From Arenibacter sp. 6A1 (GTDB taxonomy: Bacteria > Bacteroidota > Bacteroidia > Flavobacteriales > Flavobacteriaceae): 64,000 bases of DNA. Below, piece by piece: positions 1 through 64,000 of this stretch (its first letter is position 1; each line of letters starts with the position of its first letter). Position numbers and translations under genes: made by a program. The stretch spans positions 62,001 to 126,000 of the forward strand of contig NZ_JAAXCQ010000004.1 of NCBI RefSeq assembly GCF_012272855.1, given 5' to 3'. The notes under the pieces were generated by a model, which had not been told where the DNA came from, ran no database searches, and saw only the letters and a list, made by a program, of their open reading frames with translations.

Positions 1-713
1 CGATTGGTGTCTGCTTCAAAAATTAAAAAATCGCCATTAAAATTATAATACCCCTGAGATTTTAAATCGGTATCTATACGTTCGCGTTCCTGTTTAAAAG
101 AAGCCAAATCATATCGATTTCCTTTTTTAAGGACACTGGCACCTAAACTCTTTTGGATGGCCTTATAAATAGGTAGGGAATCCGTATCTAATTGATAGGT
201 TTCCATGGTATAGGGTTGACTCACCGCTACCTGATATACTATGGAGGCGCTGTTTTTATTACTGATTTCCTTTGAAGAAATATCATTGTAAAAAAAACCG
301 CGATTTTCCAACCTATTTTGAATCAGCGCTTTGGTCTTTTCAACATTAACATCTGATACATACACGGGCTTTTCCCCTATTTTTTTATTTAGGAACTTAT
401 TGATAAAACCCGGTTTTTCTTGTTGTGCTTTAAAATGGGCATAAAGCCCTGCATAGATTCCCAAAATTTTGGAATTGGGCACAGGACGCAATAGGGCATC
501 CAATTCGCCAGCCACCACTTTTAGATCTTTTACGGGCGCTTCCGAAGTCAATTCCAATGTCCCGCCTGCATATAATTGTGCTCCTTCCGGAATGTACTTT
601 TTTACACTGCAAGAATGCAGTACAAGCCCTAAAAAGAGTATGCCTACCCCAATTATTTTATTCCTTTTGTCCACCTTTTTCTTGCTTTTGTGCTTCTTTT
701 TTGCTTTCATCAT
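1..713 (-). CDS. TamA/BamA-like outer-membrane assembly lipoprotein (N-terminal part)
   Basis: Partial gene; its 3' end lies beyond position 1. I read 237 codons from ATG at 713 (a second ATG follows at 710). The product begins with a very basic stretch (KAKKKHKSKKK), then a hydrophobic helix ending in a lipobox (LVLHSC), then a soluble region with POTRA-like content (VYVSDVNVEKTKALIQNRLENRGFF; YDLASFKQERERIDTDLKSQGYYNF). This layout is typical of the Bacteroidota BamA/TamA family lipoproteins, whose C-terminal barrel would lie outside the window. The start lies inside the 3' end of tamB (overlap about 55 bases), which suggests translational coupling. Family call is from sequence feel and from the tamB neighbour; the barrel itself is not visible. 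Confidence 0.75.
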   Translation of the reverse strand, partial: MMKAKKKHKSKKKVDKRNKIIGVGILFLGLVLHSCSVKKYIPEGAQLYAGGTLELTSEAPVKDLKVVAGELDALLRPVPNSKILGIYAGLYAHFKAQQEKPGFINKFLNKKIGEKPVYVSDVNVEKTKALIQNRLENRGFFYNDISSKEISNKNSASIVYQVAVSQPYTMETYQLDTDSLPIYKAIQKSLGASVLKKGNRYDLASFKQERERIDTDLKSQGYYNFNGDFLIFEADTN

Positions 714-3700
714 CTTTCAGTTGCCCTACCCAAAGCTCCTTGAACTTATTAAACTCCCTATTAAAAATAAGCGCTACTCCGGTAACGATCAGCTGTCCGT
801 CGATGACACTTTCGAATTCGTTCTTACGAAACCCTTTTATTCTAAAACGTCCGTTCTCTGTCAACAAGTACTCCAAATTTACATTTCCAATGACGGGGGT
901 ACCTTCACCAGAAACCTGACTACTCCCTTCCAAATCTACTTCACTGCCGACCTGAACTATTAATCTATTATTAAATAAACGTTTACTGGCACTTATATCC
1001 AACTGCGTTCTATCTTGGGGAGCATCTCCTTGATAATCGGTAAAACTGTCCAATCCAAAATCGAGATCCACTCCGGTTTTCCCTATTAATTTTTCTGAAA
1101 AATTGTTCAGTTGGCCAGACAGCACTTTGTTTACATTATCGCGGGCTATAGATGCTGCCCCTCCCGAGCTCCCATCACTTGTAGCCCCTGGAAAGAACCT
1201 ATTGAGCACCAATAGGGAAAACACCTGTTTGTTAAGTTCTTCCTCTTGTTTGTTCAGCTGTTGTACTTGCCCGTAAACCGCTCCTCCGAATGCCCCTTGT
1301 TCTGCTTCTGGAATATCTAAATTAAAAGATAATTCCGGTAACAATAGGGAGCCGTCGACATTTAAATAAACCAAAAAAGGTACTTTTTGCTTGTATTTAC
1401 TACTTTCAGCGGCATTTTGGGTCGATATTTTTGTGGCCATCAAGGGGGCGGCCGAGGTCTCAACCTTATAAATGGCCTTAATATCCAAGGTCGCATCCAA
1501 AGGATCCCCGTTCCAAATAATACTGCTTCCCGGTGATATTTCGAACCTTCTTTTTACCAAATTGTAAAGACTGGCTTCATAATGCCCTTTTTTAACTTCA
1601 TACCTCCCCGAAAGGGTTGTTCTTCCACTAGGTTCTACCCCTACTATAAAATCGCCTTTCCCAGAAATCTGAAAATTGTCGCCGCTGCGTTCATCGATGA
1701 CTATGGTAAAAGTAGCATTGTTTTCTACGGACAACTGAGTATCTATGGAATATCCGGTGAGTATGGCAGAAGAAGCCCCATCGTCTTTATTCCTGGTTAA
1801 AATATCATTAGGGTTTTCTTTATTTACAAAAATGACCACCCCTTCGCGCTCGGTGATATCTAACTGGGACTCTGGAACTACAAAAGTAAAATCGGATCCC
1901 TCGTTAACCCTAAGGGTACCGGTTATTTTTGGCGTTTTCAAATTTCCCGAAAGGGTCATATCCGCATCCATTTTCACTTTCCCGTAATACTGTTCGTTAT
2001 CTTCGGAGGTAGCGTTGATGACCTGAAAATCTTTAGCCTTCACCTTTAGGGCAAAGGTGGGGTTTAGCAAGTTTTTTGTACCTACTTCCCCATCTAAGGC
2101 AAAGCGATTGTTATTGGCATCGGTAATGGTAAAATTACGGAGGTATATTCCTTTGTTATCCAGACTTACCGTTTCATCGGCCATGGTAAACCTAGTATTT
2201 AAACTTTTCAATAGCAGCCCGGCCTTGTCAAAATTAAAGCTGCCTTGGTACAAGGGTTCTGCAAGGGTCCCAGAAACTTTAAACTTTCCGTTGACACTCC
2301 CGCTAGTTTCAGTGATTGCCCCTGGGGCAAACTGCTCCAGGGCTTTTATTTTTAACTCGTTTAGTAGGAGGTCTAAATTCAATTGTGCCCCACTTTCCGC
2401 CGCTATGAAATCGCCGTTTACGGATAGGTCCAAATCCCCTCCGTTTACTTTAAGGTCAAAATCATAATTATTTCCATTTTTAGAAGTGGCCCTAGTAGCC
2501 AAATGGCCCAACGGAATCCCGGTAACCTCTAGTTGGTCAATAGCCAAATCCGTTACCAATCCAGTACTCCCAAATGGATCCTCTAGGATAAAGTTTCCTT
2601 TTAGGGTTCCTTTTGCCAGGGACTCATCGGGATTTAACAAACTGCTAAAGGTCGATAATCTAAAATTTGAAAATTGAACCCCTATGTGTTCTTTTTGCTG
2701 GTCGGAAAAGGCTGAACTGACAGCCAATTCTTGTTGGTTTCTACTCAGTATAAAATCTTTAGCCTTTATATAATTTGGAGCATACAACAGCTGGTTATCG
2801 GCGGGTATTTGCCATTGTTTTTTATTAAAAATTAAAGATGTAGGGTTAATATGAAGCGCTATGGTGTCGCCTTGTTTCTCTATTTGGGTCGCTATATATA
2901 GCAATTTTTCACTGTGGTCCATGGCATTAAAATCCAAGTACAAGGTCTTGTCTTTTACCGCTCCATCAAAATAAGTTTTTTTGATCATCAATGGACCTGA
3001 CTCTAGCCCCCCGATCCCGAAAGTAAACTTTAGGGCAGCACCTACCCCTTCTAGGTTTAAATGCAGGCTGTCTACTTTACTGTCCTTATATTGTATAAAA
3101 GGAGCCTGAAAATTAGCAGTTATAGTATTATGGGCCTCCTTATAATCGAAGTGCAGCTTAATATCTTCCATCCTTTCCAAGCCCGGTAATAACACTTTTT
3201 CCAACATGGGAGTTTTGTGCACACTTAGATCCATTTTCATAGTCGTAGGAACTATCCCCTCCTCTCTTCTAATACTATCCTCCAGGTAACTACTAAACTG
3301 CTGCCGGAGGGCTGCCAAAAGATGTTCCGGATTTTTATTGGATTCCATGGCCACCATTAGCATTTTACTCCTCATATTTACATGGGTTCCATTGTCATCA
3401 ACCTTTGTATTGATGACAACATCATCTATAGGATAGGAGTTTTTTTTGTAAACGGTCGCCCCATCAGTAATAGTCCCCAAGAATTCAAACTGCTCGCCGT
3501 TGCCCTTAAAATTGGCATTTAACTTTAAAGTTGCCCGAATATCGTCCTTGGTTATGCCCAAGGCTGAAAAGTCGGCTCCTTTTAGGTCCATAAAGACATT
3601 AAATTCTGGGGATATACTATCCAAGGCAACTATTGTATTCGCGGAAAGGTCTAGGTTGTTATCCTTGAAATTTAAAAGAACCGCTCCCTTGCCCTTCTTC

Positions 3701-5676
3701 AGCTCCCCATTTAAGCTAAGATTAGAATAATCATAATTTAATAATTGCAAATCGGAAAAATCTACCTGAATTCCGGCATCCAAACTATTTATATCCTTTC
3801 CCTTACCCCATATATTGGCGGTAAAGCCAATTTTCCCCAAGGCATCGTTTTGCAACAACTTGTCTAGTTCCAATTCTTTTACCTGAAGTAGCCCTTTAAA
3901 GGCCAATGTGTTTTTGGACGTAAGTTGTCCATCAAATAAAAGATCTCCTTCTGGTATATTTATGGACAGTTTTGCGACAACATCTTCTAGACTCCCCTTG
4001 GCTTGTGCCTTTATTATTAAGCTTTCGGGAATATCGATCCCCAATTGGGATTCAGAAACAAAGCTTGAAATGGCCTTTTTATCGGTCCTAAAATTCAGTT
4101 TGGACATATCGAAGTCCAAGGATTTAGAATCCATAGGGTTACGCACACTCCCTTTAATTTCGACGGTAGTAGCCTTGCCCCAAGCAATAGCGGTATTGTC
4201 TATTTGTAAATTTTCCAAAGTACCGTCGGCCGTAAATTTCGCTTTTAATGGGTGTACTCCTAAACTTTTAAAATAAGGGTTCTTTTCCAAGGCAGGCTGA
4301 AACACATAAGCATCTGAAACACCCAGCTGGATTAACGGAAAATCTACGTTAACCCTTGTTTTTTCTGGAGTTCGTATAAGCTGGTCTATAGATTCGTATT
4401 GCAGTAATACCTTGCCTTGAAGTCCACTATTGCTTGTCCCCAGGACAAGATTCGTCAAGGATAGATCCCTTTGGCCTGCTATAAATTTAAAGGCAAGCTC
4501 ATTTATGGCAAAACCGCTCTTCTCCCTAAAGGAAAAACCATCCAAGGCAAGTTGGGCCTTTTTATCTCGTAAAGATATTTCCGAGAGTTGAAGCGACACC
4601 TCTGAAAAATCCAAGTCCTTGGCATTAAAATGTCCTTTAGTGGGGGAAACATTTCCATCTTGATAAGAGAATTGGTTGTCATTAAGACTAATTTTAGCTA
4701 CACTAATATCCCAATCTGGCCATATAAAACTTGGTAAAGTATCCTTTTCTTCGGAAACCATTGGTGTAGGATTGACTTTTGTCGCAGTTTCTAGATTAAA
4801 ATAAGACTTATTTATTGCCAAGCTGCTAAGTACTATCTTTTTTTGGTTAAGATCTGCTTTGGGCAATTTTAAAAGAAAATCGCCTATTTCTATCTTGGCG
4901 CCCAATTCTTGTGGTTGATCTTTATAAGTAGCCTTTACATTGTTTAACCTCAGCGCATCTATGGCAATATAGGGCAAGGAACTACTAGTGGTATCTTTTA
5001 CCGTTGCGATTCGTTTTGACTGTTCATAGAAAATGGAAGTATTGGATATGGAAGTTTCTCCCAGATGGAATTTCATAGCTGCTAGATCTATCTCCCTCAT
5101 TTCTAACATCAAATCACCTAAATGAAGGCTAGCTTGCAATCCCGACACCTCATCTTTTATGGAAATATCAAAATCACTAAACTCTAAGTTCCCCACCTCC
5201 ATCGCCATTGGCTCCGTTGGGGGCTGGGTTGTTGTCTCCGTAGTATCTGAAGGTGATGAAAAAGCGTCCACTAAAAACTCGTAGTTATAGGCTAAGGCCT
5301 CCTGTTCTTTAGCTATCCTTGTTTTTAGCCCGGACCACGCTAATTTTTTTAGGTGAATTTTATCTCCTTGTATCAAGGGCACCAACGCCAGAGAAGCTTC
5401 TAATTGTTTGGAATATATTAAAGTATCTCCTTGTTGATCTTCCAGATAAAGTCCCTTCAGAAGAATATTTCCGTTAAAAGTGATATACAGCTTTTCTACC
5501 TCGACTCTTGTTTTGGTTTTGTTAGCCAAGTAACCCACCACTTTGTCGATTATAATATCCTGTCCCCAGGAGCTACGCACAAAAAGAAGTGTTGCTGCAA
5601 ACAATAACAAGATAATCCCTACCAGCCTGGAAAGAACTCTAAAACCTCTGTTATGATACCACTTCTTTACGCTCAT
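658..5676 (-). CDS. tamB: Translocation/assembly module TamB-type protein
   Basis: 1672-residue AsmA/TamB-superfamily protein. One N-terminal membrane helix (about residues 15-35, LVGIILLLFAATLLFV) anchors a very long periplasmic beta-rich body made of repeated short strands. The C-terminal part (about residues 1230-1630) has the conserved TamB/DUF490 features: LSGRYEVKKGHYEASLYNLVKRRFEI, the SIIWNGDPLDATLDIKAIY stretch, and a C-terminal LIVTGVALIFNREFNKFKEL. Known family role: a bridge between inner and outer membrane for barrel assembly or lipid transport, working with TamA. The order tamB then TamA-like gene with overlapping ends is typical of this phylum. The ATG at 5676 gives the membrane anchor directly after MSVKKWYHNRG. 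Confidence 0.9.
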   Translation of the reverse strand: MSVKKWYHNRGFRVLSRLVGIILLLFAATLLFVRSSWGQDIIIDKVVGYLANKTKTRVEVEKLYITFNGNILLKGLYLEDQQGDTLIYSKQLEASLALVPLIQGDKIHLKKLAWSGLKTRIAKEQEALAYNYEFLVDAFSSPSDTTETTTQPPTEPMAMEVGNLEFSDFDISIKDEVSGLQASLHLGDLMLEMREIDLAAMKFHLGETSISNTSIFYEQSKRIATVKDTTSSSLPYIAIDALRLNNVKATYKDQPQELGAKIEIGDFLLKLPKADLNQKKIVLSSLAINKSYFNLETATKVNPTPMVSEEKDTLPSFIWPDWDISVAKISLNDNQFSYQDGNVSPTKGHFNAKDLDFSEVSLQLSEISLRDKKAQLALDGFSFREKSGFAINELAFKFIAGQRDLSLTNLVLGTSNSGLQGKVLLQYESIDQLIRTPEKTRVNVDFPLIQLGVSDAYVFQPALEKNPYFKSLGVHPLKAKFTADGTLENLQIDNTAIAWGKATTVEIKGSVRNPMDSKSLDFDMSKLNFRTDKKAISSFVSESQLGIDIPESLIIKAQAKGSLEDVVAKLSINIPEGDLLFDGQLTSKNTLAFKGLLQVKELELDKLLQNDALGKIGFTANIWGKGKDINSLDAGIQVDFSDLQLLNYDYSNLSLNGELKKGKGAVLLNFKDNNLDLSANTIVALDSISPEFNVFMDLKGADFSALGITKDDIRATLKLNANFKGNGEQFEFLGTITDGATVYKKNSYPIDDVVINTKVDDNGTHVNMRSKMLMVAMESNKNPEHLLAALRQQFSSYLEDSIRREEGIVPTTMKMDLSVHKTPMLEKVLLPGLERMEDIKLHFDYKEAHNTITANFQAPFIQYKDSKVDSLHLNLEGVGAALKFTFGIGGLESGPLMIKKTYFDGAVKDKTLYLDFNAMDHSEKLLYIATQIEKQGDTIALHINPTSLIFNKKQWQIPADNQLLYAPNYIKAKDFILSRNQQELAVSSAFSDQQKEHIGVQFSNFRLSTFSSLLNPDESLAKGTLKGNFILEDPFGSTGLVTDLAIDQLEVTGIPLGHLATRATSKNGNNYDFDLKVNGGDLDLSVNGDFIAAESGAQLNLDLLLNELKIKALEQFAPGAITETSGSVNGKFKVSGTLAEPLYQGSFNFDKAGLLLKSLNTRFTMADETVSLDNKGIYLRNFTITDANNNRFALDGEVGTKNLLNPTFALKVKAKDFQVINATSEDNEQYYGKVKMDADMTLSGNLKTPKITGTLRVNEGSDFTFVVPESQLDITEREGVVIFVNKENPNDILTRNKDDGASSAILTGYSIDTQLSVENNATFTIVIDERSGDNFQISGKGDFIVGVEPSGRTTLSGRYEVKKGHYEASLYNLVKRRFEISPGSSIIWNGDPLDATLDIKAIYKVETSAAPLMATKISTQNAAESSKYKQKVPFLVYLNVDGSLLLPELSFNLDIPEAEQGAFGGAVYGQVQQLNKQEEELNKQVFSLLVLNRFFPGATSDGSSGGAASIARDNVNKVLSGQLNNFSEKLIGKTGVDLDFGLDSFTDYQGDAPQDRTQLDISASKRLFNNRLIVQVGSEVDLEGSSQVSGEGTPVIGNVNLEYLLTENGRFRIKGFRKNEFESVIDGQLIVTGVALIFNREFNKFKELWVGQLKDDESKKEAQKQEKGGQKE

Positions 5677-5945
5677 ACAATTTTACTACAAAAATCATCT
5701 TTTATTGGGGTTTTTCAGGCCCTTATTACGTTAAACAATCCTAAAAAATAATATCGGTTTTGGATATCCCATTTCTTTTTTAAAGAACCAAGGGACCTAC
5801 CCCAGAATTGTTAGTATAAAAGTAGAAAACATAGACAAGTAAGTAGGGGCTTTTGTCAAAATAATTGAATGTCCATTAGTATGACATAGGAATAAGGTAG
5901 CCCAAGATGGGGTACCATAATTCTAGAAAGGTGATTAGCGTTTTA

Positions 5946-6551
5946 TCAGCGATCCTTTTTTAAAAATAATTTTAGTTTCTTCTTTTTGAAGTAAGTGAAT
6001 TTTTTATTGGTAGGGTATTGCCTATGGCTCGTCATATTATTAAATACCAAGGCTACTAAGACTAATATAAGGGTTCCGCTCAGTACCGGCGACAGTACAT
6101 AATAATACCCTAAGGCTTCTATTTTAGGAGCCCCCATTACCGCTATCAAGGCCGTAGCACCTCCAGGGGGATGCAAGGTTTTGGTTATTTGCATCAGAAC
6201 AATAGACAGGGCTACCGCTAAAGGAGCCGTAAGCCAAATAATATCGGGAAGGCATTTGAAGACTGTTACCCCTATGATGGCCGAAATCACATGTCCACCT
6301 ATTAAATTTCTGGGTTGGGCCAAGGGACTTTGTATGGCCCCGTAAACCAACACACTCGAAGCACCAAAAGAACCGATGAGCAATACATTTTCTGTTTTAT
6401 CAAGGAAATAACTTTGTACAAAAGCCAACATTCCCATCCCAACAAAAGTCCCTATGAACGACCAAAAATGTTCTTTAAAATCTACTAGGGTTTCCTTATA
6501 TATTACATATCTAGATACCCTAACCCCTCTTTTAATTTTTTCTTTTACCAA
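5946..6551 (-). CDS. HPP-family integral membrane protein
   Basis: 201 residues with about four membrane helices. The family-naming motif is present at residues 127-129 in TLHPPGGATAL, followed by the conserved small-residue stretch. A GSFGASSVLVYGAIQSPLAQPRN segment (about 70-91) is also typical of the family. HPP proteins are poorly understood; some plant and cyanobacterial members carry nitrite. The only start that keeps the N-terminal region is TTG at 6551, because an in-frame stop lies two codons upstream and the first internal ATG is at residue 39. The tail is rich in lysine (FKKKKLKLFLKKDR). It stands alone, with no operon partner. Confidence 0.8.
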   Translation of the reverse strand: MVKEKIKRGVRVSRYVIYKETLVDFKEHFWSFIGTFVGMGMLAFVQSYFLDKTENVLLIGSFGASSVLVYGAIQSPLAQPRNLIGGHVISAIIGVTVFKCLPDIIWLTAPLAVALSIVLMQITKTLHPPGGATALIAVMGAPKIEALGYYYVLSPVLSGTLILVLVALVFNNMTSHRQYPTNKKFTYFKKKKLKLFLKKDR

Positions 6552-7162
6552 TTGTTAGCTGTCTATTCATTTCTAATTTGAAAGGAAATCTGCTCGCCCT
6601 GCCAAAACATTTATGGCTTTAATCATTGTTTTAAAACAAACGGATACTGAATTCCTTTCTATTAAAACTCAAAAGTAAGGTCTTCATTGGGGGAATAAAA
6701 ACAAGGTTTTCATTTTTCCTTTTCCGATAAAACATTGACCACAATCTTAAAAACATCCTATTATTAGCCCGTACAAATTCCTAAATATGCATCGCAAAAT
6801 TCAGTTATAATCATTCCTTAAAATGCAAATACTCGTTACCTATTCTTTTTTTATCAGAAGAGGAACATGCTAGTGACCATAGGGTTCATAAAATAATTAA
6901 GCCCTTAAACCTCTTCTTTTTGCATCTTGGTATTGTCTAGGGAAAGGAATACCCTCTGAATAGCAGTACAATTACCTATAAACTCTTTCTGGTATTTTGT
7001 GCCGTACTCAGAGGCTATTTTCCTGTTTTTACTTAGTTGTTTTTACGAACAACTCATGGTTTATTTCCTTCGGTAAGGAATAGTTAGTGCTATTGTGTCA
7101 ATGCCACTATTGGATTGGTGATAAATATAAATTGAATATTTATCACCTTCTACCCTCTATTT
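6552..7162. other. Spacer of about 610 bases with small hairpins
   Basis: No coding region is supported. It holds a stem at 7035-7054 (AGTTGTT/AACAACT), a small stem at 7065-7080 (TTCCTT-CGGT-AAGGAA), and the strong hairpin at 7117-7147 listed separately. The rest is AT-rich without visible signals. Confidence 0.5.
7117..7147 (-). terminator. Perfect 12-bp hairpin downstream of the FG-GAP repeat gene
   Basis: GGTGATAAATAT and ATATTTATCACC pair perfectly around a 7-base loop, 15 bases after the stop codon of the gene ending at 7163. No T-run follows on the minus strand, so it may be a 3' stabiliser instead of a classical intrinsic terminator. Confidence 0.5.
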
Positions 7163-10100
7163 TTATTTTTTGCTTGAATTTGATTCGACTTCGTTCTTTT
7201 GGAAAACTTGGATTTTACCTCCATTTTGCGACACCACGATATATGGATCTCCTTGGGAATTTTTCACGCTTATCATGTCCTTGGCATCACCCTTTACTAA
7301 GAATCCGCTTTCTAATTCTCCTATAGTCTCAAATCCTCCTTGTCCGTTACCTTTTAGCAAACCACCGTTAAAGGCATCTTGACGGCCAATAAAAACCTCA
7401 TTGCCATAATTATTGCCAATCAGTAAAAGATCGACCTTGTTATCGGCATTGAAATCGGTAGCAACCATTCTATTGATAGGCGCTACTTGCATTTCCTGAG
7501 GCAGTGCATGATACATAAACTTCCCATTGCCAATATTTTCGTAATAACTGGTTTTATCATGATTCATATTCAGTTGTAGCACCCCTTGCATTTCTTCCGG
7601 ACTAAACATATTGTCTTGTGTTGTTCTGGCGTATTCTTTATAGGAGTTGTACTTAGACCTGAATAAGGGACTTTGCCCATATAAATCGCCCCAAAAATGA
7701 ACTGGGAAGGAATTATAGGTCGCGTTATCAATATCTGTTTTAAAATAAGCGAACATTACGGGGTCTACGGTGCCATTATTATCAAAATCCTTGGCGTACA
7801 AGCTTATGGGCCTATCTTTTGAAGGCTGATATAAATTATTTGCCCCAGTATTCCCCGCTACCAAATCAATATCACCATCCCCATCAATATCATGAGCCAA
7901 GAGACTTCCCCACCAGCCGTAATGGTTCTCCAAACCGGTTTCTTGCATTTTATGAAAGGAAGTTTTTTTGTTCTTAAAAATAGTGATAGGCATAAATTCA
8001 CCCACTAGGACAAGATCGCTAAGTCCGTCTTGGTCTACGTCTGCCCAGCTAGCATCGGTGATCATACCAATATCAATTAAATCGGGACACATTGTTTCCG
8101 TAACGTCTTTAAGCGTACCTTCAATGTTTTGAAGCAGGTAGCTCCTTTCTGGAAGGGGATACTCTGCAAATGGTGTTCTACCACCTATAAACAGGTCAGT
8201 GTATCCGTCCCCGTCAAAGTCATGAGCTCTTACAACAGATCCGCTCGCATTAATTTTCGGCATTTTGTTAGGGGCAAATGAAAATGTACCTTTCCCATCA
8301 TTGACCATTAATCGATCTTCATAAAATTCACTTCCCTTGGCAAATTCATTGCTGCCGGAAACAAGATATAGGTCCAGGTCACCGTCATTATCCAAATCGA
8401 AAAGTGCTAGGCTCTGTTCTTCATATTCTTTGTCTTTTTCATTAGTGAATAATGGTGTGCCTATAAACGTCCCGTCCTTTTGCTGCATATAAACTTTTGG
8501 GGAGTATTTGGCTGAGCTACCAACGATGAAATCCTCTAAACCGTCCCCATTAAGATCTCCAGCAACTAAACTTGGTCCATTTTGGGACAGTTTATGGGGC
8601 AGTGTACGTTGTACATTATAATCTACTATATCAAATTCTTGATGCGTATAGTCAATTCCCAATTTATCGGAAACCTCTACATAAATTGGAGTATTCTGTT
8701 TTGGAATAAACGGAAAAGTTATTTTATTGGATGCTACGGCCTTGGAGTTGTTATAGTTGAGTGTAATAGCCTGGTTGGCTTTAACATCCTCTATTTTTTG
8801 GAATTTACCATCTGGCCAAATTATTTCCAAGGATTTTATATCAGCTGATTCTCCTAATCCAAAGTGCGCAATATCCTGAACAGAAGACATATATCCGCGG
8901 CTTAGGTAATGTTCATAATATTGAAAGCTATCATCTTTGAATCTGATAGTAATTTTTGATCCGATCCCTGACTGGTTGGTTTTTGGTCCCTTTAAATCAA
9001 CCAACAAAAAATTATTCCGTTGATCTTTTTTACTATCTAGGGCATTCTCAAATAGAAAAGCCTCATCATTAATATTATTCACGACATAATCCATATCCCC
9101 ATCACCGTCCAAATCGGCAAAAACAGCTCCATTGGAAAAGGAGGGAATGTTAAGGCCCCATTCCTGACCAGCATCACTAAAGAGGCCGTTGCGCTCATTT
9201 TTATAGGCATAGTTGGGAATCTTGACAACTGGAATAGAATCTAAAATTTCAATTGGACTTAAATAGCGACGGACATTAAAACTAAATTCCCCGAAGTCCA
9301 AATCGGTAATGTCACGGGGAAATCCGTTAGTGATCAATAAATCCCTGTATCCATCATTATCTACGTCTACAAATAATGGAGACCAACTCCAATCTGTTTT
9401 CGCCACTCCTGCCATAAGCCCTGTTTCCACATAGGGGATGCCTAAACCTCTTCCTGTCTGCAGCATGTTTCTAGGGTATTGGTATTCGTAACCAAACTTT
9501 TCGTTAAATATATAGTCGTTGTATTTAGAGTTCCGGATAGTAGTTTTCATTCTATAATTATTCTCGCCCAACATATCCAAAGTGATGATGTCGAGAAAAC
9601 CATCATTGTTATAATCTGAAATGTCATTCCCCATGGAAAATTTACTTTGATGTTTTATAACTTCATTTATTTTGTTGCTAAACGTACCATCGCCATTGTT
9701 GAAGTATAGAATATCATTGGAGAGATAATCATTACTTATATAAATGTCTGGCCATCCATCATAGTTCAAGTCTGAAATAGCGATACCTAGTCCATAGCCT
9801 TCTAGGGTAATTCCCGCTTCGATAGTTACATCCGTAAATGTATTGTCACCATTATTGCGATATAATCTGTCATTGCTCAATGCCGAGCCGTCAGTAATCT
9901 TAGCACGATAGTTGGAGGGTAGTTCATGAATATCAACATTATTGAGTACGTATAGATCTAAATATCCATCGCCGTCATAATCAAAAAAGCTAGCATTCAT
10001 GCTATTTCCTGTGTCCGCAATGCCATATTCCTCTGCCAAATCCTTAAATACAGGAACGCCCTCATCGTTTAAGCCTTGGTTAACAAATAGGATATTGGCC

Positions 10101-10519
10101 TTTTCTGATGGGCTAGCGAGCATGGCAGTACAAATATAAATATCCAATAGGCCATCGTTGTTAATATCAATTACGGTAACCCCTGTTTTCCACTTATTGC
10201 TTGCTTCAATACCACTTATCTCCGAAACATCTTTAAATTTAAGATTGCCCTGATTGAGATATATCTTGTTGGGAACCTGATTTCCTGTGAAGAAAAGGTC
10301 TGGTTTGCCATCGTTATTAAAGTCACCAACTGCAACTCCTCCACCATTAAATATATATTCACTCGTAAGAATGTTAAAACTGTCGGTTTCAACTATTCTA
10401 TTATTGAATGTTATACCGGAGTGTTGGGAAGCGACTTTTTTAAATAGGGTGTCATTCTTTTCACCGCATGAAAGAAAGATACATATAAGTAGTACTAAAA
10501 GGGGGAAGTATTTTTTCAT
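7163..10519 (-). CDS. FG-GAP/VCBS repeat lipoprotein with ASPIC/UnbV domain (CRTAC1-like)
   Basis: 1118 residues. The N-terminus is a lipoprotein signal (LLVLLICIFLSCGE), so the protein is probably exported and lipid-anchored. About 14 calcium-binding loops of the form DxNxDGxxD are visible, for example GDFNNDGKPDLFF, FDYDGDGYLDLYV, ADLDGDGDMDYVV, FDLDNDGDLDLYL and HDFDGDGYTDLFI, as expected for one or two beta-propellers. Between the first and second halves (about residues 530-600) lies an ASPIC/UnbV segment (GIGSKITIRF, FGLGESADIKSLEIIWPDG). Genes of this kind often follow SusC/SusD pairs in Flavobacteriia; function is not established, but binding of glycans or proteins outside the cell is likely. 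It lies 197 bases downstream of susD with a hairpin between them. Confidence 0.85.
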   Translation of the reverse strand: MKKYFPLLVLLICIFLSCGEKNDTLFKKVASQHSGITFNNRIVETDSFNILTSEYIFNGGGVAVGDFNNDGKPDLFFTGNQVPNKIYLNQGNLKFKDVSEISGIEASNKWKTGVTVIDINNDGLLDIYICTAMLASPSEKANILFVNQGLNDEGVPVFKDLAEEYGIADTGNSMNASFFDYDGDGYLDLYVLNNVDIHELPSNYRAKITDGSALSNDRLYRNNGDNTFTDVTIEAGITLEGYGLGIAISDLNYDGWPDIYISNDYLSNDILYFNNGDGTFSNKINEVIKHQSKFSMGNDISDYNNDGFLDIITLDMLGENNYRMKTTIRNSKYNDYIFNEKFGYEYQYPRNMLQTGRGLGIPYVETGLMAGVAKTDWSWSPLFVDVDNDGYRDLLITNGFPRDITDLDFGEFSFNVRRYLSPIEILDSIPVVKIPNYAYKNERNGLFSDAGQEWGLNIPSFSNGAVFADLDGDGDMDYVVNNINDEAFLFENALDSKKDQRNNFLLVDLKGPKTNQSGIGSKITIRFKDDSFQYYEHYLSRGYMSSVQDIAHFGLGESADIKSLEIIWPDGKFQKIEDVKANQAITLNYNNSKAVASNKITFPFIPKQNTPIYVEVSDKLGIDYTHQEFDIVDYNVQRTLPHKLSQNGPSLVAGDLNGDGLEDFIVGSSAKYSPKVYMQQKDGTFIGTPLFTNEKDKEYEEQSLALFDLDNDGDLDLYLVSGSNEFAKGSEFYEDRLMVNDGKGTFSFAPNKMPKINASGSVVRAHDFDGDGYTDLFIGGRTPFAEYPLPERSYLLQNIEGTLKDVTETMCPDLIDIGMITDASWADVDQDGLSDLVLVGEFMPITIFKNKKTSFHKMQETGLENHYGWWGSLLAHDIDGDGDIDLVAGNTGANNLYQPSKDRPISLYAKDFDNNGTVDPVMFAYFKTDIDNATYNSFPVHFWGDLYGQSPLFRSKYNSYKEYARTTQDNMFSPEEMQGVLQLNMNHDKTSYYENIGNGKFMYHALPQEMQVAPINRMVATDFNADNKVDLLLIGNNYGNEVFIGRQDAFNGGLLKGNGQGGFETIGELESGFLVKGDAKDMISVKNSQGDPYIVVSQNGGKIQVFQKNEVESNSSKK

Positions 10520-10665
10520 TTTGCTATTGAAAGTAATTCTTGGCTATCCAGGTTGTAAAATAATAAACAATTTACGACTGGTAAATTAGTATTGGGAAGA
10601 ATAAGCGTAATTTAAAAAAAGTAAAAATTCAAAATCATAAAATAGGGTGTTATCTAAAAGCAATA

Positions 10666-10691
10666 AACATGGTGCCGTTAAGCACCATGTT
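10666..10691 (-). terminator. Hairpin after the first susD
   Basis: AACATGGTGC and GCACCATGTT form a perfect 10-bp stem around a 6-base loop, about 25 bases after the susD stop. The following minus-strand sequence (TATTGCTTTTAG) is only moderately U-rich. It probably ends the susCD transcript or reduces read-through into the FG-GAP gene. Confidence 0.6.
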
Positions 10692-10716
10692 CATTAACTC
10701 TTTAAAATAAGATATA

Positions 10717-12408
10717 TTAGTAATTAGGGTTTTGTGTTAGTATTCCCCCGCTTAAATCGATAGCAGTAATAGGAATTGGGAATACGTTATGTTTTTCTTG
10801 ATATGTACCTACTTCCTGTCCAAAAGGAGGGATTGTACGTGCTTCATTTTCCTTATACTCGGTCATTACAGACACATAGTTCCCCCATCTTCTAAGGTCG
10901 AATAAACGGTGTCCTTCCATACCTAATTCCAGCCTGCGTTCAAAACGAACCGCTTTTCTTGCGAAATCAATATCAGGAAAAGCAGCATAAGGTTCTATGA
11001 CATAGTTTGCTGCATCGCCACTACCATCAACGGCTTGCATATAGTTGGAGTTTTTAGCTCTATTTCGCACTCTATTTACATAATCTAATGCCAGGGCTAT
11101 ATCTGGGCTGCTTTTTTCAACGGCAGCTTCTGCAGCCATTAGCAATACATCGGCAAAACGCATAATATGGTAATTAACGCCAGAAAGTTGTTGCCCCCAT
11201 GAGCCGGTAGCTTGGTTGTCTGTTTCTCCTGACCAATATACATTCTTCTTGGGCAAGTAGGGCCCTGAGATATCGGTATACTCTGCACGGATCCAATCGT
11301 TCCCAACATGTTCGCCGTACCCATTGTAATCTATGCCTCTTCTCCCTACTGTATAATCGGCTCTTGGATCTAATGGTCCTGCAAAAGGAGTAAATGCCTT
11401 ATCTGAATCAATACCAAAATCACTATTTACATCTGTTTGATTATAGGTATCCAATAAAGGCAATCCTGTGTTGTCGGTCTGAAATGCGTTCAATAAATCT
11501 TGGGTGGGCTGATAAAAACCACAACAAGAACCAAAAGGCCCTGGGTTAGGGAAATTTAAGGCTCCCTGAACGTTACCATTGTAAGATTGTCCATCATCCG
11601 TTGTAAACTGAATAGAAAAAATGGACTCAACACTGTTGTCGCCCGCCAATCTAAAGTTATCCACGAAATCCGGAAGCAAATCATAAGGTCCTGATACTAC
11701 CACTTCATTTAATAAGGTGAAGGCGGCATCCCATTCTGATTGCTGTAAATGTACCTTTCCTAAAAATGCTTTGGCAGTCCACGATGTTGGTCTCCCCAAA
11801 TCTTCTTGGGTAGCAGGTAAATTATCGATGGCATATTGAAAATCGGCTTCTATCTGTTCCCAGATTGGTCCTGGATTCGGTTGGTTGAATTCTGTTGCCG
11901 CATAATTTTCCTCGGATATATAAGGGATATTCCCATACATTCTCTGAAGTTCAAAATTAAAGTGACCTCTTAAGAAGCGAGCCTCGGCCAATTGAGAGGA
12001 AAAATCACCTTCTTCAATAGTGGAAATCAAGGCAATGACCGCATTGGCCCTATTGACCCCGGCAAAAACAGCACCCCATTTTCCTAGGAAATAAGAGCTT
12101 CCTGTAGACCAGGTCATGGTTTCTATGTTATATAATTCCGGCTGGTCACCATCTGTACTTCCTTTATGAGCATCATCAGACAATACATCCATGACCCAAT
12201 TGTCTCCGGATGTTGCCCATCCTTCACCAAAACCATTGTTTCTAACCCCGTCCAAGGTAGAATATGCCCCGGTAAGTAATAAGTTTACACCGGTTTCGTT
12301 CTTAAGCGATTCATCACTTAAAGCTCCAACAGCTGGGGACTGTGTAAAATCGCTACTACATGCTACTATTCCTACTAGCACAATTAAATACGCTATTGTT
12401 CTTTTCAT
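10717..12408 (-). CDS. SusD/RagB-family glycan-binding lipoprotein
   Basis: 563 residues, a usual length for SusD-like proteins. The signal peptide ends in a lipobox (VGIVACSS). The N-terminal half is helical and TPR-like (EARFLRGHFNFELQRMYGNIPYI is the typical family segment near residue 145). The C-terminal end carries the classical FERRLELGMEGHRLFDLRRWG motif and ends with a region naming the final ILTQNPNY. SusD-like proteins sit as a lid on the SusC channel and bind the substrate. The gene starts 9 bases after the susC stop, so the two are one operon. The substrate cannot be read from sequence, and no glycosidase lies nearby. Confidence 0.93.
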   Translation of the reverse strand: MKRTIAYLIVLVGIVACSSDFTQSPAVGALSDESLKNETGVNLLLTGAYSTLDGVRNNGFGEGWATSGDNWVMDVLSDDAHKGSTDGDQPELYNIETMTWSTGSSYFLGKWGAVFAGVNRANAVIALISTIEEGDFSSQLAEARFLRGHFNFELQRMYGNIPYISEENYAATEFNQPNPGPIWEQIEADFQYAIDNLPATQEDLGRPTSWTAKAFLGKVHLQQSEWDAAFTLLNEVVVSGPYDLLPDFVDNFRLAGDNSVESIFSIQFTTDDGQSYNGNVQGALNFPNPGPFGSCCGFYQPTQDLLNAFQTDNTGLPLLDTYNQTDVNSDFGIDSDKAFTPFAGPLDPRADYTVGRRGIDYNGYGEHVGNDWIRAEYTDISGPYLPKKNVYWSGETDNQATGSWGQQLSGVNYHIMRFADVLLMAAEAAVEKSSPDIALALDYVNRVRNRAKNSNYMQAVDGSGDAANYVIEPYAAFPDIDFARKAVRFERRLELGMEGHRLFDLRRWGNYVSVMTEYKENEARTIPPFGQEVGTYQEKHNVFPIPITAIDLSGGILTQNPNY

Positions 12409-12417
12409 GTCTTTTTT

Positions 12418-15400
12418 TTAGAATTTAATATTTGCGCCCAAAGTAAACATCTTTGATGCTGGGTAAACCATACCATCAACACCTAAGCTTAAGTTAGCAC
12501 TTTCGTTACTACCTAAGCGGGTTACAACCTCAGGATTAGCACCTTCATATCCCGTGATGGTGAATAAATTTGTTGCTTGCAGATAAATACGCAAGGATTT
12601 CATGCCTATTTTACCTGAAACGTCCTTTGGAAGGCTGTATCCGATTTGCGTGTTTTGCAATCTTAAATAAGAGCCATCTTCAACATAGTATGAATTTGGG
12701 TCACCTTCATTATTGGTTATTGAAGTTGATAGTGCCGGTAAAGTAGCATTTGTATTCGATGGAGTCCATGAGTCCAGTACTCTTGTACTTCTATTACCGC
12801 CCACAAAAGATGGGAAATCGGTATAGTACTTATTAAAGTTATAAATTTCGTTTCCTTGTGAGCCATTCAGGAACAAAGAAATATCAAAATTTTTATATGC
12901 CGAAGTCAAGTTTATCCCATAGGTAAAATCCGGATGTGGAGTACCAAGCTTTACACGGTCATCATCGTTAATAACCCCATCGCCATTTGCATCTTCATAT
13001 TTAAATCTTCCGGTATCGGTAAACCCAATAACATTACGACCATAGAAAAAAGAAATGGGCTCGCCTACTTCAGTTCTGGTGGGAGTTTGCCCTCTTAAAT
13101 CTGTACCCGTTCCTGTTACAGGAGCGCCATCGATCAGGCTTGTTACCTCATTTTTGTAATGAGATATGTTTGCAGTTACGCCATAAGACCAACCGGCATC
13201 GGTTGCATCCTTATATCCAATGCCAATATCAAAACCGGTATTTTTAATATCCCCCAGGTTCACATAAGGGGCACTGGCATCAATTGCAGTAGAACTAATA
13301 GCGCCAAAATCCTGTGTTATAAGATCTTTAGTGCTAATGTTGAAATACTCAGCCTCAAAAGTAAGCTTATTTCTAAGCATGGCCAATTCAACCCCTACGT
13401 TGGTGGTTTCACTGGTCTCCCATTTTAAATCGGTATTACCCACTTGACTTAAAATAGCTCCGGTTGCAATGGTACTGCCACTTAAGGCATAGTTTGCATA
13501 TTGATCACTTAAGATAGAAATGTTGGAAGTTGGGTTATCGACCGGTAAGGATTGATTTCCTAAATTACCCCAAGATCCTTTTAGTTTTAATCTTTCCACA
13601 AAAGCATCCCCTGGATAGAAATTTTCATCACTAATTAACCAACCTGCACTGAAAGAAGGAAAAATATCACTTTTATTATCCCCAATAAAACGAGAAGATT
13701 CGTCACGACGTATGGTGGCAGAGAAGAAGTATCTCCTTTCATATGAGTAATTTGCCGTTCCAAATACTGAAAACAAGGAATTGAATCCGTCATATGCAAA
13801 ATCCACATTTGCTGATCCAGTTCCATTGCTTAGCAGGTAAAAATTAGGGTCGTCAAAAAGGTATCCAGAACGACTTATTTGTTTTCCCTTGCCAGATCCT
13901 TTAAGCGCTTCTATACCTACTAAGGCATTCACAGAATGGCTCCCAAAGGATTTGTTATAGTTCAAGGTATTTGTCCAGATCCAATTGTAGTTGGTTTGAT
14001 CTTGTTCTCTTAACGATCTTTCAGAGATTGGCTCGCCAAACTCAGGGTCCAAAGAAGTAAACGATCTACTGTCAAAGGTGTTAAATCCTCCTGCCAGCGT
14101 TGTTTTAAATTTTAACTCGTCTAGAATATCATAGGTCAAATAGACATCCCCAAAAACAGAGTACCTTTTATTGTAGTCATTTCTTGTTCTATAATTAAGA
14201 GCTACAGGGTTTCTTGAGTTACTTAGACTTGGACCTGCTACACCAGCAAATTCACCATGATCATCTTTAACAGGTAATAAAGGCGTAATTCTCAAAGCCA
14301 TTTGCATAGCTTCATTGTTGCCATTCCTAGTATTTGAATAAGAAACATTGAGGTGCTCCCCTATTCTTACTTTATCTCCAATTTTAAATTCAGAATTCAA
14401 TCGAGTACTAATACGACTAAAACCGGTATCATTTAAGATACCCTCGCTTTCAAGATAGCCAACAGACATAAAATATTTTCCAGAATCAGTACCATTTGAT
14501 AAAGATACCGACATATTTGAAATAGGCGCCGTACGTGTTAGTTCATCTATCCAATCAGTCCCATTAGGTTGCTTTACTGTAGCGTTATAGACCCCTGGTG
14601 CAGCAAACACAATAGGATTATAAGATTCTACCCTAGTGTATCCAACGATAGATGTGGGAATCACAGGAGATGCCCCACTACCGTATTGTCCATGGGAAGG
14701 CGTTGCACCATCATTGATTTGACTTTGCCATATCATATCGGCATGTTGATGAACGTTCAACATTTCTGGCTTATTGGAGATTTGCGAAAAACCAGTGTAC
14801 ATATCCACAGAAACCTCAGCAGATTCCATATTGTACCCCCCACTTTTGGTAGTAATAATAACAACTCCATTAGAAGCCCTTGCCCCATAAATAGCTGCGG
14901 CACCATCTTTAAGTACGTTCATCTGATCAATATCGGATGGGTTAATGTTATTCAAAACATTCGCATCGTCGGTCTGAACTCCATCAATAATATACAATGG
15001 GTCAGTATTGTTTGTAGTTCCAAAGCCACGAATATTGATTTTTGGAGCGGCACCAGGACTGCTGTTCTTTACTACTGTTACACCAGAAGCTCTACCTTGT
15101 AAAGCTTCAGCAGCATTGGATGTAGGCGCTTTCAAAGCCTCCCCCATATCAACGGAGGCAACAGAACCTGTAATGTCCCCTCTGGTTTGGGTACCATACC
15201 CCACTACAATAACCTCTTCCAATTGACTGGAATCTTCGGTAAGGACAAGGTTAACAATAGAACGTCCGGCTATTGCCGTTTCTACAGTTTTATAGCCAAT
15301 ATAGCTAATGACCAAAATGTCGTCGCTACTGGCCTCAATGGAATAATTGCCATCAAAATCTGTTTGGGTACCATTTTGAGTCCCTTTTACCAAAATATTG

Positions 15401-15519
15401 GCCCCTGGCAATGGTCCCGCTTCATCGGAAATTGTTCCGGTTACCGTCTGGGCATTTGCTAGCGAGAGGCATAAAAATGCCCCAAAAAGCAAACACCCTT
15501 TTAAAAGTGTGTTTTTCAT
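12418..15519 (-). CDS. SusC/RagA-family TonB-dependent receptor
   Basis: 1033 residues. Signal peptide (LLKGCLLFGAFLCLSLANA) followed by a carboxypeptidase-like beta-sandwich (TVTGTISDEAGPLPGANILVKGTQNGTQTDFDGNYSI), the linker EEVIVVGYGTQTRGDITGSV, a plug domain (about residues 115-225; IYGARASNGVVIITTKSG) and a long 22-strand barrel ending in an aromatic-poor MFTLGANIKF. Family role: active, TonB-driven import of oligomers through the outer membrane, in complex with the SusD encoded next. No sigma/anti-sigma pair or SusR-like sensor lies beside it, so its control is not visible here. Confidence 0.93.
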   Translation of the reverse strand: MKNTLLKGCLLFGAFLCLSLANAQTVTGTISDEAGPLPGANILVKGTQNGTQTDFDGNYSIEASSDDILVISYIGYKTVETAIAGRSIVNLVLTEDSSQLEEVIVVGYGTQTRGDITGSVASVDMGEALKAPTSNAAEALQGRASGVTVVKNSSPGAAPKINIRGFGTTNNTDPLYIIDGVQTDDANVLNNINPSDIDQMNVLKDGAAAIYGARASNGVVIITTKSGGYNMESAEVSVDMYTGFSQISNKPEMLNVHQHADMIWQSQINDGATPSHGQYGSGASPVIPTSIVGYTRVESYNPIVFAAPGVYNATVKQPNGTDWIDELTRTAPISNMSVSLSNGTDSGKYFMSVGYLESEGILNDTGFSRISTRLNSEFKIGDKVRIGEHLNVSYSNTRNGNNEAMQMALRITPLLPVKDDHGEFAGVAGPSLSNSRNPVALNYRTRNDYNKRYSVFGDVYLTYDILDELKFKTTLAGGFNTFDSRSFTSLDPEFGEPISERSLREQDQTNYNWIWTNTLNYNKSFGSHSVNALVGIEALKGSGKGKQISRSGYLFDDPNFYLLSNGTGSANVDFAYDGFNSLFSVFGTANYSYERRYFFSATIRRDESSRFIGDNKSDIFPSFSAGWLISDENFYPGDAFVERLKLKGSWGNLGNQSLPVDNPTSNISILSDQYANYALSGSTIATGAILSQVGNTDLKWETSETTNVGVELAMLRNKLTFEAEYFNISTKDLITQDFGAISSTAIDASAPYVNLGDIKNTGFDIGIGYKDATDAGWSYGVTANISHYKNEVTSLIDGAPVTGTGTDLRGQTPTRTEVGEPISFFYGRNVIGFTDTGRFKYEDANGDGVINDDDRVKLGTPHPDFTYGINLTSAYKNFDISLFLNGSQGNEIYNFNKYYTDFPSFVGGNRSTRVLDSWTPSNTNATLPALSTSITNNEGDPNSYYVEDGSYLRLQNTQIGYSLPKDVSGKIGMKSLRIYLQATNLFTITGYEGANPEVVTRLGSNESANLSLGVDGMVYPASKMFTLGANIKF

Positions 15520-15936
15520 AAAAAATTCAGTTGTAGTTAGTTAATTATATTTATTGTTTAAATCTATGCAAAAAAAATGTTAAAACTAAATCTTATAGAA
15601 AATAAACCATACTACAACGTTTTCGTAATCTTCAACTTTTTTCCGGTTTTTCTTACTTTTCTATTCAGATAGAAATTATCATCTTCTTTATATGTATTTA
15701 AGAATGATTTTTTAACTCGGATCTTCTTTTAAAATGGTTCGCATAGCGCAACATTTACAGCTACCTAGGTAAGTTCCCTACTGTCCTTATAGCAAAAACC
15801 ACGAACTGGTAAAAAGTTAAAGTTTTATAAAGACAAAAATTTATGGAAACATATTATAAGCCGACCTATTACCTTTATAAAATTAAGGTACTAATCTAAA
15901 AGAAGAATATAGAACCGCTTAATTAAAGACTTGGTT
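15520..15936. other. Divergent spacer between susC and a methyltransferase gene
   Basis: About 415 AT-rich bases between two divergent genes. It must hold both promoters, but I find no clean TAnnTTTG box; the closest on the minus strand is TAGATTTA about 40 bases before the susC start. No small gene is supported. Confidence 0.4.
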
Positions 15937-16554
15937 ATGACAACAACAAGGAAAAAACATTGGGAAACCGTATATGAAACCAAAAATCCCGAACAGGTGA
16001 GTTGGACTCAAGAGGTTCCAGAAACCTCCCTTCACTTCATCAATTCTTTTGACTTGCCCAAAACGGCTAAAATTATAGATGTGGGCGGTGGTGACAGTAA
16101 ATTGGTCGATTTTTTACTGGATGAGGGATATGAGAATATTACGGTTTTGGACATTTCTGCCAAGGCCCTTGAAAAAGCTCAAATCCGCCTAGGAGAGAAA
16201 TCCAAAAAAATCCATTGGGTGGTAAGCGATATTACCGAATACCAACCCGATACCACTTTTGATCTTTGGCATGACAGGGCCGCTTTCCACTTTTTAACGA
16301 CTCCAGAGCAGGTTTTGGCCTATAAAAACATTGCAGAAAAATCGGTGAGCGGATATCTGACCATTGGGACCTTCTCCTTAAACGGACCTACAAAATGCAG
16401 TGGTCTGGAAATTTCCCAATACAGTGCGGACAGTTTAACCGAAATATTTAAAAACAGTTTTGAAAAACAAAGGTGTCTTACGGAAGAGCACACTACTCCC
16501 TTTAATACCAAACAAGACTTTTTATTCTGTAGTTTTAAAAGAAAGACGCAATAA
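15937..16554 (+). CDS. Class I SAM-dependent methyltransferase
   Basis: 205 residues. The SAM-binding motif I is clear (AKIIDVGGGDSKLVDFLLDEGY, about residues 45-66), followed by motif II (ITVLDISAKALEKAQ) and an acidic post-motif (WVVSDITEYQP). A DLWHDRAAFHFL segment replaces the usual motif III. It resembles the small thiopurine/tellurite-type methyltransferases, but the substrate is unknown. ATG at 15937 (MTTTRKKHWETVYE) is preferred over a TTG two codons upstream. It is a single gene with divergent susC on one side. Confidence 0.8.
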   Translation: MTTTRKKHWETVYETKNPEQVSWTQEVPETSLHFINSFDLPKTAKIIDVGGGDSKLVDFLLDEGYENITVLDISAKALEKAQIRLGEKSKKIHWVVSDITEYQPDTTFDLWHDRAAFHFLTTPEQVLAYKNIAEKSVSGYLTIGTFSLNGPTKCSGLEISQYSADSLTEIFKNSFEKQRCLTEEHTTPFNTKQDFLFCSFKRKTQ

Positions 16555-17072
16555 AACAACTTTTCAGCACTTATTAGTGGGTTTAAATGCTACCTATAAT
16601 CGATATAAAGCAATCATGTTTAGATCGTTCATCAATTTCCGTTCTCTTAAGATGGCCCCTTAAGGGTAGTCTTTTGGTAAATTTTTGCATACATATGTGC
16701 TGACATTATCAATCCCACCCTATATGGTTCCCGATTAGCACTATGATGCGTTAGGGACCGCGGCGGCATCCCCGCCGCGTAGCAAGGGATATAGCGAAGG
16801 GCCCGACCGACGAAGGAGGGAACGCCCAAAATAATATCTCCTTAATGTATACGCATTTAAAGGCAACTCCTCTTAAGCACTACATTCCTGTTCTTTTTTA
16901 TCGAATCTAAATTTACTGTAATCTATATCTATCAAAAATATAGGGATTAACAGATGGAATTTTAAAAAAATATGTAACTTTAAAAGACCCAATTCTAGGT
17001 ATCTCGGCAGGAAAAACGTTGCTGTCCGCTAACGATACCTATGTAGTACCAATAATTTTAAACTATTGTATT
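16555..17072. other. Spacer holding an 83-bp repeat
   Basis: About 520 bases without a supported gene. The middle holds repeat copy A (listed separately). Open frames that cross the repeat on either strand are caused by its high G+C and are not credible genes. Confidence 0.5.
16748..16830 (+). repeat. 83-bp GC-rich intergenic repeat, copy A
   Basis: Runs from GCGTTAGGGACCGC to GGAGGGAACGCCCAAA. It differs from copy C at 5 of 83 positions. The ends can pair (GCGTT with AACGC). An internal hairpin CGCGGCGG-catcc-CCGCCGCG is perfect in this copy. The G+C content is far above the surroundings. Family identity is not assigned; it looks like a REP-type element or a structured RNA. Confidence 0.9.
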
Positions 17073-17615
17073 ATGGACAAGGCCCTATTTACCATGATTG
17101 AAAATATGTTGGCAAAAACAGGCAAATCCTTGCCTGAATGGAAAGAACTATTGAGCCAAAAATCATTTTCCAAGCATACGGAAGCCCTCGAATTCTTAAA
17201 ATCAGAATATGGGGTCACCCATGGTTTTGCCAATACCATTGTGTTACTTTCCAACGATAACAACCATAGCCCGCAAGATTTGGTGACCAAGCAATACCAA
17301 GGTAAGGAGTCTCTGATTCCTATCTATAAAAAAATTTTGGCGGCCGTTAAATCCTTTGGCGATGATGTTTCGGTAACCCCAAAAAAGAGCAGTGTTAGCC
17401 TTATTAGAAAAAAGCAATTTGCCCTGATAAAACCAGCCACAAAAAATAGGATAGACCTAGGGCTTAAATTAATCGGAAAAGCTGTTTCGCCCCGTCTCGA
17501 GGACTCTGGCCCCTTTGGAGCCATGTGCACCCACAGGGTTAAAATATCTCAACAAGAAGAAGTAGACAAGGAACTTTTGCAATGGTTAAAAGAAGCGTAT
17601 GAAAAGGCTAATTAA
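17073..17615 (+). CDS. DUF4287/DUF5655-type protein
   Basis: 180 residues, soluble, no signal peptide. The N-terminal part (MIENMLAKTGKSLPEWKELLSQ through YGVTHGFANTIVLL, about residues 8-65) matches the DUF4287 pattern, and the C-terminal part (VTPKKSSVSLIRKKQFALIKPATKNRIDLGLKL, about 98-135) matches DUF5655. The function of this widespread pair is unknown. ATG at 17073 is chosen because it begins the conserved domain directly; a TTG 18 codons upstream would add an unconserved leader. Single-gene unit. Confidence 0.75.
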   Translation: MDKALFTMIENMLAKTGKSLPEWKELLSQKSFSKHTEALEFLKSEYGVTHGFANTIVLLSNDNNHSPQDLVTKQYQGKESLIPIYKKILAAVKSFGDDVSVTPKKSSVSLIRKKQFALIKPATKNRIDLGLKLIGKAVSPRLEDSGPFGAMCTHRVKISQQEEVDKELLQWLKEAYEKAN

Positions 17616-17941
17616 CACCCGATTTCCTTGCCAATCCCACCAGTAGTTTCCATTAGAACACCCTGCATACAAGGAGTATACCGGTCATTCCCTAGATTAA
17701 AAACCCTGTCTTTTTCTGTGATACCGTGAAAATTTCCTTAACTTTAGTATTGTAGGGAGAAAGCCTTGATTTAGATGGTTGTTCTGTCATTTCTCATGTA
17801 TGAAGTGGGCAAGGACATTTTTCTAATTATGGTGGTCCCTTACCTTAAATTTTACCGCTCCCCCCAATTTGCCTACACCGACCTAGTCATGTCTACTTGG
17901 CATCGCTTATTGATGCATCTATATTTTTAACTCAGCGGAAA
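17616..17941. other. Spacer of about 325 bases
   Basis: No gene, repeat or clear hairpin is seen. It should carry the promoter of the downstream transporter gene, but no exact Bacteroidota -7 box was found. Confidence 0.4.
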
Positions 17942-20119
17942 ATGATCAAAAAAACATTTGGCACTTTTGCGGGCGTTTTTACCCCTACCACCTTGACCAT
18001 CTTAGGGGTAATCATGTATATACGGCAACCTTGGGTCGTGGGCAATGCCGGTGTTTTAGGGGCTATAGGAATAGTGCTGCTGGCCGTTGCCATTACCTTG
18101 ACCACTGCCTTAAGCTTATCCTCTATTACTACCAATGTGCGAATTGGTAGCGGAGGAGCCTTTAGTCTCATCTCCCAGTCTTTGGGCTTGGAAATTGGGG
18201 GCGCCATTGGGATACCCTTTTATTTTGCCCAGGCTATAGCTGTCGCCATGTATATTTTTGGTTTTCGGGAGGGCTTGCAAATTCTAGTCCCCAATGTAAA
18301 CCCTGTCCTTTTGGATATTTGTATTTTTGGATTGGTCATGGCTATTGCCTTTATCAGTACTAGTTTTGCCTTTAAAATTCAATATGTGATCTTGGGGATC
18401 ATCGTCTTGTCCCTTGTCTCCATATACGGTTCTCTTTTTGTCAATGAGCTCGATTTTAATTTTGAATGGACCGGAAAATATCCCGGATCTATCGAGAACG
18501 ATTTTGGAGGCTCCTCGTTTTGGATTGTATTTGCCGTTTTTTTTCCGGCAGTTACCGGGGTCATGGCCGGGGCCAATATGTCTGGCGACCTGACGAACCC
18601 TAGAAAAAGCATCCCATTAGGCACCTTAAGCTCGGTGCTTCTGACCACTATTATTTACATCAGCCTTATTTTTGTTGCGGCCGTTATTGCCAGTCCCGAT
18701 GAACTAGCTAAAAATTACAATGTTTTTATAGACAAAGCCTTATTTGGTCCCATTGTGTTGGCAGGGCTATTGGGAGCTACCCTATCTTCGGCATTGGGGT
18801 CTTTTGTTGGTGCCCCTAGGATTCTATTGGCCTTGGGAGAAAAAAACATTCTCCCCAAGAGTCAAAAACTAGCCAAACTTTCAAAAAAGGGAGAGCCCGT
18901 AAATGCCATGTTAGTAACGGCCGTTATAGTACTGTTTGGCATCTCATTGAGGAATTTGAACACCATAGCCCCCTTACTCACCATGTTTTTTATGATCACC
19001 TACGCCATGGTAAATGTAGTGGCCCTGGTAGAACAGACCTTGGGACTTCCCAGTTATAGACCTACGCTAAAAATCCCCCTTATTGTCCCTGCAATCGGAG
19101 CCTTTGGTTCTATTGCCATCATGTTTATTCTAAGTGTTATTGTAGCCCTGTTTTCTTTGATTTTTATCCTGCTTTTTTATCTATACCTGGTAAAAATGAA
19201 TATTAAATCGGCCGCGGGCGACTCTAGGAGTGGTTTGTTTACTGCTTTGGCAGAATGGGCCACCAAAAAAACAAATGCCCTAAGGCCACAGCGAGAAGTA
19301 AGGTCTTGGCGCCCCGATTTACTGATTCCGGTGACAGCACCAAGGGAATTAAGAAGCTCTTATAAACTCATCCAATCTATTATTTACCCCAAAGGGTCCA
19401 TAAAAATATTGGCTCTTAGAAATGAAAATGAGGGAGAACAAAAAAACATAGAAAGCTTCCTTTACAATGCCATTAAAAAATTTAAGGAAAATGAGTTATC
19501 GGCTTCCTATACGGTTATTGACAATACCGATTTTAATACCACCATCAATGTAAGCATGCAATCTTTAAACGCGGCCTTTTTTAAACCCAATATCGTTTTT
19601 GTAAGTGTCGACTCCCTGAGTAACGATTACAGCTATTATGACCGACTTTTGATAGATGCCAAAAAAAATAGTTTTGGCGCTATCATTTATATCCCCTTTT
19701 CTTCAGCAAGTTTAGCTATAGAGAAAACCATTAATCTATGGATGACCAATATCCCGGTAGACTGGAAGGAAACCTTTAGTGTGGGCAACAATAACCTATC
19801 GACCCTTATTTCCCTACTGATCTGTCGCAATTGGAAAGGGCTTATAGAAGTCCATATCCTAAACAACAATCCAGCATTGACCCTAAGTCCAAATGATATT
19901 GAAGATTTACGTACTATGGTCCGATTTCCCAAAAAAACCACCATTGATATAAAACAGGGCGACCTACTAGAGAACGTGAACATGGAAAAAAATTCCGATA
20001 TAAATGTCTTTTGCATCGAAGCCGGAATGCCCATTGAAACCATGGTAAAAATCGTAAACCAGTCCCGTATATCGGCTATTTTTTGTGCCGATTCCGAATT
20101 TGAAAATGTATTGGTCTAA
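17942..20119 (+). CDS. SLC12-like cation-chloride cotransporter / APC-superfamily permease
   Basis: 725 residues. About 12 membrane helices occupy residues 1-415, followed by a cytoplasmic C-terminal domain of about 300 residues. The start (KKTFGTFAGVFTPTTLTILGVIMYIR) is the SLC12 signature for helix 1, and the PAVTGVMAGANMSGDLTNPRKSIPLGT segment is typical of helix 6 and the loop after it. The length and the large C-terminal domain fit bacterial cation-chloride cotransporter homologues better than ordinary amino acid permeases. Ions carried cannot be told from sequence. ATG at 17942 begins the conserved part; a TTG 15 codons upstream is less likely. Confidence 0.8.
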   Translation: MIKKTFGTFAGVFTPTTLTILGVIMYIRQPWVVGNAGVLGAIGIVLLAVAITLTTALSLSSITTNVRIGSGGAFSLISQSLGLEIGGAIGIPFYFAQAIAVAMYIFGFREGLQILVPNVNPVLLDICIFGLVMAIAFISTSFAFKIQYVILGIIVLSLVSIYGSLFVNELDFNFEWTGKYPGSIENDFGGSSFWIVFAVFFPAVTGVMAGANMSGDLTNPRKSIPLGTLSSVLLTTIIYISLIFVAAVIASPDELAKNYNVFIDKALFGPIVLAGLLGATLSSALGSFVGAPRILLALGEKNILPKSQKLAKLSKKGEPVNAMLVTAVIVLFGISLRNLNTIAPLLTMFFMITYAMVNVVALVEQTLGLPSYRPTLKIPLIVPAIGAFGSIAIMFILSVIVALFSLIFILLFYLYLVKMNIKSAAGDSRSGLFTALAEWATKKTNALRPQREVRSWRPDLLIPVTAPRELRSSYKLIQSIIYPKGSIKILALRNENEGEQKNIESFLYNAIKKFKENELSASYTVIDNTDFNTTINVSMQSLNAAFFKPNIVFVSVDSLSNDYSYYDRLLIDAKKNSFGAIIYIPFSSASLAIEKTINLWMTNIPVDWKETFSVGNNNLSTLISLLICRNWKGLIEVHILNNNPALTLSPNDIEDLRTMVRFPKKTTIDIKQGDLLENVNMEKNSDINVFCIEAGMPIETMVKIVNQSRISAIFCADSEFENVLV

Positions 20120-20190
20120 TACCTCCTTATCTATCCTAGGGCGATCATAAAACAGCATGTTTCAGAAGCTTTATGACCTTGTATTCTAAG

Positions 20191-21768
20191 TTATTTCCTA
20201 TCCTTTTTCCCGTTTCCCGTGATGGTATTTACCAAGGCATCGCGCAGGTTGATCCATAGATAATTGAAAAAAGACTTTGTTTCATCGCGTTCTGTTTGTG
20301 CAGCGCCATAGCGGTATCCGTCACTATTTGATTTTGATCCTTTTTTTAAGAGGAGATTTCCTAAGGCGGTAATTATTTTATTGATACCCTCTCGGTCTTT
20401 TTTTAATACAACAAATTCAAAATTCTTGTACTTCATTTTCATATCCGTACTCGCCGTGGAGTTATTTCCACTGATGGTAAAATAGATTTCCGAGGCAATG
20501 CCTTTTGCTTGTACCCTTAGGTTGTTTTCTAAAAAGCTATTGATCCCTTCTACGCCAAAATTTAGGAAAGATCCACTAGCAATAAAAGCGTCATTCTTAT
20601 TATTCACATCAAAATCCCAGTCTAAATGTACCTTTGCAGTGCCCATAAAATTAGCCTTGGCCGATATGGTAGTTTTCTCTCCAGGCTTATAAGTGTTCGA
20701 AAGATTACTGATAGTAGCATCTACGGCATCAAAAAAGAGTTTCCCAGCCTTGACATTGGTATTTACTAATTCTTCATATTCGATATGGCCATCGATAAGG
20801 TGAAGTTCTGAAACATCGATTTTAAAAGGCAACTCCCTCAACATTTTACTGTACATAGGTTTCTTCTTTAGATCGTCGTTCACCAATTTATCCCTAAATA
20901 GCGTAACTTTCGCCCCCTTAATTTCGCCCTTAACACTCTTAATCCACATACTGCTTTCCAGCTCCTCTAGCGAAAATTGATGTAATCCTATTTCTGGGAT
21001 TTTTAAGTCGATATAATCTCGTTCTGTAACAAGCTTTCTAGAAAGTTGTTGTTTAGAGTATTTTGATTTAATATTTAAATCACTAAACATCAAATCCTTA
21101 TCCTTTATAGACACTCTTTCTAGCTGAAGTTCTTCATAGTTTCCGATATCGGCAAAAATTTTATAGACCTCCAAACTCACCTCCCCATACTGAAAGGGTA
21201 TTTTATTTTTAAAGATAGAAGAGTCGGTTTGTACTTTCATTAAATCGAGATCGAATTTTTCTATATCGGTCAGCACCTTACCCGACTCCCTTTCCATTTC
21301 CGTATAACTGCCGTTTTTAATATTAAAATTATCTACGGATATAGGTGGAAAGGATTTACTATTACTATCGGAAAGAGATTTGTTTTTAGGCAGATCATTA
21401 CTGGAATAAGTGCTTAGTGCTGGTTTATCTACAAGCAATTCTTTTATAGAAACGTTATTTTTGAAGTAGTAATCCCATAGGCTAAAGCCGTTTAGCTGGA
21501 GTGATGCTATTTTTAGTTCGGCAGAAGGGTTAAGATCTAAGGAATCTCGACTAAAAACAGCTACCGAAATGTCACCTAAGCGCAACTTCCCTTGAAAAAG
21601 GTTCACCTCCATTTCTTGGTACTGTAATTCCATATGTGCCGGGGTGTTTTTTTCTAAAAACTCCCCTAGTCGCTTTTCCACATACCGTTGTGCCATATAA
21701 ACACCAACAATGCCAAGGATGAACGCTCCTAGGAGCAGAAAAAGTATAGATTTTTTAAGGGAGGCCAT
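20191..21768 (-). CDS. AsmA-like periplasmic protein (possible DUF748 type)
   Basis: 525 residues with one N-terminal membrane anchor (ILFLLLGAFILGIVGVYMAQRYV, about residues 8-30) and a long beta-rich exported part. The C-terminal region (ASGSFLNFGVEGINSFLENNLRVQAKGIASEIYFTISGNNSTASTDMKMKYKNFEFVVL) resembles the end of AsmA/DUF748 proteins. Such proteins act in envelope lipid or outer-membrane homeostasis. It converges on the transporter gene, with a weak inverted repeat (TCATAAA/TTTATGA) near 20147-20181 that could terminate both. Family placement is an inference. Confidence 0.6.
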   Translation of the reverse strand: MASLKKSILFLLLGAFILGIVGVYMAQRYVEKRLGEFLEKNTPAHMELQYQEMEVNLFQGKLRLGDISVAVFSRDSLDLNPSAELKIASLQLNGFSLWDYYFKNNVSIKELLVDKPALSTYSSNDLPKNKSLSDSNSKSFPPISVDNFNIKNGSYTEMERESGKVLTDIEKFDLDLMKVQTDSSIFKNKIPFQYGEVSLEVYKIFADIGNYEELQLERVSIKDKDLMFSDLNIKSKYSKQQLSRKLVTERDYIDLKIPEIGLHQFSLEELESSMWIKSVKGEIKGAKVTLFRDKLVNDDLKKKPMYSKMLRELPFKIDVSELHLIDGHIEYEELVNTNVKAGKLFFDAVDATISNLSNTYKPGEKTTISAKANFMGTAKVHLDWDFDVNNKNDAFIASGSFLNFGVEGINSFLENNLRVQAKGIASEIYFTISGNNSTASTDMKMKYKNFEFVVLKKDREGINKIITALGNLLLKKGSKSNSDGYRYGAAQTERDETKSFFNYLWINLRDALVNTITGNGKKDRK

Positions 21769-22197
21769 GGAATATTATTTGTTTACAAAGTCTCAGTAAT
21801 TAGGTTCTTTTTAAGATATTGGCCTTCTTTATTGGTATGATTACAGGCTAACCAAATGCAACAAGGCGATACTAAATAATGAGGTATTCAACACCTCGAA
21901 ATTTGGTACCAGACTGTTCCCCCACTATATTTCCCTAGTCCCCTCTCCTATTTTATTTATATATAAAAGTGTTTTTATTATTTTAGATCGCTCCATTACG
22001 TAAAGACAGGAGAAGGGTAAAAAAAACATACCATAAAAATACAACCTAGCTATTGAAAGCTATATATTCCTTATAAATTTATACTTTTATAAGTTAATAG
22101 ATTGCATTGTTTGCCAAGAAGCTGGTGGTTTTCAATAAAAGAAACAAAATCGCCAACCGAAATTAGCACAAGGCCATATAAAAATATTTGAACCATA
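21769..22197. other. Divergent spacer of about 430 bases
   Basis: AT-rich, no gene supported. It separates an AsmA-like gene from the lactonase gene and must contain both promoters, but no exact -7 box was found. Confidence 0.4.
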
Positions 22198-23028
22198 ATG
22201 ACAATAGATTCACACCAACATTTTTGGAAGTACGAGGCCGTAAAGCATAATTGGATAGATGATACCATGTCTGTAATCCGAAAAGATTTTTTACCCGCCG
22301 AGCTGAAAAATGTGTATACCGCCAATGGCATCGATGGCTGTGTGGCCGTACAGGCCGATCAGACCTTGGAGGAAACCGATTTTTTATTGGATCTGGCCCA
22401 GGAAAACGATTTTATCAAGGGAGTTGTAGGTTGGGTAGATTTAAGGAATCCTGAATTAGAAGACGATCTTTCTAAATATTCGGAACACCCAAAACTCAAA
22501 GGCTACCGACATATTGTCCAGGGCGAAGCCGATCCCAATTTTTTATTGCGCCCAAATTTTCTAAGAGGTATTTCCATGTTAGAAAAATATCAGGCCACCT
22601 ATGATATTCTTGTTTTTCCGCACCAGTTGGGAGCGGTATTAGAATTCGTCAAAAAATTCCCCCATCAAAAATTTGTGATCGACCATATTGCCAAGCCTTA
22701 TATAAAGGATGGCTTTTATGATGGTTGGGCCTTATTGATGCAGGAAATCGGTACACAAGAAAATGTGTACTGCAAGCTTTCGGGTATGACCACGGAAGCC
22801 GATTATAAGCAATGGACAGCCGAACAAATTACACCCTATATGGAACTGGTTCTTAATGCTTTTGGCAGCAACCGGCTCTTATATGGTTCGGATTGGCCCG
22901 TTTGCCTAGTGGCCGGAAACTACGAAAAGACAAAAGCAGTGGTCACAAATTTTATCAGTAAACTCAGCCCTCATGAACAAGAAGCAATAATGGGCAAAAA
23001 TGCTGTTTCCTTTTATAATCTCCATTAA
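22198..23028 (+). CDS. Amidohydrolase-2 family lactonase (L-fuconolactonase-like)
   Basis: 276 residues, no signal peptide, TIM-barrel metal hydrolase. Seen: the metal-binding IDSHQHFWKY at residues 3-12, QADQTLEETDFLLDLA, FVIDHIAKPYIKDG (about 160-173) and LLYGSDWPVCL (about 228-238) with the catalytic Asp. These match bacterial L-fucono-1,5-lactonases and relatives that act on L-rhamnonolactone or L-galactonolactone. The downstream sugar mutarotase (88 bases away, same strand) supports a deoxysugar oxidative pathway. Dehydrogenase, dehydratase and aldolase steps are not in this window, so the exact sugar is open. Confidence 0.78.
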   Translation: MTIDSHQHFWKYEAVKHNWIDDTMSVIRKDFLPAELKNVYTANGIDGCVAVQADQTLEETDFLLDLAQENDFIKGVVGWVDLRNPELEDDLSKYSEHPKLKGYRHIVQGEADPNFLLRPNFLRGISMLEKYQATYDILVFPHQLGAVLEFVKKFPHQKFVIDHIAKPYIKDGFYDGWALLMQEIGTQENVYCKLSGMTTEADYKQWTAEQITPYMELVLNAFGSNRLLYGSDWPVCLVAGNYEKTKAVVTNFISKLSPHEQEAIMGKNAVSFYNLH

Positions 23029-23116
23029 GCTTATACCACGAAAAAAGAATTTTTACCACATAAAATATCATACTATAATCTCATAAAGGCGCTAGCCGCT
23101 ACTAATCATCTATAAA

Positions 23117-23458
23117 ATGAAAACGACCAGACATTGTTTTGCCCTGGATTTAAAGAATAATCCCGAACTCATTGCAGAGTACAAAGAATACCATTCGGCC
23201 GGAAATGTTTGGCCTGAGGTAATCAAGAGCATTAAAGATTCCGGAATTGTAGACCTCCAAATTTACTTGGTAGAAAACCGTATGTTTATGATCATGGAAG
23301 TCGATGAAACCTTTGATGCCGAAAAGAAAGCAACCATGGATGCCAATAACCCCAAGGTGCAAGAGTGGGAAGACCTTATGTGGACCTTCCAACAAGCCTT
23401 GCCATGGGCCAAAAAAGGCGAAAAATGGATTCCAATGGAAAAGGTCTTTCAATTGTAA
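23117..23458 (+). CDS. L-rhamnose mutarotase family protein (RhaM-like)
   Basis: 113 residues, a usual length (about 104-115) for this dimeric alpha/beta-barrel family. Typical segments: RHCFALDLKNNPELIAEYKEYH with the conserved His near residue 26 (HSAGNVWPEV), then LQIYLVENRMFMIMEVDETFD and the C-terminal MWTFQQALPWAKKGEKWIPMEKVFQL. It interconverts sugar anomers. Paired with the upstream lactonase, it probably serves L-fucose or L-rhamnose breakdown. It is cytoplasmic (no signal peptide). Confidence 0.85.
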   Translation: MKTTRHCFALDLKNNPELIAEYKEYHSAGNVWPEVIKSIKDSGIVDLQIYLVENRMFMIMEVDETFDAEKKATMDANNPKVQEWEDLMWTFQQALPWAKKGEKWIPMEKVFQL

Positions 23459-23490
23459 TCCATTTTAAGAACTGTTAAAGCTTTACCATA

Positions 23491-23574
23491 AATATCAAGG
23501 CACGGGGGAATCTTTAAAGCACCTATGGTCACCGATAACCATTCCTCATTAAAATTGCCCCGCGCCTCGATATT
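23491..23574 (-). other. Long imperfect inverted repeat between convergent genes
   Basis: The 17-base arm AATATCAAGGCACGGGG (23491-23507) is matched by the reverse complement of 23558-23574 with two differences. In a minus-strand transcript both differences become G-U pairs, so the stem would be fully paired. The 50-base loop has a small inner stem (ATGGT/ACCAT). It lies 22 bases after the sulfatase stop and may act as a terminator or 3' structure. Confidence 0.5.
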
Positions 23575-23595
23575 CGTACATACCTACTACTCCTT

Positions 23596-25176
23596 TTATT
23601 GAAATTCCTTGGTTAGCAAAGCCTGCATTTCCGGGTGTTTTTGGTCCTGATCCCCATATTTTTCTCGAAGTTTAACAAGCTCTTTTTTCATGTCTGCTAT
23701 CTGCTCTTTATAAGCTTTGTCATTAATAGCATTATGTATTTCTTTAGGGTCTTTTTCTAAATCATAAAATTCCCATCTAGGAGGTGTGATCTCCTGGGAA
23801 CTGCCTTTTTTCTCCAGTCCTAAACCATAGAACAAAGCTAATTTAAAGCGCTTATTACGGATTCCAAAATGTGCCGGCCTATCGGGGTGATGCAACCAAT
23901 ACCGATAATAGATACTATTGCGCCAATCTGCGGGGGTCTCCCCTTTTAAATTTTCCCTAAAGCTGCGCCCTTGAATATAATCTGGCTTTTGCAAGCCTGC
24001 ATAATCGGCCAATAATGCGGCAAAATCAATATTTAAAATTAGATCGTCCAAACGTTTCCCGCCTTTAATTTCCTTGGGATAACGGATAACAAAAGGCATC
24101 CGCAACGATTCTTCGTAAATAAGTCTTTTATCAAAGAACCCATGTTCGCCCAAAAAGTAGCCTTGGTCTGCCACGTATACCACCACGGTATTTTCGGCCA
24201 GTCCTTCTCGCTCCAAATAATCTAAAAGCTTCCCTATATTATCGTCCACGGCAGCCCCGGAACGCATAAAATCCTTCACGAGTTTCTGGTAGATTTTCTT
24301 GCGTTTTTGTATAGGATCCAAGCCTTCTAAATCATAGGGAAGTCCGGGGTAGTTTGTCCAGTAGGTACTATCCCTGGTAGCTGTTTCCCATCGATCGGCC
24401 AAATTCTCCAACACCTGTCCCTTAAAGGTACGCCCTGTGGTCTCTGGACCAAAATCCATCAAAGAGGCAGGTTCGGGAATATCTACATTTTTATAAAGTT
24501 CCTTAAACCGATCGGGGTAATCAAAAGGTTCGTGGGTAGCCTTAAAGTTACAGAACATTAAAAAGGGTTTTTCCTTGTCTCTTTTTTCTAGGTGAGCAAT
24601 GGTTAAATCGGTAATAACATCGGTAGAAAACCCTGGGTAGACTTTCCCTTTGCTTCCATCATGGCCATCGGTCCAATTTTCTTTTTCCTTAAGAATGGGG
24701 TTCCAGTACCTTCCTTGGCCAGGGAGAACATTAAAATAATCGAACCCTTCTGGCTGGCCCACCAGATGCCATTTTCCTATGACCGCGGTTTCATAGCCGT
24801 TTTGTGAAAGAGTACGCGCTATATTAGGATGATCGCGAGGTAGCGGCTCGTTTAAGGTATATACTTCATTCACCTGACTGTATTGCCCAGTGAGAATGCT
24901 GGCCCTACTGGGTGTACAGATAGAATTAGTGCAAAACGCATTGTTAAGAACGGCACCCTCTTGTGCTAAACGCTCAATATTGTCGTTAACCACATAGTCC
25001 TCTAAAATACCTCCATAGATTCCCCATGCTTGTGACGTATGGTCGTCTGACAGAATAAATAAAATATTAGGGGGATCAGTAGTTTTATTAGGATTGTTTT
25101 GGGCAGAAAGATGTGTGATAAAAGTAATGGATAGCAAGAATAATAACATTAATCTTATAAAAGTGTTTGGAACCAT
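23596..25176 (-). CDS. Exported S1-family (type I) sulfatase
   Basis: 526 residues. Signal peptide (LMLLFLLSITFITHLSAQ). Metal ligands at D44-D45 in ILFILSDDH. The formylglycine signature is C87-T-P-S-R91 in SICTPSRASILTG, so the enzyme is of the Cys type and needs the anaerobic or FGE maturase. Later landmarks: AVIGKWHLVG (about 135-144), VYVADQGYFLGEHGFFDKRLIYEESLRMPF (about 335-365) and RYWLHHPDRPAHFGIR. It probably removes sulfate from a marine polysaccharide in the periplasm. It is convergent to the lactonase-mutarotase pair, and fucoidan would fit both, but this is inference; the S1 subfamily was not determined. Confidence 0.9.
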   Translation of the reverse strand: MVPNTFIRLMLLFLLSITFITHLSAQNNPNKTTDPPNILFILSDDHTSQAWGIYGGILEDYVVNDNIERLAQEGAVLNNAFCTNSICTPSRASILTGQYSQVNEVYTLNEPLPRDHPNIARTLSQNGYETAVIGKWHLVGQPEGFDYFNVLPGQGRYWNPILKEKENWTDGHDGSKGKVYPGFSTDVITDLTIAHLEKRDKEKPFLMFCNFKATHEPFDYPDRFKELYKNVDIPEPASLMDFGPETTGRTFKGQVLENLADRWETATRDSTYWTNYPGLPYDLEGLDPIQKRKKIYQKLVKDFMRSGAAVDDNIGKLLDYLEREGLAENTVVVYVADQGYFLGEHGFFDKRLIYEESLRMPFVIRYPKEIKGGKRLDDLILNIDFAALLADYAGLQKPDYIQGRSFRENLKGETPADWRNSIYYRYWLHHPDRPAHFGIRNKRFKLALFYGLGLEKKGSSQEITPPRWEFYDLEKDPKEIHNAINDKAYKEQIADMKKELVKLREKYGDQDQKHPEMQALLTKEFQ

Positions 25177-25268
25177 ATGATTGTTTTTTAGGATTTAAGC
25201 TACAATATACAATAGATTTATTTTATCTTATTGTGATTATCTAAGCCATGAACTAATTTATCCTCTAT

Positions 25269-25276
25269 TAAATTTG
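25269..25276 (+). promoter_or_regulatory. Predicted -7 box of the metal-efflux operon
   Basis: Exact match to the Bacteroidota TAnnTTTG box (TAAATTTG), 16 bases before the start codon of the small exported protein. The -33 element is not obvious (ATG instead of TTG at the expected distance). Confidence 0.45.
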
Positions 25277-25292
25277 TATATTTCGCCACGAA

Positions 25293-25691
25293 ATGAAGAA
25301 ACTATTTTCCATAGCACTAGCCCTATTTATTATGGTTCAAAGCTTTAGCTTGAATTTAGTGGACTTGGTGCAATTGGACGATTTTTTGGAACACGCCAAA
25401 TTCCACCAAGAAAAATACGGGGATAGCCTAATGGTTTTTATCTCCAAACATTACGGCGAACTTAAGCAGCAACATCATTTAGAAAACAGGGAAGAACAAA
25501 AGGAACATGAAAAGCTTCCTTTCAACCAACAAAACACAGGTTATACAGCCAATGCATTTGTGTTACATTCCTACGATATATTCCTTCCCAAATCGCATGC
25601 GATTACGGATACCACTTCCTATTTTTTTTATAAAAACACCTATTCCCAAATATCGGAATCCGATATTTTCCAACCTCCCAAACAAGCATAA
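25293..25691 (+). CDS. Small exported protein of unknown function, first gene of the metal-efflux operon
   Basis: 132 residues. A signal peptide (KKLFSIALALFIMVQSFSL) is followed by a charged, His-rich stretch (HAKFHQEKYG, KHYGELKQQHHLENREEQKEHEKLPF) and a C-terminal part with aromatic residues. I do not recognise a named family. Its position, 73 bases upstream of the RND pump gene on the same strand, and its histidines suggest a periplasmic metal-binding or accessory role; small proteins like this are common in front of CzcA-type pumps in Flavobacteriaceae. Confidence 0.65.
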   Translation: MKKLFSIALALFIMVQSFSLNLVDLVQLDDFLEHAKFHQEKYGDSLMVFISKHYGELKQQHHLENREEQKEHEKLPFNQQNTGYTANAFVLHSYDIFLPKSHAITDTTSYFFYKNTYSQISESDIFQPPKQA

Positions 25692-25764
25692 TTTTTATTG
25701 TACATATTTTCTATACCTATAGTTTACTGTAGGCAGGACTTGTTTCACATTTTAATTATGAATT

Positions 25765-28700
25765 ATGTTATCTTCTATTATACACCTTAGTATAAAGAAC
25801 AAATTAATTGTTTTTTTAGGTACTCTTTTAATTGCGGGGTACGGCATCTTTGCGCTTTCCCATATTCCCATTGGTGCGGTTCCCGACATCACTAACAACC
25901 AGGTTCAGGTCATCACCACTTCCCAGAATCTTTCTACCCAGGATATGGAACAATTCATCACCTATCCGGTCGAATTGGAAATGGCCAACTTGCCTGGGGT
26001 GGTAGAAATTCGCTCTATTTCCAAATTTGGACTTTCGGTAGTCACCATTGTTTTTGAAGACGAGATGGGGACCTATTTGCCTCGGCAATTGATTGCCGAA
26101 AAAATAAAATCGGCTTCAGAGAAAATCCCCCATGGTTTTGGCACCCCAGAAATGGGTCCTATCACTACGGGCTTAGGGGAAATATACCAATATATATTAG
26201 ACACCAAACCGGGCTACGAAGACCAGTATTCCGTCATGGATCTCCGAACCATACAAGACTGGATCGTAAAACGGCAACTATCCGGAATTCCGGGGGTGGT
26301 AGAGGTAAATACCTGGGGCGGTTATTTAAAACAATATGAGGTAGCCATAAAGACCGAGAAGTTAACGGCTATGAATATTAGTACGGCGGATATTTTTACG
26401 GCCCTGGAAAAAAACAATAGTGTTTCTGGGGGCGGTTATATCGAAAAAGTAAACCAGGCTTATTTTATTCGTGGCGAAGGTCTCATCGGATCCCTAGAAG
26501 ACATTAAAAATATTGTCGTAAAAACCGTCGACGGCATTCCTGTATATATCAAAGATATTGCCTCTGTAGGCTTTGGAAGTGCCACTCGTTTTGGCGCTAT
26601 TACGGGGAATGGTGAAGGAGAAAAGGTATTGGGCCAAATAATGATGCTAAAAGATGCCGATTCTAAAAAAGTTATCGATGCCGTTCATGAGCGGGTCGAA
26701 GAAATTTCTAAATCCCTGCCCGAAGGTGTCTATATCAACGCCTTTTTAGAACGGAGCGAACTGATAGGAAAAACCACTTATACCATAGCCGAAAACCTGA
26801 TCTTAGGCTGCTTGATCGTTATTTTTGTCGTGGTTTTATTATTGGGGAATTGGCGCTCCGGATTGGTAGTGGCTTCCGTAATACCTTTGTGTCTGTTATT
26901 TGCCTTATCCTTAATGTATCTTTTTGGCGTAGATGCCAATTTAATGAGCTTAGGAGCTATAGACTTTGGAATCATTATAGACGGCGCAGTTATCATTGTC
27001 GAGTATATCGCCTTCCAAATCACTGCCAAAAGTAAAGAATTAAAATCCCTTAGCTCGGCGGACAGACAATCCCTTAAAAACCAGATCACCTTTAAAGGGG
27101 CCTCCAAAATGATGAATTCGGCTATTTTTGGACAGCTGATCATCCTTATCGTATTTATTCCTATCCTATCCTTGAGCGGCGTGGAGGGCAAAATGTTTAA
27201 ACCCATGGCCCTTACCTTTAGTTTTGCTTTGATAGGAGCTATGATATTATGTTTCACCTATGTCCCTGCCATGGCTGCGATCTTTATTAAGCCAACGGAA
27301 TTATCCTCAAAAAATATTTCGGTTCGCCTGATGGCTTTTTTTAATAACAGCTACGATCCGATAATTCGTTGGGCATTAAAAAGCAAGAAACTAGTATTGG
27401 GGATAGCAATGTTTTTGTTGGCCGGATCTATTTATCTGTTTACTACTATGGGCGGTGAGTTTGTACCTACTTTAGACGAAGGTGATTTTGTAATACAGCC
27501 AGTACTCAAAACAGGAACGTCACTAAGTGCCACCATCGACATCACCACTAAGATCGAAAAAATACTCTTAGAAAACTTCCCGGAAGTAAAACAGGTCATT
27601 ACAAGAATTGGGGCTGCCGAAGTACCTACAGACCCTATGTCTATGGAAGAAAGCGATGTTATAATCACCTTAAAATCCAAAAAAGAATGGGTATCTGCGG
27701 AAACCAAGGACGAATTGGCCGATAAGTTTAAGGAGGCCCTTTCTGTACTACCGGGAGTGGAAGTAGAATTTACGCAACCTATAGAAATGCGTTTTAATGA
27801 ACTCATTACAGGAGTACGGGCCGATATTGCCATTAAAATTTTCGGGGAAGATTTAGGCATTCTCAACGACAAGGCGAACGAAGTAAAAAAACTGATTGAA
27901 AATGTTGATGGTGCCGCCGATATCAGTGTCGAAAAAATTGCGGGATTGCCCCAAATGAACGTCAAGTTTCTAAGAGCAAAAATCGCCAGGTACGGTTTGA
28001 ATATTGACGACTTGAACAACATTATTGCGATGGGTTTTTCCGGCACAAATTTGGGCAGTGTCTTTGAAGGCGAAAAACGTTTTGACCTGACCCTTAGGTT
28101 AGACCAAGAAAGTAGAAAGGACATCTCAAATTTAAAGAACCTCTATGTAGACCTTCCTAGCGGCGGAAAAATTCCATTGAGCGAACTTGCCGAAATTACC
28201 TATACAACAGGGGCGGCAAAAATCTCTAGGGACGACACCAAGCGAAGGACCGTCGTTGGGGTTAATGTTCGAAATAGGGACCTACAATCGGTCGTTGATG
28301 ATGTTCAGTCCATCCTCGATAAAAACTTACCCTTGCCTGTAGGTTATAGCATTCATTACGGGGGGCAGTTTAAAAATTTGCAAAGTGCCAAAGACCGATT
28401 AAAAATTGCAGTACCCATTGCGCTGACGCTTATTTTTATCCTCTTGTATTTTGCCTTTAAATCGGTAAAGGAGGCTTTAATCATATATTCTGCCATTCCG
28501 CTATCTGCCGTTGGTGGTATCTTACTTCTATGGATCAGGGATATGCCCTTCAGTATCTCTGCCGGTGTTGGTTTTATAGCCTTATTTGGTATTGCCGTCC
28601 TTAACGGAATTGTTTTAATAGAACATTTTAAAGAATTAAAGCAAAGTGGAATGAAAAACATAGATGAATTGATCGTACAAGGATCTAAAGACCGCTTACG

Positions 28701-30102
28701 CGCCGTTTTATTAACGGCCTCTGCCGCAGCACTTGGTTTTTTACCAATGGCCATCTCTACCAATGTGGGGGCAGAAGTACAAAGACCCTTGGCGACGGTT
28801 GTAGTAGGGGGCCTTATCTCGGCCACTATTTTGACACTTGTAGTCCTGCCCATCTTATATGCCATATTTGAAAAGGACGACTTAAAAAGTAGCTGGACAA
28901 GGAAAATAAAAGGTCAAAAAATAGGGGCTACCGTAGTTCTTATTCTAATTTCCGGACTTTCCTTTGGACAGGAAAAAGCCTTGAGCTATGAAGAAATTCG
29001 CAGCATGGCTTTGGCCAATAATGCCGAACTAAAAGCGGCTCATTTACGGGCAGACGAATCCAAGGCCTTAATTGGCTCTGCCTTTAGCTTTGATAAAACG
29101 GAAGTCTACTACCAATACGACCAAAATAATATTGCCTTTAACAATGAGCCATTACGGATTTTTGGGATACAGCAAGACTTCCTTTTTCCCACCGTATATT
29201 TTGCAGAAAAGCGCGTCTACAAGGCTGCTTATCACTTAGAAAACAGCTATTATCGTATAAAAAGGCAGCTTTTGGAGCAACAAATAGCAACCGACTATCA
29301 GGAATTACAGTATGCCAGGCAAAAAGAAAATGCCTTAAAGGAATTAAACGATTTGTATACTAATTTTTCCCGATCGGCCCAACGTAAGTTCGAATTGGGA
29401 GAAAGTAATTATTTGGAAAAAATAACCGCTCAGGCAAAACAAAAAGAACTTCACTCTCAATACAAATCAGTACAGGAAGATGCTGAAATCGCTTTTTTAA
29501 ATTTGCAAAAAACCGTTCAGGCAGACAGCCTTTTTTCAGTAAAAACCGTCCCTTTAGAAAAACTTGTGGTCGCTACTAGTACTATCGAAGAGAATTTGGG
29601 GCTGGAGTATTATGAGCACAAGAAAAAATTGTACCGAGCAAAAAAAGGCTTGGAAGGCCAGCAGCTGCTCCCCGACCTAAGTTTTAATTATTTTCAGGGG
29701 ACCAATCCCTCCTTGGGCGATCATTTATATGGATTTCAGGTGGGGGTGAAAATCCCATTGTTTTTTAGCGGAAACGCCTCCAAAATAAAGGCTTCCAAAA
29801 TAGCAGAAAAAACTATCATGGCCGAAGCACAGGACTATCGCATACATTTACAAACAAAACAGCACATCCTTTTGGCTAAACTAAGGCAACATGAAGAAAA
29901 TCTTAGGTATTATGAATCCGAAGGTTTAATCTTAGGAGAAGAAATATTAAAAACGGCCACTTTAAGTTTTAAAAGTGGGGAAATAGACTTTTTCCAATAT
30001 ATCCAAAGTGTAGAAAACGCCTATGGTATTACCCTTTCTTATTTAGAAAGCCTTAAAGCCTATAACTTGACTGTTATTGCTATCAATTATTTATCTATTT
30101 AA
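25765..30102 (+). CDS. CzcA/CusA-type heavy-metal RND pump fused to a TolC-like channel
   Basis: 1445 residues. Residues 1-1040 are a complete HME-RND pump: helix 1 (IVFLGTLLIAGYGIFAL), and the helix-4 proton/metal signature D400...D406...E413 (AIDFGIIIDGAVIIVE) which is of the divalent-cation CzcA kind. The last pump helix ends near residue 1035. A second hydrophobic signal-like segment follows (GATVVLILISGLSFGQ, about 1052-1067), then a 380-residue TolC/CzcC-like part (YEEIRSMALANNAELKAAHLRADESKA; YQELQYARQKENALKEL; ISYLESLKAYN) of coiled-coil type. The fusion is read without any frameshift. Substrate probably Zn, Co, Cd or Cu/Ag, which cannot be settled here. The adaptor gene follows 10 bases later. 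Confidence 0.92.
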   Translation: MLSSIIHLSIKNKLIVFLGTLLIAGYGIFALSHIPIGAVPDITNNQVQVITTSQNLSTQDMEQFITYPVELEMANLPGVVEIRSISKFGLSVVTIVFEDEMGTYLPRQLIAEKIKSASEKIPHGFGTPEMGPITTGLGEIYQYILDTKPGYEDQYSVMDLRTIQDWIVKRQLSGIPGVVEVNTWGGYLKQYEVAIKTEKLTAMNISTADIFTALEKNNSVSGGGYIEKVNQAYFIRGEGLIGSLEDIKNIVVKTVDGIPVYIKDIASVGFGSATRFGAITGNGEGEKVLGQIMMLKDADSKKVIDAVHERVEEISKSLPEGVYINAFLERSELIGKTTYTIAENLILGCLIVIFVVVLLLGNWRSGLVVASVIPLCLLFALSLMYLFGVDANLMSLGAIDFGIIIDGAVIIVEYIAFQITAKSKELKSLSSADRQSLKNQITFKGASKMMNSAIFGQLIILIVFIPILSLSGVEGKMFKPMALTFSFALIGAMILCFTYVPAMAAIFIKPTELSSKNISVRLMAFFNNSYDPIIRWALKSKKLVLGIAMFLLAGSIYLFTTMGGEFVPTLDEGDFVIQPVLKTGTSLSATIDITTKIEKILLENFPEVKQVITRIGAAEVPTDPMSMEESDVIITLKSKKEWVSAETKDELADKFKEALSVLPGVEVEFTQPIEMRFNELITGVRADIAIKIFGEDLGILNDKANEVKKLIENVDGAADISVEKIAGLPQMNVKFLRAKIARYGLNIDDLNNIIAMGFSGTNLGSVFEGEKRFDLTLRLDQESRKDISNLKNLYVDLPSGGKIPLSELAEITYTTGAAKISRDDTKRRTVVGVNVRNRDLQSVVDDVQSILDKNLPLPVGYSIHYGGQFKNLQSAKDRLKIAVPIALTLIFILLYFAFKSVKEALIIYSAIPLSAVGGILLLWIRDMPFSISAGVGFIALFGIAVLNGIVLIEHFKELKQSGMKNIDELIVQGSKDRLRAVLLTASAAALGFLPMAISTNVGAEVQRPLATVVVGGLISATILTLVVLPILYAIFEKDDLKSSWTRKIKGQKIGATVVLILISGLSFGQEKALSYEEIRSMALANNAELKAAHLRADESKALIGSAFSFDKTEVYYQYDQNNIAFNNEPLRIFGIQQDFLFPTVYFAEKRVYKAAYHLENSYYRIKRQLLEQQIATDYQELQYARQKENALKELNDLYTNFSRSAQRKFELGESNYLEKITAQAKQKELHSQYKSVQEDAEIAFLNLQKTVQADSLFSVKTVPLEKLVVATSTIEENLGLEYYEHKKKLYRAKKGLEGQQLLPDLSFNYFQGTNPSLGDHLYGFQVGVKIPLFFSGNASKIKASKIAEKTIMAEAQDYRIHLQTKQHILLAKLRQHEENLRYYESEGLILGEEILKTATLSFKSGEIDFFQYIQSVENAYGITLSYLESLKAYNLTVIAINYLSI

Positions 30103-30112
30103 AAACATTTCT

Positions 30113-31264
30113 ATGAAACATATAGCATTCCTTTTTATAGCTTCACTCCTATTTCTGAATTTAACAGGCTGTGGTGATGCAAAAAACGACAAAGAAACCC
30201 AAGAAGACAATTCTACTGCCCTAAGCGGGGAACCGGTGGTAACGATTTCCAAAGAGCAGTTTAAAGAAGGAAAAATGACCTTGGGGTCCTTTAGTTCACA
30301 AAACATCCCTACCACTATTCAAGTCTCGGGAACCATTGATGTACCACCCCAAAACAAAGCGGTCATCAGTGCTTTTTCTGGAGGCTATATAAAAAACACT
30401 CCACTACTTATTGGCGATACGGTAAAAAAGGGGCAACTCTTGGTAACCTTAGAAAGCCCTGAGTTTATAGAAATGCAACAACAATATTTAGAAGCGGCAG
30501 AACAACTCAACTATCTTAAATCTGAATATGAGCGACAAAAAACCCTTTTTTCCGAGAAAATAAGTTCGGAAAAAAGCTTTTTAAAAGCCGAGAGCAACTA
30601 CAAAATTAATCTAGCCGTTTATAACGGATTGCGCAAGAGATTGCAAATGCTTCATATAGATCCCAAAAAAGTGGAAGCGGGGATATTAAACTCCCAGGTA
30701 TCCATTTTTGCCCCTATGAACGGTAGTATCACCAATATTTATATCAGTACAGGAATGCATGTTTCCCCCGCCGATAAAATTATGGAAATTGTGAATACAG
30801 ACCATATTCACTTAGAACTGTCCGTGTACGAAAAGGATATTATGAACATTAAAAAAGATCAAAAAATACAATTTAGAATTCCAGAAGCTACCAAGGACAT
30901 TTTCGAAGCCAAGGTGCATTTAGTAGGTACTGCAATAGATACGAAAACCCGTACGGTAAAAGTCCATGGACATTTGACAGATCAACAAGGCCATAATTTT
31001 TCCTTGGGCATGTTTGTAGAGGCCAGCATTATTACCGATTCTGACAAGCTTAGCGCCATACCCACCGATGCTATTATTAACAAGGAAAACAACCAATATG
31101 TATTCCGTTTAAGTTCCGAAACAGAGGAATCCTATTCCTTTGCCATTGAAAAAATAATCGTTGGAAAAAATTACAATGGCTATACCGAAGTTGTCGATAA
31201 AGGCGGAGTAAAAGAAGGGGAACAAATTCTGATACAAGGAGGATATCATCTATTAGAGGAATAA
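30113..31264 (+). CDS. Periplasmic adaptor (CusB/CzcB-type membrane fusion lipoprotein)
   Basis: 383 residues. Lipoprotein signal (LFIASLLFLNLTGCGD). Barrel-sandwich (lipoyl-like) halves: KAVISAFSGGYIKNTPLLIGDTVKKGQLLVTLESPEF (about 85-121) and VSIFAPMNGSITNIYISTGMHVSPADKIMEIVN (about 198-230), separated by a helical hairpin (QQQYLEAAEQLNYLKSEYERQKTLFSEK). Beta-barrel and membrane-proximal parts follow. It joins the RND pump to the channel. ATG at 30113 begins the lipoprotein signal and lies 10 bases after the pump stop; a TTG start 12 codons upstream would overlap the pump gene. Confidence 0.92.
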   Translation: MKHIAFLFIASLLFLNLTGCGDAKNDKETQEDNSTALSGEPVVTISKEQFKEGKMTLGSFSSQNIPTTIQVSGTIDVPPQNKAVISAFSGGYIKNTPLLIGDTVKKGQLLVTLESPEFIEMQQQYLEAAEQLNYLKSEYERQKTLFSEKISSEKSFLKAESNYKINLAVYNGLRKRLQMLHIDPKKVEAGILNSQVSIFAPMNGSITNIYISTGMHVSPADKIMEIVNTDHIHLELSVYEKDIMNIKKDQKIQFRIPEATKDIFEAKVHLVGTAIDTKTRTVKVHGHLTDQQGHNFSLGMFVEASIITDSDKLSAIPTDAIINKENNQYVFRLSSETEESYSFAIEKIIVGKNYNGYTEVVDKGGVKEGEQILIQGGYHLLEE

Positions 31265-31309
31265 TAATTCCAGACTAGGAACCTAGTCACAGTATTGCTG
31301 CTCTCATAA

Positions 31310-31340
31310 AAAATACCCAAAGTTCGACTTTGGGTATTTT
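31310..31340 (+). terminator. Strong intrinsic terminator of the metal-efflux operon
   Basis: AAAATACCCAAAGT and ACTTTGGGTATTTT form a perfect 14-bp stem with a 3-base loop, ending in a T-run. It can work in both directions and lies 46 bases after the adaptor stop. Confidence 0.9.
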
Positions 31341-31401
31341 CTTACAAGATGTGAAAATTAATGAGTATCTTAGTAACTCGACCCGCTAAAAGGGAGCTTT
31401 T

Positions 31402-31833
31402 ATGAAAGTCATTATTTTTTTTATCCTTCTACTTTTTCTTTCCTCTTGTCAAGACCATCCTTCCGAAGAAGAAGATATTGCGACCATTACTAATTTGTTC
31501 AACACCCAAAAAAAGGCATGGTCCAATAACGACTGGCAGGCCTATATGGACATCTATTCAAAATCTGACTCCCTCGTGTTTTTAAGTGGCTCCAAGGTTA
31601 TTTATGGATGGGATAAAACATTGGAAAACTATAAGAAAGCCTATCCTACCAAGGAAGACATGGGCACGCTTAACTTTAGCCTTTTCGAAATCTCTAAAAT
31701 TGACAAGGATACGTATTGGGTGATGGGGCAATATCATTTAAAACGGCGAAGCGGCAATACCGATGGAAATTTCATGGTCTTGTTTAAACGTATAGAAGGC
31801 GAATGGAAAATTATCGCCAACACTTCTTGTTAG
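31402..31833 (+). CDS. NTF2-like (DUF4440/SnoaL-type) lipoprotein
   Basis: 143 residues. Lipoprotein signal (FFILLLFLSSCQD). The mature part has the NTF2-like fold pattern: an N-terminal helix pair (IATITNLFNTQKKAWSNNDWQAYMDIYSKSDSLVFL), a GWDKTLENYKKAYPTKE segment, and C-terminal strands ending in GNFMVLFKRIEGEWKIIANTSC. Family members bind small hydrophobic ligands or act as enzymes; no catalytic role can be assigned. It is convergent with the epimerase gene, whose stop is only 10 bases away. Confidence 0.75.
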   Translation: MKVIIFFILLLFLSSCQDHPSEEEDIATITNLFNTQKKAWSNNDWQAYMDIYSKSDSLVFLSGSKVIYGWDKTLENYKKAYPTKEDMGTLNFSLFEISKIDKDTYWVMGQYHLKRRSGNTDGNFMVLFKRIEGEWKIIANTSC

Positions 31834-31843
31834 ACCACTGCTG

Positions 31844-32851
31844 CTACATTACCTGAAACCCATAAGCATAAGGGTCCTCATCGTCTATAATAATAGTATT
31901 GTACCCATACACCTTTGCCCACCCCCTAATACTAGGCACAATAGCCTTTATGCCTTCTAAGGAGGTCTCTTCCTCTACCCTGCCAATAAATTTAGACCCG
32001 ATATAACTTTCATGGATAAACTCCTCACCTAGTTGGAGCCTTCCTTTGGCGTACCACTGGGCCATTCTCGCCGATGTCCCCGTACCACAAGGAGAACGAT
32101 CGATGGCCTTATCTCCATAAAAAACAGCATTCCTTGCGGTAGCCTCTGGGGAAATGGTTTTTCCCGTCCATAAAATATGGCTCACACTATGAATGGTAGC
32201 GTCTAGTGGATGTATAAATTTCTCCGGGTATTTTTTATTTATTTTTTTCCTGATATCCTGACTGTACTGAATTAATTTACTGGCGGAAAAGTCTTGAATT
32301 CCCGTAAAATTCTTTTGGGGATCTATAATGGCATAAAAATTCCCCCCGTAGGAAACATCGAAAACCAAGCTTCCTAATTCGGAACAATCTACGGTCAGCT
32401 CTTGAGCCGCCAAATACGATTTCACATTGGTAAGTTGTACCCAATCAACCTTATTATTGGTCTGTTGGTATGTTATTTGAACCAATCCTGCCGGGGTTTC
32501 CATCTTTAATTTCCCGGGGTTTTTTGGCGAGAGCAAGCCTTCTTCAATGCCTATGGTAATAGCCCCAATGGTCCCATGGCCACACATCGGTAGGCAACCA
32601 CTGGTTTCCAGAAATAATATCCCAAAATCATTGGCCGGATTGCTGGGCGGGTACAATATACTTCCGCTCATCACATCGTGCCCACGAGGTTCAAACATTA
32701 ACCCTTTCCGTATCCAATCATACTCTTTTAGAAAATGCTGCCGTTTTTCACTCATAGTATTCCCATTAAGCATGGGGCCTCCCCCGGCAATAACCCTAAC
32801 CGGATTGCCACAGGTATGTGCATCGACGCAGAAAAATGTTTTTCTTGCCAT
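31844..32851 (-). CDS. Proline racemase family, probable 4-hydroxyproline 2-epimerase
   Basis: 335 residues, usual family length. Both catalytic cysteines are present: C90 in LPMCGHGTIGA and C255 in DRSPCGTGTSARMAQWYAKG. A Cys/Cys pair fits racemases or epimerases and excludes the dehydratase type (Cys/Thr). The N-terminal DAHTCGNPVRVIAGGGP is the usual family start. It would convert trans-4-hydroxy-L-proline to the cis-D form in the cytoplasm. The usual partners (D-hydroxyproline oxidase, deaminase, dehydrogenase) are not adjacent, so the gene stands alone; the M28 peptidase gene is divergent. Confidence 0.85.
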   Translation of the reverse strand: MARKTFFCVDAHTCGNPVRVIAGGGPMLNGNTMSEKRQHFLKEYDWIRKGLMFEPRGHDVMSGSILYPPSNPANDFGILFLETSGCLPMCGHGTIGAITIGIEEGLLSPKNPGKLKMETPAGLVQITYQQTNNKVDWVQLTNVKSYLAAQELTVDCSELGSLVFDVSYGGNFYAIIDPQKNFTGIQDFSASKLIQYSQDIRKKINKKYPEKFIHPLDATIHSVSHILWTGKTISPEATARNAVFYGDKAIDRSPCGTGTSARMAQWYAKGRLQLGEEFIHESYIGSKFIGRVEEETSLEGIKAIVPSIRGWAKVYGYNTIIIDDEDPYAYGFQVM

Positions 32852-33167
32852 TGATTTAAGAATTTAGGCGCTACTTAGCTGGTATACCACTAATTTAAGA
32901 AATTATAATAGGCCAAAGACTCTTATTGTTAAGGTTAAATTATTCTTAAATTCCTAAGCCAAAAGAGGGATTTATCTGTATAAATAAAACGAAATACTTA
33001 CAGTTAAAACACCTAGTTAGCTGACTATGTATAAAATAAAGAGGAAACGACGTTTTATAGGCATCCTTCCATACTACAGCAGTAAAGCTCCAACCATTTA
33101 ATTTTCAATTTGATTATATTAAATTTCCCTATTTTTGACATATTCTGAATTTTATAAAAAAAATTAA
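32852..33167. other. Divergent spacer, epimerase and peptidase genes
   Basis: About 315 AT-rich bases with no gene. It contains the predicted peptidase promoter listed next. Confidence 0.4.
33109..33137 (+). promoter_or_regulatory. Predicted Bacteroidota promoter for the M28 peptidase gene
   Basis: TTTG at 33109-33112, a 17-base spacer, and an exact -7 box TATTTTTG at 33130-33137. The start codon lies 30 bases downstream. Spacing fits the lower range of the known consensus. Confidence 0.5.
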
Positions 33168-34727
33168 ATGAAAAAATTATTGTTTGTTGCATTAGGCCTT
33201 TCCATGGCATGCAACTCTTCTCAAAAAACAGTGCTTACTCCTATTGAAGAAGCAAAACCAAATTTGGATCCAACTACCTATATGGAGACCATTACGGAAG
33301 AGGAGTTAAAAGAACACTTATATATTTATGCTTCGGACGAATTTGAAGGAAGGGACACTGGTAAACCAGGACACCAAAAAGCAGTAGAGTACCTTAGAGC
33401 AGCCTATCAGGACCTAGGTATTCCTGCCGCAAAATCGGATGGAGATTATTTTCAGTATGTTCCCTTAAGTATTGCGAAACTACCATTGGGCAATATTACT
33501 ATTAACGGTAAGACTTATACAAACGGTAATGAAATAGTAAGCTTTACACCGGCAGAAGGTACTTTTGACAATATTGTTTTTGTAAACAATGGTATTGAGG
33601 AAGACAACTATTCTGATTACGCTGGACTAAATGTAGAGGGAAAAATTGTCTTTATAAAAGGAGGAGAGCCCAAAAATGCCGACGGTACTTATGTTATTTC
33701 CGGTACTACAGAAAAATCTGTTTGGAGCAATCTATCCGAATCTTACGGGAAAAGAATTGAAATAGCCCAAAGCAAAGGAGCCCAGGGGGTATTTTATTAC
33801 GACCAAGATAACTATAGCCGTTTTCAAAATAGGTTCGAAAAAATTAAAAATAGTGCCCAAGACAGAATGGGCTTAAAAGACGATCAGAACAATAGCTTCG
33901 TTAATGTAGTTGTAGATGCTGCGGTGGCCAACAATATCCTTAAGAACATAGCAAAGGAAAACACCCCTAAGGTTATAAACGCTACTATAGCACTAAACTT
34001 GGAAAACAGCAATGAAGATGTACTTTCACAGAATGTTGCCGCTATTATTAAAGGTTCTGAAAAGCCAAATGAATATATAGTGATTTCTTCACATTTAGAT
34101 CATGTTGGTATCGAAGACGGCGAAATTTACAATGGTGCCGATGACGACGGTTCAGGAACAGTAGGGATGTTAGAAATAGCGGAAGCCTTTAAAAAAGCGG
34201 CCGATGAAGGAAACGGTCCTAAAAGGTCTATCGTATTTTTACATGTTACCGCAGAGGAAAAAGGCTTGTTGGGCTCTAAGTATTATACAGACCACGATCC
34301 TATCTTCCCGTTATCGGAAACGGTTGCCAATTTAAATATTGACATGATCGGTAGAATTGACCCAAAACGTTCGGGAGACAGAAACTATTTATACCTTATT
34401 GGCTCTGACAAATTGAGTACGGAACTACATGAATTGTCTGAAGAAGTAAATAAAAAATATACGAATATTGAGTTTGATTACACTTATAACGATGAAAACG
34501 ACCCAAACCGTTTTTACTACAGAAGTGATCATTACAATTTTGCCAAAAACAACATTCCAATTATTTTTTACTTTAACGGAACCCATGACGACTACCATCG
34601 TCCGGGAGATACTCCAGACAAGATCAACTATGATTTACTAGAAAACAGAAGTCGCTTGGTATTTCTAACGGCATGGGAAATCGCCAATAGAGCAAACCGT
34701 CTTATAGTAGACAAAGCGGCCAAGTAA
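33168..34727 (+). CDS. M28-family zinc aminopeptidase lipoprotein with PA domain
   Basis: 519 residues. Short lipoprotein signal (LLFVALGLSMACNSS). A protease-associated insert occupies about residues 95-275. The two-zinc site is complete: His in SSHLDHVG (about 307), Asp in NGADDDGSGT (about 325), Glu-Glu in VTAEEKGLLGS (about 361-362), Asp in NIDMIGR (about 391) and His in SDHYNFA (about 454). It probably cleaves peptides at the cell surface or in the periplasm. Transcribed alone from its own promoter, with a terminator after it. Confidence 0.9.
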   Translation: MKKLLFVALGLSMACNSSQKTVLTPIEEAKPNLDPTTYMETITEEELKEHLYIYASDEFEGRDTGKPGHQKAVEYLRAAYQDLGIPAAKSDGDYFQYVPLSIAKLPLGNITINGKTYTNGNEIVSFTPAEGTFDNIVFVNNGIEEDNYSDYAGLNVEGKIVFIKGGEPKNADGTYVISGTTEKSVWSNLSESYGKRIEIAQSKGAQGVFYYDQDNYSRFQNRFEKIKNSAQDRMGLKDDQNNSFVNVVVDAAVANNILKNIAKENTPKVINATIALNLENSNEDVLSQNVAAIIKGSEKPNEYIVISSHLDHVGIEDGEIYNGADDDGSGTVGMLEIAEAFKKAADEGNGPKRSIVFLHVTAEEKGLLGSKYYTDHDPIFPLSETVANLNIDMIGRIDPKRSGDRNYLYLIGSDKLSTELHELSEEVNKKYTNIEFDYTYNDENDPNRFYYRSDHYNFAKNNIPIIFYFNGTHDDYHRPGDTPDKINYDLLENRSRLVFLTAWEIANRANRLIVDKAAK

Positions 34728-34743
34728 TATATAATACCTCTTT

Positions 34744-34774
34744 AAAAGCCTTCATTTTCATGGAGGCTTTTTTT
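34744..34774 (+). terminator. Intrinsic terminator of the M28 peptidase gene
   Basis: AAAAGCCT and AGGCTTTT form the stem, with a run of seven T. It lies 17 bases after the stop codon. Confidence 0.85.
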
Positions 34775-34881
34775 ATTCCCCAAACTTTCCCCATGCCGCT
34801 TCCGAATCGCCTAAAATCGGTGTACTACAAAGATACTTGGTTATAGATGCATAGGCCTTTGGCGTATTCCTAGCATTCTAT

Positions 34882-34964
34882 TTTGGGCGTTCCCTCCTAT
34901 GTCGGGCGGGCCCTTGGCTATATCCCTCGCTGCACTTCGGGGATGCCGCCGCGGTCCCTAACAC
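34882..34964 (-). repeat. 83-bp intergenic repeat, copy B (diverged)
   Basis: Same length and ends as the other copies, inverted relative to A and C. It is the most diverged: the inner hairpin loses pairing (CGCGGCGG against CCGAAGTG) and the core has several substitutions, while GGAGGGAACGCCCAAA is intact. Confidence 0.85.
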
Positions 34965-35293
34965 AGCATAATGTAACAATGAATCAAGATAAAAATGTAC
35001 CAAATAGGGATGATCTAATTTGAAGAATTGATAATGAGCAGATCATTAATCTTGCAAACGCCTGTCCTGTTTAAGTAAAATCATCACTCAAAGCTTTGGT
35101 GCAGCCCCAAGTTAATCAGATATAATTCCGCGCCTCCCTGGACCTCATCATATCAAGGTGAAGATTTGGCATAAGAAAGAAATGTAACTATTGATGAAGC
35201 TACCAATTAAAGGGTCCTCTACTTTGTAGCTATTGCAAGAGATTCCTTTGTTTTTTTAATGATGTTACACTTAATTTCCCTTATCCCCAGGTC

Positions 35294-36424
35294 TTATATA
35301 GTAAGTTTTAATATTCCAGAAGTCCTTACTCCAGGTCTTATTTCGCCCACTGGCAAGTAAATTTCATCTTCCCACACCAGGGCATTGGTCACTATTTGCG
35401 GCAACATAGGCAAGCTTCCTACCTTAGTCCATTGATCATTTTTTGTGTCATACGACCAAAGAATTCTAGAAAAGGAAGTTTCCCGTAACAAAGCCATACT
35501 TTCTTTTTGCAAGGCCTCTTCTTTTTCCAGAAGTCCTTTCTGCGGATAGGTTTGGGACGCTTTAATCTCCTTCATTTCTAGCTCTAATGCTTGCCTTTTA
35601 GCCAAGTGTTGTTGTTCTCCTCCTGCGCCACCAAAAACAAGAATTTTCCCATCATCCACGGCTAGTACAGGAGCTGCTGCTATAAATCCACCCTCTAAAC
35701 CAGGAGTATTATTGGTAGGCACATCCTTCCTTTTCGTCCATTTTTTGGCTTGTATATTATATTCATGGACATCAGAAAGCATTACGGTACTAGGAGTAGC
35801 GTCTTTCTGAAACGACGCACCGCTCATAACATACAAACAATCATCTGTACCATTGTTTTGGCCAATAACAACGGCTTGGGTCCTACCAATTCCAGGGAAT
35901 TGTCCAAGAGGCTCCCATTGTTGCTTGGTTGTATCTACGGACAAGTCTAATGCAAATATATTATTGCCAGCATTCCCCCCAATTTCTTGTTGTCCGCCAA
36001 CCACATAAACAACATCTTTGATGACACAGGCCGACATATTGCATAATGGCACTGGCAGGGCAGGCATTTCGGCTACCAAAATGTTTTTATGCTCACGGTC
36101 CCAAGAAAGGCGAAACACCTCCTTAAAGACCTCTTTTCCATTATCGCCACCTATACAAACAATTCCATTGTCGGTAGATACAGAAACCCCGTAGCCTATA
36201 GGCCGCGGTAGTCTTACAGCTATATTTTGTACCCAATGATAGCCATTATCATCGCTTTGAAGCGCATAAATAGTATCGTACCATACTTTTTTTCCACCTT
36301 CCCATAAATCCTTGTCGGGAAAATTAGCTCCGCCAGCGATGATCATGAGTCCGTTATGTATTCCGCTAAAACAACCGTTCAATCCTTTTTCAACAGGAAT
36401 ATTGGCAACTGTAGTCCCCACCAT
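35294..36424 (-). CDS. nanM: Cyclically permuted sialic acid mutarotase (NanM/YjhT-like), no signal peptide
   Basis: 376 residues of kelch-type six-bladed propeller. Repeats are visible (MIIAGGANFPDKDLWEGGKKVWYDTIYAL; GIVCIGGDNGKEVF; VVYVVGGQQEIGGNAGNNIFALDL; KILVFGGAGGEQQ; ALVWEDEIYLPVGEIRPGVRTSGI). Known family role: interconverting alpha and beta anomers of N-acetylneuraminate. No signal peptide is present and an in-frame stop lies five codons before ATG 36424, so this copy is probably cytoplasmic, unlike E. coli NanM. It lies 83 bases after the symporter fusion gene and is related to that protein's N-terminal half. Confidence 0.82.
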   Translation of the reverse strand: MVGTTVANIPVEKGLNGCFSGIHNGLMIIAGGANFPDKDLWEGGKKVWYDTIYALQSDDNGYHWVQNIAVRLPRPIGYGVSVSTDNGIVCIGGDNGKEVFKEVFRLSWDREHKNILVAEMPALPVPLCNMSACVIKDVVYVVGGQQEIGGNAGNNIFALDLSVDTTKQQWEPLGQFPGIGRTQAVVIGQNNGTDDCLYVMSGASFQKDATPSTVMLSDVHEYNIQAKKWTKRKDVPTNNTPGLEGGFIAAAPVLAVDDGKILVFGGAGGEQQHLAKRQALELEMKEIKASQTYPQKGLLEKEEALQKESMALLRETSFSRILWSYDTKNDQWTKVGSLPMLPQIVTNALVWEDEIYLPVGEIRPGVRTSGILKLTI

Positions 36425-36507
36425 AAGTCCATTATTTTATGATTACTATTAAATAATTTAATTCAGACGAAACGGAATACATAACGCACTATTCTATAAC
36501 AGCAATA

Positions 36508-39114
36508 CTATTGCCCTTTATTTTTAAATACCAAACTGAACAAGTAACCAAATCCAAAACAAGAAGCGACCCCGATCAGAGAATACATTAAAAAGTTAAT
36601 AGGAGTATATACACTTATGTACCATAATAGTATTCCACTTAAGACCAAACCTATCAAGGTTCCGGTTGCATTGGCGCGTTTTGTAAGCATTCCCAATAGG
36701 AACATTCCACCGAGTCCTCCTGTGAACAGTCCCAAAAATCTATAAAACTGATCCCAAAGCGACTTTATATTGGAGTTGGCCATCCACAAGGCAAGAATCA
36801 CCCCGATCACCCCTACTATCACAGTGGCTATACGGGCCACTTTAAGTAGTTTTACATCACCAATTGTCGGATTATAACGCTTGTATAAATCGTTACAAAA
36901 TGCTGTAGAAACAGAGTTTAAGCTACTACTAATACTAGACATGGCCGCCGAAAAAATTCCCGCTATCAATAGCCCCGAAATACCTACCGGTAGTTCTTTA
37001 ACAATATACCATGGAAAAAGAGAATCGTTGTTTGAAATTGCCGGGGAAAGGTGTTCTGGCATTTCAGAATAAAAAATAAACAACAACGAGCCGATACCGA
37101 AGAATATAATCGTGGCAGGCAAGGTCATTATGGCATTGGTATACAAAGTCTTTTGGGAATCTTTAATACTCGAACTCGTCAAATAACGTTGCACAATAGT
37201 TTGGTCAGTACCTTGCGTCACCATAGCCGAGGCCAGCCCCCCAATAAACACCACCCAAAAAGTAGAATCGGTAAAATTGAGGTCGAAGTTTACTATATTA
37301 AATTTTTCCTGATCAGAAACATAGGTGATCATATCATTAAAAGGCATCTCGGTATGCAATAGCACCCATACGATCGCCACGATACTTCCTCCCATAAGCA
37401 CCACTACCTGTAATACATCGGTCCAAATAACTGCTTCAATACCCCCAAAGGTGGTATACAGCACACATAGTAGTCCCATTAATAGAATACAGGTTTCTAC
37501 AGAGATACCCGTTACAATGGAAATAGCCAAAGAAGGTAGCAATAATACAATCCCTATCCTTCCTAATTGGAAAAGAATAAAAGAAATACTCCCGATGGCC
37601 CTGGCCAAATAATTAAACCTTCTCTCCAGGTATTCATAGGCCGTAGAAATATTGAGCTTATTGAAAAAAGGAATAAAAATAAAGGCGATTACTGGCGTAA
37701 TAGCAATAGCGGCAATGTTTAGGAGAAAGAAAGACCAGTCCGTAATAAAGGCCTTTGCTGGGATAGCCATAAAGGTAATGGCACTTAACAGCGTTCCAAA
37801 AACACTCAAGCCCGATGCCCACCAAGGAATACGCCCGCCTCCTATGAAATAATCGTCCGTAGATTTTTGTTTTCTGGCAAAATACACTCCGATCAACAAT
37901 GATATTAATAGGTACAATACCAATACCGCATAATTCAGAGCCCCAAAGGCATGCGTAGCTTCGAATACTTTTAAACTATAAACGTTCGGTGTTCTGATGC
38001 CAGGTGAAACTTCACCAGACACCAATAATATATCATTGGCTTCCTTTATCCCTAAGGTGGTCACCGGTATCTTTATCGCTAAAGTATCGTATACAAACCA
38101 CTTTTTAGTGATGCTATTATAGGCTATCACTTCATTACTAAACCCTGGGTGGTTATTTAATATGTCGTCTCTTTTAGCGATTAAGCTTTGAACTATACTA
38201 TCATTTTCTTGGGCATTTATCTTTAAAGCCAAGCTTTCGAGTTGATCGAATAATATTTCATCAGAACCACCGTAGACCAAAATCCCCATAGATCCACTGG
38301 TTTCTGCCGTTGCCCCCATGAGTACCCTAGCTTTCCCATCGATCATTAGGTCGCCTTCCTCTATCCAATTTTTCTTCTGTAGGTCATAAGAAAGATAGGT
38401 GGTCAAGGCTTGTGATTTTTTTCCCTTTACCTGGTTTCTACCACCGATTAAGAATATATTTTTTGAATTTGAAGTTTCCTGTACTGCCATGGCATGTACG
38501 GCTCTCGGGGCTCCAGGAAAATCTTTAAGCTTTTCCCAGCTTCCTTTTTTAGATACCTCCAAGCGATAAAAAGAATTGGTACTGCCTTCCTTGTTCATCC
38601 CTCCGGCGACATACACGTACCCATCAACCAAAACGGCTGTAGTGTAGGCCAATGGTTCTGGCAAATTGGGATAATCTATGATATCTATATCCTTTTTGGC
38701 ACTATTATAGGCCAGCAAAAAGACTTTGTCACTAACGAGGTCCTTGTTGTCTCCTCCGATAACTAAAACCCCATCTTCGGTAGACACGGATGCCCCATAG
38801 CCTAAGGGTATTGGCAGCTTTTCTGAAGACAACCGCCAGGTATTGTTTTCTAAAATGTAAATAGACTGGTGCCATTTCTTGGACCCACCCTCCCATGGTA
38901 GTCCAGAAGGGAAGTTTGCACCCCCACCCACAATAACTACATCTTTATGAATGCCACCTATCATTCCGGCATATCCCAAGGATACTTCTCCAGAGACTTC
39001 GGCAGGCAAACTGGGCAAATTGGTTATTTGTATTTTTGATGCCTCCTGTCCAAATAAAAAGGAGGAAAACAAAATAGTGATTACCAGTGAATATAAAATT
39101 CTAGTTACTTTCAT
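36508..39114 (-). CDS. NanM-like mutarotase fused to a sodium/solute symporter
   Basis: 868 residues. Signal peptide (ILYSLVITILFSSFLFG), then a kelch propeller (about residues 25-385; GVVIVGG.. type blades such as VVIVGGGANFPSGLPWEGGSKKWHQSIYIL and EDGVLVIGGDNKD), then an SSS-family transporter (about 390-868) with FIGGGRIPWWASGLSVFGTLLSAITFMAIPAKAF and the Na+-site region YEYLERRFN and LRIGIVLLLPSLA-like helices. The topology puts the mutarotase domain in the periplasm beside the importer, so sialic acid could be converted to the preferred anomer on entry. ATG at 39114 starts the signal peptide; a TTG 12 codons upstream is less likely. An operator-like palindrome lies 53 bases before it. 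Confidence 0.9.
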   Translation of the reverse strand: MKVTRILYSLVITILFSSFLFGQEASKIQITNLPSLPAEVSGEVSLGYAGMIGGIHKDVVIVGGGANFPSGLPWEGGSKKWHQSIYILENNTWRLSSEKLPIPLGYGASVSTEDGVLVIGGDNKDLVSDKVFLLAYNSAKKDIDIIDYPNLPEPLAYTTAVLVDGYVYVAGGMNKEGSTNSFYRLEVSKKGSWEKLKDFPGAPRAVHAMAVQETSNSKNIFLIGGRNQVKGKKSQALTTYLSYDLQKKNWIEEGDLMIDGKARVLMGATAETSGSMGILVYGGSDEILFDQLESLALKINAQENDSIVQSLIAKRDDILNNHPGFSNEVIAYNSITKKWFVYDTLAIKIPVTTLGIKEANDILLVSGEVSPGIRTPNVYSLKVFEATHAFGALNYAVLVLYLLISLLIGVYFARKQKSTDDYFIGGGRIPWWASGLSVFGTLLSAITFMAIPAKAFITDWSFFLLNIAAIAITPVIAFIFIPFFNKLNISTAYEYLERRFNYLARAIGSISFILFQLGRIGIVLLLPSLAISIVTGISVETCILLMGLLCVLYTTFGGIEAVIWTDVLQVVVLMGGSIVAIVWVLLHTEMPFNDMITYVSDQEKFNIVNFDLNFTDSTFWVVFIGGLASAMVTQGTDQTIVQRYLTSSSIKDSQKTLYTNAIMTLPATIIFFGIGSLLFIFYSEMPEHLSPAISNNDSLFPWYIVKELPVGISGLLIAGIFSAAMSSISSSLNSVSTAFCNDLYKRYNPTIGDVKLLKVARIATVIVGVIGVILALWMANSNIKSLWDQFYRFLGLFTGGLGGMFLLGMLTKRANATGTLIGLVLSGILLWYISVYTPINFLMYSLIGVASCFGFGYLFSLVFKNKGQ

Positions 39115-39163
39115 AATAAAAAATAATTTCCGTGACTTTTGAAGCGACAAGATAGTAAAACAA

Positions 39164-39183
39164 GTATTATGTATAACATATTA
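39164..39183 (-). promoter_or_regulatory. Predicted GntR-regulator operator, symporter gene
   Basis: Core TTATGTATAACATAT at 39167-39181 with one mismatch in the outer arm; matches the GT-N3-AC pattern of FadR-type operators. Reverse complement TATGTTATACATAATAC is identical to the sequence before the 2-epimerase gene. It lies 53-67 bases before the symporter start, between lrgB and that gene. Confidence 0.75.
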
Positions 39184-39238
39184 AATTGTTTTTATTTTAA
39201 CATCACTTTCTATTACTGAATGCCTTAAGAGAAAATCC

Positions 39239-39931
39239 CTAAAGAAACCAGTCTATCATATAGGGCGTTGCTACTGCAGTTACAATTCCATTTACACACA
39301 TAGCCAAGCCGCTATAGACACCGGTCAACTTGCCCTCTTCCAAGGCCCTTGCCGTGCCAATACCATGAGCGGCCGTCCCCAATGCGGCTCCTAAGGCCGA
39401 TTTACTGGTAATTCCCAAGAGTTTAAGAATCGCGGGGCCAAAGGCATTCCCAAAAATACCAACAAGAATAACTATCCCGGCCGTAATTTCCGGAATCCCC
39501 CCTATAATTTTGGAGACCTCTATAGCAATAGGGGTAGTAACGGATTTGGAAGCTAGGGACTTTACAATAACCAGGGGCACATTAAAGAGAAGTAAAATAA
39601 GGACAACGCTAACAATACTCATAAGACCACCTACAATAACCGCTATAAAGAAAGGAATAAAATCGTTCTTTATCTCCTCGTATTTTTCATAAAAGAACAC
39701 TCCCAAGGCCACGATAGAAGGACCAAGGAAAAAAGTCAATAAATCCCCGCCCTTATTATAGGCGTCTATATCGATCTTAAAAACCACCAGTACTACAATA
39801 ATAGACAAGGTAGCCATCAGCACTGGATTGAAAATGGCCAAGGGTATTCTTTTTCTAAGGGCATTGGCCCCAAAAAAAGCTAATAAGGTAATAAAGACAC
39901 CGAAAATCGGACTTTCGAACAAATTATCCAT
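39239..39931 (-). CDS. lrgB: LrgB/CidB-family (PftB-type) membrane protein
   Basis: 230 residues, about six or seven membrane helices. The family signature region is present: KSVTTPIAIEVSKIIGGIPEITAGIVILVGIFGNAFGP (about 130-168) and SALGAALGTAAHGIGTARALEEG (about 178-200). LrgAB were first described as modulators of murein hydrolases; B. subtilis PftAB and S. mutans LrgAB transport pyruvate. Its start overlaps the lrgA end by 8 bases. It lies inside a sialic acid operon, where the lyase produces pyruvate, so a pyruvate channel is an attractive reading (inference). Confidence 0.9.
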   Translation of the reverse strand: MDNLFESPIFGVFITLLAFFGANALRKRIPLAIFNPVLMATLSIIVVLVVFKIDIDAYNKGGDLLTFFLGPSIVALGVFFYEKYEEIKNDFIPFFIAVIVGGLMSIVSVVLILLLFNVPLVIVKSLASKSVTTPIAIEVSKIIGGIPEITAGIVILVGIFGNAFGPAILKLLGITSKSALGAALGTAAHGIGTARALEEGKLTGVYSGLAMCVNGIVTAVATPYMIDWFL

Positions 39932-40262
39932 TTTTACCGAATTTTTGAAGAATGATAGCGGTCAGGTATAAAGTAATCACCGCACTAACCACCACCGCTA
40001 TGGCAATATACAGCCAATAGGCTTGTATCAGTTCAAAATAAGCGAGCAAGCCAACGCCATATGGGATAAAAAATAACACCAAATATTTAAGGAGCTTATC
40101 CGAGGCAGGTTTCACTGCGCTGAGTTTAATGAGGCCAAATTTTAAGGCGAAAAATATTAAAAACATCCCCACAATATTCCCCGCTATGGGTATATGAAGA
40201 ACTTCCTTTAAAAATTCACCTAAAACTAAAAAAGAAAAAATATACAAAAGCGATTTTACCAT
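39924..40262 (-). CDS. lrgA: LrgA/CidA-family (PftA-type) membrane protein
   Basis: 112 residues with four membrane helices, the usual size of this holin-like family. Typical motif: GEFLKEVLHIPIAGNIVGMFLIFFALKFGLI (about 16-45). It is translationally coupled to lrgB and lies 167 bases downstream of the 2-epimerase gene, with a long hairpin in between. It is expected to form a complex with LrgB. Confidence 0.9.
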   Translation of the reverse strand: MVKSLLYIFSFLVLGEFLKEVLHIPIAGNIVGMFLIFFALKFGLIKLSAVKPASDKLLKYLVLFFIPYGVGLLAYFELIQAYWLYIAIAVVVSAVITLYLTAIILQKFGKNG

Positions 40263-40321
40263 GGCGGTTTGGCTGGATTAGGTTTTAAAAACGATTTGCA
40301 AGAAACATTTTTAAATTATAA

Positions 40322-40364
40322 ACTCCCGTTATTTCTCAAAAAATTTTCGAGGAATAACGGGAGT
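40322..40364 (-). other. Hairpin between the 2-epimerase gene and lrgA
   Basis: ACTCCCGTTATT and AATAACGGGAGT form a perfect 12-bp stem around a 19-base loop, 65 bases after the epimerase stop. No strong T-run follows on the minus strand. It may be a terminator, an attenuator or an mRNA processing site that sets lrgAB expression below that of the epimerase. Confidence 0.55.
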
Positions 40365-40429
40365 AATAACAATGTACTTATCTAAGAATTAGCAGCACCT
40401 TATGAAAATACTTATAAGGTATTACCTCA

Positions 40430-41605
40430 TTACTTTGTAGAGGCTTGCTGTTTTGCTTCAATATTTTCAAAACTTTTCCAACATTGGAACATAGCTCTAG
40501 GCACGTGGAAACATCCCTTCCATTTCCCTCCTTTTAAGGTTAGCAAAGGTCTCCCTTCCCTATTGAGATATCCAAACCACTCCCCATTCTCGGCATCGGA
40601 GAAATGTGACCAGGCATATTCGTGTACCTTTTCGTACCATGCCCATATTTTTTGGTCTCCGGTTTGCTCATATGCTTTGGACAAGGCCACCAAAGTTTCT
40701 AAATGTACCCACCATAGTTTTTGATCCCATTCTAATTGTTGCAGCGGTTTCCCTTTGGCATCCAGAAAATAGAAAATTCCACCGTTCTCTTCGTCCCAAC
40801 TATATTCTAAAATATTTAGGATGACTTTGTTTGCTTTTTCTATCAGATCCCTGTCATTTTTTCTAACCCCTATATCAATCATAAACCACATGGCTTCTAT
40901 ACCGTGGCCCGGATTTAACAATCTGCCGTTATAACTATCTTCCAAGGAACCGTCGAGCCTTACATTCTCATAAATAATACCGGAATCTTTTTGCAAAAAC
41001 ACCTCCATGACTTCCTGCACACTGAAGTTGATGGTTTTTTCTATTTCTTCCTTATCCAGAACATCCTCTAATTCTAACACTAGGTTAGACAAGATCATGG
41101 GCAAGGAAAAGCCTTTTAAAGGCCGTGCATCCGTATTTTTCTCATAGCCCCCCTTAGGATTGTCCTTTTTCTTTAGAATGTTATAATAGGTTTGTTTTGC
41201 CAAGGCTCTTATCTCCTCGTCTCCTGTAGCTTTCGCATATTGGCTAAAAGCCATAGCCGCGAAGCAGTCAGAAAATATATTATAAGGCTGTACCAATGGT
41301 TTTCCCTCCTTGGTCACCGAAAAATAAAAGTTCCCATCTTTATCCATTCCGTGATTTCTGATAAAATCTATTCCGGATTTGGCAATTTCCAACCATTTTT
41401 CATTTTTCTCTACTTTATTATAGAGCATAGAAAATGTCCATGCTTGTCGCCCTTGGAGCCACATAAATTTATCCGTATCATACACTTCCCCTTTTTGATC
41501 GAGACAGGTAAAATATCCGCCATTTTCTTGGTCCAGGGAATGCTTTTCCCAAAAAGGTACCACATCGTTTAGCAAGGTCTGCTTATATAGTTCTGAATAT
41601 TTCAT
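40430..41605 (-). CDS. N-acylglucosamine 2-epimerase (ManNAc to GlcNAc)
   Basis: 391 residues, the usual AGE/renin-binding-protein length, (alpha/alpha)6 barrel. Landmarks: [35 protein letters not shown] (about 28-62), the catalytic His region [17 protein letters not shown] (about 232-248) and [17 protein letters not shown] (about 308-325), and [12 protein letters not shown] near the end. Members act on GlcNAc/ManNAc or on cellobiose and mannose; the locus points to ManNAc to GlcNAc, replacing the NanE/NanK route. It is the first gene of the operon that continues to lrgAB, the symporter and the mutarotase, and it is divergent from the regulator. Confidence 0.88.
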
Positions 41606-41614
41606 TTGGATTAT

Positions 41615-41639
41615 TTATGTTATACATAATACAAATCTA
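41615..41639 (-). promoter_or_regulatory. Predicted promoter -7 box and GntR operator, 2-epimerase operon
   Basis: On the minus strand an exact -7 box TAGATTTG (41632-41639) is directly followed by the operator core TTATGTATAACATAA (41615-41629), which ends 9 bases before the start codon. The core is a perfect 6-3-6 palindrome. Bound repressor would cover the transcription start. Confidence 0.78.
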
Positions 41640-41724
41640 AAAACTTTTCTTATATTACAGTACTTCTTTAGCGTTAAATACTTAAGAATATAAAAAAGAC
41701 CGTTATCATTATTAATAAGATTCT

Positions 41725-41732
41725 TACTTTTG
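41725..41732 (+). promoter_or_regulatory. Predicted -7 box of the GntR regulator gene
   Basis: Exact TAnnTTTG match (TACTTTTG), 55 bases before the regulator start. The -33 element is weak (TTA at the expected spacing of 19). The operator at 41615-41629 is about 160 bases from the start codon, so autoregulation is possible but not clear. Confidence 0.45.
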
Positions 41733-41787
41733 CCTTTCGCCAATCGATTTTCGATAGTAATCGACAAAAGAAAATGCATCCCTAAAT

Positions 41788-42507
41788 ATGAGTAAGCTAC
41801 CATCAATAAAACCATTAGAGAACGTATCCTTAGTAGACAAGGTTGAAGCCCGTTTATTGAAATTTATCAAAGAGAACAATTTAAAGGCCGGAGATTCTGT
41901 TCCCAAGGAAATGGAATTTGCAGAATCCTTAGGAGTTAGCAGGACTGTTGTACGCGAAGCTTTTTTAAGATTGCGGACCTTGGGGATCATTGAATCTAAG
42001 AAGCACCGCGGGATGATTATTACTAATCCCGATATCATGAATAACTTTGAGCGAATGCTAGACCCTGTCCTTTTAGGTTCTGATACGTTGAAAAATTTAT
42101 TTGAATTACGATTGATTTTAGAAATGGGGATGGCCGACTTTCTTTTTCAGCACAAAACGGAGAAGGATATGCAGGAGCTCGAAGAAATTGTAACCTTAGA
42201 AGAAGAAACCAGCTATAATAAAAACGCCTTCTCATTGGACAAGGAAATTGCTTTTCACGGCAAATTATATGAAATGTCTAAAAATGATATTTTAAAGAAA
42301 TTCCAGGATCTTTTACTTCCTGTATTTGAGTATGTACACCTGAACGACCCCAACTTAAATGACTACGAATACTCTAGCGGACAATTTGTTACCCACAGAA
42401 TGCTAATGGACAATTTAAAGGTAGGGACACCAGATACTTTCCGGGTAGCCATGCACCGCCACCTTGAACCTCATTTTGATAAGATTTTTAATAAGAAAAT
42501 AAAATAG
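41788..42507 (+). CDS. FadR-type GntR transcription regulator of the sialic acid locus
   Basis: 239 residues. N-terminal winged helix (about 10-85): LLKFIKENNLKAGDSVPKEMEFAESLGVSRTVVREAFLRLRTLGIIESKKHRGMII. C-terminal all-helical FCD domain (about 100-230) with metal or ligand residues in LRLILEMGMADFLF, FHGKLYEM and HRMLMDNL...MHRHLEPHF. E. coli NanR belongs to the same subfamily and senses N-acetylneuraminate. The effector here could be sialic acid or an intermediate. Palindromes of the GT-N3-AC type in front of four transcription units of the locus are the predicted targets. Confidence 0.9.
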   Translation: MSKLPSIKPLENVSLVDKVEARLLKFIKENNLKAGDSVPKEMEFAESLGVSRTVVREAFLRLRTLGIIESKKHRGMIITNPDIMNNFERMLDPVLLGSDTLKNLFELRLILEMGMADFLFQHKTEKDMQELEEIVTLEEETSYNKNAFSLDKEIAFHGKLYEMSKNDILKKFQDLLLPVFEYVHLNDPNLNDYEYSSGQFVTHRMLMDNLKVGTPDTFRVAMHRHLEPHFDKIFNKKIK

Positions 42508-42530
42508 CGGCAATAGCCGCTATTTTTTTT
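42502..42530 (+). terminator. Intrinsic terminator of the GntR gene
   Basis: AAATAGCGGC and GCCGCTATTT form a perfect 10-bp stem with an AATA loop and a T-run. The stem includes the stop codon (42505-42507). Confidence 0.92.
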
Positions 42531-42657
42531 GCATCAGCCCCAAGATTCGGATCAAGCTTAAAAGTTGTGTGTAGTTGAAATAATCAGGCACCACAATAAC
42601 AATAATCTACCTTTGATCAGGCCTTTCAATACTTTTTTCCATTGATGAAAAAAGTAT

Positions 42658-42876
42658 TCAAAAAAATCTAGGCTGATTTCTCCTTTCTTGAAATCTTCGG
42701 ATTTTCCACCGCCGCAGCGCCCAGGCCGCTTTCACTAGGGTGAAATGCTCTTTGGACGCCTTCCATAAACCAATGTGAAAACCCCTTGATTTACTACCAA
42801 AGGAGAAAGTAGGCCGAAAACTTTTATTAGACGCCACTTGTGTGGTCTTCCCAACCTGCAGATCGCTAAAGAAGGA
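42658..42876 (-). other. Start-less open frame, possible gene relic or intergenic element
   Basis: A 72-codon frame free of stops on the minus strand, without ATG. It reads as a basic, tryptophan-rich peptide (GFHIGLWKASKEHFTLVKAA, ALRRWKIRRFQERRNQPRFF). Its G+C is above the surroundings. The peptide gives the impression of a recurrent flavobacterial intergenic sequence, but I cannot verify that. No function is suggested. Confidence 0.3.
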
Positions 42877-43246
42877 CTAAAGCTATTGCTTAAATTTTAG
42901 ATTTACGAAATCCTTTAAAAAACAAATAAAAACCACTTTAGATAAATTGAAAGAGCATTTGGTTGAGGTGAAAGGTATAAAATAATTGAAATCCGATGAA
43001 TAGATCCTACTCAAAACCAACATTAATCATAAACACAATGATTAGTCATGATCCCAAGATTCCTGCTCTGTTTCTCGGCCCGAGCCAATTGTAGCTACTC
43101 TTTTTCTCTCTAGTACAAGGATTCATTTGTAGTTATTTGTTTTTTATAACCATCAATTGTAATTCGCGTAGCTCAATTCATATTTGCGAGCAGTTGCCTA
43201 TAATGCTTATTTCAAACTCCAAATTGGCCATTGATACTTGAATGCC

Positions 43247-43329
43247 GCGTTAGGGACCGCAGCGGCATCCCCGCAGCGGAGCAAGGGATATAGCGGAGTG
43301 CCCGACCGACGAAGGAGGGAACGCCCAAA
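43247..43329 (+). repeat. 83-bp GC-rich intergenic repeat, copy C
   Basis: Same orientation as copy A and 78 of 83 bases identical to it; differs from copy D at a single position. The inner hairpin is CGCAGCGG-catcc-CCGCAGCG with one A-A mismatch. It lies in the spacer between the regulator and sialidase genes, inside the sialic acid locus. Confidence 0.9.
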
Positions 43330-43405
43330 ACTTTTTGATAGAAACGAAAGGGCTATACCTCGAAAAAACATAGGTTATGCATCACACATTGTTTTGATTT
43401 AACTC

Positions 43406-43443
43406 CAAAAAAAAACAGCTTTAACCTTGGATGGCTAAAGCTG
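43406..43443 (-). terminator. Intrinsic terminator of the sialidase operon
   Basis: On the minus strand CAGCTTTAGCC and GGTTAAAGCTG form an 11-bp stem (one G-U pair) with a 6-base loop, followed by a run of nine T. It lies 24 bases after the sialidase stop. Confidence 0.92.
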
Positions 43444-43466
43444 CATTTCTTAAATCCTATATTTTC

Positions 43467-44612
43467 TTACTTTCTACCTTTCTTAGAAGGCTTTTTATAC
43501 TTATCCTCTCCGTCTGTCAACCACTTCAAAGAAAAGCTTACAAATGGGTTTTTAGTATAATCGTCCTGCTCAAAGAACAATCCAATATCACCATTTTTTA
43601 AGATAGTCATAGAAGAATAAGCAGATCCACCGGTATAAATAGTCTTCCCTTCAGACCATGTTTTACCTTCATCATAACTAACACGCACGGTCATGTTCTG
43701 TCTTCCTTTTTCCATTTTGGCGTTAGAGAAAAGCAAACGGTTTTTATTATAACCATCCTCAATAGAAGTATAACGTACGATACTGGCATTACAGCCCGGA
43801 TCTATTAACTGTGGCTCTGGCGTAGTAGTCCAAGTTTTGCCCTCATCGTTAGAAAGGTGAACATAACGCATTCCGCCTTTGTTTACCCTAGCATTGATCA
43901 TCCAAGTACCATCGGCCAATTCCATAACCTTAGACTCATCAGCCGGCTGAATAGGCGTATCGATAAGGTACCAAGACTTTCCATGGTCGTCACTAGCGAA
44001 TAAATGTAGCCCGCTATTTAGGTTTACCATAGTATGCAATAACTTGCCAGATCTTGTTTGTATACCACGTCCTGAAGTAATGAATTTAAAATCCTTATGC
44101 CATTCTGGTTTGGCAATTTCCGGAGTAATATCTCTTGGCTGTGACCAAGTCTTTCCGTTATCGGAACTCGTTACTACGTGAAAATAATACACATCTTTCT
44201 CCTTGTCCAAATCCATATAGTTATAAAACATAAATATTTCTTTGGTCTCGGCATCCACGATCATGGAAGGATCGGAAACAGACTGTCCGTATGGCAAGTT
44301 TACCACAGTTTCGGTATCGGTCCATGTTTTTCCGTTATTACTACTTCTTTTAATAACGATATTAATATCCTTGCTCCATTTTAAATCGCCACATCCTGGT
44401 ACTCTTTCATCAATAGCAGCAATAAGATCGCCATTGGGTGCCGTTACAATAGCCGGAATTCTAAAACATTCAACACCTTCTACGTTCGCAGCGTTAAATA
44501 GGTCTTGATATACCTTTACGCCATCAGCAATCTTATGTGTTTCTGTTTGCGCCTGTAGCACCATTGAGGTGCAAATTAATAATCCGAAAAAAATCTTTTT
44601 CATACTCAACAT
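43467..44612 (-). CDS. nanH: Exo-alpha-sialidase (GH33), exported
   Basis: 381 residues. Signal peptide (KKIFFGLLICTSMVLQAQ). The FRIP motif is at about residue 48 (FRIPAIVTAPNGDLIAAIDER), and five Asp-box repeats of the form SxDxGxTW are visible (SSNNGKTWTD, SSDNGKTWSQ, SDDHGKSWYL, SNDEGKTWTT, SYDEGKTWSE), which is full count for a six-bladed sialidase propeller. It releases terminal sialic acids from glycans in the periplasm or at the surface. ATG at 44612 is taken, but ATG at 44603 (MKKIFFG) is equally possible. Last gene of the lyase operon or of a sub-operon with the creatininase-like gene, 32 bases upstream. Confidence 0.92.
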   Translation of the reverse strand: MLSMKKIFFGLLICTSMVLQAQTETHKIADGVKVYQDLFNAANVEGVECFRIPAIVTAPNGDLIAAIDERVPGCGDLKWSKDINIVIKRSSNNGKTWTDTETVVNLPYGQSVSDPSMIVDAETKEIFMFYNYMDLDKEKDVYYFHVVTSSDNGKTWSQPRDITPEIAKPEWHKDFKFITSGRGIQTRSGKLLHTMVNLNSGLHLFASDDHGKSWYLIDTPIQPADESKVMELADGTWMINARVNKGGMRYVHLSNDEGKTWTTTPEPQLIDPGCNASIVRYTSIEDGYNKNRLLFSNAKMEKGRQNMTVRVSYDEGKTWSEGKTIYTGGSAYSSMTILKNGDIGLFFEQDDYTKNPFVSFSLKWLTDGEDKYKKPSKKGRK

Positions 44613-44644
44613 GATAAATTTAATTTATATAATAATAACTGTTC

Positions 44645-45418
44645 TTACTCGTACATTTCATTAAGATCGGTAGCCGCTAGGTCTTCTAAAAACTCGCCTA
44701 TATTTTGTACCGATCGATCGAAAAAGGCCTTTCCATTTTCCTTATTGGCCAGTTTCGGATTTCCCACTCCAGTATCCTCGGTTACTTTTGTCCATTGCCG
44801 TTGTGCGGTCACCCATCCTTCTTTCAATCCTTTTATTTTAAAGGTTTTCCCTATTCCCGAACCGGCTTCTTCCAAAGGCAACACCAACTCTGGTGTCAAA
44901 TGCATTACCACGGCAGTTTCGAGTTCCCCGGCATGATCGCCAGGCTCCTTAAAATAGTCCTTGGAATCGGCTGTATTCCACCAGTTTAGAGCACAAACAA
45001 ATACCTCCGGAAAAGCAATACTCAGCTCTCGGATAAATTGTTTAAAATTGTTACCTCCATGCCCGTTGACGATAACGAGTTTATCTATATTGTGCGCTGC
45101 CAAAACTTCTACGACATCCTTTAACACAGCATATTGTGTACTAGGACTCATATTCATACATAGCTTTACATCCATTTGCCCTGTATTTACGCCAAATGGG
45201 ATGGTGGGCAACACTACTGTTTTGGCCCCTTTGCTCCACGCCAATGCTGCCGCTGCAATAGCTACATTTTCCGATAAAATATTATCCGTGGCATAGGGCA
45301 AATGATAGTTATGGGCTTCGGTAGCTCCCCAAGGCAATATCGCTACCTTATAATCCGTGTCTTTTACAGATTTCCAATTGTTGTCCGCTAAAACGTAGGG
45401 TCTCACATTCTGTGCCAT
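44645..45418 (-). CDS. Creatininase-family metal-dependent amidohydrolase
   Basis: 257 residues, no signal peptide, so cytoplasmic. Metal ligands of the family are visible: Glu in LPWGATEAHNYHLPYATDN (about 29-47), Asp/His of YATDN, His in VNGHGGNNF (about 118-126) and Glu in DHAGELETAVVMH (about 163-175). Known members open cyclic amides (creatinine) or hydrolyse formamide and mycofactocin peptides. A substrate in sialic acid metabolism is not known to me. It sits 32 bases before the sialidase gene and 208 bases after the SGNH esterase gene. Confidence 0.85.
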   Translation of the reverse strand: MAQNVRPYVLADNNWKSVKDTDYKVAILPWGATEAHNYHLPYATDNILSENVAIAAAALAWSKGAKTVVLPTIPFGVNTGQMDVKLCMNMSPSTQYAVLKDVVEVLAAHNIDKLVIVNGHGGNNFKQFIRELSIAFPEVFVCALNWWNTADSKDYFKEPGDHAGELETAVVMHLTPELVLPLEEAGSGIGKTFKIKGLKEGWVTAQRQWTKVTEDTGVGNPKLANKENGKAFFDRSVQNIGEFLEDLAATDLNEMYE

Positions 45419-45626
45419 CTTTTAATTTTTAATTTATTTAGAGGCGATTTACGCCCTAATATTACTCCAATCCCAACTGATTGTAAACATCTTAATACTT
45501 TTAAAAACACTTCCTTAAAAGAAAGTTAATTTACCGATTATTATTATCGTTGAAACCTAGAGTATATCGCACTTTCGCACGTTTTTACAAGGACACCCTA
45601 CCGACCAAACAGCTGAGCTCTTAACA

Positions 45627-46280
45627 TCAATTCACCAAAGGCTTAATGACCTTTTTCCAACGCTTATACCCCTTAGGAGCTAAATGCAAGCCGTCATAGG
45701 TATATTTTGGTTTTAAAACGCCTTTAGCGTTTCTAAAAGCCCGGTGGAGATCTATATAGCTCACCCCCATTTCCTCAGACAGGGTTTCGAGTCTTTTATT
45801 GACCAACAGAATTAGCTGCTGATTGCTTTTATGGCCCGAAAATTTATCGCCCACCTGTGGATTTACCGGTAGAATACTCTGTACGAATATTTGAGTATCT
45901 GCAGACGCCTCCTGAATTTTGCGCAACAATACAGTTACATTTTCTACAACTTCATCGGCAGATTTCCCTCTGGCCAAATCATTGGTCCCAACAAGCAAGA
46001 ATATTTTCTTTGGTCTGGACGACGTCACTTCTGATAGCCTATTTAAAATGCCGTCGGTTACATCGCCACTAATACCTCTGTTGACGACGTTTTTATTTGG
46101 AAACATTGCCTTCCAATCGCCTCCTTCGGTGATACTGTTCCCTAGAAAAATTATTTCACCCTCCGTGTCCGGCGTATTTTCGAACATTGCTTTTCGTTGA
46201 TAGTAATGCTCAGAATATTTTTGGGCATTTATGGCTACCGTAAAAAGACAACAAAGGATAAAAATTAACAACTTACTCAT
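45627..46280 (-). CDS. Exported SGNH/GDSL hydrolase, probable sialate or sugar O-acetylesterase
   Basis: 217 residues. Signal peptide (LLIFILCCLFTVAINAQ). SGNH blocks in order: IIFLGNSITEGGDW (Ser, about 44-57), NRGISGDVTDGIL (Gly), LLVGTNDLARG (Asn, about 95-105) and YDGLHLAPKGYKRW (Asp and His, about 195-208). Related small esterases remove O-acetyl groups from sialic acids and other sugars. It lies 22 bases after the GH20 gene on the same strand, which supports a role on decorated sialoglycans. Confidence 0.85.
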   Translation of the reverse strand: MSKLLIFILCCLFTVAINAQKYSEHYYQRKAMFENTPDTEGEIIFLGNSITEGGDWKAMFPNKNVVNRGISGDVTDGILNRLSEVTSSRPKKIFLLVGTNDLARGKSADEVVENVTVLLRKIQEASADTQIFVQSILPVNPQVGDKFSGHKSNQQLILLVNKRLETLSEEMGVSYIDLHRAFRNAKGVLKPKYTYDGLHLAPKGYKRWKKVIKPLVN

Positions 46281-46302
46281 AAGGTAACACTTTGATTTAT
46301 AA

Positions 46303-48396
46303 CTAAAAAGAAGCGTCGTAAATTAAATCTTTCACTTCTCGTACATTCGTTCCATTTATTTCTACCGGAACACAACTAAACATCCACTTCCATGAATTTC
46401 CTCCATGTGGAATTTTTAACAGGACGGTATTCCATCCTTTGTTCAAATTAACCAGCGTCGGTTTTCTATAAAAGTAATCTTCATCGATAAAGGGTATTTC
46501 GTCCGTGGCCGATCCTAAGTTTGGCTGTTTCCAAGTTGGTGGCAATACCGGCGTATCGTTCACCCATATTTTTGGCTCGGTAAAATGCCACTGCCCTATT
46601 TTCGGCGATGGCCCTCCTCTTCTACCTCCAGAGCGCGACCATCCTTGAAAGCCTATCCAGAATTCCTGTAGCCTATTATTTGGTGAGTAAATTCTCGTAT
46701 AAGCATAATAGGTGCCAGATTTTGCTTCCGTAAAAGCGGGGAAATTAAAGAAATGCTTTAAGTGTACTGTACCCCCAACAGGATCGTCATTCCATTTGTA
46801 TTCCGTCCCATCGAGCTCGTAAGCCGATTTAATTTCCTCCTCTACCGGAAATTTTTTAGCAAAATCGCCTTCATGGTCAAATGGACCAATAATTTTCCAA
46901 AACTTATCTGTTTGCCTTATATAAGGAAACTCTTTATCCTCAAAATATAGGTCCCTATGAACAAGAACTTTATCTTCAAATTCCTTGAAGGCCATAAATT
47001 CTTTCGTATTTTTTGCCGGTAATTTTGCCCAATACTCAGGATAGTCCTTTTCTTTTCCTCTCCAAATGGCTTCGGAGTAAAACACAAGGGACGGATAAAT
47101 AGGGTTTTGCCTTAGAATATCGCGCTCCTCCAATACATTATTATCGGGCCATGCCCCTAATATACCTCCCAAGGCCAAAGAATCTCCTTTAGGCTGCCTG
47201 GCGGGCTGTTGGAAAAACAATCGAGCCATGCCCGCAAAAGGATCTAAGTGATTGATGTAATTACTGCGAGAATCTATAAAACGATGCCCTTTTCGTCCTT
47301 CATGGTATGCCCATAATTGGTTGATGGAAGTACTATCTTCCGGAATAACAATGCCTTCTTTCCAAACAATAACTTCCCTGTTCTGGCTTTTTATATGCTC
47401 CATAATAGCCAAGATCATTTCATCTTCGACATATTCGGCTTCATTTCTCACTTCATCGGTTCCTATATGGATATAGGGCATCTCTTTTTCATCGGCCAAA
47501 CCGCACAACTCACTAAAAAGATCTAAAAGAATAGGCAATACCCTTTCATCTTTCATGGTCTTAATTCCCAAACCTTTTCTAAAGGCATCGGTATGTCCAG
47601 GAATATCTAACTCGGGTATAACCGTTATATACCGCTCTTTGCAGTACGCTAAAATTTCTTTAAAATCTTCCTGTGTATAGTATTTGCCTACCCCTCTACT
47701 AAAGGCCTCATCGGACTGTAATTGGGGATACAACTTGCTTTCTAAACGCCAACCGGGATTATCGGTTAAATGCCAGTGGAAAGTATTGTATTTATATAGG
47801 GCAAGGATATCTATTTGCTCTTTTAGCTGCGCTACACTTTGGAAGTTTCTTCCGGTATCGTGCAAAAGACCTCTAATTTCAAAAACTGGCCAATCCTTTA
47901 TTTTTACTTGTGGTAACATCCACTGGCCCTGCTTCTTTCGCAGGAGTTGCTTAAAAGTCTGTAATCCGTAAAAGGCTCCTTGAGGAGTATAGGCAGTGAT
48001 CACAATTTCTTTCCCGACACTTAACGTATAGCCTTCTTTTTTTTGGGAAGCATTAAAATTATCGCTTTTTATAAGTTTTACCGCCAAGCCATTCTTACTT
48101 ATAGCTATTTCTTGCTCCGTAAAAAACGGTGCTAAGGACATCCCTTCCTTTAAAAAGTCATTCCCTTTTATATCAATGGACTTAAAGCGTACTTCTTTTT
48201 TTCCGTACGCCAATTCCTGTGGCGTGGGAATTAGAGGATACTTTTCTTCAAGTGGGGTATTAATGATATGATTCGCATAGCTTGTGAAAGTTAAAATCAA
48301 AAACAAGCCTGCATAAATGGTTCCTAAAACCTTAAAGGCCGCCTTTTTTTTTATAAGAGGCTGGCTTTCATCAACATATTTTAAGTATTTCTTCAT
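46303..48396 (-). CDS. Beta-N-acetylhexosaminidase (GH20), exported
   Basis: 697 residues. N-terminal basic region and one hydrophobic helix (VLGTIYAGLFLILTFTSYA, about 24-42) serve as signal or anchor. A GH20b domain (about 55-155) precedes the catalytic barrel: FHWHLTDNPGWRLESKLYP, VIPELDIPGHTDAFRK and the catalytic Asp-Glu in YIHIGTDEVRNEAEYV (about 311-326). A C-terminal beta domain of about 170 residues ends with a carbohydrate-binding look. It removes GlcNAc or GalNAc exposed after desialylation. It is in the lyase operon, 15 bases after the acetylesterase gene. Confidence 0.92.
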   Translation of the reverse strand: MKKYLKYVDESQPLIKKKAAFKVLGTIYAGLFLILTFTSYANHIINTPLEEKYPLIPTPQELAYGKKEVRFKSIDIKGNDFLKEGMSLAPFFTEQEIAISKNGLAVKLIKSDNFNASQKKEGYTLSVGKEIVITAYTPQGAFYGLQTFKQLLRKKQGQWMLPQVKIKDWPVFEIRGLLHDTGRNFQSVAQLKEQIDILALYKYNTFHWHLTDNPGWRLESKLYPQLQSDEAFSRGVGKYYTQEDFKEILAYCKERYITVIPELDIPGHTDAFRKGLGIKTMKDERVLPILLDLFSELCGLADEKEMPYIHIGTDEVRNEAEYVEDEMILAIMEHIKSQNREVIVWKEGIVIPEDSTSINQLWAYHEGRKGHRFIDSRSNYINHLDPFAGMARLFFQQPARQPKGDSLALGGILGAWPDNNVLEERDILRQNPIYPSLVFYSEAIWRGKEKDYPEYWAKLPAKNTKEFMAFKEFEDKVLVHRDLYFEDKEFPYIRQTDKFWKIIGPFDHEGDFAKKFPVEEEIKSAYELDGTEYKWNDDPVGGTVHLKHFFNFPAFTEAKSGTYYAYTRIYSPNNRLQEFWIGFQGWSRSGGRRGGPSPKIGQWHFTEPKIWVNDTPVLPPTWKQPNLGSATDEIPFIDEDYFYRKPTLVNLNKGWNTVLLKIPHGGNSWKWMFSCVPVEINGTNVREVKDLIYDASF

Positions 48397-48411
48397 TTTT
48401 CAGGTTTTGGT

Positions 48412-50481
48412 TTAATTGGTCACATTAGAAAAGGTTGCGGCAGGCAACTTTTCTTTATTAATTAGATTGCCATCGGTATAAGAAGTGTATCCATATCTGA
48501 CATATCTAGGTTTTTTTATTTTTTTTGATGTAAGTAACAGCACGTTCTTTTTGATCCTAGCCTTGGCGGGCACAAAAACCTTATCGGCTCCGGCTATCTG
48601 AATATCGCGCAACGCCTCTCCGTCTGAAGTGCCAAGGCCTTCTCCAAAAAGAAAATGTACTTCCAAGGTATCATCTTTTACGTTGACAAAATCGAACAAA
48701 GGTCCAGAATATGGTATATTCATCCCATAATTTTTTGCCAAGGCCGTTTTGGCCAATCGTTTTCCGAGCACCCATTTTTGTTTGGGATGCACATCGGTGG
48801 GGTGTCCTACATCCGAAGACACCACCATCCCTGTATTAGGAATGTCCAATAATTTTCTTTGGGAATCTCTAAACGCCCCCCAACCAGGCCTATTGATACT
48901 GCTAAGCTGCACATAATTAAATGGCATATTTGGATTATTCCAATGATTTCTCCAATCGCGCACCAAAAGGGCAAACAATCTGGAGTGCAACTGCTCTCGC
49001 TCTGCATTCGATTCGCCCTGGTACCAGATAACACCTTTGATAGGATAGTTTTTTATAGGATTAATACCGGCATCAAACAACATGGTAGGATCAAACGGAT
49101 GTCTTGCTTTAACGCCTGACTCCCGCATATTCTGCATATTTTTTGCCTTGCGTTCATTTACCCATGGCTGCACAAGAGGGTGTTTGTGGGTATCGTTTAG
49201 CAAACTAATGGTTTCATGGGTTGTTTCCATGGCCTCCCTACTAATCCAACTTTGGGTGGTCGCCCCACCCACGGCGTTACATATGACCCCAATAGGAACA
49301 TTTAATTGCTTTTGAAGATGATAGGCATAGGAGTAGGCTACGGCAGAAAAATTGGCCAACTCCTCCCCCGAGGCTTTATTCCACCCGGATGCTTCAAAAT
49401 AATTTGCCGCATTACAATTTTGCAGTTCTTCCCTGGAAAAACTATGGTTGGAGGTTTGCGCCTTGCCATCCATAGAAAACAAAAAAACCTTGGTATTTAA
49501 GGAGTCTTTTAAAATAGTACGCCCCTGCTGGTCCTCTCTGACCTTAAAATCCATATTAGATTGTCCCGAGGCCAACCATACTTCACCTACATATACCTCC
49601 TTTATATTAACAGCCCCCGATTTTTTAGAATCTATAGTGAGTTTATAAGGTCCACCCGCCTTTTGTGATGGAAACTGAACACTCCATTCCCCATGAACAG
49701 ACACTTTGGTTTGCAGTAATTCCCCATTAAAAGCAACACTAATCTCGTCCAAGGCATTGGCCGACCCGTGAACTTCTATGGGCAGGTTTCTTTGAAAAAC
49801 CATGTTTTCGCCAAATAGCAAGGGCAGCTTTATGTCTCCATAATCCCCACTGATATAGCGATACATTTTATTGGCAATGATAGCAGCCCCTTCTTTGGCG
49901 GGGTGCAGATCATCTGCATAGTATTCCGGAAATCTATACAAGGGTTCATGCAAGTCAATTACATCAACCCCGGCTAGATCTTTCACTATTTCTATTTTAG
50001 CTTGAATTTCCTGATAATTTTCGCGCATCCCTTCTTCAAACCAATGATGACCAGAAAAAGAAGGACTCATTTTGGAAATCACCACCCTGGGTCGTGAAGG
50101 CAGCTCGCGATACGCCTGAATAAAGTCTAAGTAATCCTGTACAAATTCTTCCTTATGATCGGGCCAATTATTATTGCCTTGATCGTTTAGCCCTAGGTGA
50201 ATAATCACCAGGTTCGGCATAAAGGATTTGGAGGCTTCAAAAACAGGCTTATCCCAATAAGGTTTATGACCATTCTTAAGCAATGTTGCCCCAGGAAACC
50301 CAAAGTTCATCACCTCATACCCATCGCCCAATAATTGCTGCAAGCGGTAGGGATAAGAATTCACTTCACGCTGCTCGACTCCTGTACCATAGGTTACACT
50401 ATTCCCTACACAAGCAATCTTAACTTTTTGTGCTTGCAGGGAAAAAACCAAAAAAAAACCAATCCAAACTAGATTTCTCAA
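48412..50481 (-). CDS. Two-domain sialate O-acetylesterase (SGNH plus SIAE domain)
   Basis: 689 residues. Signal peptide (RNLVWIGFFLVFSLQAQ). The N-terminal domain (about 20-215) is a full SGNH hydrolase (CVGNSVTYGTG; NFGFPGATLLKNG; IHLGLNDQGNNNWPDH; DDLHPAKEG). The C-terminal domain (about 220-650) is the SIAE/SASA type (PLLFGENMVFQRNLPIEVHG; GEVWLASGQSNMDFKV; IGVICNAVGGATTQSWIS; GVIWYQGESNAE). Two esterase active sites would remove acetyl groups from different positions. The start is TTG, because the frame has an in-frame stop four codons upstream and no earlier ATG. Second gene of the lyase operon. Confidence 0.9.
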   Translation of the reverse strand: MRNLVWIGFFLVFSLQAQKVKIACVGNSVTYGTGVEQREVNSYPYRLQQLLGDGYEVMNFGFPGATLLKNGHKPYWDKPVFEASKSFMPNLVIIHLGLNDQGNNNWPDHKEEFVQDYLDFIQAYRELPSRPRVVISKMSPSFSGHHWFEEGMRENYQEIQAKIEIVKDLAGVDVIDLHEPLYRFPEYYADDLHPAKEGAAIIANKMYRYISGDYGDIKLPLLFGENMVFQRNLPIEVHGSANALDEISVAFNGELLQTKVSVHGEWSVQFPSQKAGGPYKLTIDSKKSGAVNIKEVYVGEVWLASGQSNMDFKVREDQQGRTILKDSLNTKVFLFSMDGKAQTSNHSFSREELQNCNAANYFEASGWNKASGEELANFSAVAYSYAYHLQKQLNVPIGVICNAVGGATTQSWISREAMETTHETISLLNDTHKHPLVQPWVNERKAKNMQNMRESGVKARHPFDPTMLFDAGINPIKNYPIKGVIWYQGESNAEREQLHSRLFALLVRDWRNHWNNPNMPFNYVQLSSINRPGWGAFRDSQRKLLDIPNTGMVVSSDVGHPTDVHPKQKWVLGKRLAKTALAKNYGMNIPYSGPLFDFVNVKDDTLEVHFLFGEGLGTSDGEALRDIQIAGADKVFVPAKARIKKNVLLLTSKKIKKPRYVRYGYTSYTDGNLINKEKLPAATFSNVTN

Positions 50482-50565
50482 GACAATTAATTATCAGGTT
50501 TCAGGAAAATCTATAAGCATTATAAAATTTCCTGAAAATAAACAGCTTTACAAATTTTCAACAAA

Positions 50566-51471
50566 CTATACCTTAGCGGTATGAGACATTATATCCAACG
50601 CCTCCAATTCTGCCTTAGCTTCTTTTAATTGAGCTTCGGAAAGAGTAGTATGCGGGAATCTACTTGGTCCACAATCGATCCCTAAAACTTTCATAAATGA
50701 TTTTGCCGCTCCGTTAAAGCCACCTTTAGCGTTTAACACATCGACAAACTTCATAGATTTTGCTTGTAATGTTGCTGCCAATTCGTGATCACCTTTATTA
50801 AAAGCCTCTAACACGGCTAAGTATAATGGTGCTAAATGATTATAGGTACTTCCTACCCAACCATCGGCTCCAAAAGGCAAACTCGCCAAGAAAATCTCGT
50901 CAAAACCAAATAAAATATTTGCAGAACCATTATTGAAGTCCTTTGCGTATTTATAATCGATTAGATTGTTATTGGTAAATTTAATTCCAGCTAAATTCGG
51001 AATCTGCGGTGTTGCTAATTCCAAAAACTCGGCCATTGAGAAATTTGCACCGGTCAAGACAGGAATATGGTAATAGTAAAATGGAAGGTCTGGCGCACAG
51101 GCAGCAATTTCCTTACAGTATGCAATCAGCTTATGAATATCTGACAACCTAAAATAATAAGGTGCCAAAACAGCAATTCCGTCCATGTTATGATCGGCAG
51201 AATGTCTTGCCAAATCCTTGGCTACTTCTAAACTGGTGTCTCCAACATGATTGATTACAAAAAAATCTTCAGGCTTATTTTGGCCCCAAGCTTTTGCTAT
51301 ATCTTTTCTTTCCTCAACGGTCAAGGAAGTAAAATCTCCGGTAGAACCATTAATAAAAGCACCTTTAACACCATTTTTCTTTAAAAATTTCCCATATTTA
51401 GGAATTATATCTAAATTTAGCGAAGTATCCTCGTGCATAGGGGCATACGTCGCAGCAATAAGTCCATTCAT
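50566..51471 (-). CDS. nanA: N-acetylneuraminate lyase
   Basis: 301 residues, usual length of the DapA/NanA fold. The substrate-binding GSTG motif is at 42-45 (NGSTGDFTSL), the catalytic Tyr at 134 (FYYYHIPVLTG) and the Schiff-base Lys at 164 (AGIKFTNNN). The YYYHIPVLTG pattern and T at 166 are of the sialic acid lyase type and not of the dihydrodipicolinate synthase type. It cleaves N-acetylneuraminate to ManNAc and pyruvate in the cytoplasm. First gene of the minus-strand operon, divergent from the SusCD pair, with an operator-like palindrome 15 bases before its start. Confidence 0.92.
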   Translation of the reverse strand: MNGLIAATYAPMHEDTSLNLDIIPKYGKFLKKNGVKGAFINGSTGDFTSLTVEERKDIAKAWGQNKPEDFFVINHVGDTSLEVAKDLARHSADHNMDGIAVLAPYYFRLSDIHKLIAYCKEIAACAPDLPFYYYHIPVLTGANFSMAEFLELATPQIPNLAGIKFTNNNLIDYKYAKDFNNGSANILFGFDEIFLASLPFGADGWVGSTYNHLAPLYLAVLEAFNKGDHELAATLQAKSMKFVDVLNAKGGFNGAAKSFMKVLGIDCGPSRFPHTTLSEAQLKEAKAELEALDIMSHTAKV

Positions 51472-51485
51472 CTTTTTTGTATTTA

Positions 51486-51533
51486 ATATGTATTACATAA
51501 TACAAACATACTCAAAGATTTTGAAGCGTACAA
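51486..51533 (-). promoter_or_regulatory. Predicted promoter and GntR operator of the nanA operon
   Basis: On the minus strand: -33 TTG (51531-51533), 20-base spacer, exact -7 box TATGTTTG (51503-51510), then operator core TTATGTAATACATAT (51486-51500) ending 14 bases before the start codon. The arrangement is the same as at the 2-epimerase operon. Confidence 0.8.
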
Positions 51534-51760
51534 CATAAATTCACACCAATTTACGCGACACCCATTAATCTTTTTTAACATTTATAGCGCTTCCAAGAAA
51601 CAATCTAACCTTCTTAGCGCTACCACCTTACATATCTCTACTTCCGAACAATTACACATTGAAATACAGCTACTTAAAGGTATTAATAACATTTATTACA
51701 TATAATGGACGGTTATTAAAAATCAAACAAGTTAAATGCGCAAGAAAATATTCTAAATAT

Positions 51761-51809
51761 TTTGTTAATAATATTTTTTTCTTTAGTATTGCATTATGTA
51801 ATACATAAT
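51761..51809 (+). promoter_or_regulatory. Predicted promoter and GntR operator of the locus susCD pair
   Basis: -33 TTTG (51761-51764), 19-base spacer, -7 box TAGTATTG (51784-51791, one mismatch), then the perfect 17-base palindrome ATTATGTAATACATAAT (51793-51809), ending 10 bases before the start codon. It shares the TTATGT-N3-ACATAA core with the other three sites. Confidence 0.8.
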
Positions 51810-51819
51810 AACTAACAAC

Positions 51820-54800
51820 ATGAAACAAAAAAACAAACTAATTCATTACGTACTTACGGTAGCAGCTTTCTTGCTATTTAGCGGTACGTATGCACAAGAA
51901 AAAACAGTCACCGGGACTCTTTCCGATGGCAGTGGACAACCCCTTCCAGGGGCAAACGTTTTGGTAAAGGGAACCACCACAGGTACCCAAACTGATTTCG
52001 ATGGTAACTATTCCATCCTAGCCAGTCCAAACGATGTATTGGTATTTAGTTACCTAGGGTTTACGACCCAAAACATAGTGATAGGAGACAAAACTGTCAT
52101 CAATGTTACTTTATTAGAAGACGCTTCAGTTTTAGATGAAGTAGTTGTTACTGGTTACGGTAGTCAGACTAGGGGAACCTTAACCACATCGGTTTCTAAA
52201 TTAGACACTGAAATTTTGGAAACTTCTACGAGATCTAATGCTGCAACGGCCTTACAAGGTACCATTGCTGGTCTTAGGGTTACCAACAATACTGGTCAAC
52301 CGGGTGCTACACCTTCTATCGTATTACGTGGAGGTACCAATTTTGACGGATCTGGTTCTCCGCTAATTTTAATTGATGGAATCCCAGGTTCTTTTTACGC
52401 CTTAAACTCTGATGATATTGAATCTATTGAAGTATTAAAGGATGCTGCGGCCACCGCTATTTACGGTGCTAGATCTGCCAATGGAGTTATTTTGGTAACG
52501 ACTAAATCTGGTAAAACAGGAAAATCCTCTATTAACTATAAATACAAGTATAGTATCAATGAGGAAAGAAATGGTCAAAAGTACTTAAGCGGCGCCGATT
52601 TCTTAAACTACAACAGACAAGGACATGCCTATTCTGAACAAACACGTGGGAACCCAAACTTCATCCGTCAGTTTATCAATGGAGACAACTCTTTTGGTAT
52701 CGGAGGAAACACAACCAATTCTCCTTTCACCACTCAGTTGTTAACAGCAGACAACCAATACTTATTAAACCAACCAGGATGGAAATCCATTCCTGATATT
52801 TTAGATCCTAGCAGACAGATTTTATTTTATGACAATAAAAATGTAGGCGACCGTATCTATCAAGACAGTGCTACAAAAGACCATTATTTATCTTTTGACG
52901 GTGGTAACGAAGACGGAAACTACTACTTAGGTCTTGGACTTTTAGATAATGACGGTTTAATTTTAGGATCTGGATTTAAAAGATATTCAGGAAAATTTAC
53001 AGGGTCTTATAAAATTACTGACAACGTAAAAGTAAACTCTAATGTTTTATACTCTCACTCTAACTTAAGTTTAAGTCCATTGGGAGGTGATGATACGGTA
53101 TTTAGAAGGTTCCAAGGTCAGGCCCCTACTTCTAGGGATTACGACAACAACCCTGACGGTACATGGTCCGATGTTTATGCAGTAGGACAAAACCAAGGTT
53201 TTGGTAACCCATTGTACTATCAAGATAAATTTGTTAGAAAAAACTTAGAACAACGTTTATCGGCTTCGGTTGGTATCGACTGGAGCATTTTAGATGAGTT
53301 AGTACTATCTGTAGACGGAAGTCACTTTGCCATCAACAATCACAACGAGAGCTTTAACAGGGCTTATAGAGTAGGAAGTACTACTGGACCTTTACGTACA
53401 GCACGTGAGGCTTCGGTTAGCTTAGGCAGAACTTTAAGAAATCAGTTGACTGGTACTTTAAATTATAACAAGTCATTTGGTAACCATAATTTCAATGCAT
53501 TGGTTGGAACAGAATACTACAAGGACAATTTCTTTACAACCTCTGCTGGAACAAGAAATTCTCCTACAGACTTAATTGAAACTTTGAATGCAGGAGCAGA
53601 AGCTGATGGTATTCCTTCTAGTTTTGAAACAGAATATGTAATCGTTTCTACTTTTGGACGTTTATTGTATGATTTTGACAATAAGTATTTGATCAGTGGT
53701 ACTTTTAGACGTGATGGATCTTCGAGATTAGGAAACCAGAAATTTGGATTTTTCCCAGGGGTTTCTGCAGGTTGGAATGCCCACAATGAAGATTTCTTTA
53801 TCGAATCTAACTTAAACAAGTATATCACTAGATTAAAACCAAGATTAAGTTACGGGGTGAACGGAAACCAGGATGTTTTAAGCAATTATGGTGTTTTCGG
53901 ATCTTATGGAAGTCAAGGTGTTTACAATGGTCAAACTGGCTATGCCAACTCTTCACTACCTACCTTAGATTTAAAATGGGAAAAGTCGACTACCTTTAAT
54001 GCTGGTTTGGATATCTCATTTTTGGACAACAGACTTTCTTTAATTGCCGATGTATACTCTAGAGATATCAAGGACAAACTAGCGAACTTAACATTGCCTT
54101 ATTGGACTGGTTTCAGCAGTATTTTAACCAATAACGGTACTATTAGAAACAAAGGTTTTGAACTACAGGTTGATGCTAACATTATTAGCACTGAAGATAT
54201 CAGCTGGAATGTTGGAGCTACTTTTACCTCTAACAAAAACTATGTGATTAAACTTCCTGAAAATGATAATGACTTAAACAGACAGGGAGGAGAATTAATC
54301 TGGAACCCTAAGACTGGTGAAGAAGAATGGACAGGTGGTTTCCAAGAAGGACAACGATCTGGTAACGACCTTGTTATAGCTTTTGAGCAAGAGCGTATTT
54401 ATGCCACTCAGGCCGAAGCCGATGCAGACAATGCTATCACGGACGAATATATGCCAGCAGCTAGCCGTAACAAACGTTGGGCCGGTGATGTTAAATGGGT
54501 AGACCAAAATAACGATGGTGTTATCAATAGTCTTGATAGAAAAGTAATTGGACGTACTACGCCTGACTTCATTGGAGGTTTGACCACTAATTTCAAATAC
54601 AAGGATTTTAGCTTATTTGTTAAAACGGATTTTGCCACAGGACATTTAGTTTGGAATCATATCAATGCTAAAGGTTACGGACAAACTCAGGGTAACTTAA
54701 ATCAGCCTATTCAAGTATTAGATTCTTGGACTCCTACCAACACCAATACAGATTGGCCACGTATGGTTTTTGTAAATGATGCAAAAAACATATGGAGAGG

Positions 54801-55071
54801 TAGTGAATCTTCTTATAGCTTACAAAACTACGCAAACCAACAATTCTGGGAAAAAGGAGATTATTTAGCGCTTAGAGAGGTAACTTTAAGTTATAATGTC
54901 CCTGCAGAGTACTTTAAAAATACCATCAAAAGACTGAACGTTTACGTAACCGGCTCTAACTTACATTACTTTAAGAGTATGAGTGGTGATACCCCAGAAA
55001 TTGGTGGTGTTCAATACGGAGCATTCCCGCTTCCAAAAACGATAACGATAGGACTTAATCTAACATTTTAA
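51820..55071 (+). CDS. SusC-type TonB-dependent receptor, sialoglycan locus (NanO-like)
   Basis: 1083 residues. Signal peptide ([18 protein letters not shown]), beta-sandwich ([40 protein letters not shown]), linker [21 protein letters not shown], plug (about 120-230; [19 protein letters not shown]) and barrel to the C-terminus ([15 protein letters not shown]). It shares the general design with the other SusC in this window but is clearly a different receptor. In Tannerella and Bacteroides the NanO/NanU pair imports sialic acid; the location next to nanA points to the same role here. Codon use appears rather more TTA- and AAC-biased, as in highly expressed genes. Confidence 0.92.
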   Translation: [1083 protein letters not shown]

Positions 55072-55082
55072 ATAGTAGCAAA

Positions 55083-56588
55083 ATGAAAAAATATATTTAT
55101 ATACTATTAGCTGCCGTTAGTTTGACTGCCTGCGAGAGCGAGCTTGAACTAACCAGTCCCAGCGAATTGACCGCAGCTGGATTCTGGGATACAGAAGAAG
55201 GGGTGAGAACCGCGCATACTGGATTGTATGCGAACTTAAGATCTTCCGCCGATGAATTTTGGCTATTGGGAGAAATGAGAAGTGATATTTGGGGTGGACG
55301 TACGTACGAATCCGCATCAAACACTTCCTTGATCGAATCTAATATTACTGTTGCTACAGCTCCTTTTGGTGGTTGGGCAGGTTTATACACAAGAATTCAT
55401 AGAATCAATGACTTTTTGGCAAATATTCCAAATGTAACCTTTGTCAATGAAGACGAAAAGGACCACCTTATTGGACAGGCTTATGGTTTAAGAGCGTTGT
55501 ACTACTACACCTTGTTAAAGACATGGGGCGATGTGCCAATTTCTTTAGAGCCATTAACAGATGTTGACCCGGCTGCATTAAGCAAGCCTAGATCTCCACA
55601 GAGTGAAGTAATGAGCCTGATCAAATCCGATATTCAAGCCTCTTTAAGCGCTTTTGGATCGGACGGAAGCTTCTTTAACAACAGTAGAGTGTATTGGTCA
55701 AAAGCCGCTACATTGGCCCTTAAAGGTGACGTATATATCTGGTCTGGTAATTTATTGGGCGGCGGTAATGCCGATTTCACGGAGGCTAAAAATGCCCTAC
55801 AACAAGTTGAGGCTTTAGGAGCTAGCTTAACCAGTGATATCTCCGAGCTATGGGGAGTGCCGAACGAAAATAACAGCGAATTTATTTTTGCCATCCAATA
55901 CAAGCAAGATGAAGCGTCTAACTTCTACAATAGCTTAACAGGTAGAAGTACCGAGATCAACCCTCAGTTTAATGATAACGGGGAATCTATGAGCGATTTT
56001 GTAATCGCTGGCGCCAACCGATATGGACAGTCAGAAAAAACCATATTGTTGTTAGATGACAATGACGATAGCCGTAAAGATGCTACCTTCATTAGATTGT
56101 ACATCGATGATAATGGCGGTTTAGGATATCCTACTTATAATGAGCCTAAATATTTTGGTTCGGTCTTTAATAAGTTTTTAGGACAAGTGAACGGTTCTGA
56201 GCGTATTTTTGAAAATGATGTACCTGTGTACAGATATGCCGATGTACTATTGCTTTTGGCCGAAGCCAAAAACCATTTGGGTGAAAATCCAGCTGGAGAA
56301 ATCAACCAAATCAGAGAAAGAGCCTTCGGTGACAATTACAATCCACTAACCCACGCCTATATCAATGGTTCTAAAGAGGATAACGCCAACGCTATCTTAA
56401 ATGAGCGTTACAAAGAATTCATTGGTGAAGGAAAAAGATGGTGGGATCTAAGAAGAGCTGGTAACAGCTATGTCTTTGACAATATCGAATTCTTAAGCCC
56501 AGGAGATGAGTTTAAACTGATTTTACCAATTACGACGGATATGATCGGTAGAAACCCATTATTGGAGCAATCACCAGGATATAATTAA
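55083..56588 (+). CDS. SusD-type binding lipoprotein, sialoglycan locus (NanU-like)
   Basis: 501 residues. Lipoprotein signal (LLAAVSLTACES). Family landmarks: LTAAGFWDTEEGVRTAHTGLYANLRSS, IGQAYGLRALYYYTLLKTWGDVPI (about 130-155), YWSKAATLALKGDVYIWSGNLLGGG and the C-terminal LNERYKEFIGEGKRWWDLRRAGN followed by a final NPLLEQSPGYN. It starts 11 bases after susC, and a strong terminator follows. Expected to bind sialic acid or sialyl-oligosaccharides at the cell surface and to close the SusC channel. Confidence 0.92.
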   Translation: MKKYIYILLAAVSLTACESELELTSPSELTAAGFWDTEEGVRTAHTGLYANLRSSADEFWLLGEMRSDIWGGRTYESASNTSLIESNITVATAPFGGWAGLYTRIHRINDFLANIPNVTFVNEDEKDHLIGQAYGLRALYYYTLLKTWGDVPISLEPLTDVDPAALSKPRSPQSEVMSLIKSDIQASLSAFGSDGSFFNNSRVYWSKAATLALKGDVYIWSGNLLGGGNADFTEAKNALQQVEALGASLTSDISELWGVPNENNSEFIFAIQYKQDEASNFYNSLTGRSTEINPQFNDNGESMSDFVIAGANRYGQSEKTILLLDDNDDSRKDATFIRLYIDDNGGLGYPTYNEPKYFGSVFNKFLGQVNGSERIFENDVPVYRYADVLLLLAEAKNHLGENPAGEINQIRERAFGDNYNPLTHAYINGSKEDNANAILNERYKEFIGEGKRWWDLRRAGNSYVFDNIEFLSPGDEFKLILPITTDMIGRNPLLEQSPGYN

Positions 56589-56624
56589 TATTAAGTTGAG
56601 TTAATAGTTGAGTTAGTTTTTTTT

Positions 56625-56653
56625 AAAGGAGGGGGTTGTGCCCCTCCTTTTTT
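56625..56653 (+). terminator. Intrinsic terminator of the susCD unit
   Basis: AAAGGAGGGG and CCCCTCCTTT form a perfect 10-bp stem with a 6-base loop and a T-run, 36 bases after the susD stop. Confidence 0.92.
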
Positions 56654-57254
56654 ATTTCCACAAAATCCCAAAATACCCTCTACAACAAGAAGGGAACGAA
56701 CTGCTAAGAAACCAACCTTTCTTTCCTAAACCCTAGCAGCATTTCAAAGAAATACACCATCGCTTTCTGGTATTTAAGGTTTTGGTTAAAAGAGTGTTTT
56801 CGTTAACACTCCCACCTTTTACACGCTGACCTACCCCCATTGGTTATAAGTAACCCCAACAGTATCCCAAAACTATCCATTAAGACTTCCCTTCTTACTC
56901 GACCCTAGCACCCTAAGAAGATACGTTTAGTTCGCTGTAATCAACCACAAGCCTACTCCCCTCCTCAGGGCTTAAAATAGATATGTACTAAAAACTTCCT
57001 AATCTCCCTTTAGCAATCCATATAAGTATGTGACCTAAAAAAAAATAATTATTCACTATTATTTTTGTTAAATTTAACTAGAATTTCTAATCTAATTTCT
57101 TGAACAATTACGAGCAATTTTCTAGCTAAATTCCAAGCGGCACTCCCATATGTTAAAAAAACCCAACAAACCGTTAAAATGTTTACCTCCTTCTTTTAAT
57201 TTAATAGGTTTGCCCCATGATTTACTGATATCAAGTGAATTATAAAAACGACAA

Positions 57255-57288
57255 AAAGAGGGCGTTGAATTTCGGGAACGCCCTCTTT
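57255..57288 (-). terminator. Intrinsic terminator, probably of the 27-residue peptide gene
   Basis: AAAGAGGGCGTT and AACGCCCTCTTT form a perfect 12-bp stem with a 10-base loop. On the minus strand it is followed by a T-run (TTTTTGTCG) and lies 29 bases after the stop of the small frame at 57318. Confidence 0.85.
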
Positions 57289-57317
57289 ATCTTTTTCTCC
57301 AGAATTTCCACAAATTT

Positions 57318-57401
57318 TCACCTCGCGGAGATCAGTACACTCACAAAATAATAGGCCGCAAAAACAATGCATATCGCGACAGCTTTTTTATCCACGGCCA
57401 T
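57318..57401 (-). CDS. Possible 27-residue single-helix membrane peptide
   Basis: ATG at 57401, TGA at 57318-57320. The product begins MAVDKKAVAICIV, continues with a hydrophobic helix (FAAYYFVSVLI) and ends in SAR. The charge pattern (DKK before, R after) fits a single membrane helix. A strong intrinsic terminator follows 29 bases downstream, which is the best evidence that this is transcribed. Repeat copy D begins 65 bases upstream. No family is recognised. It could also be an RNA gene with a chance reading frame. Confidence 0.45.
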   Translation of the reverse strand: MAVDKKAVAICIVFAAYYFVSVLISAR

Positions 57402-58099
57402 ATTCTTATACCATCCTATTTATTGTTGATATGGAATCAAAATTCTTTACACCTACAGCATTATAATTTGGGCGTTCCCTCCTTCGTCGGTCGGGCACTC
57501 CGCTATATCCCTTGCTACGCTGCGGGGATGCCGCTGCGGTCCCTAACGCTTTTTCAATAAACAATTAGCAGTTAACAATAATATAGGAAGAATGGCCCCT
57601 ACCTCATATAGTGGCAAAGTATCCTTATTAAACCCTGATCAAAGAGAAAAACTCGTTATCTTTAATAATGAAATTAATATCTAAAAACGGTCAACGCTAA
57701 TTAGGGAAGTACAGTTAATTGTTCCTTGTTGCGAATAGGATAGTTTGAGATAGAAATCGGCCTAGGAGATTCGCCAAAACCAATAGATTCCTAAGAATAA
57801 AAAATTGTCCCTAAAAAATGAAACGAACCTTGGTGATAAGTTTTTGCAGCGCGAGGAAGTTGTGCTTATAAAAGAGAAAAAAAAACCGACTTTATAAGCC
57901 TTGGAAAAAAGGCTAAGAAGGCGACTCGTATCACCCTAACTTTCACAGGCAAATAAAAACTCGTAAAATGTGCTTCACCTGATCAGTATTGAAGCTATAG
58001 TTGGAAATAAGATTCTGAAACTTCGCCCCTATCCTAACTTTACCGTCAAACGGTCATCAAAAAAAAAAGAATAAACAGAAGACTACGAAATACCAGCAA
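57402..58099. other. Spacer with repeat copy D
   Basis: About 700 bases. It holds repeat copy D and an inverted repeat (GCTTATAAA at 57864-57872, TTTATAAGC at 57891-57899) of unclear meaning. No gene is supported. Confidence 0.45.
57467..57549 (-). repeat. 83-bp GC-rich intergenic repeat, copy D
   Basis: Same orientation as copy B, opposite to A and C; differs from C at a single position (CGT instead of CGG before AGCAAGGG). Lies just outside the sialic acid locus. Confidence 0.9.
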
Positions 58100-58501
58100 C
58101 TAAGCCACCTTAAATTCATTTAAAAAAGGCTCCTTTACAAGCTGACTTAATTGTGCAATACTAAACGGTTTTACAAAATACTCTTGCACTAAATTATACT
58201 GCTGGGCTTTAGCCCTATCGGCTTCACTAAAAGAAGAACTGACGATGGCAATAAAGGTATTAGCGCTATTGCGTACCGACGGTAAATTATCTAAAAACTC
58301 CCAGCCGTTCATCACAGGCATATTAATATCTAATAGAATCAACAAATCTATAGCATCACTAAGCTGGTCTTCTATATAATCTAGAGCCTCTTTACCATTA
58401 TAAAAGACAACAGGCTCTTGCAAACCTGCTTTGGTACAGATTTTTTTATGCAATAAACAATTAAGTTTATTGTCCTCTATTATTAGTACTTGCCTGTTCA
58501 T
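58100..58501 (-). CDS. Single-domain CheY-like response regulator
   Basis: 133 residues, receiver domain only. Acidic pocket E9-D10 (LIIEDNKLN), phosphoacceptor D58 (LLDINMPVMNGWEF), conserved S88 (IAIVSSS) and K111 (EYFVKPFS). No output domain, so it acts through protein contacts. The C-terminal end (SIAQLSQLVKEPFLNEF) is closely related to the fragment at 63938-64000. Divergent from the multi-PAS protein, which is the natural partner. Confidence 0.9.
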   Translation of the reverse strand: MNRQVLIIEDNKLNCLLHKKICTKAGLQEPVVFYNGKEALDYIEDQLSDAIDLLILLDINMPVMNGWEFLDNLPSVRNSANTFIAIVSSSFSEADRAKAQQYNLVQEYFVKPFSIAQLSQLVKEPFLNEFKVA

Positions 58502-59160
58502 GGTCGGGTGATATTTTTGAGGAAAGCATCTATGAAGCAGACTCTTTTCTCTTTTAGGGGGTTTTCTTTAATCAATACTGTACTTTTCTACTAGCCTAAT
58601 TAGCAGCGTACAAAATTAGTTTATTTGTAAGAAATATAATCAATTATGTTAAGGAATGATATAATTTTTATAAAATCCGTATTTTAATACCTACAAAAAA
58701 ACAGGAGCAATAATGGCTAACACCTACTAATATTAAATTCACAAAGTTATAATAGGTTTTTTAACTCCCAAAAAACATGGACCATCAGTAAAATTGTACT
58801 GTCCAAGAATTTAAGAGTATCAATAAAATTTATTGCAGGCAAAACCATAACAATACATCAACAACTTTTGACTTAAACCTTACAGTTTACCGAATATTTA
58901 TGCTTTTTAACGGATTTTATAATAGTTTTGTCTATCATTGTTCCGACAAATTTGACCTTAAAAGCTAGGTAGAACTTATGATAATTCGCACGCAAAATTA
59001 ATTATAATTACAGGCATTTATGGTTTTCATCTGTTATCAAACCGTTAACTCTTAGTTTTTTTCTATAAATAAAAAGCCCCCTTAACAGCATTTAAGGTGT
59101 AAAAATTATGTAAATTACATAATACTTAATTATTGTATAAGGGATATTTAAATTAAAAAT
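58502..59160. other. Divergent spacer between response regulator and multi-PAS gene
   Basis: About 660 AT-rich bases. A small stem (CCTTAA/TTAAGG, 59080-59097) and the perfect palindrome at 59105-59123 lie near the multi-PAS start. Nothing else is recognised. Confidence 0.45.
59105..59123. promoter_or_regulatory. Perfect 19-bp palindrome before the multi-PAS gene
   Basis: ATTATGTAAATTACATAAT, 38 bases before the start codon. The arms are the same as in the sialic acid operators (TTATGT...ACATAA), but the spacer is 5 bases instead of 3, so it is probably bound by another protein or only weakly by the GntR regulator. Confidence 0.5.
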
Positions 59161-62100
59161 ATGGCCATCCAAAGCGTATCGGCGCTCCCTTCCTACTCTC
59201 CCCTTCAACTGACATCTAAATCTTACGATGATATTTGTCAATTGGCGGCATTTATTTGTAGTTCTTTGTCCACGGAAGTTGCGCTATTAGAAGTTCCAAA
59301 ACATATTTACACCCCATCAGAAGTAACCACCTTAAAGGAAACTGCGTTAGAAAAATTATTTAAAAACCATCTTCGCAACACTCCCAACGAAATTTTTATT
59401 ATTGAGAACAGCGAAAAAGACCAAAGACTTTCGGAAAAAACAGCAAGCGGCACGGGCAGCCTTCCTGCTTTTATGGCCTTTGTTCCTATCCTAGATAAAA
59501 ATGAAATAGTAGTAGGAGTCCTCAGTATTCAGGATAATACACCCAAAAAGCTGACTCCAGAACAAGCTACAGCGCTGAAGGTATTAGCTAGGCAAGCCTT
59601 AGCATTGCTGCCGCCCCAAGAGGCCCTACAAAAAACCAATGACCCTAAAACAGAGGCAGCGCTCGTCGAAGGAGCGAAAACGAATGCGCTTTTAACGCAA
59701 AAAAAAATTGAGAAAAAGATTGAATCGGCAGACCCAGGTGCTACTTCTTTAATTCAAGCAGGCTATAACCTGTTATCCGTTATTGACGCACAAGGTAATT
59801 TCAGGTTTGTGGGTGATGCCTTAAGTTTTTCCATAGACTATACTTCCCAGGAGCTGCTCGAAACCAATATTTTCAGTTATGTACATCTAGAAGACCGCGA
59901 TAAAGCTATTTACAACTTTTCTCAGTTCCTTCAAGGAAAACCCTTTACCTCTATGGCCTATAGAATTAAACATAAATCTGGTCGCTGGAAATGGTTTGAA
60001 ATTATAGTTATCAATATGATTTCCGATCCTGATGTTCAAGGCGTTGTTATTAATGCCAAGGACATTACTGAAAAGAATGAATTAAAACATCAATTAGCAA
60101 TCTCGGAAGAAAAATACCGCTTACTTTTTGACCTTAGTCCATTACCTAAATACATCTATGATATAGACTCCTTACATATTATTGATGTTAATGAGGCCAT
60201 GATTAAACTTTATGGCTACAGTAGAACGGAATTCCTGACCATGACGGCCATAAATCTTAGACCAAAAGAGGAAGTCTCAAAATTTATAGCGGCCACACAA
60301 AAAAACAAAGAACAAGATAGCGCCATTAAATTTGGGGTCTTTACGCACAAAAAGAAAAATGGCGACTTATTAAGAATAGAAGTTACCGGCCACTATTTAA
60401 GGTATAATAATCTAAATTGTTTGATGGTAGCCTGTAAGGATGTCACCGAAGCAGAAAAACGACTACAGGCAATAGAACTATCGGAGCAAAAATTGAAACA
60501 AGCCACTACTATTGCCAAACTAGGGTACTGGAGTGTTGATTTTCCTCCCCATCTGCCAAAATGGTCCGATGAAATCTATAACATCTGGGGAAGAGATAAG
60601 GAAACGAACCTAAATAGCTTTGAAAATTTTTTGAGCACCATCGTTGAAGCTGATCGAAAAGTTTTTTTAGAGACAAATGATGATGTGTTTTCTGGAAAGA
60701 AAGAACAAGACTGTGTGTTTAGGATTATGCAACCGAACGGTCAAATAAAATGGATCCATTGTTTAGGGCGCTTGATAAAAGATGCTGCCGGTAATCCTTT
60801 AAGGGTTGAGGGAACGATACAAGACATCACCCAGCAAAAAAAGGAAGAACAAGAGCTACGTCTGTTAGAGTCAGTGGTAACCCATACCAAGGATGCGGTC
60901 ATGATCACAGAAGCAGAGCCCTTTGACGAACCTGGACCTAGAATTCTCTATGTCAATGATGCCTTCACTAAAATGACCGGCTATACGGCCGAGGAGGTGT
61001 TGGGCAAAAGTCCTCGAATCTTGCAAGGGCCAAAATCTGACAAGGTAGCCTTAAAAAAATTAGGAGAAGCCATGCGTCGCTGGGAGCCTTGCGAAACTAC
61101 CGTTATCAATTATAAAAAAAACGGGGAAGAATTTTGGATCAATTTTTCCCTGAATCCGGTTGCCGATGGAAGTGGCTGGTACACCCATTGGATCTCCATA
61201 GAAAGGGATGTTACCAAACAGAAAAACTTGGAACTCCAGAAAAAATTACTGACCGACATCAGTAGGTTGTTCAGCCAGCAAGAGGATCTTTACCCCTGTT
61301 TAAGAAGCGTGCTACAATTAATTGTTTCTTATAAAAACTTTACCATCGGTGAAATCTGGATACCGGATACAGATAACAAACAATTACAGTTGGTCGCCAC
61401 CTATACCGAGAAAGATTGCGGCAAAATCTTTTATGCCAACAGCAAAGAGGTACAGTTTTTTGAAAAAGGCGAAGGCTTACCAGGAAAGGTTTGGGAAGAA
61501 CAACGGCTACAAAAATGGGAAGATTTAAATAAAAGAGAGGACTTTGTAAGAAGAAAAGCTACTGAAAACTCTTCTTTGGATATTGCTGTTGGAATCCCCT
61601 TGACCCACAACCAAGAATTAGTAGGCATCCTAGTGGTTGGCTTAGAAAAAGCCATGTACCACCATAGCTTGGAAGGCGAATTGTTTGAGCAGATTTCTAC
61701 CTATTTAGGAGAAGAAATAAAGCGAAAACGACTAGAAATAGAACTCGATCAGATTTTTAAGTTTGCCCCAGATATCATTTGTATCGCGGGGAAAGACGGT
61801 TACTTTAAAAAAATAAATCCGGCTGCTACCAAAATCCTAGGATATACGGAAGAAGAATTATTAAGTAGGCCTATTCTAGAATTTATACATCCGGATGACC
61901 GAGAAATTACATCCCAGACCTATAGACCGGACAATCTCCAAAAGGAAATCAAAAAATTTCAAAACCGTTATATCGCAAAAAACGGAGAAACTGTTTGGCT
62001 TAACTGGAACACCAGCCCTGCTCCGGACAAAGGGGTAACCTTTGCCATTGCCGATGATATCACGGAAACCAAAGAATTACAGCAACTCTTGGATATGGCC

Positions 62101-63486
62101 AATAATTTGGCCGAAATAGGAAGTTGGGAAATGAATCTGGAGACAAATGAAATTTATTGGTCAGAAATTACCAAGAAAATATATGAGGTAGCTCCCAATT
62201 ACCAACCTACTCGTGAATCCTATATAAATTTTCAAAAAGACGATAAATATTTCAAAAGAATCGCCAATAAGGTGGAAGCAGCAATAAACCAGGGTATTTC
62301 TATAGATTATGACATGCCTATTATTACGGCAAAAGGCAAGGAACGATGGGTACGAGTCATTGGAAAACCCGAATTTAAGGACGGGAAATGTGTTCGTTTT
62401 TATGGGAGTATTCAAAATATCCAAAAACTAAAGCTTACCCAATTAGCGCTTCAAAAGGCCTTTAAAGAAAATAATCGAATATTGGAAAGTATCGGGGAGG
62501 CCTTTATTTCGATAGACAAAAACGGTGTCATCACCTATTTTAATCAACAGGCAGAAGATTATTTGGGAATATCGCGTAGAAAGGTGGTGGGCCAATATTT
62601 ATGGGATGTCATTCCTAAAAACAATCCCATTTACGCTAAGTATAAAAATTTTGAGAACCTCCTAGATAAAAAAAAGAAAATCAACTTTGAGGAATACCAT
62701 CCCGAATCAAAAAAATGGTTCGAGCTAAACATATACCCTTCTAACCAGGGCATGTCTGTCTTTATTAAAGATGTCAGTGAAAGAATGGAGGCGGAAGAAA
62801 AGATTAAAAAATCGAACGAGCGTTTCGAAAAGGTTAGTCAAACTACCAACGACTGCATTTTAGATTGGGATATTTCTAATAACATTTTATTCTTAAGTGA
62901 CGCCTTTACAAGCTTATTTGGCCATAATAATTCCCCAGGACAAAATTTAGAGGGATTATGGGACCTTTATATTCATCCCGAAGATTCAAAAACGATCATG
63001 GAATCCCTTGAAAAAGCGCTTCACGACCCGAAAATCAACAAATGGGAGGCAGAATACCGCTTTCAAAAAGCGGATGGGAATTACGCTTATGTACTCGAGA
63101 AAGGAATCATCATAAGAAATAGAAAAGGAAAGGCTGTTCGAATGGTAGGCGTAATGTCCGATATTACCTATCGTAAAAATTATGAAGAGTCCTTAAAGAA
63201 ACTCAACCGGGAATTAAAGAAACACTCCCTTAATATCGAAAACCAAAACAAGGTCCTCCGAGACATTACCTGGACCCAATCGCATGTGGTCAGGGCTCCC
63301 GTAGCTCGGTTAATAGGTATTGTAGATCTTTTTAAGGAAGACATGTTAGATGCCAAGGAAAAGGAAGAAATGTTAGACCATATCCTTGCCACCACCCAGG
63401 AAATAGACGAAATCATTTCCGATATTGTCAAGAAATCCGAATCGTTAAGCGATATGGAAAATCTAGAGAAAAATACGCAAGAATAG
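59161..63486 (+). CDS. Multi-PAS/GAF sensor protein with histidine-kinase dimerisation segment but no ATPase domain
   Basis: 1441 residues, no signal peptide or membrane helix. Order: GAF (about 15-150), PAS 1 (195-310), PAS 2 (318-435), PAS 3 (445-560), PAS 4 (568-690, LOV-like GKSPRILQG without the photoactive Cys), GAF 2 (695-854), PAS 5 (862-980), PAS 6 (983-1100), PAS 7 (1105-1215), PAS 8 (1220-1340), then a HisKA-like helix pair with H1375 in ITWTQSHVVRAPVARL. The protein ends about 65 residues after this His, with no N, G1 or G2 box. A cytoplasmic multi-input sensor that may bind or be phosphorylated by another kinase; a single-domain receiver gene lies on each side. Confidence 0.85.
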   Translation: MAIQSVSALPSYSPLQLTSKSYDDICQLAAFICSSLSTEVALLEVPKHIYTPSEVTTLKETALEKLFKNHLRNTPNEIFIIENSEKDQRLSEKTASGTGSLPAFMAFVPILDKNEIVVGVLSIQDNTPKKLTPEQATALKVLARQALALLPPQEALQKTNDPKTEAALVEGAKTNALLTQKKIEKKIESADPGATSLIQAGYNLLSVIDAQGNFRFVGDALSFSIDYTSQELLETNIFSYVHLEDRDKAIYNFSQFLQGKPFTSMAYRIKHKSGRWKWFEIIVINMISDPDVQGVVINAKDITEKNELKHQLAISEEKYRLLFDLSPLPKYIYDIDSLHIIDVNEAMIKLYGYSRTEFLTMTAINLRPKEEVSKFIAATQKNKEQDSAIKFGVFTHKKKNGDLLRIEVTGHYLRYNNLNCLMVACKDVTEAEKRLQAIELSEQKLKQATTIAKLGYWSVDFPPHLPKWSDEIYNIWGRDKETNLNSFENFLSTIVEADRKVFLETNDDVFSGKKEQDCVFRIMQPNGQIKWIHCLGRLIKDAAGNPLRVEGTIQDITQQKKEEQELRLLESVVTHTKDAVMITEAEPFDEPGPRILYVNDAFTKMTGYTAEEVLGKSPRILQGPKSDKVALKKLGEAMRRWEPCETTVINYKKNGEEFWINFSLNPVADGSGWYTHWISIERDVTKQKNLELQKKLLTDISRLFSQQEDLYPCLRSVLQLIVSYKNFTIGEIWIPDTDNKQLQLVATYTEKDCGKIFYANSKEVQFFEKGEGLPGKVWEEQRLQKWEDLNKREDFVRRKATENSSLDIAVGIPLTHNQELVGILVVGLEKAMYHHSLEGELFEQISTYLGEEIKRKRLEIELDQIFKFAPDIICIAGKDGYFKKINPAATKILGYTEEELLSRPILEFIHPDDREITSQTYRPDNLQKEIKKFQNRYIAKNGETVWLNWNTSPAPDKGVTFAIADDITETKELQQLLDMANNLAEIGSWEMNLETNEIYWSEITKKIYEVAPNYQPTRESYINFQKDDKYFKRIANKVEAAINQGISIDYDMPIITAKGKERWVRVIGKPEFKDGKCVRFYGSIQNIQKLKLTQLALQKAFKENNRILESIGEAFISIDKNGVITYFNQQAEDYLGISRRKVVGQYLWDVIPKNNPIYAKYKNFENLLDKKKKINFEEYHPESKKWFELNIYPSNQGMSVFIKDVSERMEAEEKIKKSNERFEKVSQTTNDCILDWDISNNILFLSDAFTSLFGHNNSPGQNLEGLWDLYIHPEDSKTIMESLEKALHDPKINKWEAEYRFQKADGNYAYVLEKGIIIRNRKGKAVRMVGVMSDITYRKNYEESLKKLNRELKKHSLNIENQNKVLRDITWTQSHVVRAPVARLIGIVDLFKEDMLDAKEKEEMLDHILATTQEIDEIISDIVKKSESLSDMENLEKNTQE

Positions 63487-63937
63487 CCTTTTAAATAGAA
63501 AATTGAGTGGCTTACAACTATCGATATCCTATTTTTTAATCGATGTAATACACTAAGAAAAAATAATCTAGTACCTCTTAGGACCTGCCTAAGGCAGGTC
63601 CTAAGAGGCTTCATCTAGCATCAGGGCTAGCCAAATGAAGTAGCGCTCTAGGTTGTTTTTTAATGAAAAACCCCTTAAAAGCCTATTTACGCCTAGAAAT
63701 AAATGCACCCATATAACAACTCAATATCAAGAAATTACACCTATATTACAACATGTAAATGTGGCAGATAGAAACCAAAACAGGCTATCTAAAATAATAG
63801 CACTGATGTTCCCTACAGTTTAAAACGGCAACTATAAAAACTTTTTATGATTCCTTAGGCGTATCTAAGAAATAGTCTGGGACTGAAAAAATAAGGTATT
63901 CAAAGCATGGAGACCAGAAGAAATGAGAATAAAATAT
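63487..63937. other. Spacer with a 35-bp palindrome
   Basis: About 450 bases between convergent genes. No ATPase-domain remnant is visible in any frame. The palindrome at 63574-63608 is listed next. Confidence 0.45.
63574..63608. terminator. Perfect 35-bp palindrome between convergent genes
   Basis: The 17-base arm CCTCTTAGGACCTGCCT and its exact reverse complement flank a single A. It could act as a terminator for both converging genes, although no strong T-run follows. It could also be a protein-binding or insertion site. Confidence 0.5.
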
Positions 63938-64000
63938 CTATGCCTCCTTAAATACATTTAAAAAAGGCTGATTTAAAAGCTTTCTTAATTGTGCAATACT
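63938..64000 (-). CDS. Response regulator, C-terminal fragment (cut by window end)
   Basis: Only the last 20 codons and the TAG stop are in the window (SIAQLRKLLNQPFLNVFKEA). They align with the C-terminus of the regulator at 58100-58501 (SIAQLSQLVKEPFLNEFKVA), and the DNA is also similar. It is therefore a paralogous single-domain response regulator on the other side of the multi-PAS gene. Confidence 0.8.
   Translation of the reverse strand, partial: SIAQLRKLLNQPFLNVFKEA

Follow-up and report, generated by a model that had tools for sequence, protein, structure and literature searches.

A recurrent LrgAB gene pair in flavobacterial sialic-acid loci and its possible role in handling pyruvate

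The lrgAB pair and the locus around it

The window (the whole stretch of DNA analysed, 64,000 nucleotides from Arenibacter sp. 6A1) carries a pair of genes for LrgA and LrgB inside a locus for the use of sialic acid (Table 1). The open reading frames have bases 39924-39931 in common, which is the 8-base overlap given in the first-pass annotation, and they do stand, as it also said, between the gene for N-acylglucosamine 2-epimerase (AGE) upstream and a gene for a sialate-type symporter downstream. The symporter (SSF) is fused to a NanM-like beta-propeller, and we call this gene NanM-SSF. Transcription on the minus strand runs from NanA through the SASA esterase, GH20, GDSL, creatininase and sialidase genes and then, beyond the GntR gene on the opposite strand, through AGE, lrgA, lrgB, the NanM-SSF fusion and NanM. 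The locus that surrounds lrgAB therefore holds all three of a lyase, an epimerase and a transporter.

We take this to be a real sialic-acid locus because the SSF, NanA and BNR proteins match solved relatives. The best PDB match of the SSF half is 5nv9 (E = 3.4e-119), which we take to be the sialate transporter SiaT. NanA falls below the NCBIfam cut-offs for this family (152 of 281 and 127 of 382 bits), and its best PDB matches are solved N-acetylneuraminate lyases. The layout is identical in Arenibacter nanhaiticus, whose LrgB is 97% identical to the window's.

Table 1. Features in and near the lrgAB pair, with positions in the window
Feature	Position	Strand	Basis
NanM-like mutarotase	35294..36424	-	PF24996, 149 bits
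NanM-like beta-propeller fused to SSF symporter (NanM-SSF)	36508..39150	-	Profile matches; SSF half against PDB
Candidate nan operator 5' of NanM-SSF gene, past lrgB	39167..39181	.	26.0 bits
lrgB, CidB/LrgB family membrane protein, 230 aa	39239..39931	-	Pfam LrgB, AlphaFold2
lrgA, 112 aa	39924..40262	-	ORF, Pfam LrgA
Hairpin with U-rich tail in AGE-lrgA gap; possible terminator or attenuator	40322..40364	-	Fold
AGE, N-acylglucosamine 2-epimerase	40430..41605	-	NF052547, 657 bits (cut-off 600)
Candidate nan operator 5' of AGE	41615..41629	.	23.1 bits
GntR/FCD regulator, probable operator reader	41788..42507	+	Profile matches; operator reading from position
Sialidase (BNR)	43467..44612	-	Matches sialidases, including solved ones
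Creatininase-family amidohydrolase	44645..45418	-	PF02633, 190 bits; PDB 3lub, E 6e-63
GDSL esterase	45627..46280	-	Domain match
GH20 hexosaminidase	46303..48396	-	Domain match
Sialate O-acetylesterase-like protein (SASA/GDSL)	48412..50481	-	Domain match
N-acetylneuraminate lyase, NanA-like; presumed pyruvate source	50566..51471	-	Best PDB matches
Candidate nan operator 5' of NanA	51486..51500	.	27.5 bits
Candidate nan operator 5' of SusC	51794..51808	.	27.6 bits
SusC-type TonB-dependent receptor	51820..55071	+	Domain match

We assigned the pair to the LrgA/LrgB (CidA/CidB) family because LrgB is above its Pfam cut-off (243 bits for PF04172, cut-off 25) and LrgA adjoins it (93.9 bits for PF03788, cut-off 28). 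Both are below the cut-offs of the corresponding NCBIfam models (210.8 of 249.7 bits for LrgB, TIGR00659; 68.1 of 112 bits for LrgA). No second LrgB was found in the genome. In the AlphaFold2 model of LrgB (mean pLDDT 91.3), a helix is broken at residues 127-132, and S130, V131 and T132 at the break, along with the neighbouring P134, are invariant in 43 LrgBs. The predicted break with its invariant residues would suit a transporter site; it names no cargo. The model had no match among PDB folds at E ≤ 0.001 (the best was E = 2.2), and the LrgB alignment had no match among PDB sequences at E = 0.1.

Two other features of the locus may be of interest. The NanM-like propeller lies at the N-terminus of the sialate-type symporter, and long matches that span this whole fusion recur in related nan loci. 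The gap between the GntR and sialidase genes (42508-43466) has about 960 bases with no open reading frame of at least 90 amino acids; by eye, it includes a GC-richer stretch that resembles a repeat element, and there are terminator-like hairpins at both of its ends.

Recurrence with sialic-acid genes and LrgB phylogeny

Recurrence of the neighbourhood in related genomes had been set beforehand as a test, and lrgAB is linked to nan genes in Arenibacter, Maribacter, Gelidibacter and Gramella, as well as in further bins. We surveyed 199 genomes of Flavobacteriaceae, one per genus. LrgB was above cut-off in 11 of these and AGE in 16, and five had both (G000, G013, G023, G030 and G142). In three of the five (G000, G013 and G142, the window's own genome included), LrgB and AGE are within 6 kb of each other. 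This proximity exceeds chance (binomial probability about 6e-7, or 9e-5 without the window's own genome). The other 11 AGE-positive genomes have no LrgB (one of them, G170, is 77% complete), so LrgAB must be dispensable and optional. Across 395 genomes of the phylum, LrgB was above cut-off in 11 and AGE in 18. Both genes were present in three of these, G000, G376 and G450. They share a contig in G000 alone, and so in neither of the two sampled genomes from outside Flavobacteriaceae that had both (G376 and G450).

To cover more relatives, we used an alignment of six LrgB sequences to scan public genomes and took the best 80 of the 525 relatives that were confirmed. Among these 80, 41 (L101-L140 and L144) have LrgBs at least 56% identical to the window's, and the others are at most 48% identical. 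With the window, these make 42 clade loci; three of their genomes are also in the survey (G013 is L133, G030 is L138 and G031 is L108). In all 41 loci fetched from the best 80 of 525, lrgA adjoins lrgB.

By context, the 42 clade loci from the best 80 of 525 divide as follows: AGE or NanA on the lrgAB contig in 15 (the window, L101, six Gelidibacter, L119, L132, L135, L123, L124, L127 and L129); creatininase and sialidase with no AGE found in two (L112 and L134); creatininase alone in 14 (ten Salegentibacter, three Zunongwangia and L109); a MurNAc/GlcNAc cluster in three, all Salinimicrobium; the nan operator only in one (Galbibacter, L138); and none of these contexts in seven (L113, L114, L116, L118, L120, L121 and L128). 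As far as the stretches were fetched, 25 of the 42 lie outside a nan-type neighbourhood, which counts against LrgAB as an accessory of sialic-acid use. The absences at L109 and L126 are weak because these contigs are under 7 kb.

In the four Maribacter/Arenibacter loci (L123, L124, L127 and L129), the coordinates place AGE, NanM-SSF, NanM, sulfatases, SusC, a SusD-like gene and lrgAB in one cluster. NanM was seen in three of the four fetched stretches, a large sialidase gene is in the cluster in three of the four, and there are two sulfatases (from a Pfam run on L123). We infer from its place beside SusC that the cluster of 500-amino-acid proteins in these loci is SusD. Arenibacter certesii also has a second, broken piece of lrgB (L127:19435-19985), flanked by a second SusC/SusD-like pair on one side and a further sialidase-like gene on the other.

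In a tree of 84 LrgBs, the window-like proteins are monophyletic with support of 100/100 and stand apart from the other flavobacterial LrgBs. (L141, L147 and L153 were dropped beforehand, as they had no usable open reading frame, and the 57% identical LrgB of G100 is absent.) The clade has 43 rows: the window, the 41 loci fetched from the best 80 of 525, and G142, whose LrgB is 44% identical to the window's and has a long branch and an unsure place. The tree program also warned of long branches meeting elsewhere in the tree. Mapped onto this tree, the nan label requires 3 changes, compared to 12.0 in shuffles. We considered whether different LrgABs had been recruited into nan loci independently and found no support for this, as the LrgB of G142 falls inside the same clade, with the uncertainty given above.

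Candidate operators near lrgAB

A 15-bp palindromic candidate operator, TTATGTANNACATAA, precedes the AGE, NanA, SusC and NanM-SSF genes in the window. With at most one mismatch, there are 4 sites in the window, compared to a mean of 0.0 in 10 Markov samples of it. Among the 12 other survey loci with both AGE and NanA, nine have a site with at most two mismatches before at least one of the AGE, NanA, SusC and NanM-SSF genes; L055, L058 and L063 have no such site before any of them. The GntR protein probably reads this operator, to judge by the position of its gene.

We also searched whole genomes for TTATGTANNACATAA with one mismatch and discarded the result: G000 had 25 matches (16 forward and 9 reverse) against 15 for a reversed-pattern control, and the other five genomes had 8 against 12, 25 against 23, 24 against 27, 6 against 4 and 14 against 21. 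At genome scale the 15-bp pattern alone lacks specificity, so we used a 21-bp weight matrix instead. Its training set was 35 sites, all of them before AGE, NanA, SusC and NanM-SSF and none before lrgA. As background we used 1,045,395 positions in 63 loci that were chosen for lacking an AGE-type nan locus. One of these positions scored at least 12 bits, and it must be the site before lrgA of Galbibacter marinus, as that site was in the set.

The Galbibacter site scores 14.3 bits and lies 61 bp upstream of lrgA. In this genome (G030), the nan locus and the GntR gene are on contig 9 and lrgAB is on contig 2; their positions would leave more than 40 kb between them even with the two contigs joined end to end. 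The four Maribacter/Arenibacter loci also have an operator upstream of lrgA (at 146-163 bp; 15.0, 17.2, 16.1 and 19.2 bits in L123, L124, L127 and L129). These five candidate operators would link lrgAB to the control of sialic-acid use. Creatininase genes that lead toward lrgAB have operators in L119 (21.3 bits) and L132 (19.5 bits). Upstream of lrgA, no site reaches 2 bits in the other 36 clade loci fetched from the best 80 of 525. Judging from these sequences, lrgAB seems to belong to the sialic-acid regulon of flavobacteria.

Against this, lrgA of the window has no operator of its own (the best score with the 21-bp matrix is -0.8 bits), and lrgAB is set apart from AGE rather than coupled directly to it: the 167-bp gap between them contains a strong hairpin (region z of -4.7). 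The outer 12-pair stem of the hairpin is identical in A. nanhaiticus, with differences in the inner part and the tail. A simple terminator scan of the window did not list this hairpin. Transcripts from the AGE operator might read through the hairpin into lrgAB, or lrgAB might have an unrecognised promoter.

Outside the nan loci, TTATGTANNACATAA occurs in G000 before a gene for a GH2 enzyme and, by eye, behind a GH20-like end. In G142 it occurs before an alpha-galactosidase-like gene (with the centre of the fetched locus taken to be the site). The GH2 and alpha-galactosidase-like sites fit a sialoglycan regulon.

Possible cargoes and comparison with known systems

We propose that LrgAB is a gradient-driven inner-membrane channel for small monocarboxylates that has been added to the sialic-acid regulon of flavobacteria as an accessory and handles the pyruvate from NanA. 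We see the chances of this proposal as evenly balanced. Sialic acid would enter via the SSF symporter, and a cytoplasmic NanA would cleave it to give ManNAc and one pyruvate. (By eye, the N-terminus of NanA shows no obvious signal peptide, so the pyruvate should arise in the cytoplasm.) LrgAB would then let surplus pyruvate out and, later, back in. The first-pass annotation had suggested that LrgAB balances the pyruvate from the lyase, and this idea gains from the recurrence, from the Galbibacter operator and from what is known of the family; the cargo and the direction of transport we infer. For nan loci, family knowledge points to pyruvate as the likeliest cargo: PMC5626966, PMC6790026 and PMC8805020 report pyruvate transport for the members that were tested, among them the two that the annotation named, B. 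subtilis PftAB and S. mutans LrgAB.

The commonest neighbour of the window-type LrgAB clade, among the loci from the best 80 of 525 relatives, is a creatininase-family gene, and this is so in genomes without AGE as well. As to the CREATININASE link, 26 of the 41 loci fetched from the best 80 of 525 have a creatininase gene no more than 10 kb from lrgB; AGE or NanA is within 10 kb in 10 of these 41, and in more if wider stretches are taken. In the family survey, creatininase is above cut-off in 42 of the 199 genomes. It is present in all six that have a clade LrgB (P = 7e-5), and within 5 kb in five of the six (G000, G013, G030, G031 and G100 were assigned by 55-63% identity, and G142 by the tree only, at 44% identity). 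It is above cut-off in none of the five with another full-length LrgB (G014, G023, G084, G117 and G153). Salegentibacter and Zunongwangia have a tight run of three genes, Creat-lrgA-lrgB, and AGE was above cut-off in none of the four searched genomes from these genera whose lrgAB stands with creatininase alone. Hence the cargo is not NanA pyruvate everywhere, unless there is a lyase elsewhere in these genomes.

These observations raise the possibility that LrgAB carries the putative acid product of the creatininase or another amino-sugar acid (acetate, glycolate from N-glycolyl sugars, or D-lactate), and that NanA pyruvate is incidental or one of several cargoes. We consider this somewhat unlikely. 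It would fit with the plant homologue PLGG1, which moves glycolate and glycerate. However, creatininase is also found in nan loci with no lrgAB nearby (L060-L063 and L066), and 15 of the 41 lrgAB stretches fetched from the best 80 of 525 have no creatininase (in four of these, the nan cluster has one at a greater distance).

The nearest solved relative of the window's creatininase, 3lub, is a putative creatinine amidohydrolase. Alignments of the creatininases show a motif near the N-terminus in which Glu, His and Asp are kept; these are presumably metal ligands. Creatininase-family genes occur in flavobacterial nan loci both with and without lrgAB, and the Creat-lrgA-lrgB trio occurs elsewhere. 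As a clue to the reaction, we considered distant creatininases (50-55% identical, 18 loci) and gave this up, as their neighbours were uninformative: 10 of the 18 loci have cytidylyltransferase, phosphatidylserine decarboxylase and acyl-CoA-binding genes (families from one locus, L079).

A wider range of cargoes is also suggested by Salinimicrobium. Near its lrgAB there is a GH3 gene cluster in all three loci, with MurQ in L140 and NamZ in L137, and Salinimicrobium nanhaiense combines a member of the window-type LrgB clade with MurQ. MurQ frees D-lactate, which is a C3 acid. Given the creatininase and MurNAc contexts, a cargo other than pyruvate, or wider than pyruvate, fits equally well. Across L137, L140 and L126 we also noticed a GH3 protein with a beta-lactamase domain, MurQ, NamZ, NagB, and NagX-like and NagP-like proteins.

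It is very unlikely, in our view, that lrgAB is only a passenger with no role in sialic-acid use, inserted in an ancestor and kept by linkage. The single LrgB clade, with its 3 changes of the nan label, does imply few independent events, and most AGE-positive genomes manage without LrgB; but the place of lrgAB varies by genus (in the gap between AGE and the symporter gene, after the sialidase, or beside SusC), and in Galbibacter lrgA keeps its operator though it is distant from the nan locus. Least likely of all is that LrgAB controls murein hydrolases or lysis as a holin or antiholin, and is in the locus by chance or for the release of cell contents: CidA and LrgA of S. aureus were holin-like in a lysis-cassette assay and peptidoglycan-sugar genes surround lrgAB in Salinimicrobium, but those clusters look catabolic (with MurQ, NagB, NagP-like and NamZ over the three loci), and the repeated linkage and the operator in common with sialic-acid catabolism argue against lysis.

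Our preferred reading, that LrgAB is an accessory channel for NanA pyruvate, could be extended to an acid vent in the amino-sugar catabolism of flavobacteria. The LrgAB clade would be wired by the nan operator to the breakdown of sialic acid, in Salinimicrobium it would serve the breakdown of MurNAc, and the creatininase would add an undescribed acid-releasing step. We think this extension rather unlikely. If it is true, then a C3 acid per sugar (pyruvate from NanA or D-lactate from MurQ) can leave the cell or re-enter it, and possibly feeds neighbours.

The first-pass annotation knew of no described sialic-acid locus with lrgAB, and our search agrees: in the literature on LrgA/B or creatininase together with sialic acid, MurNAc or each other, and on flavobacterial sialic-acid loci or NanR, with limited coverage of subscription journals, no title or opening of an abstract described a sialic-acid or MurNAc locus with lrgAB. 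In passages of PMC13265617 and PMC6281302, both subjects occur, but apart, and those of PMC4207797 concern lrgAB only. LrgA and LrgB proteins are widely annotated as regulators of lysis. A clade that is tied to a pyruvate-freeing pathway by gene order and by an operator provides an argument, from outside the Firmicutes, for viewing the family as metabolite channels. By-products of the analysis are a candidate operator for the flavobacterial sialic-acid regulator and a pathway context for a creatininase-family gene.

Nan loci of the Bacteroides/Tannerella type contain AGE, the lyase, SusCD, sialidase, esterase, GH20 and mutarotase, as in the window. The described loci of this type are not known to contain lrgAB, the creatininase-family gene or the NanM-SSF fusion.

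Among characterised LrgABs, PftAB (YsbAB) of B. subtilis is a two-gene LrgA/LrgB pair, as in the window. It is a facilitated, two-way system for pyruvate with a Km of about 1 mM (PMC5626966). PftAB is induced through the two-component system LytST with extracellular pyruvate, whereas in the window's clade it is the nan operator that is found in relatives. The LrgABs of S. mutans and S. aureus belong to the same families as the window's proteins, and uptake of pyruvate was shown for them (PMC6790026, PMC8805020 and PMC12632267). PMC6790026 describes re-uptake of pyruvate by S. mutans LrgAB; S. mutans without LrgAB still excretes pyruvate, and the authors considered LrgAB not likely to act in export. 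S. mutans LrgAB is under LytST control, again unlike the nan operator near lrgA in the window's relatives. For S. aureus, PMC8805020 reports pyruvate transport by LrgAB under low oxygen. The plant protein PLGG1 is a homologous LrgA-LrgB that carries C2-C3 monocarboxylates; it is fused, plastidic and has a cargo other than pyruvate, whereas LrgA and LrgB of the window are encoded by separate genes.
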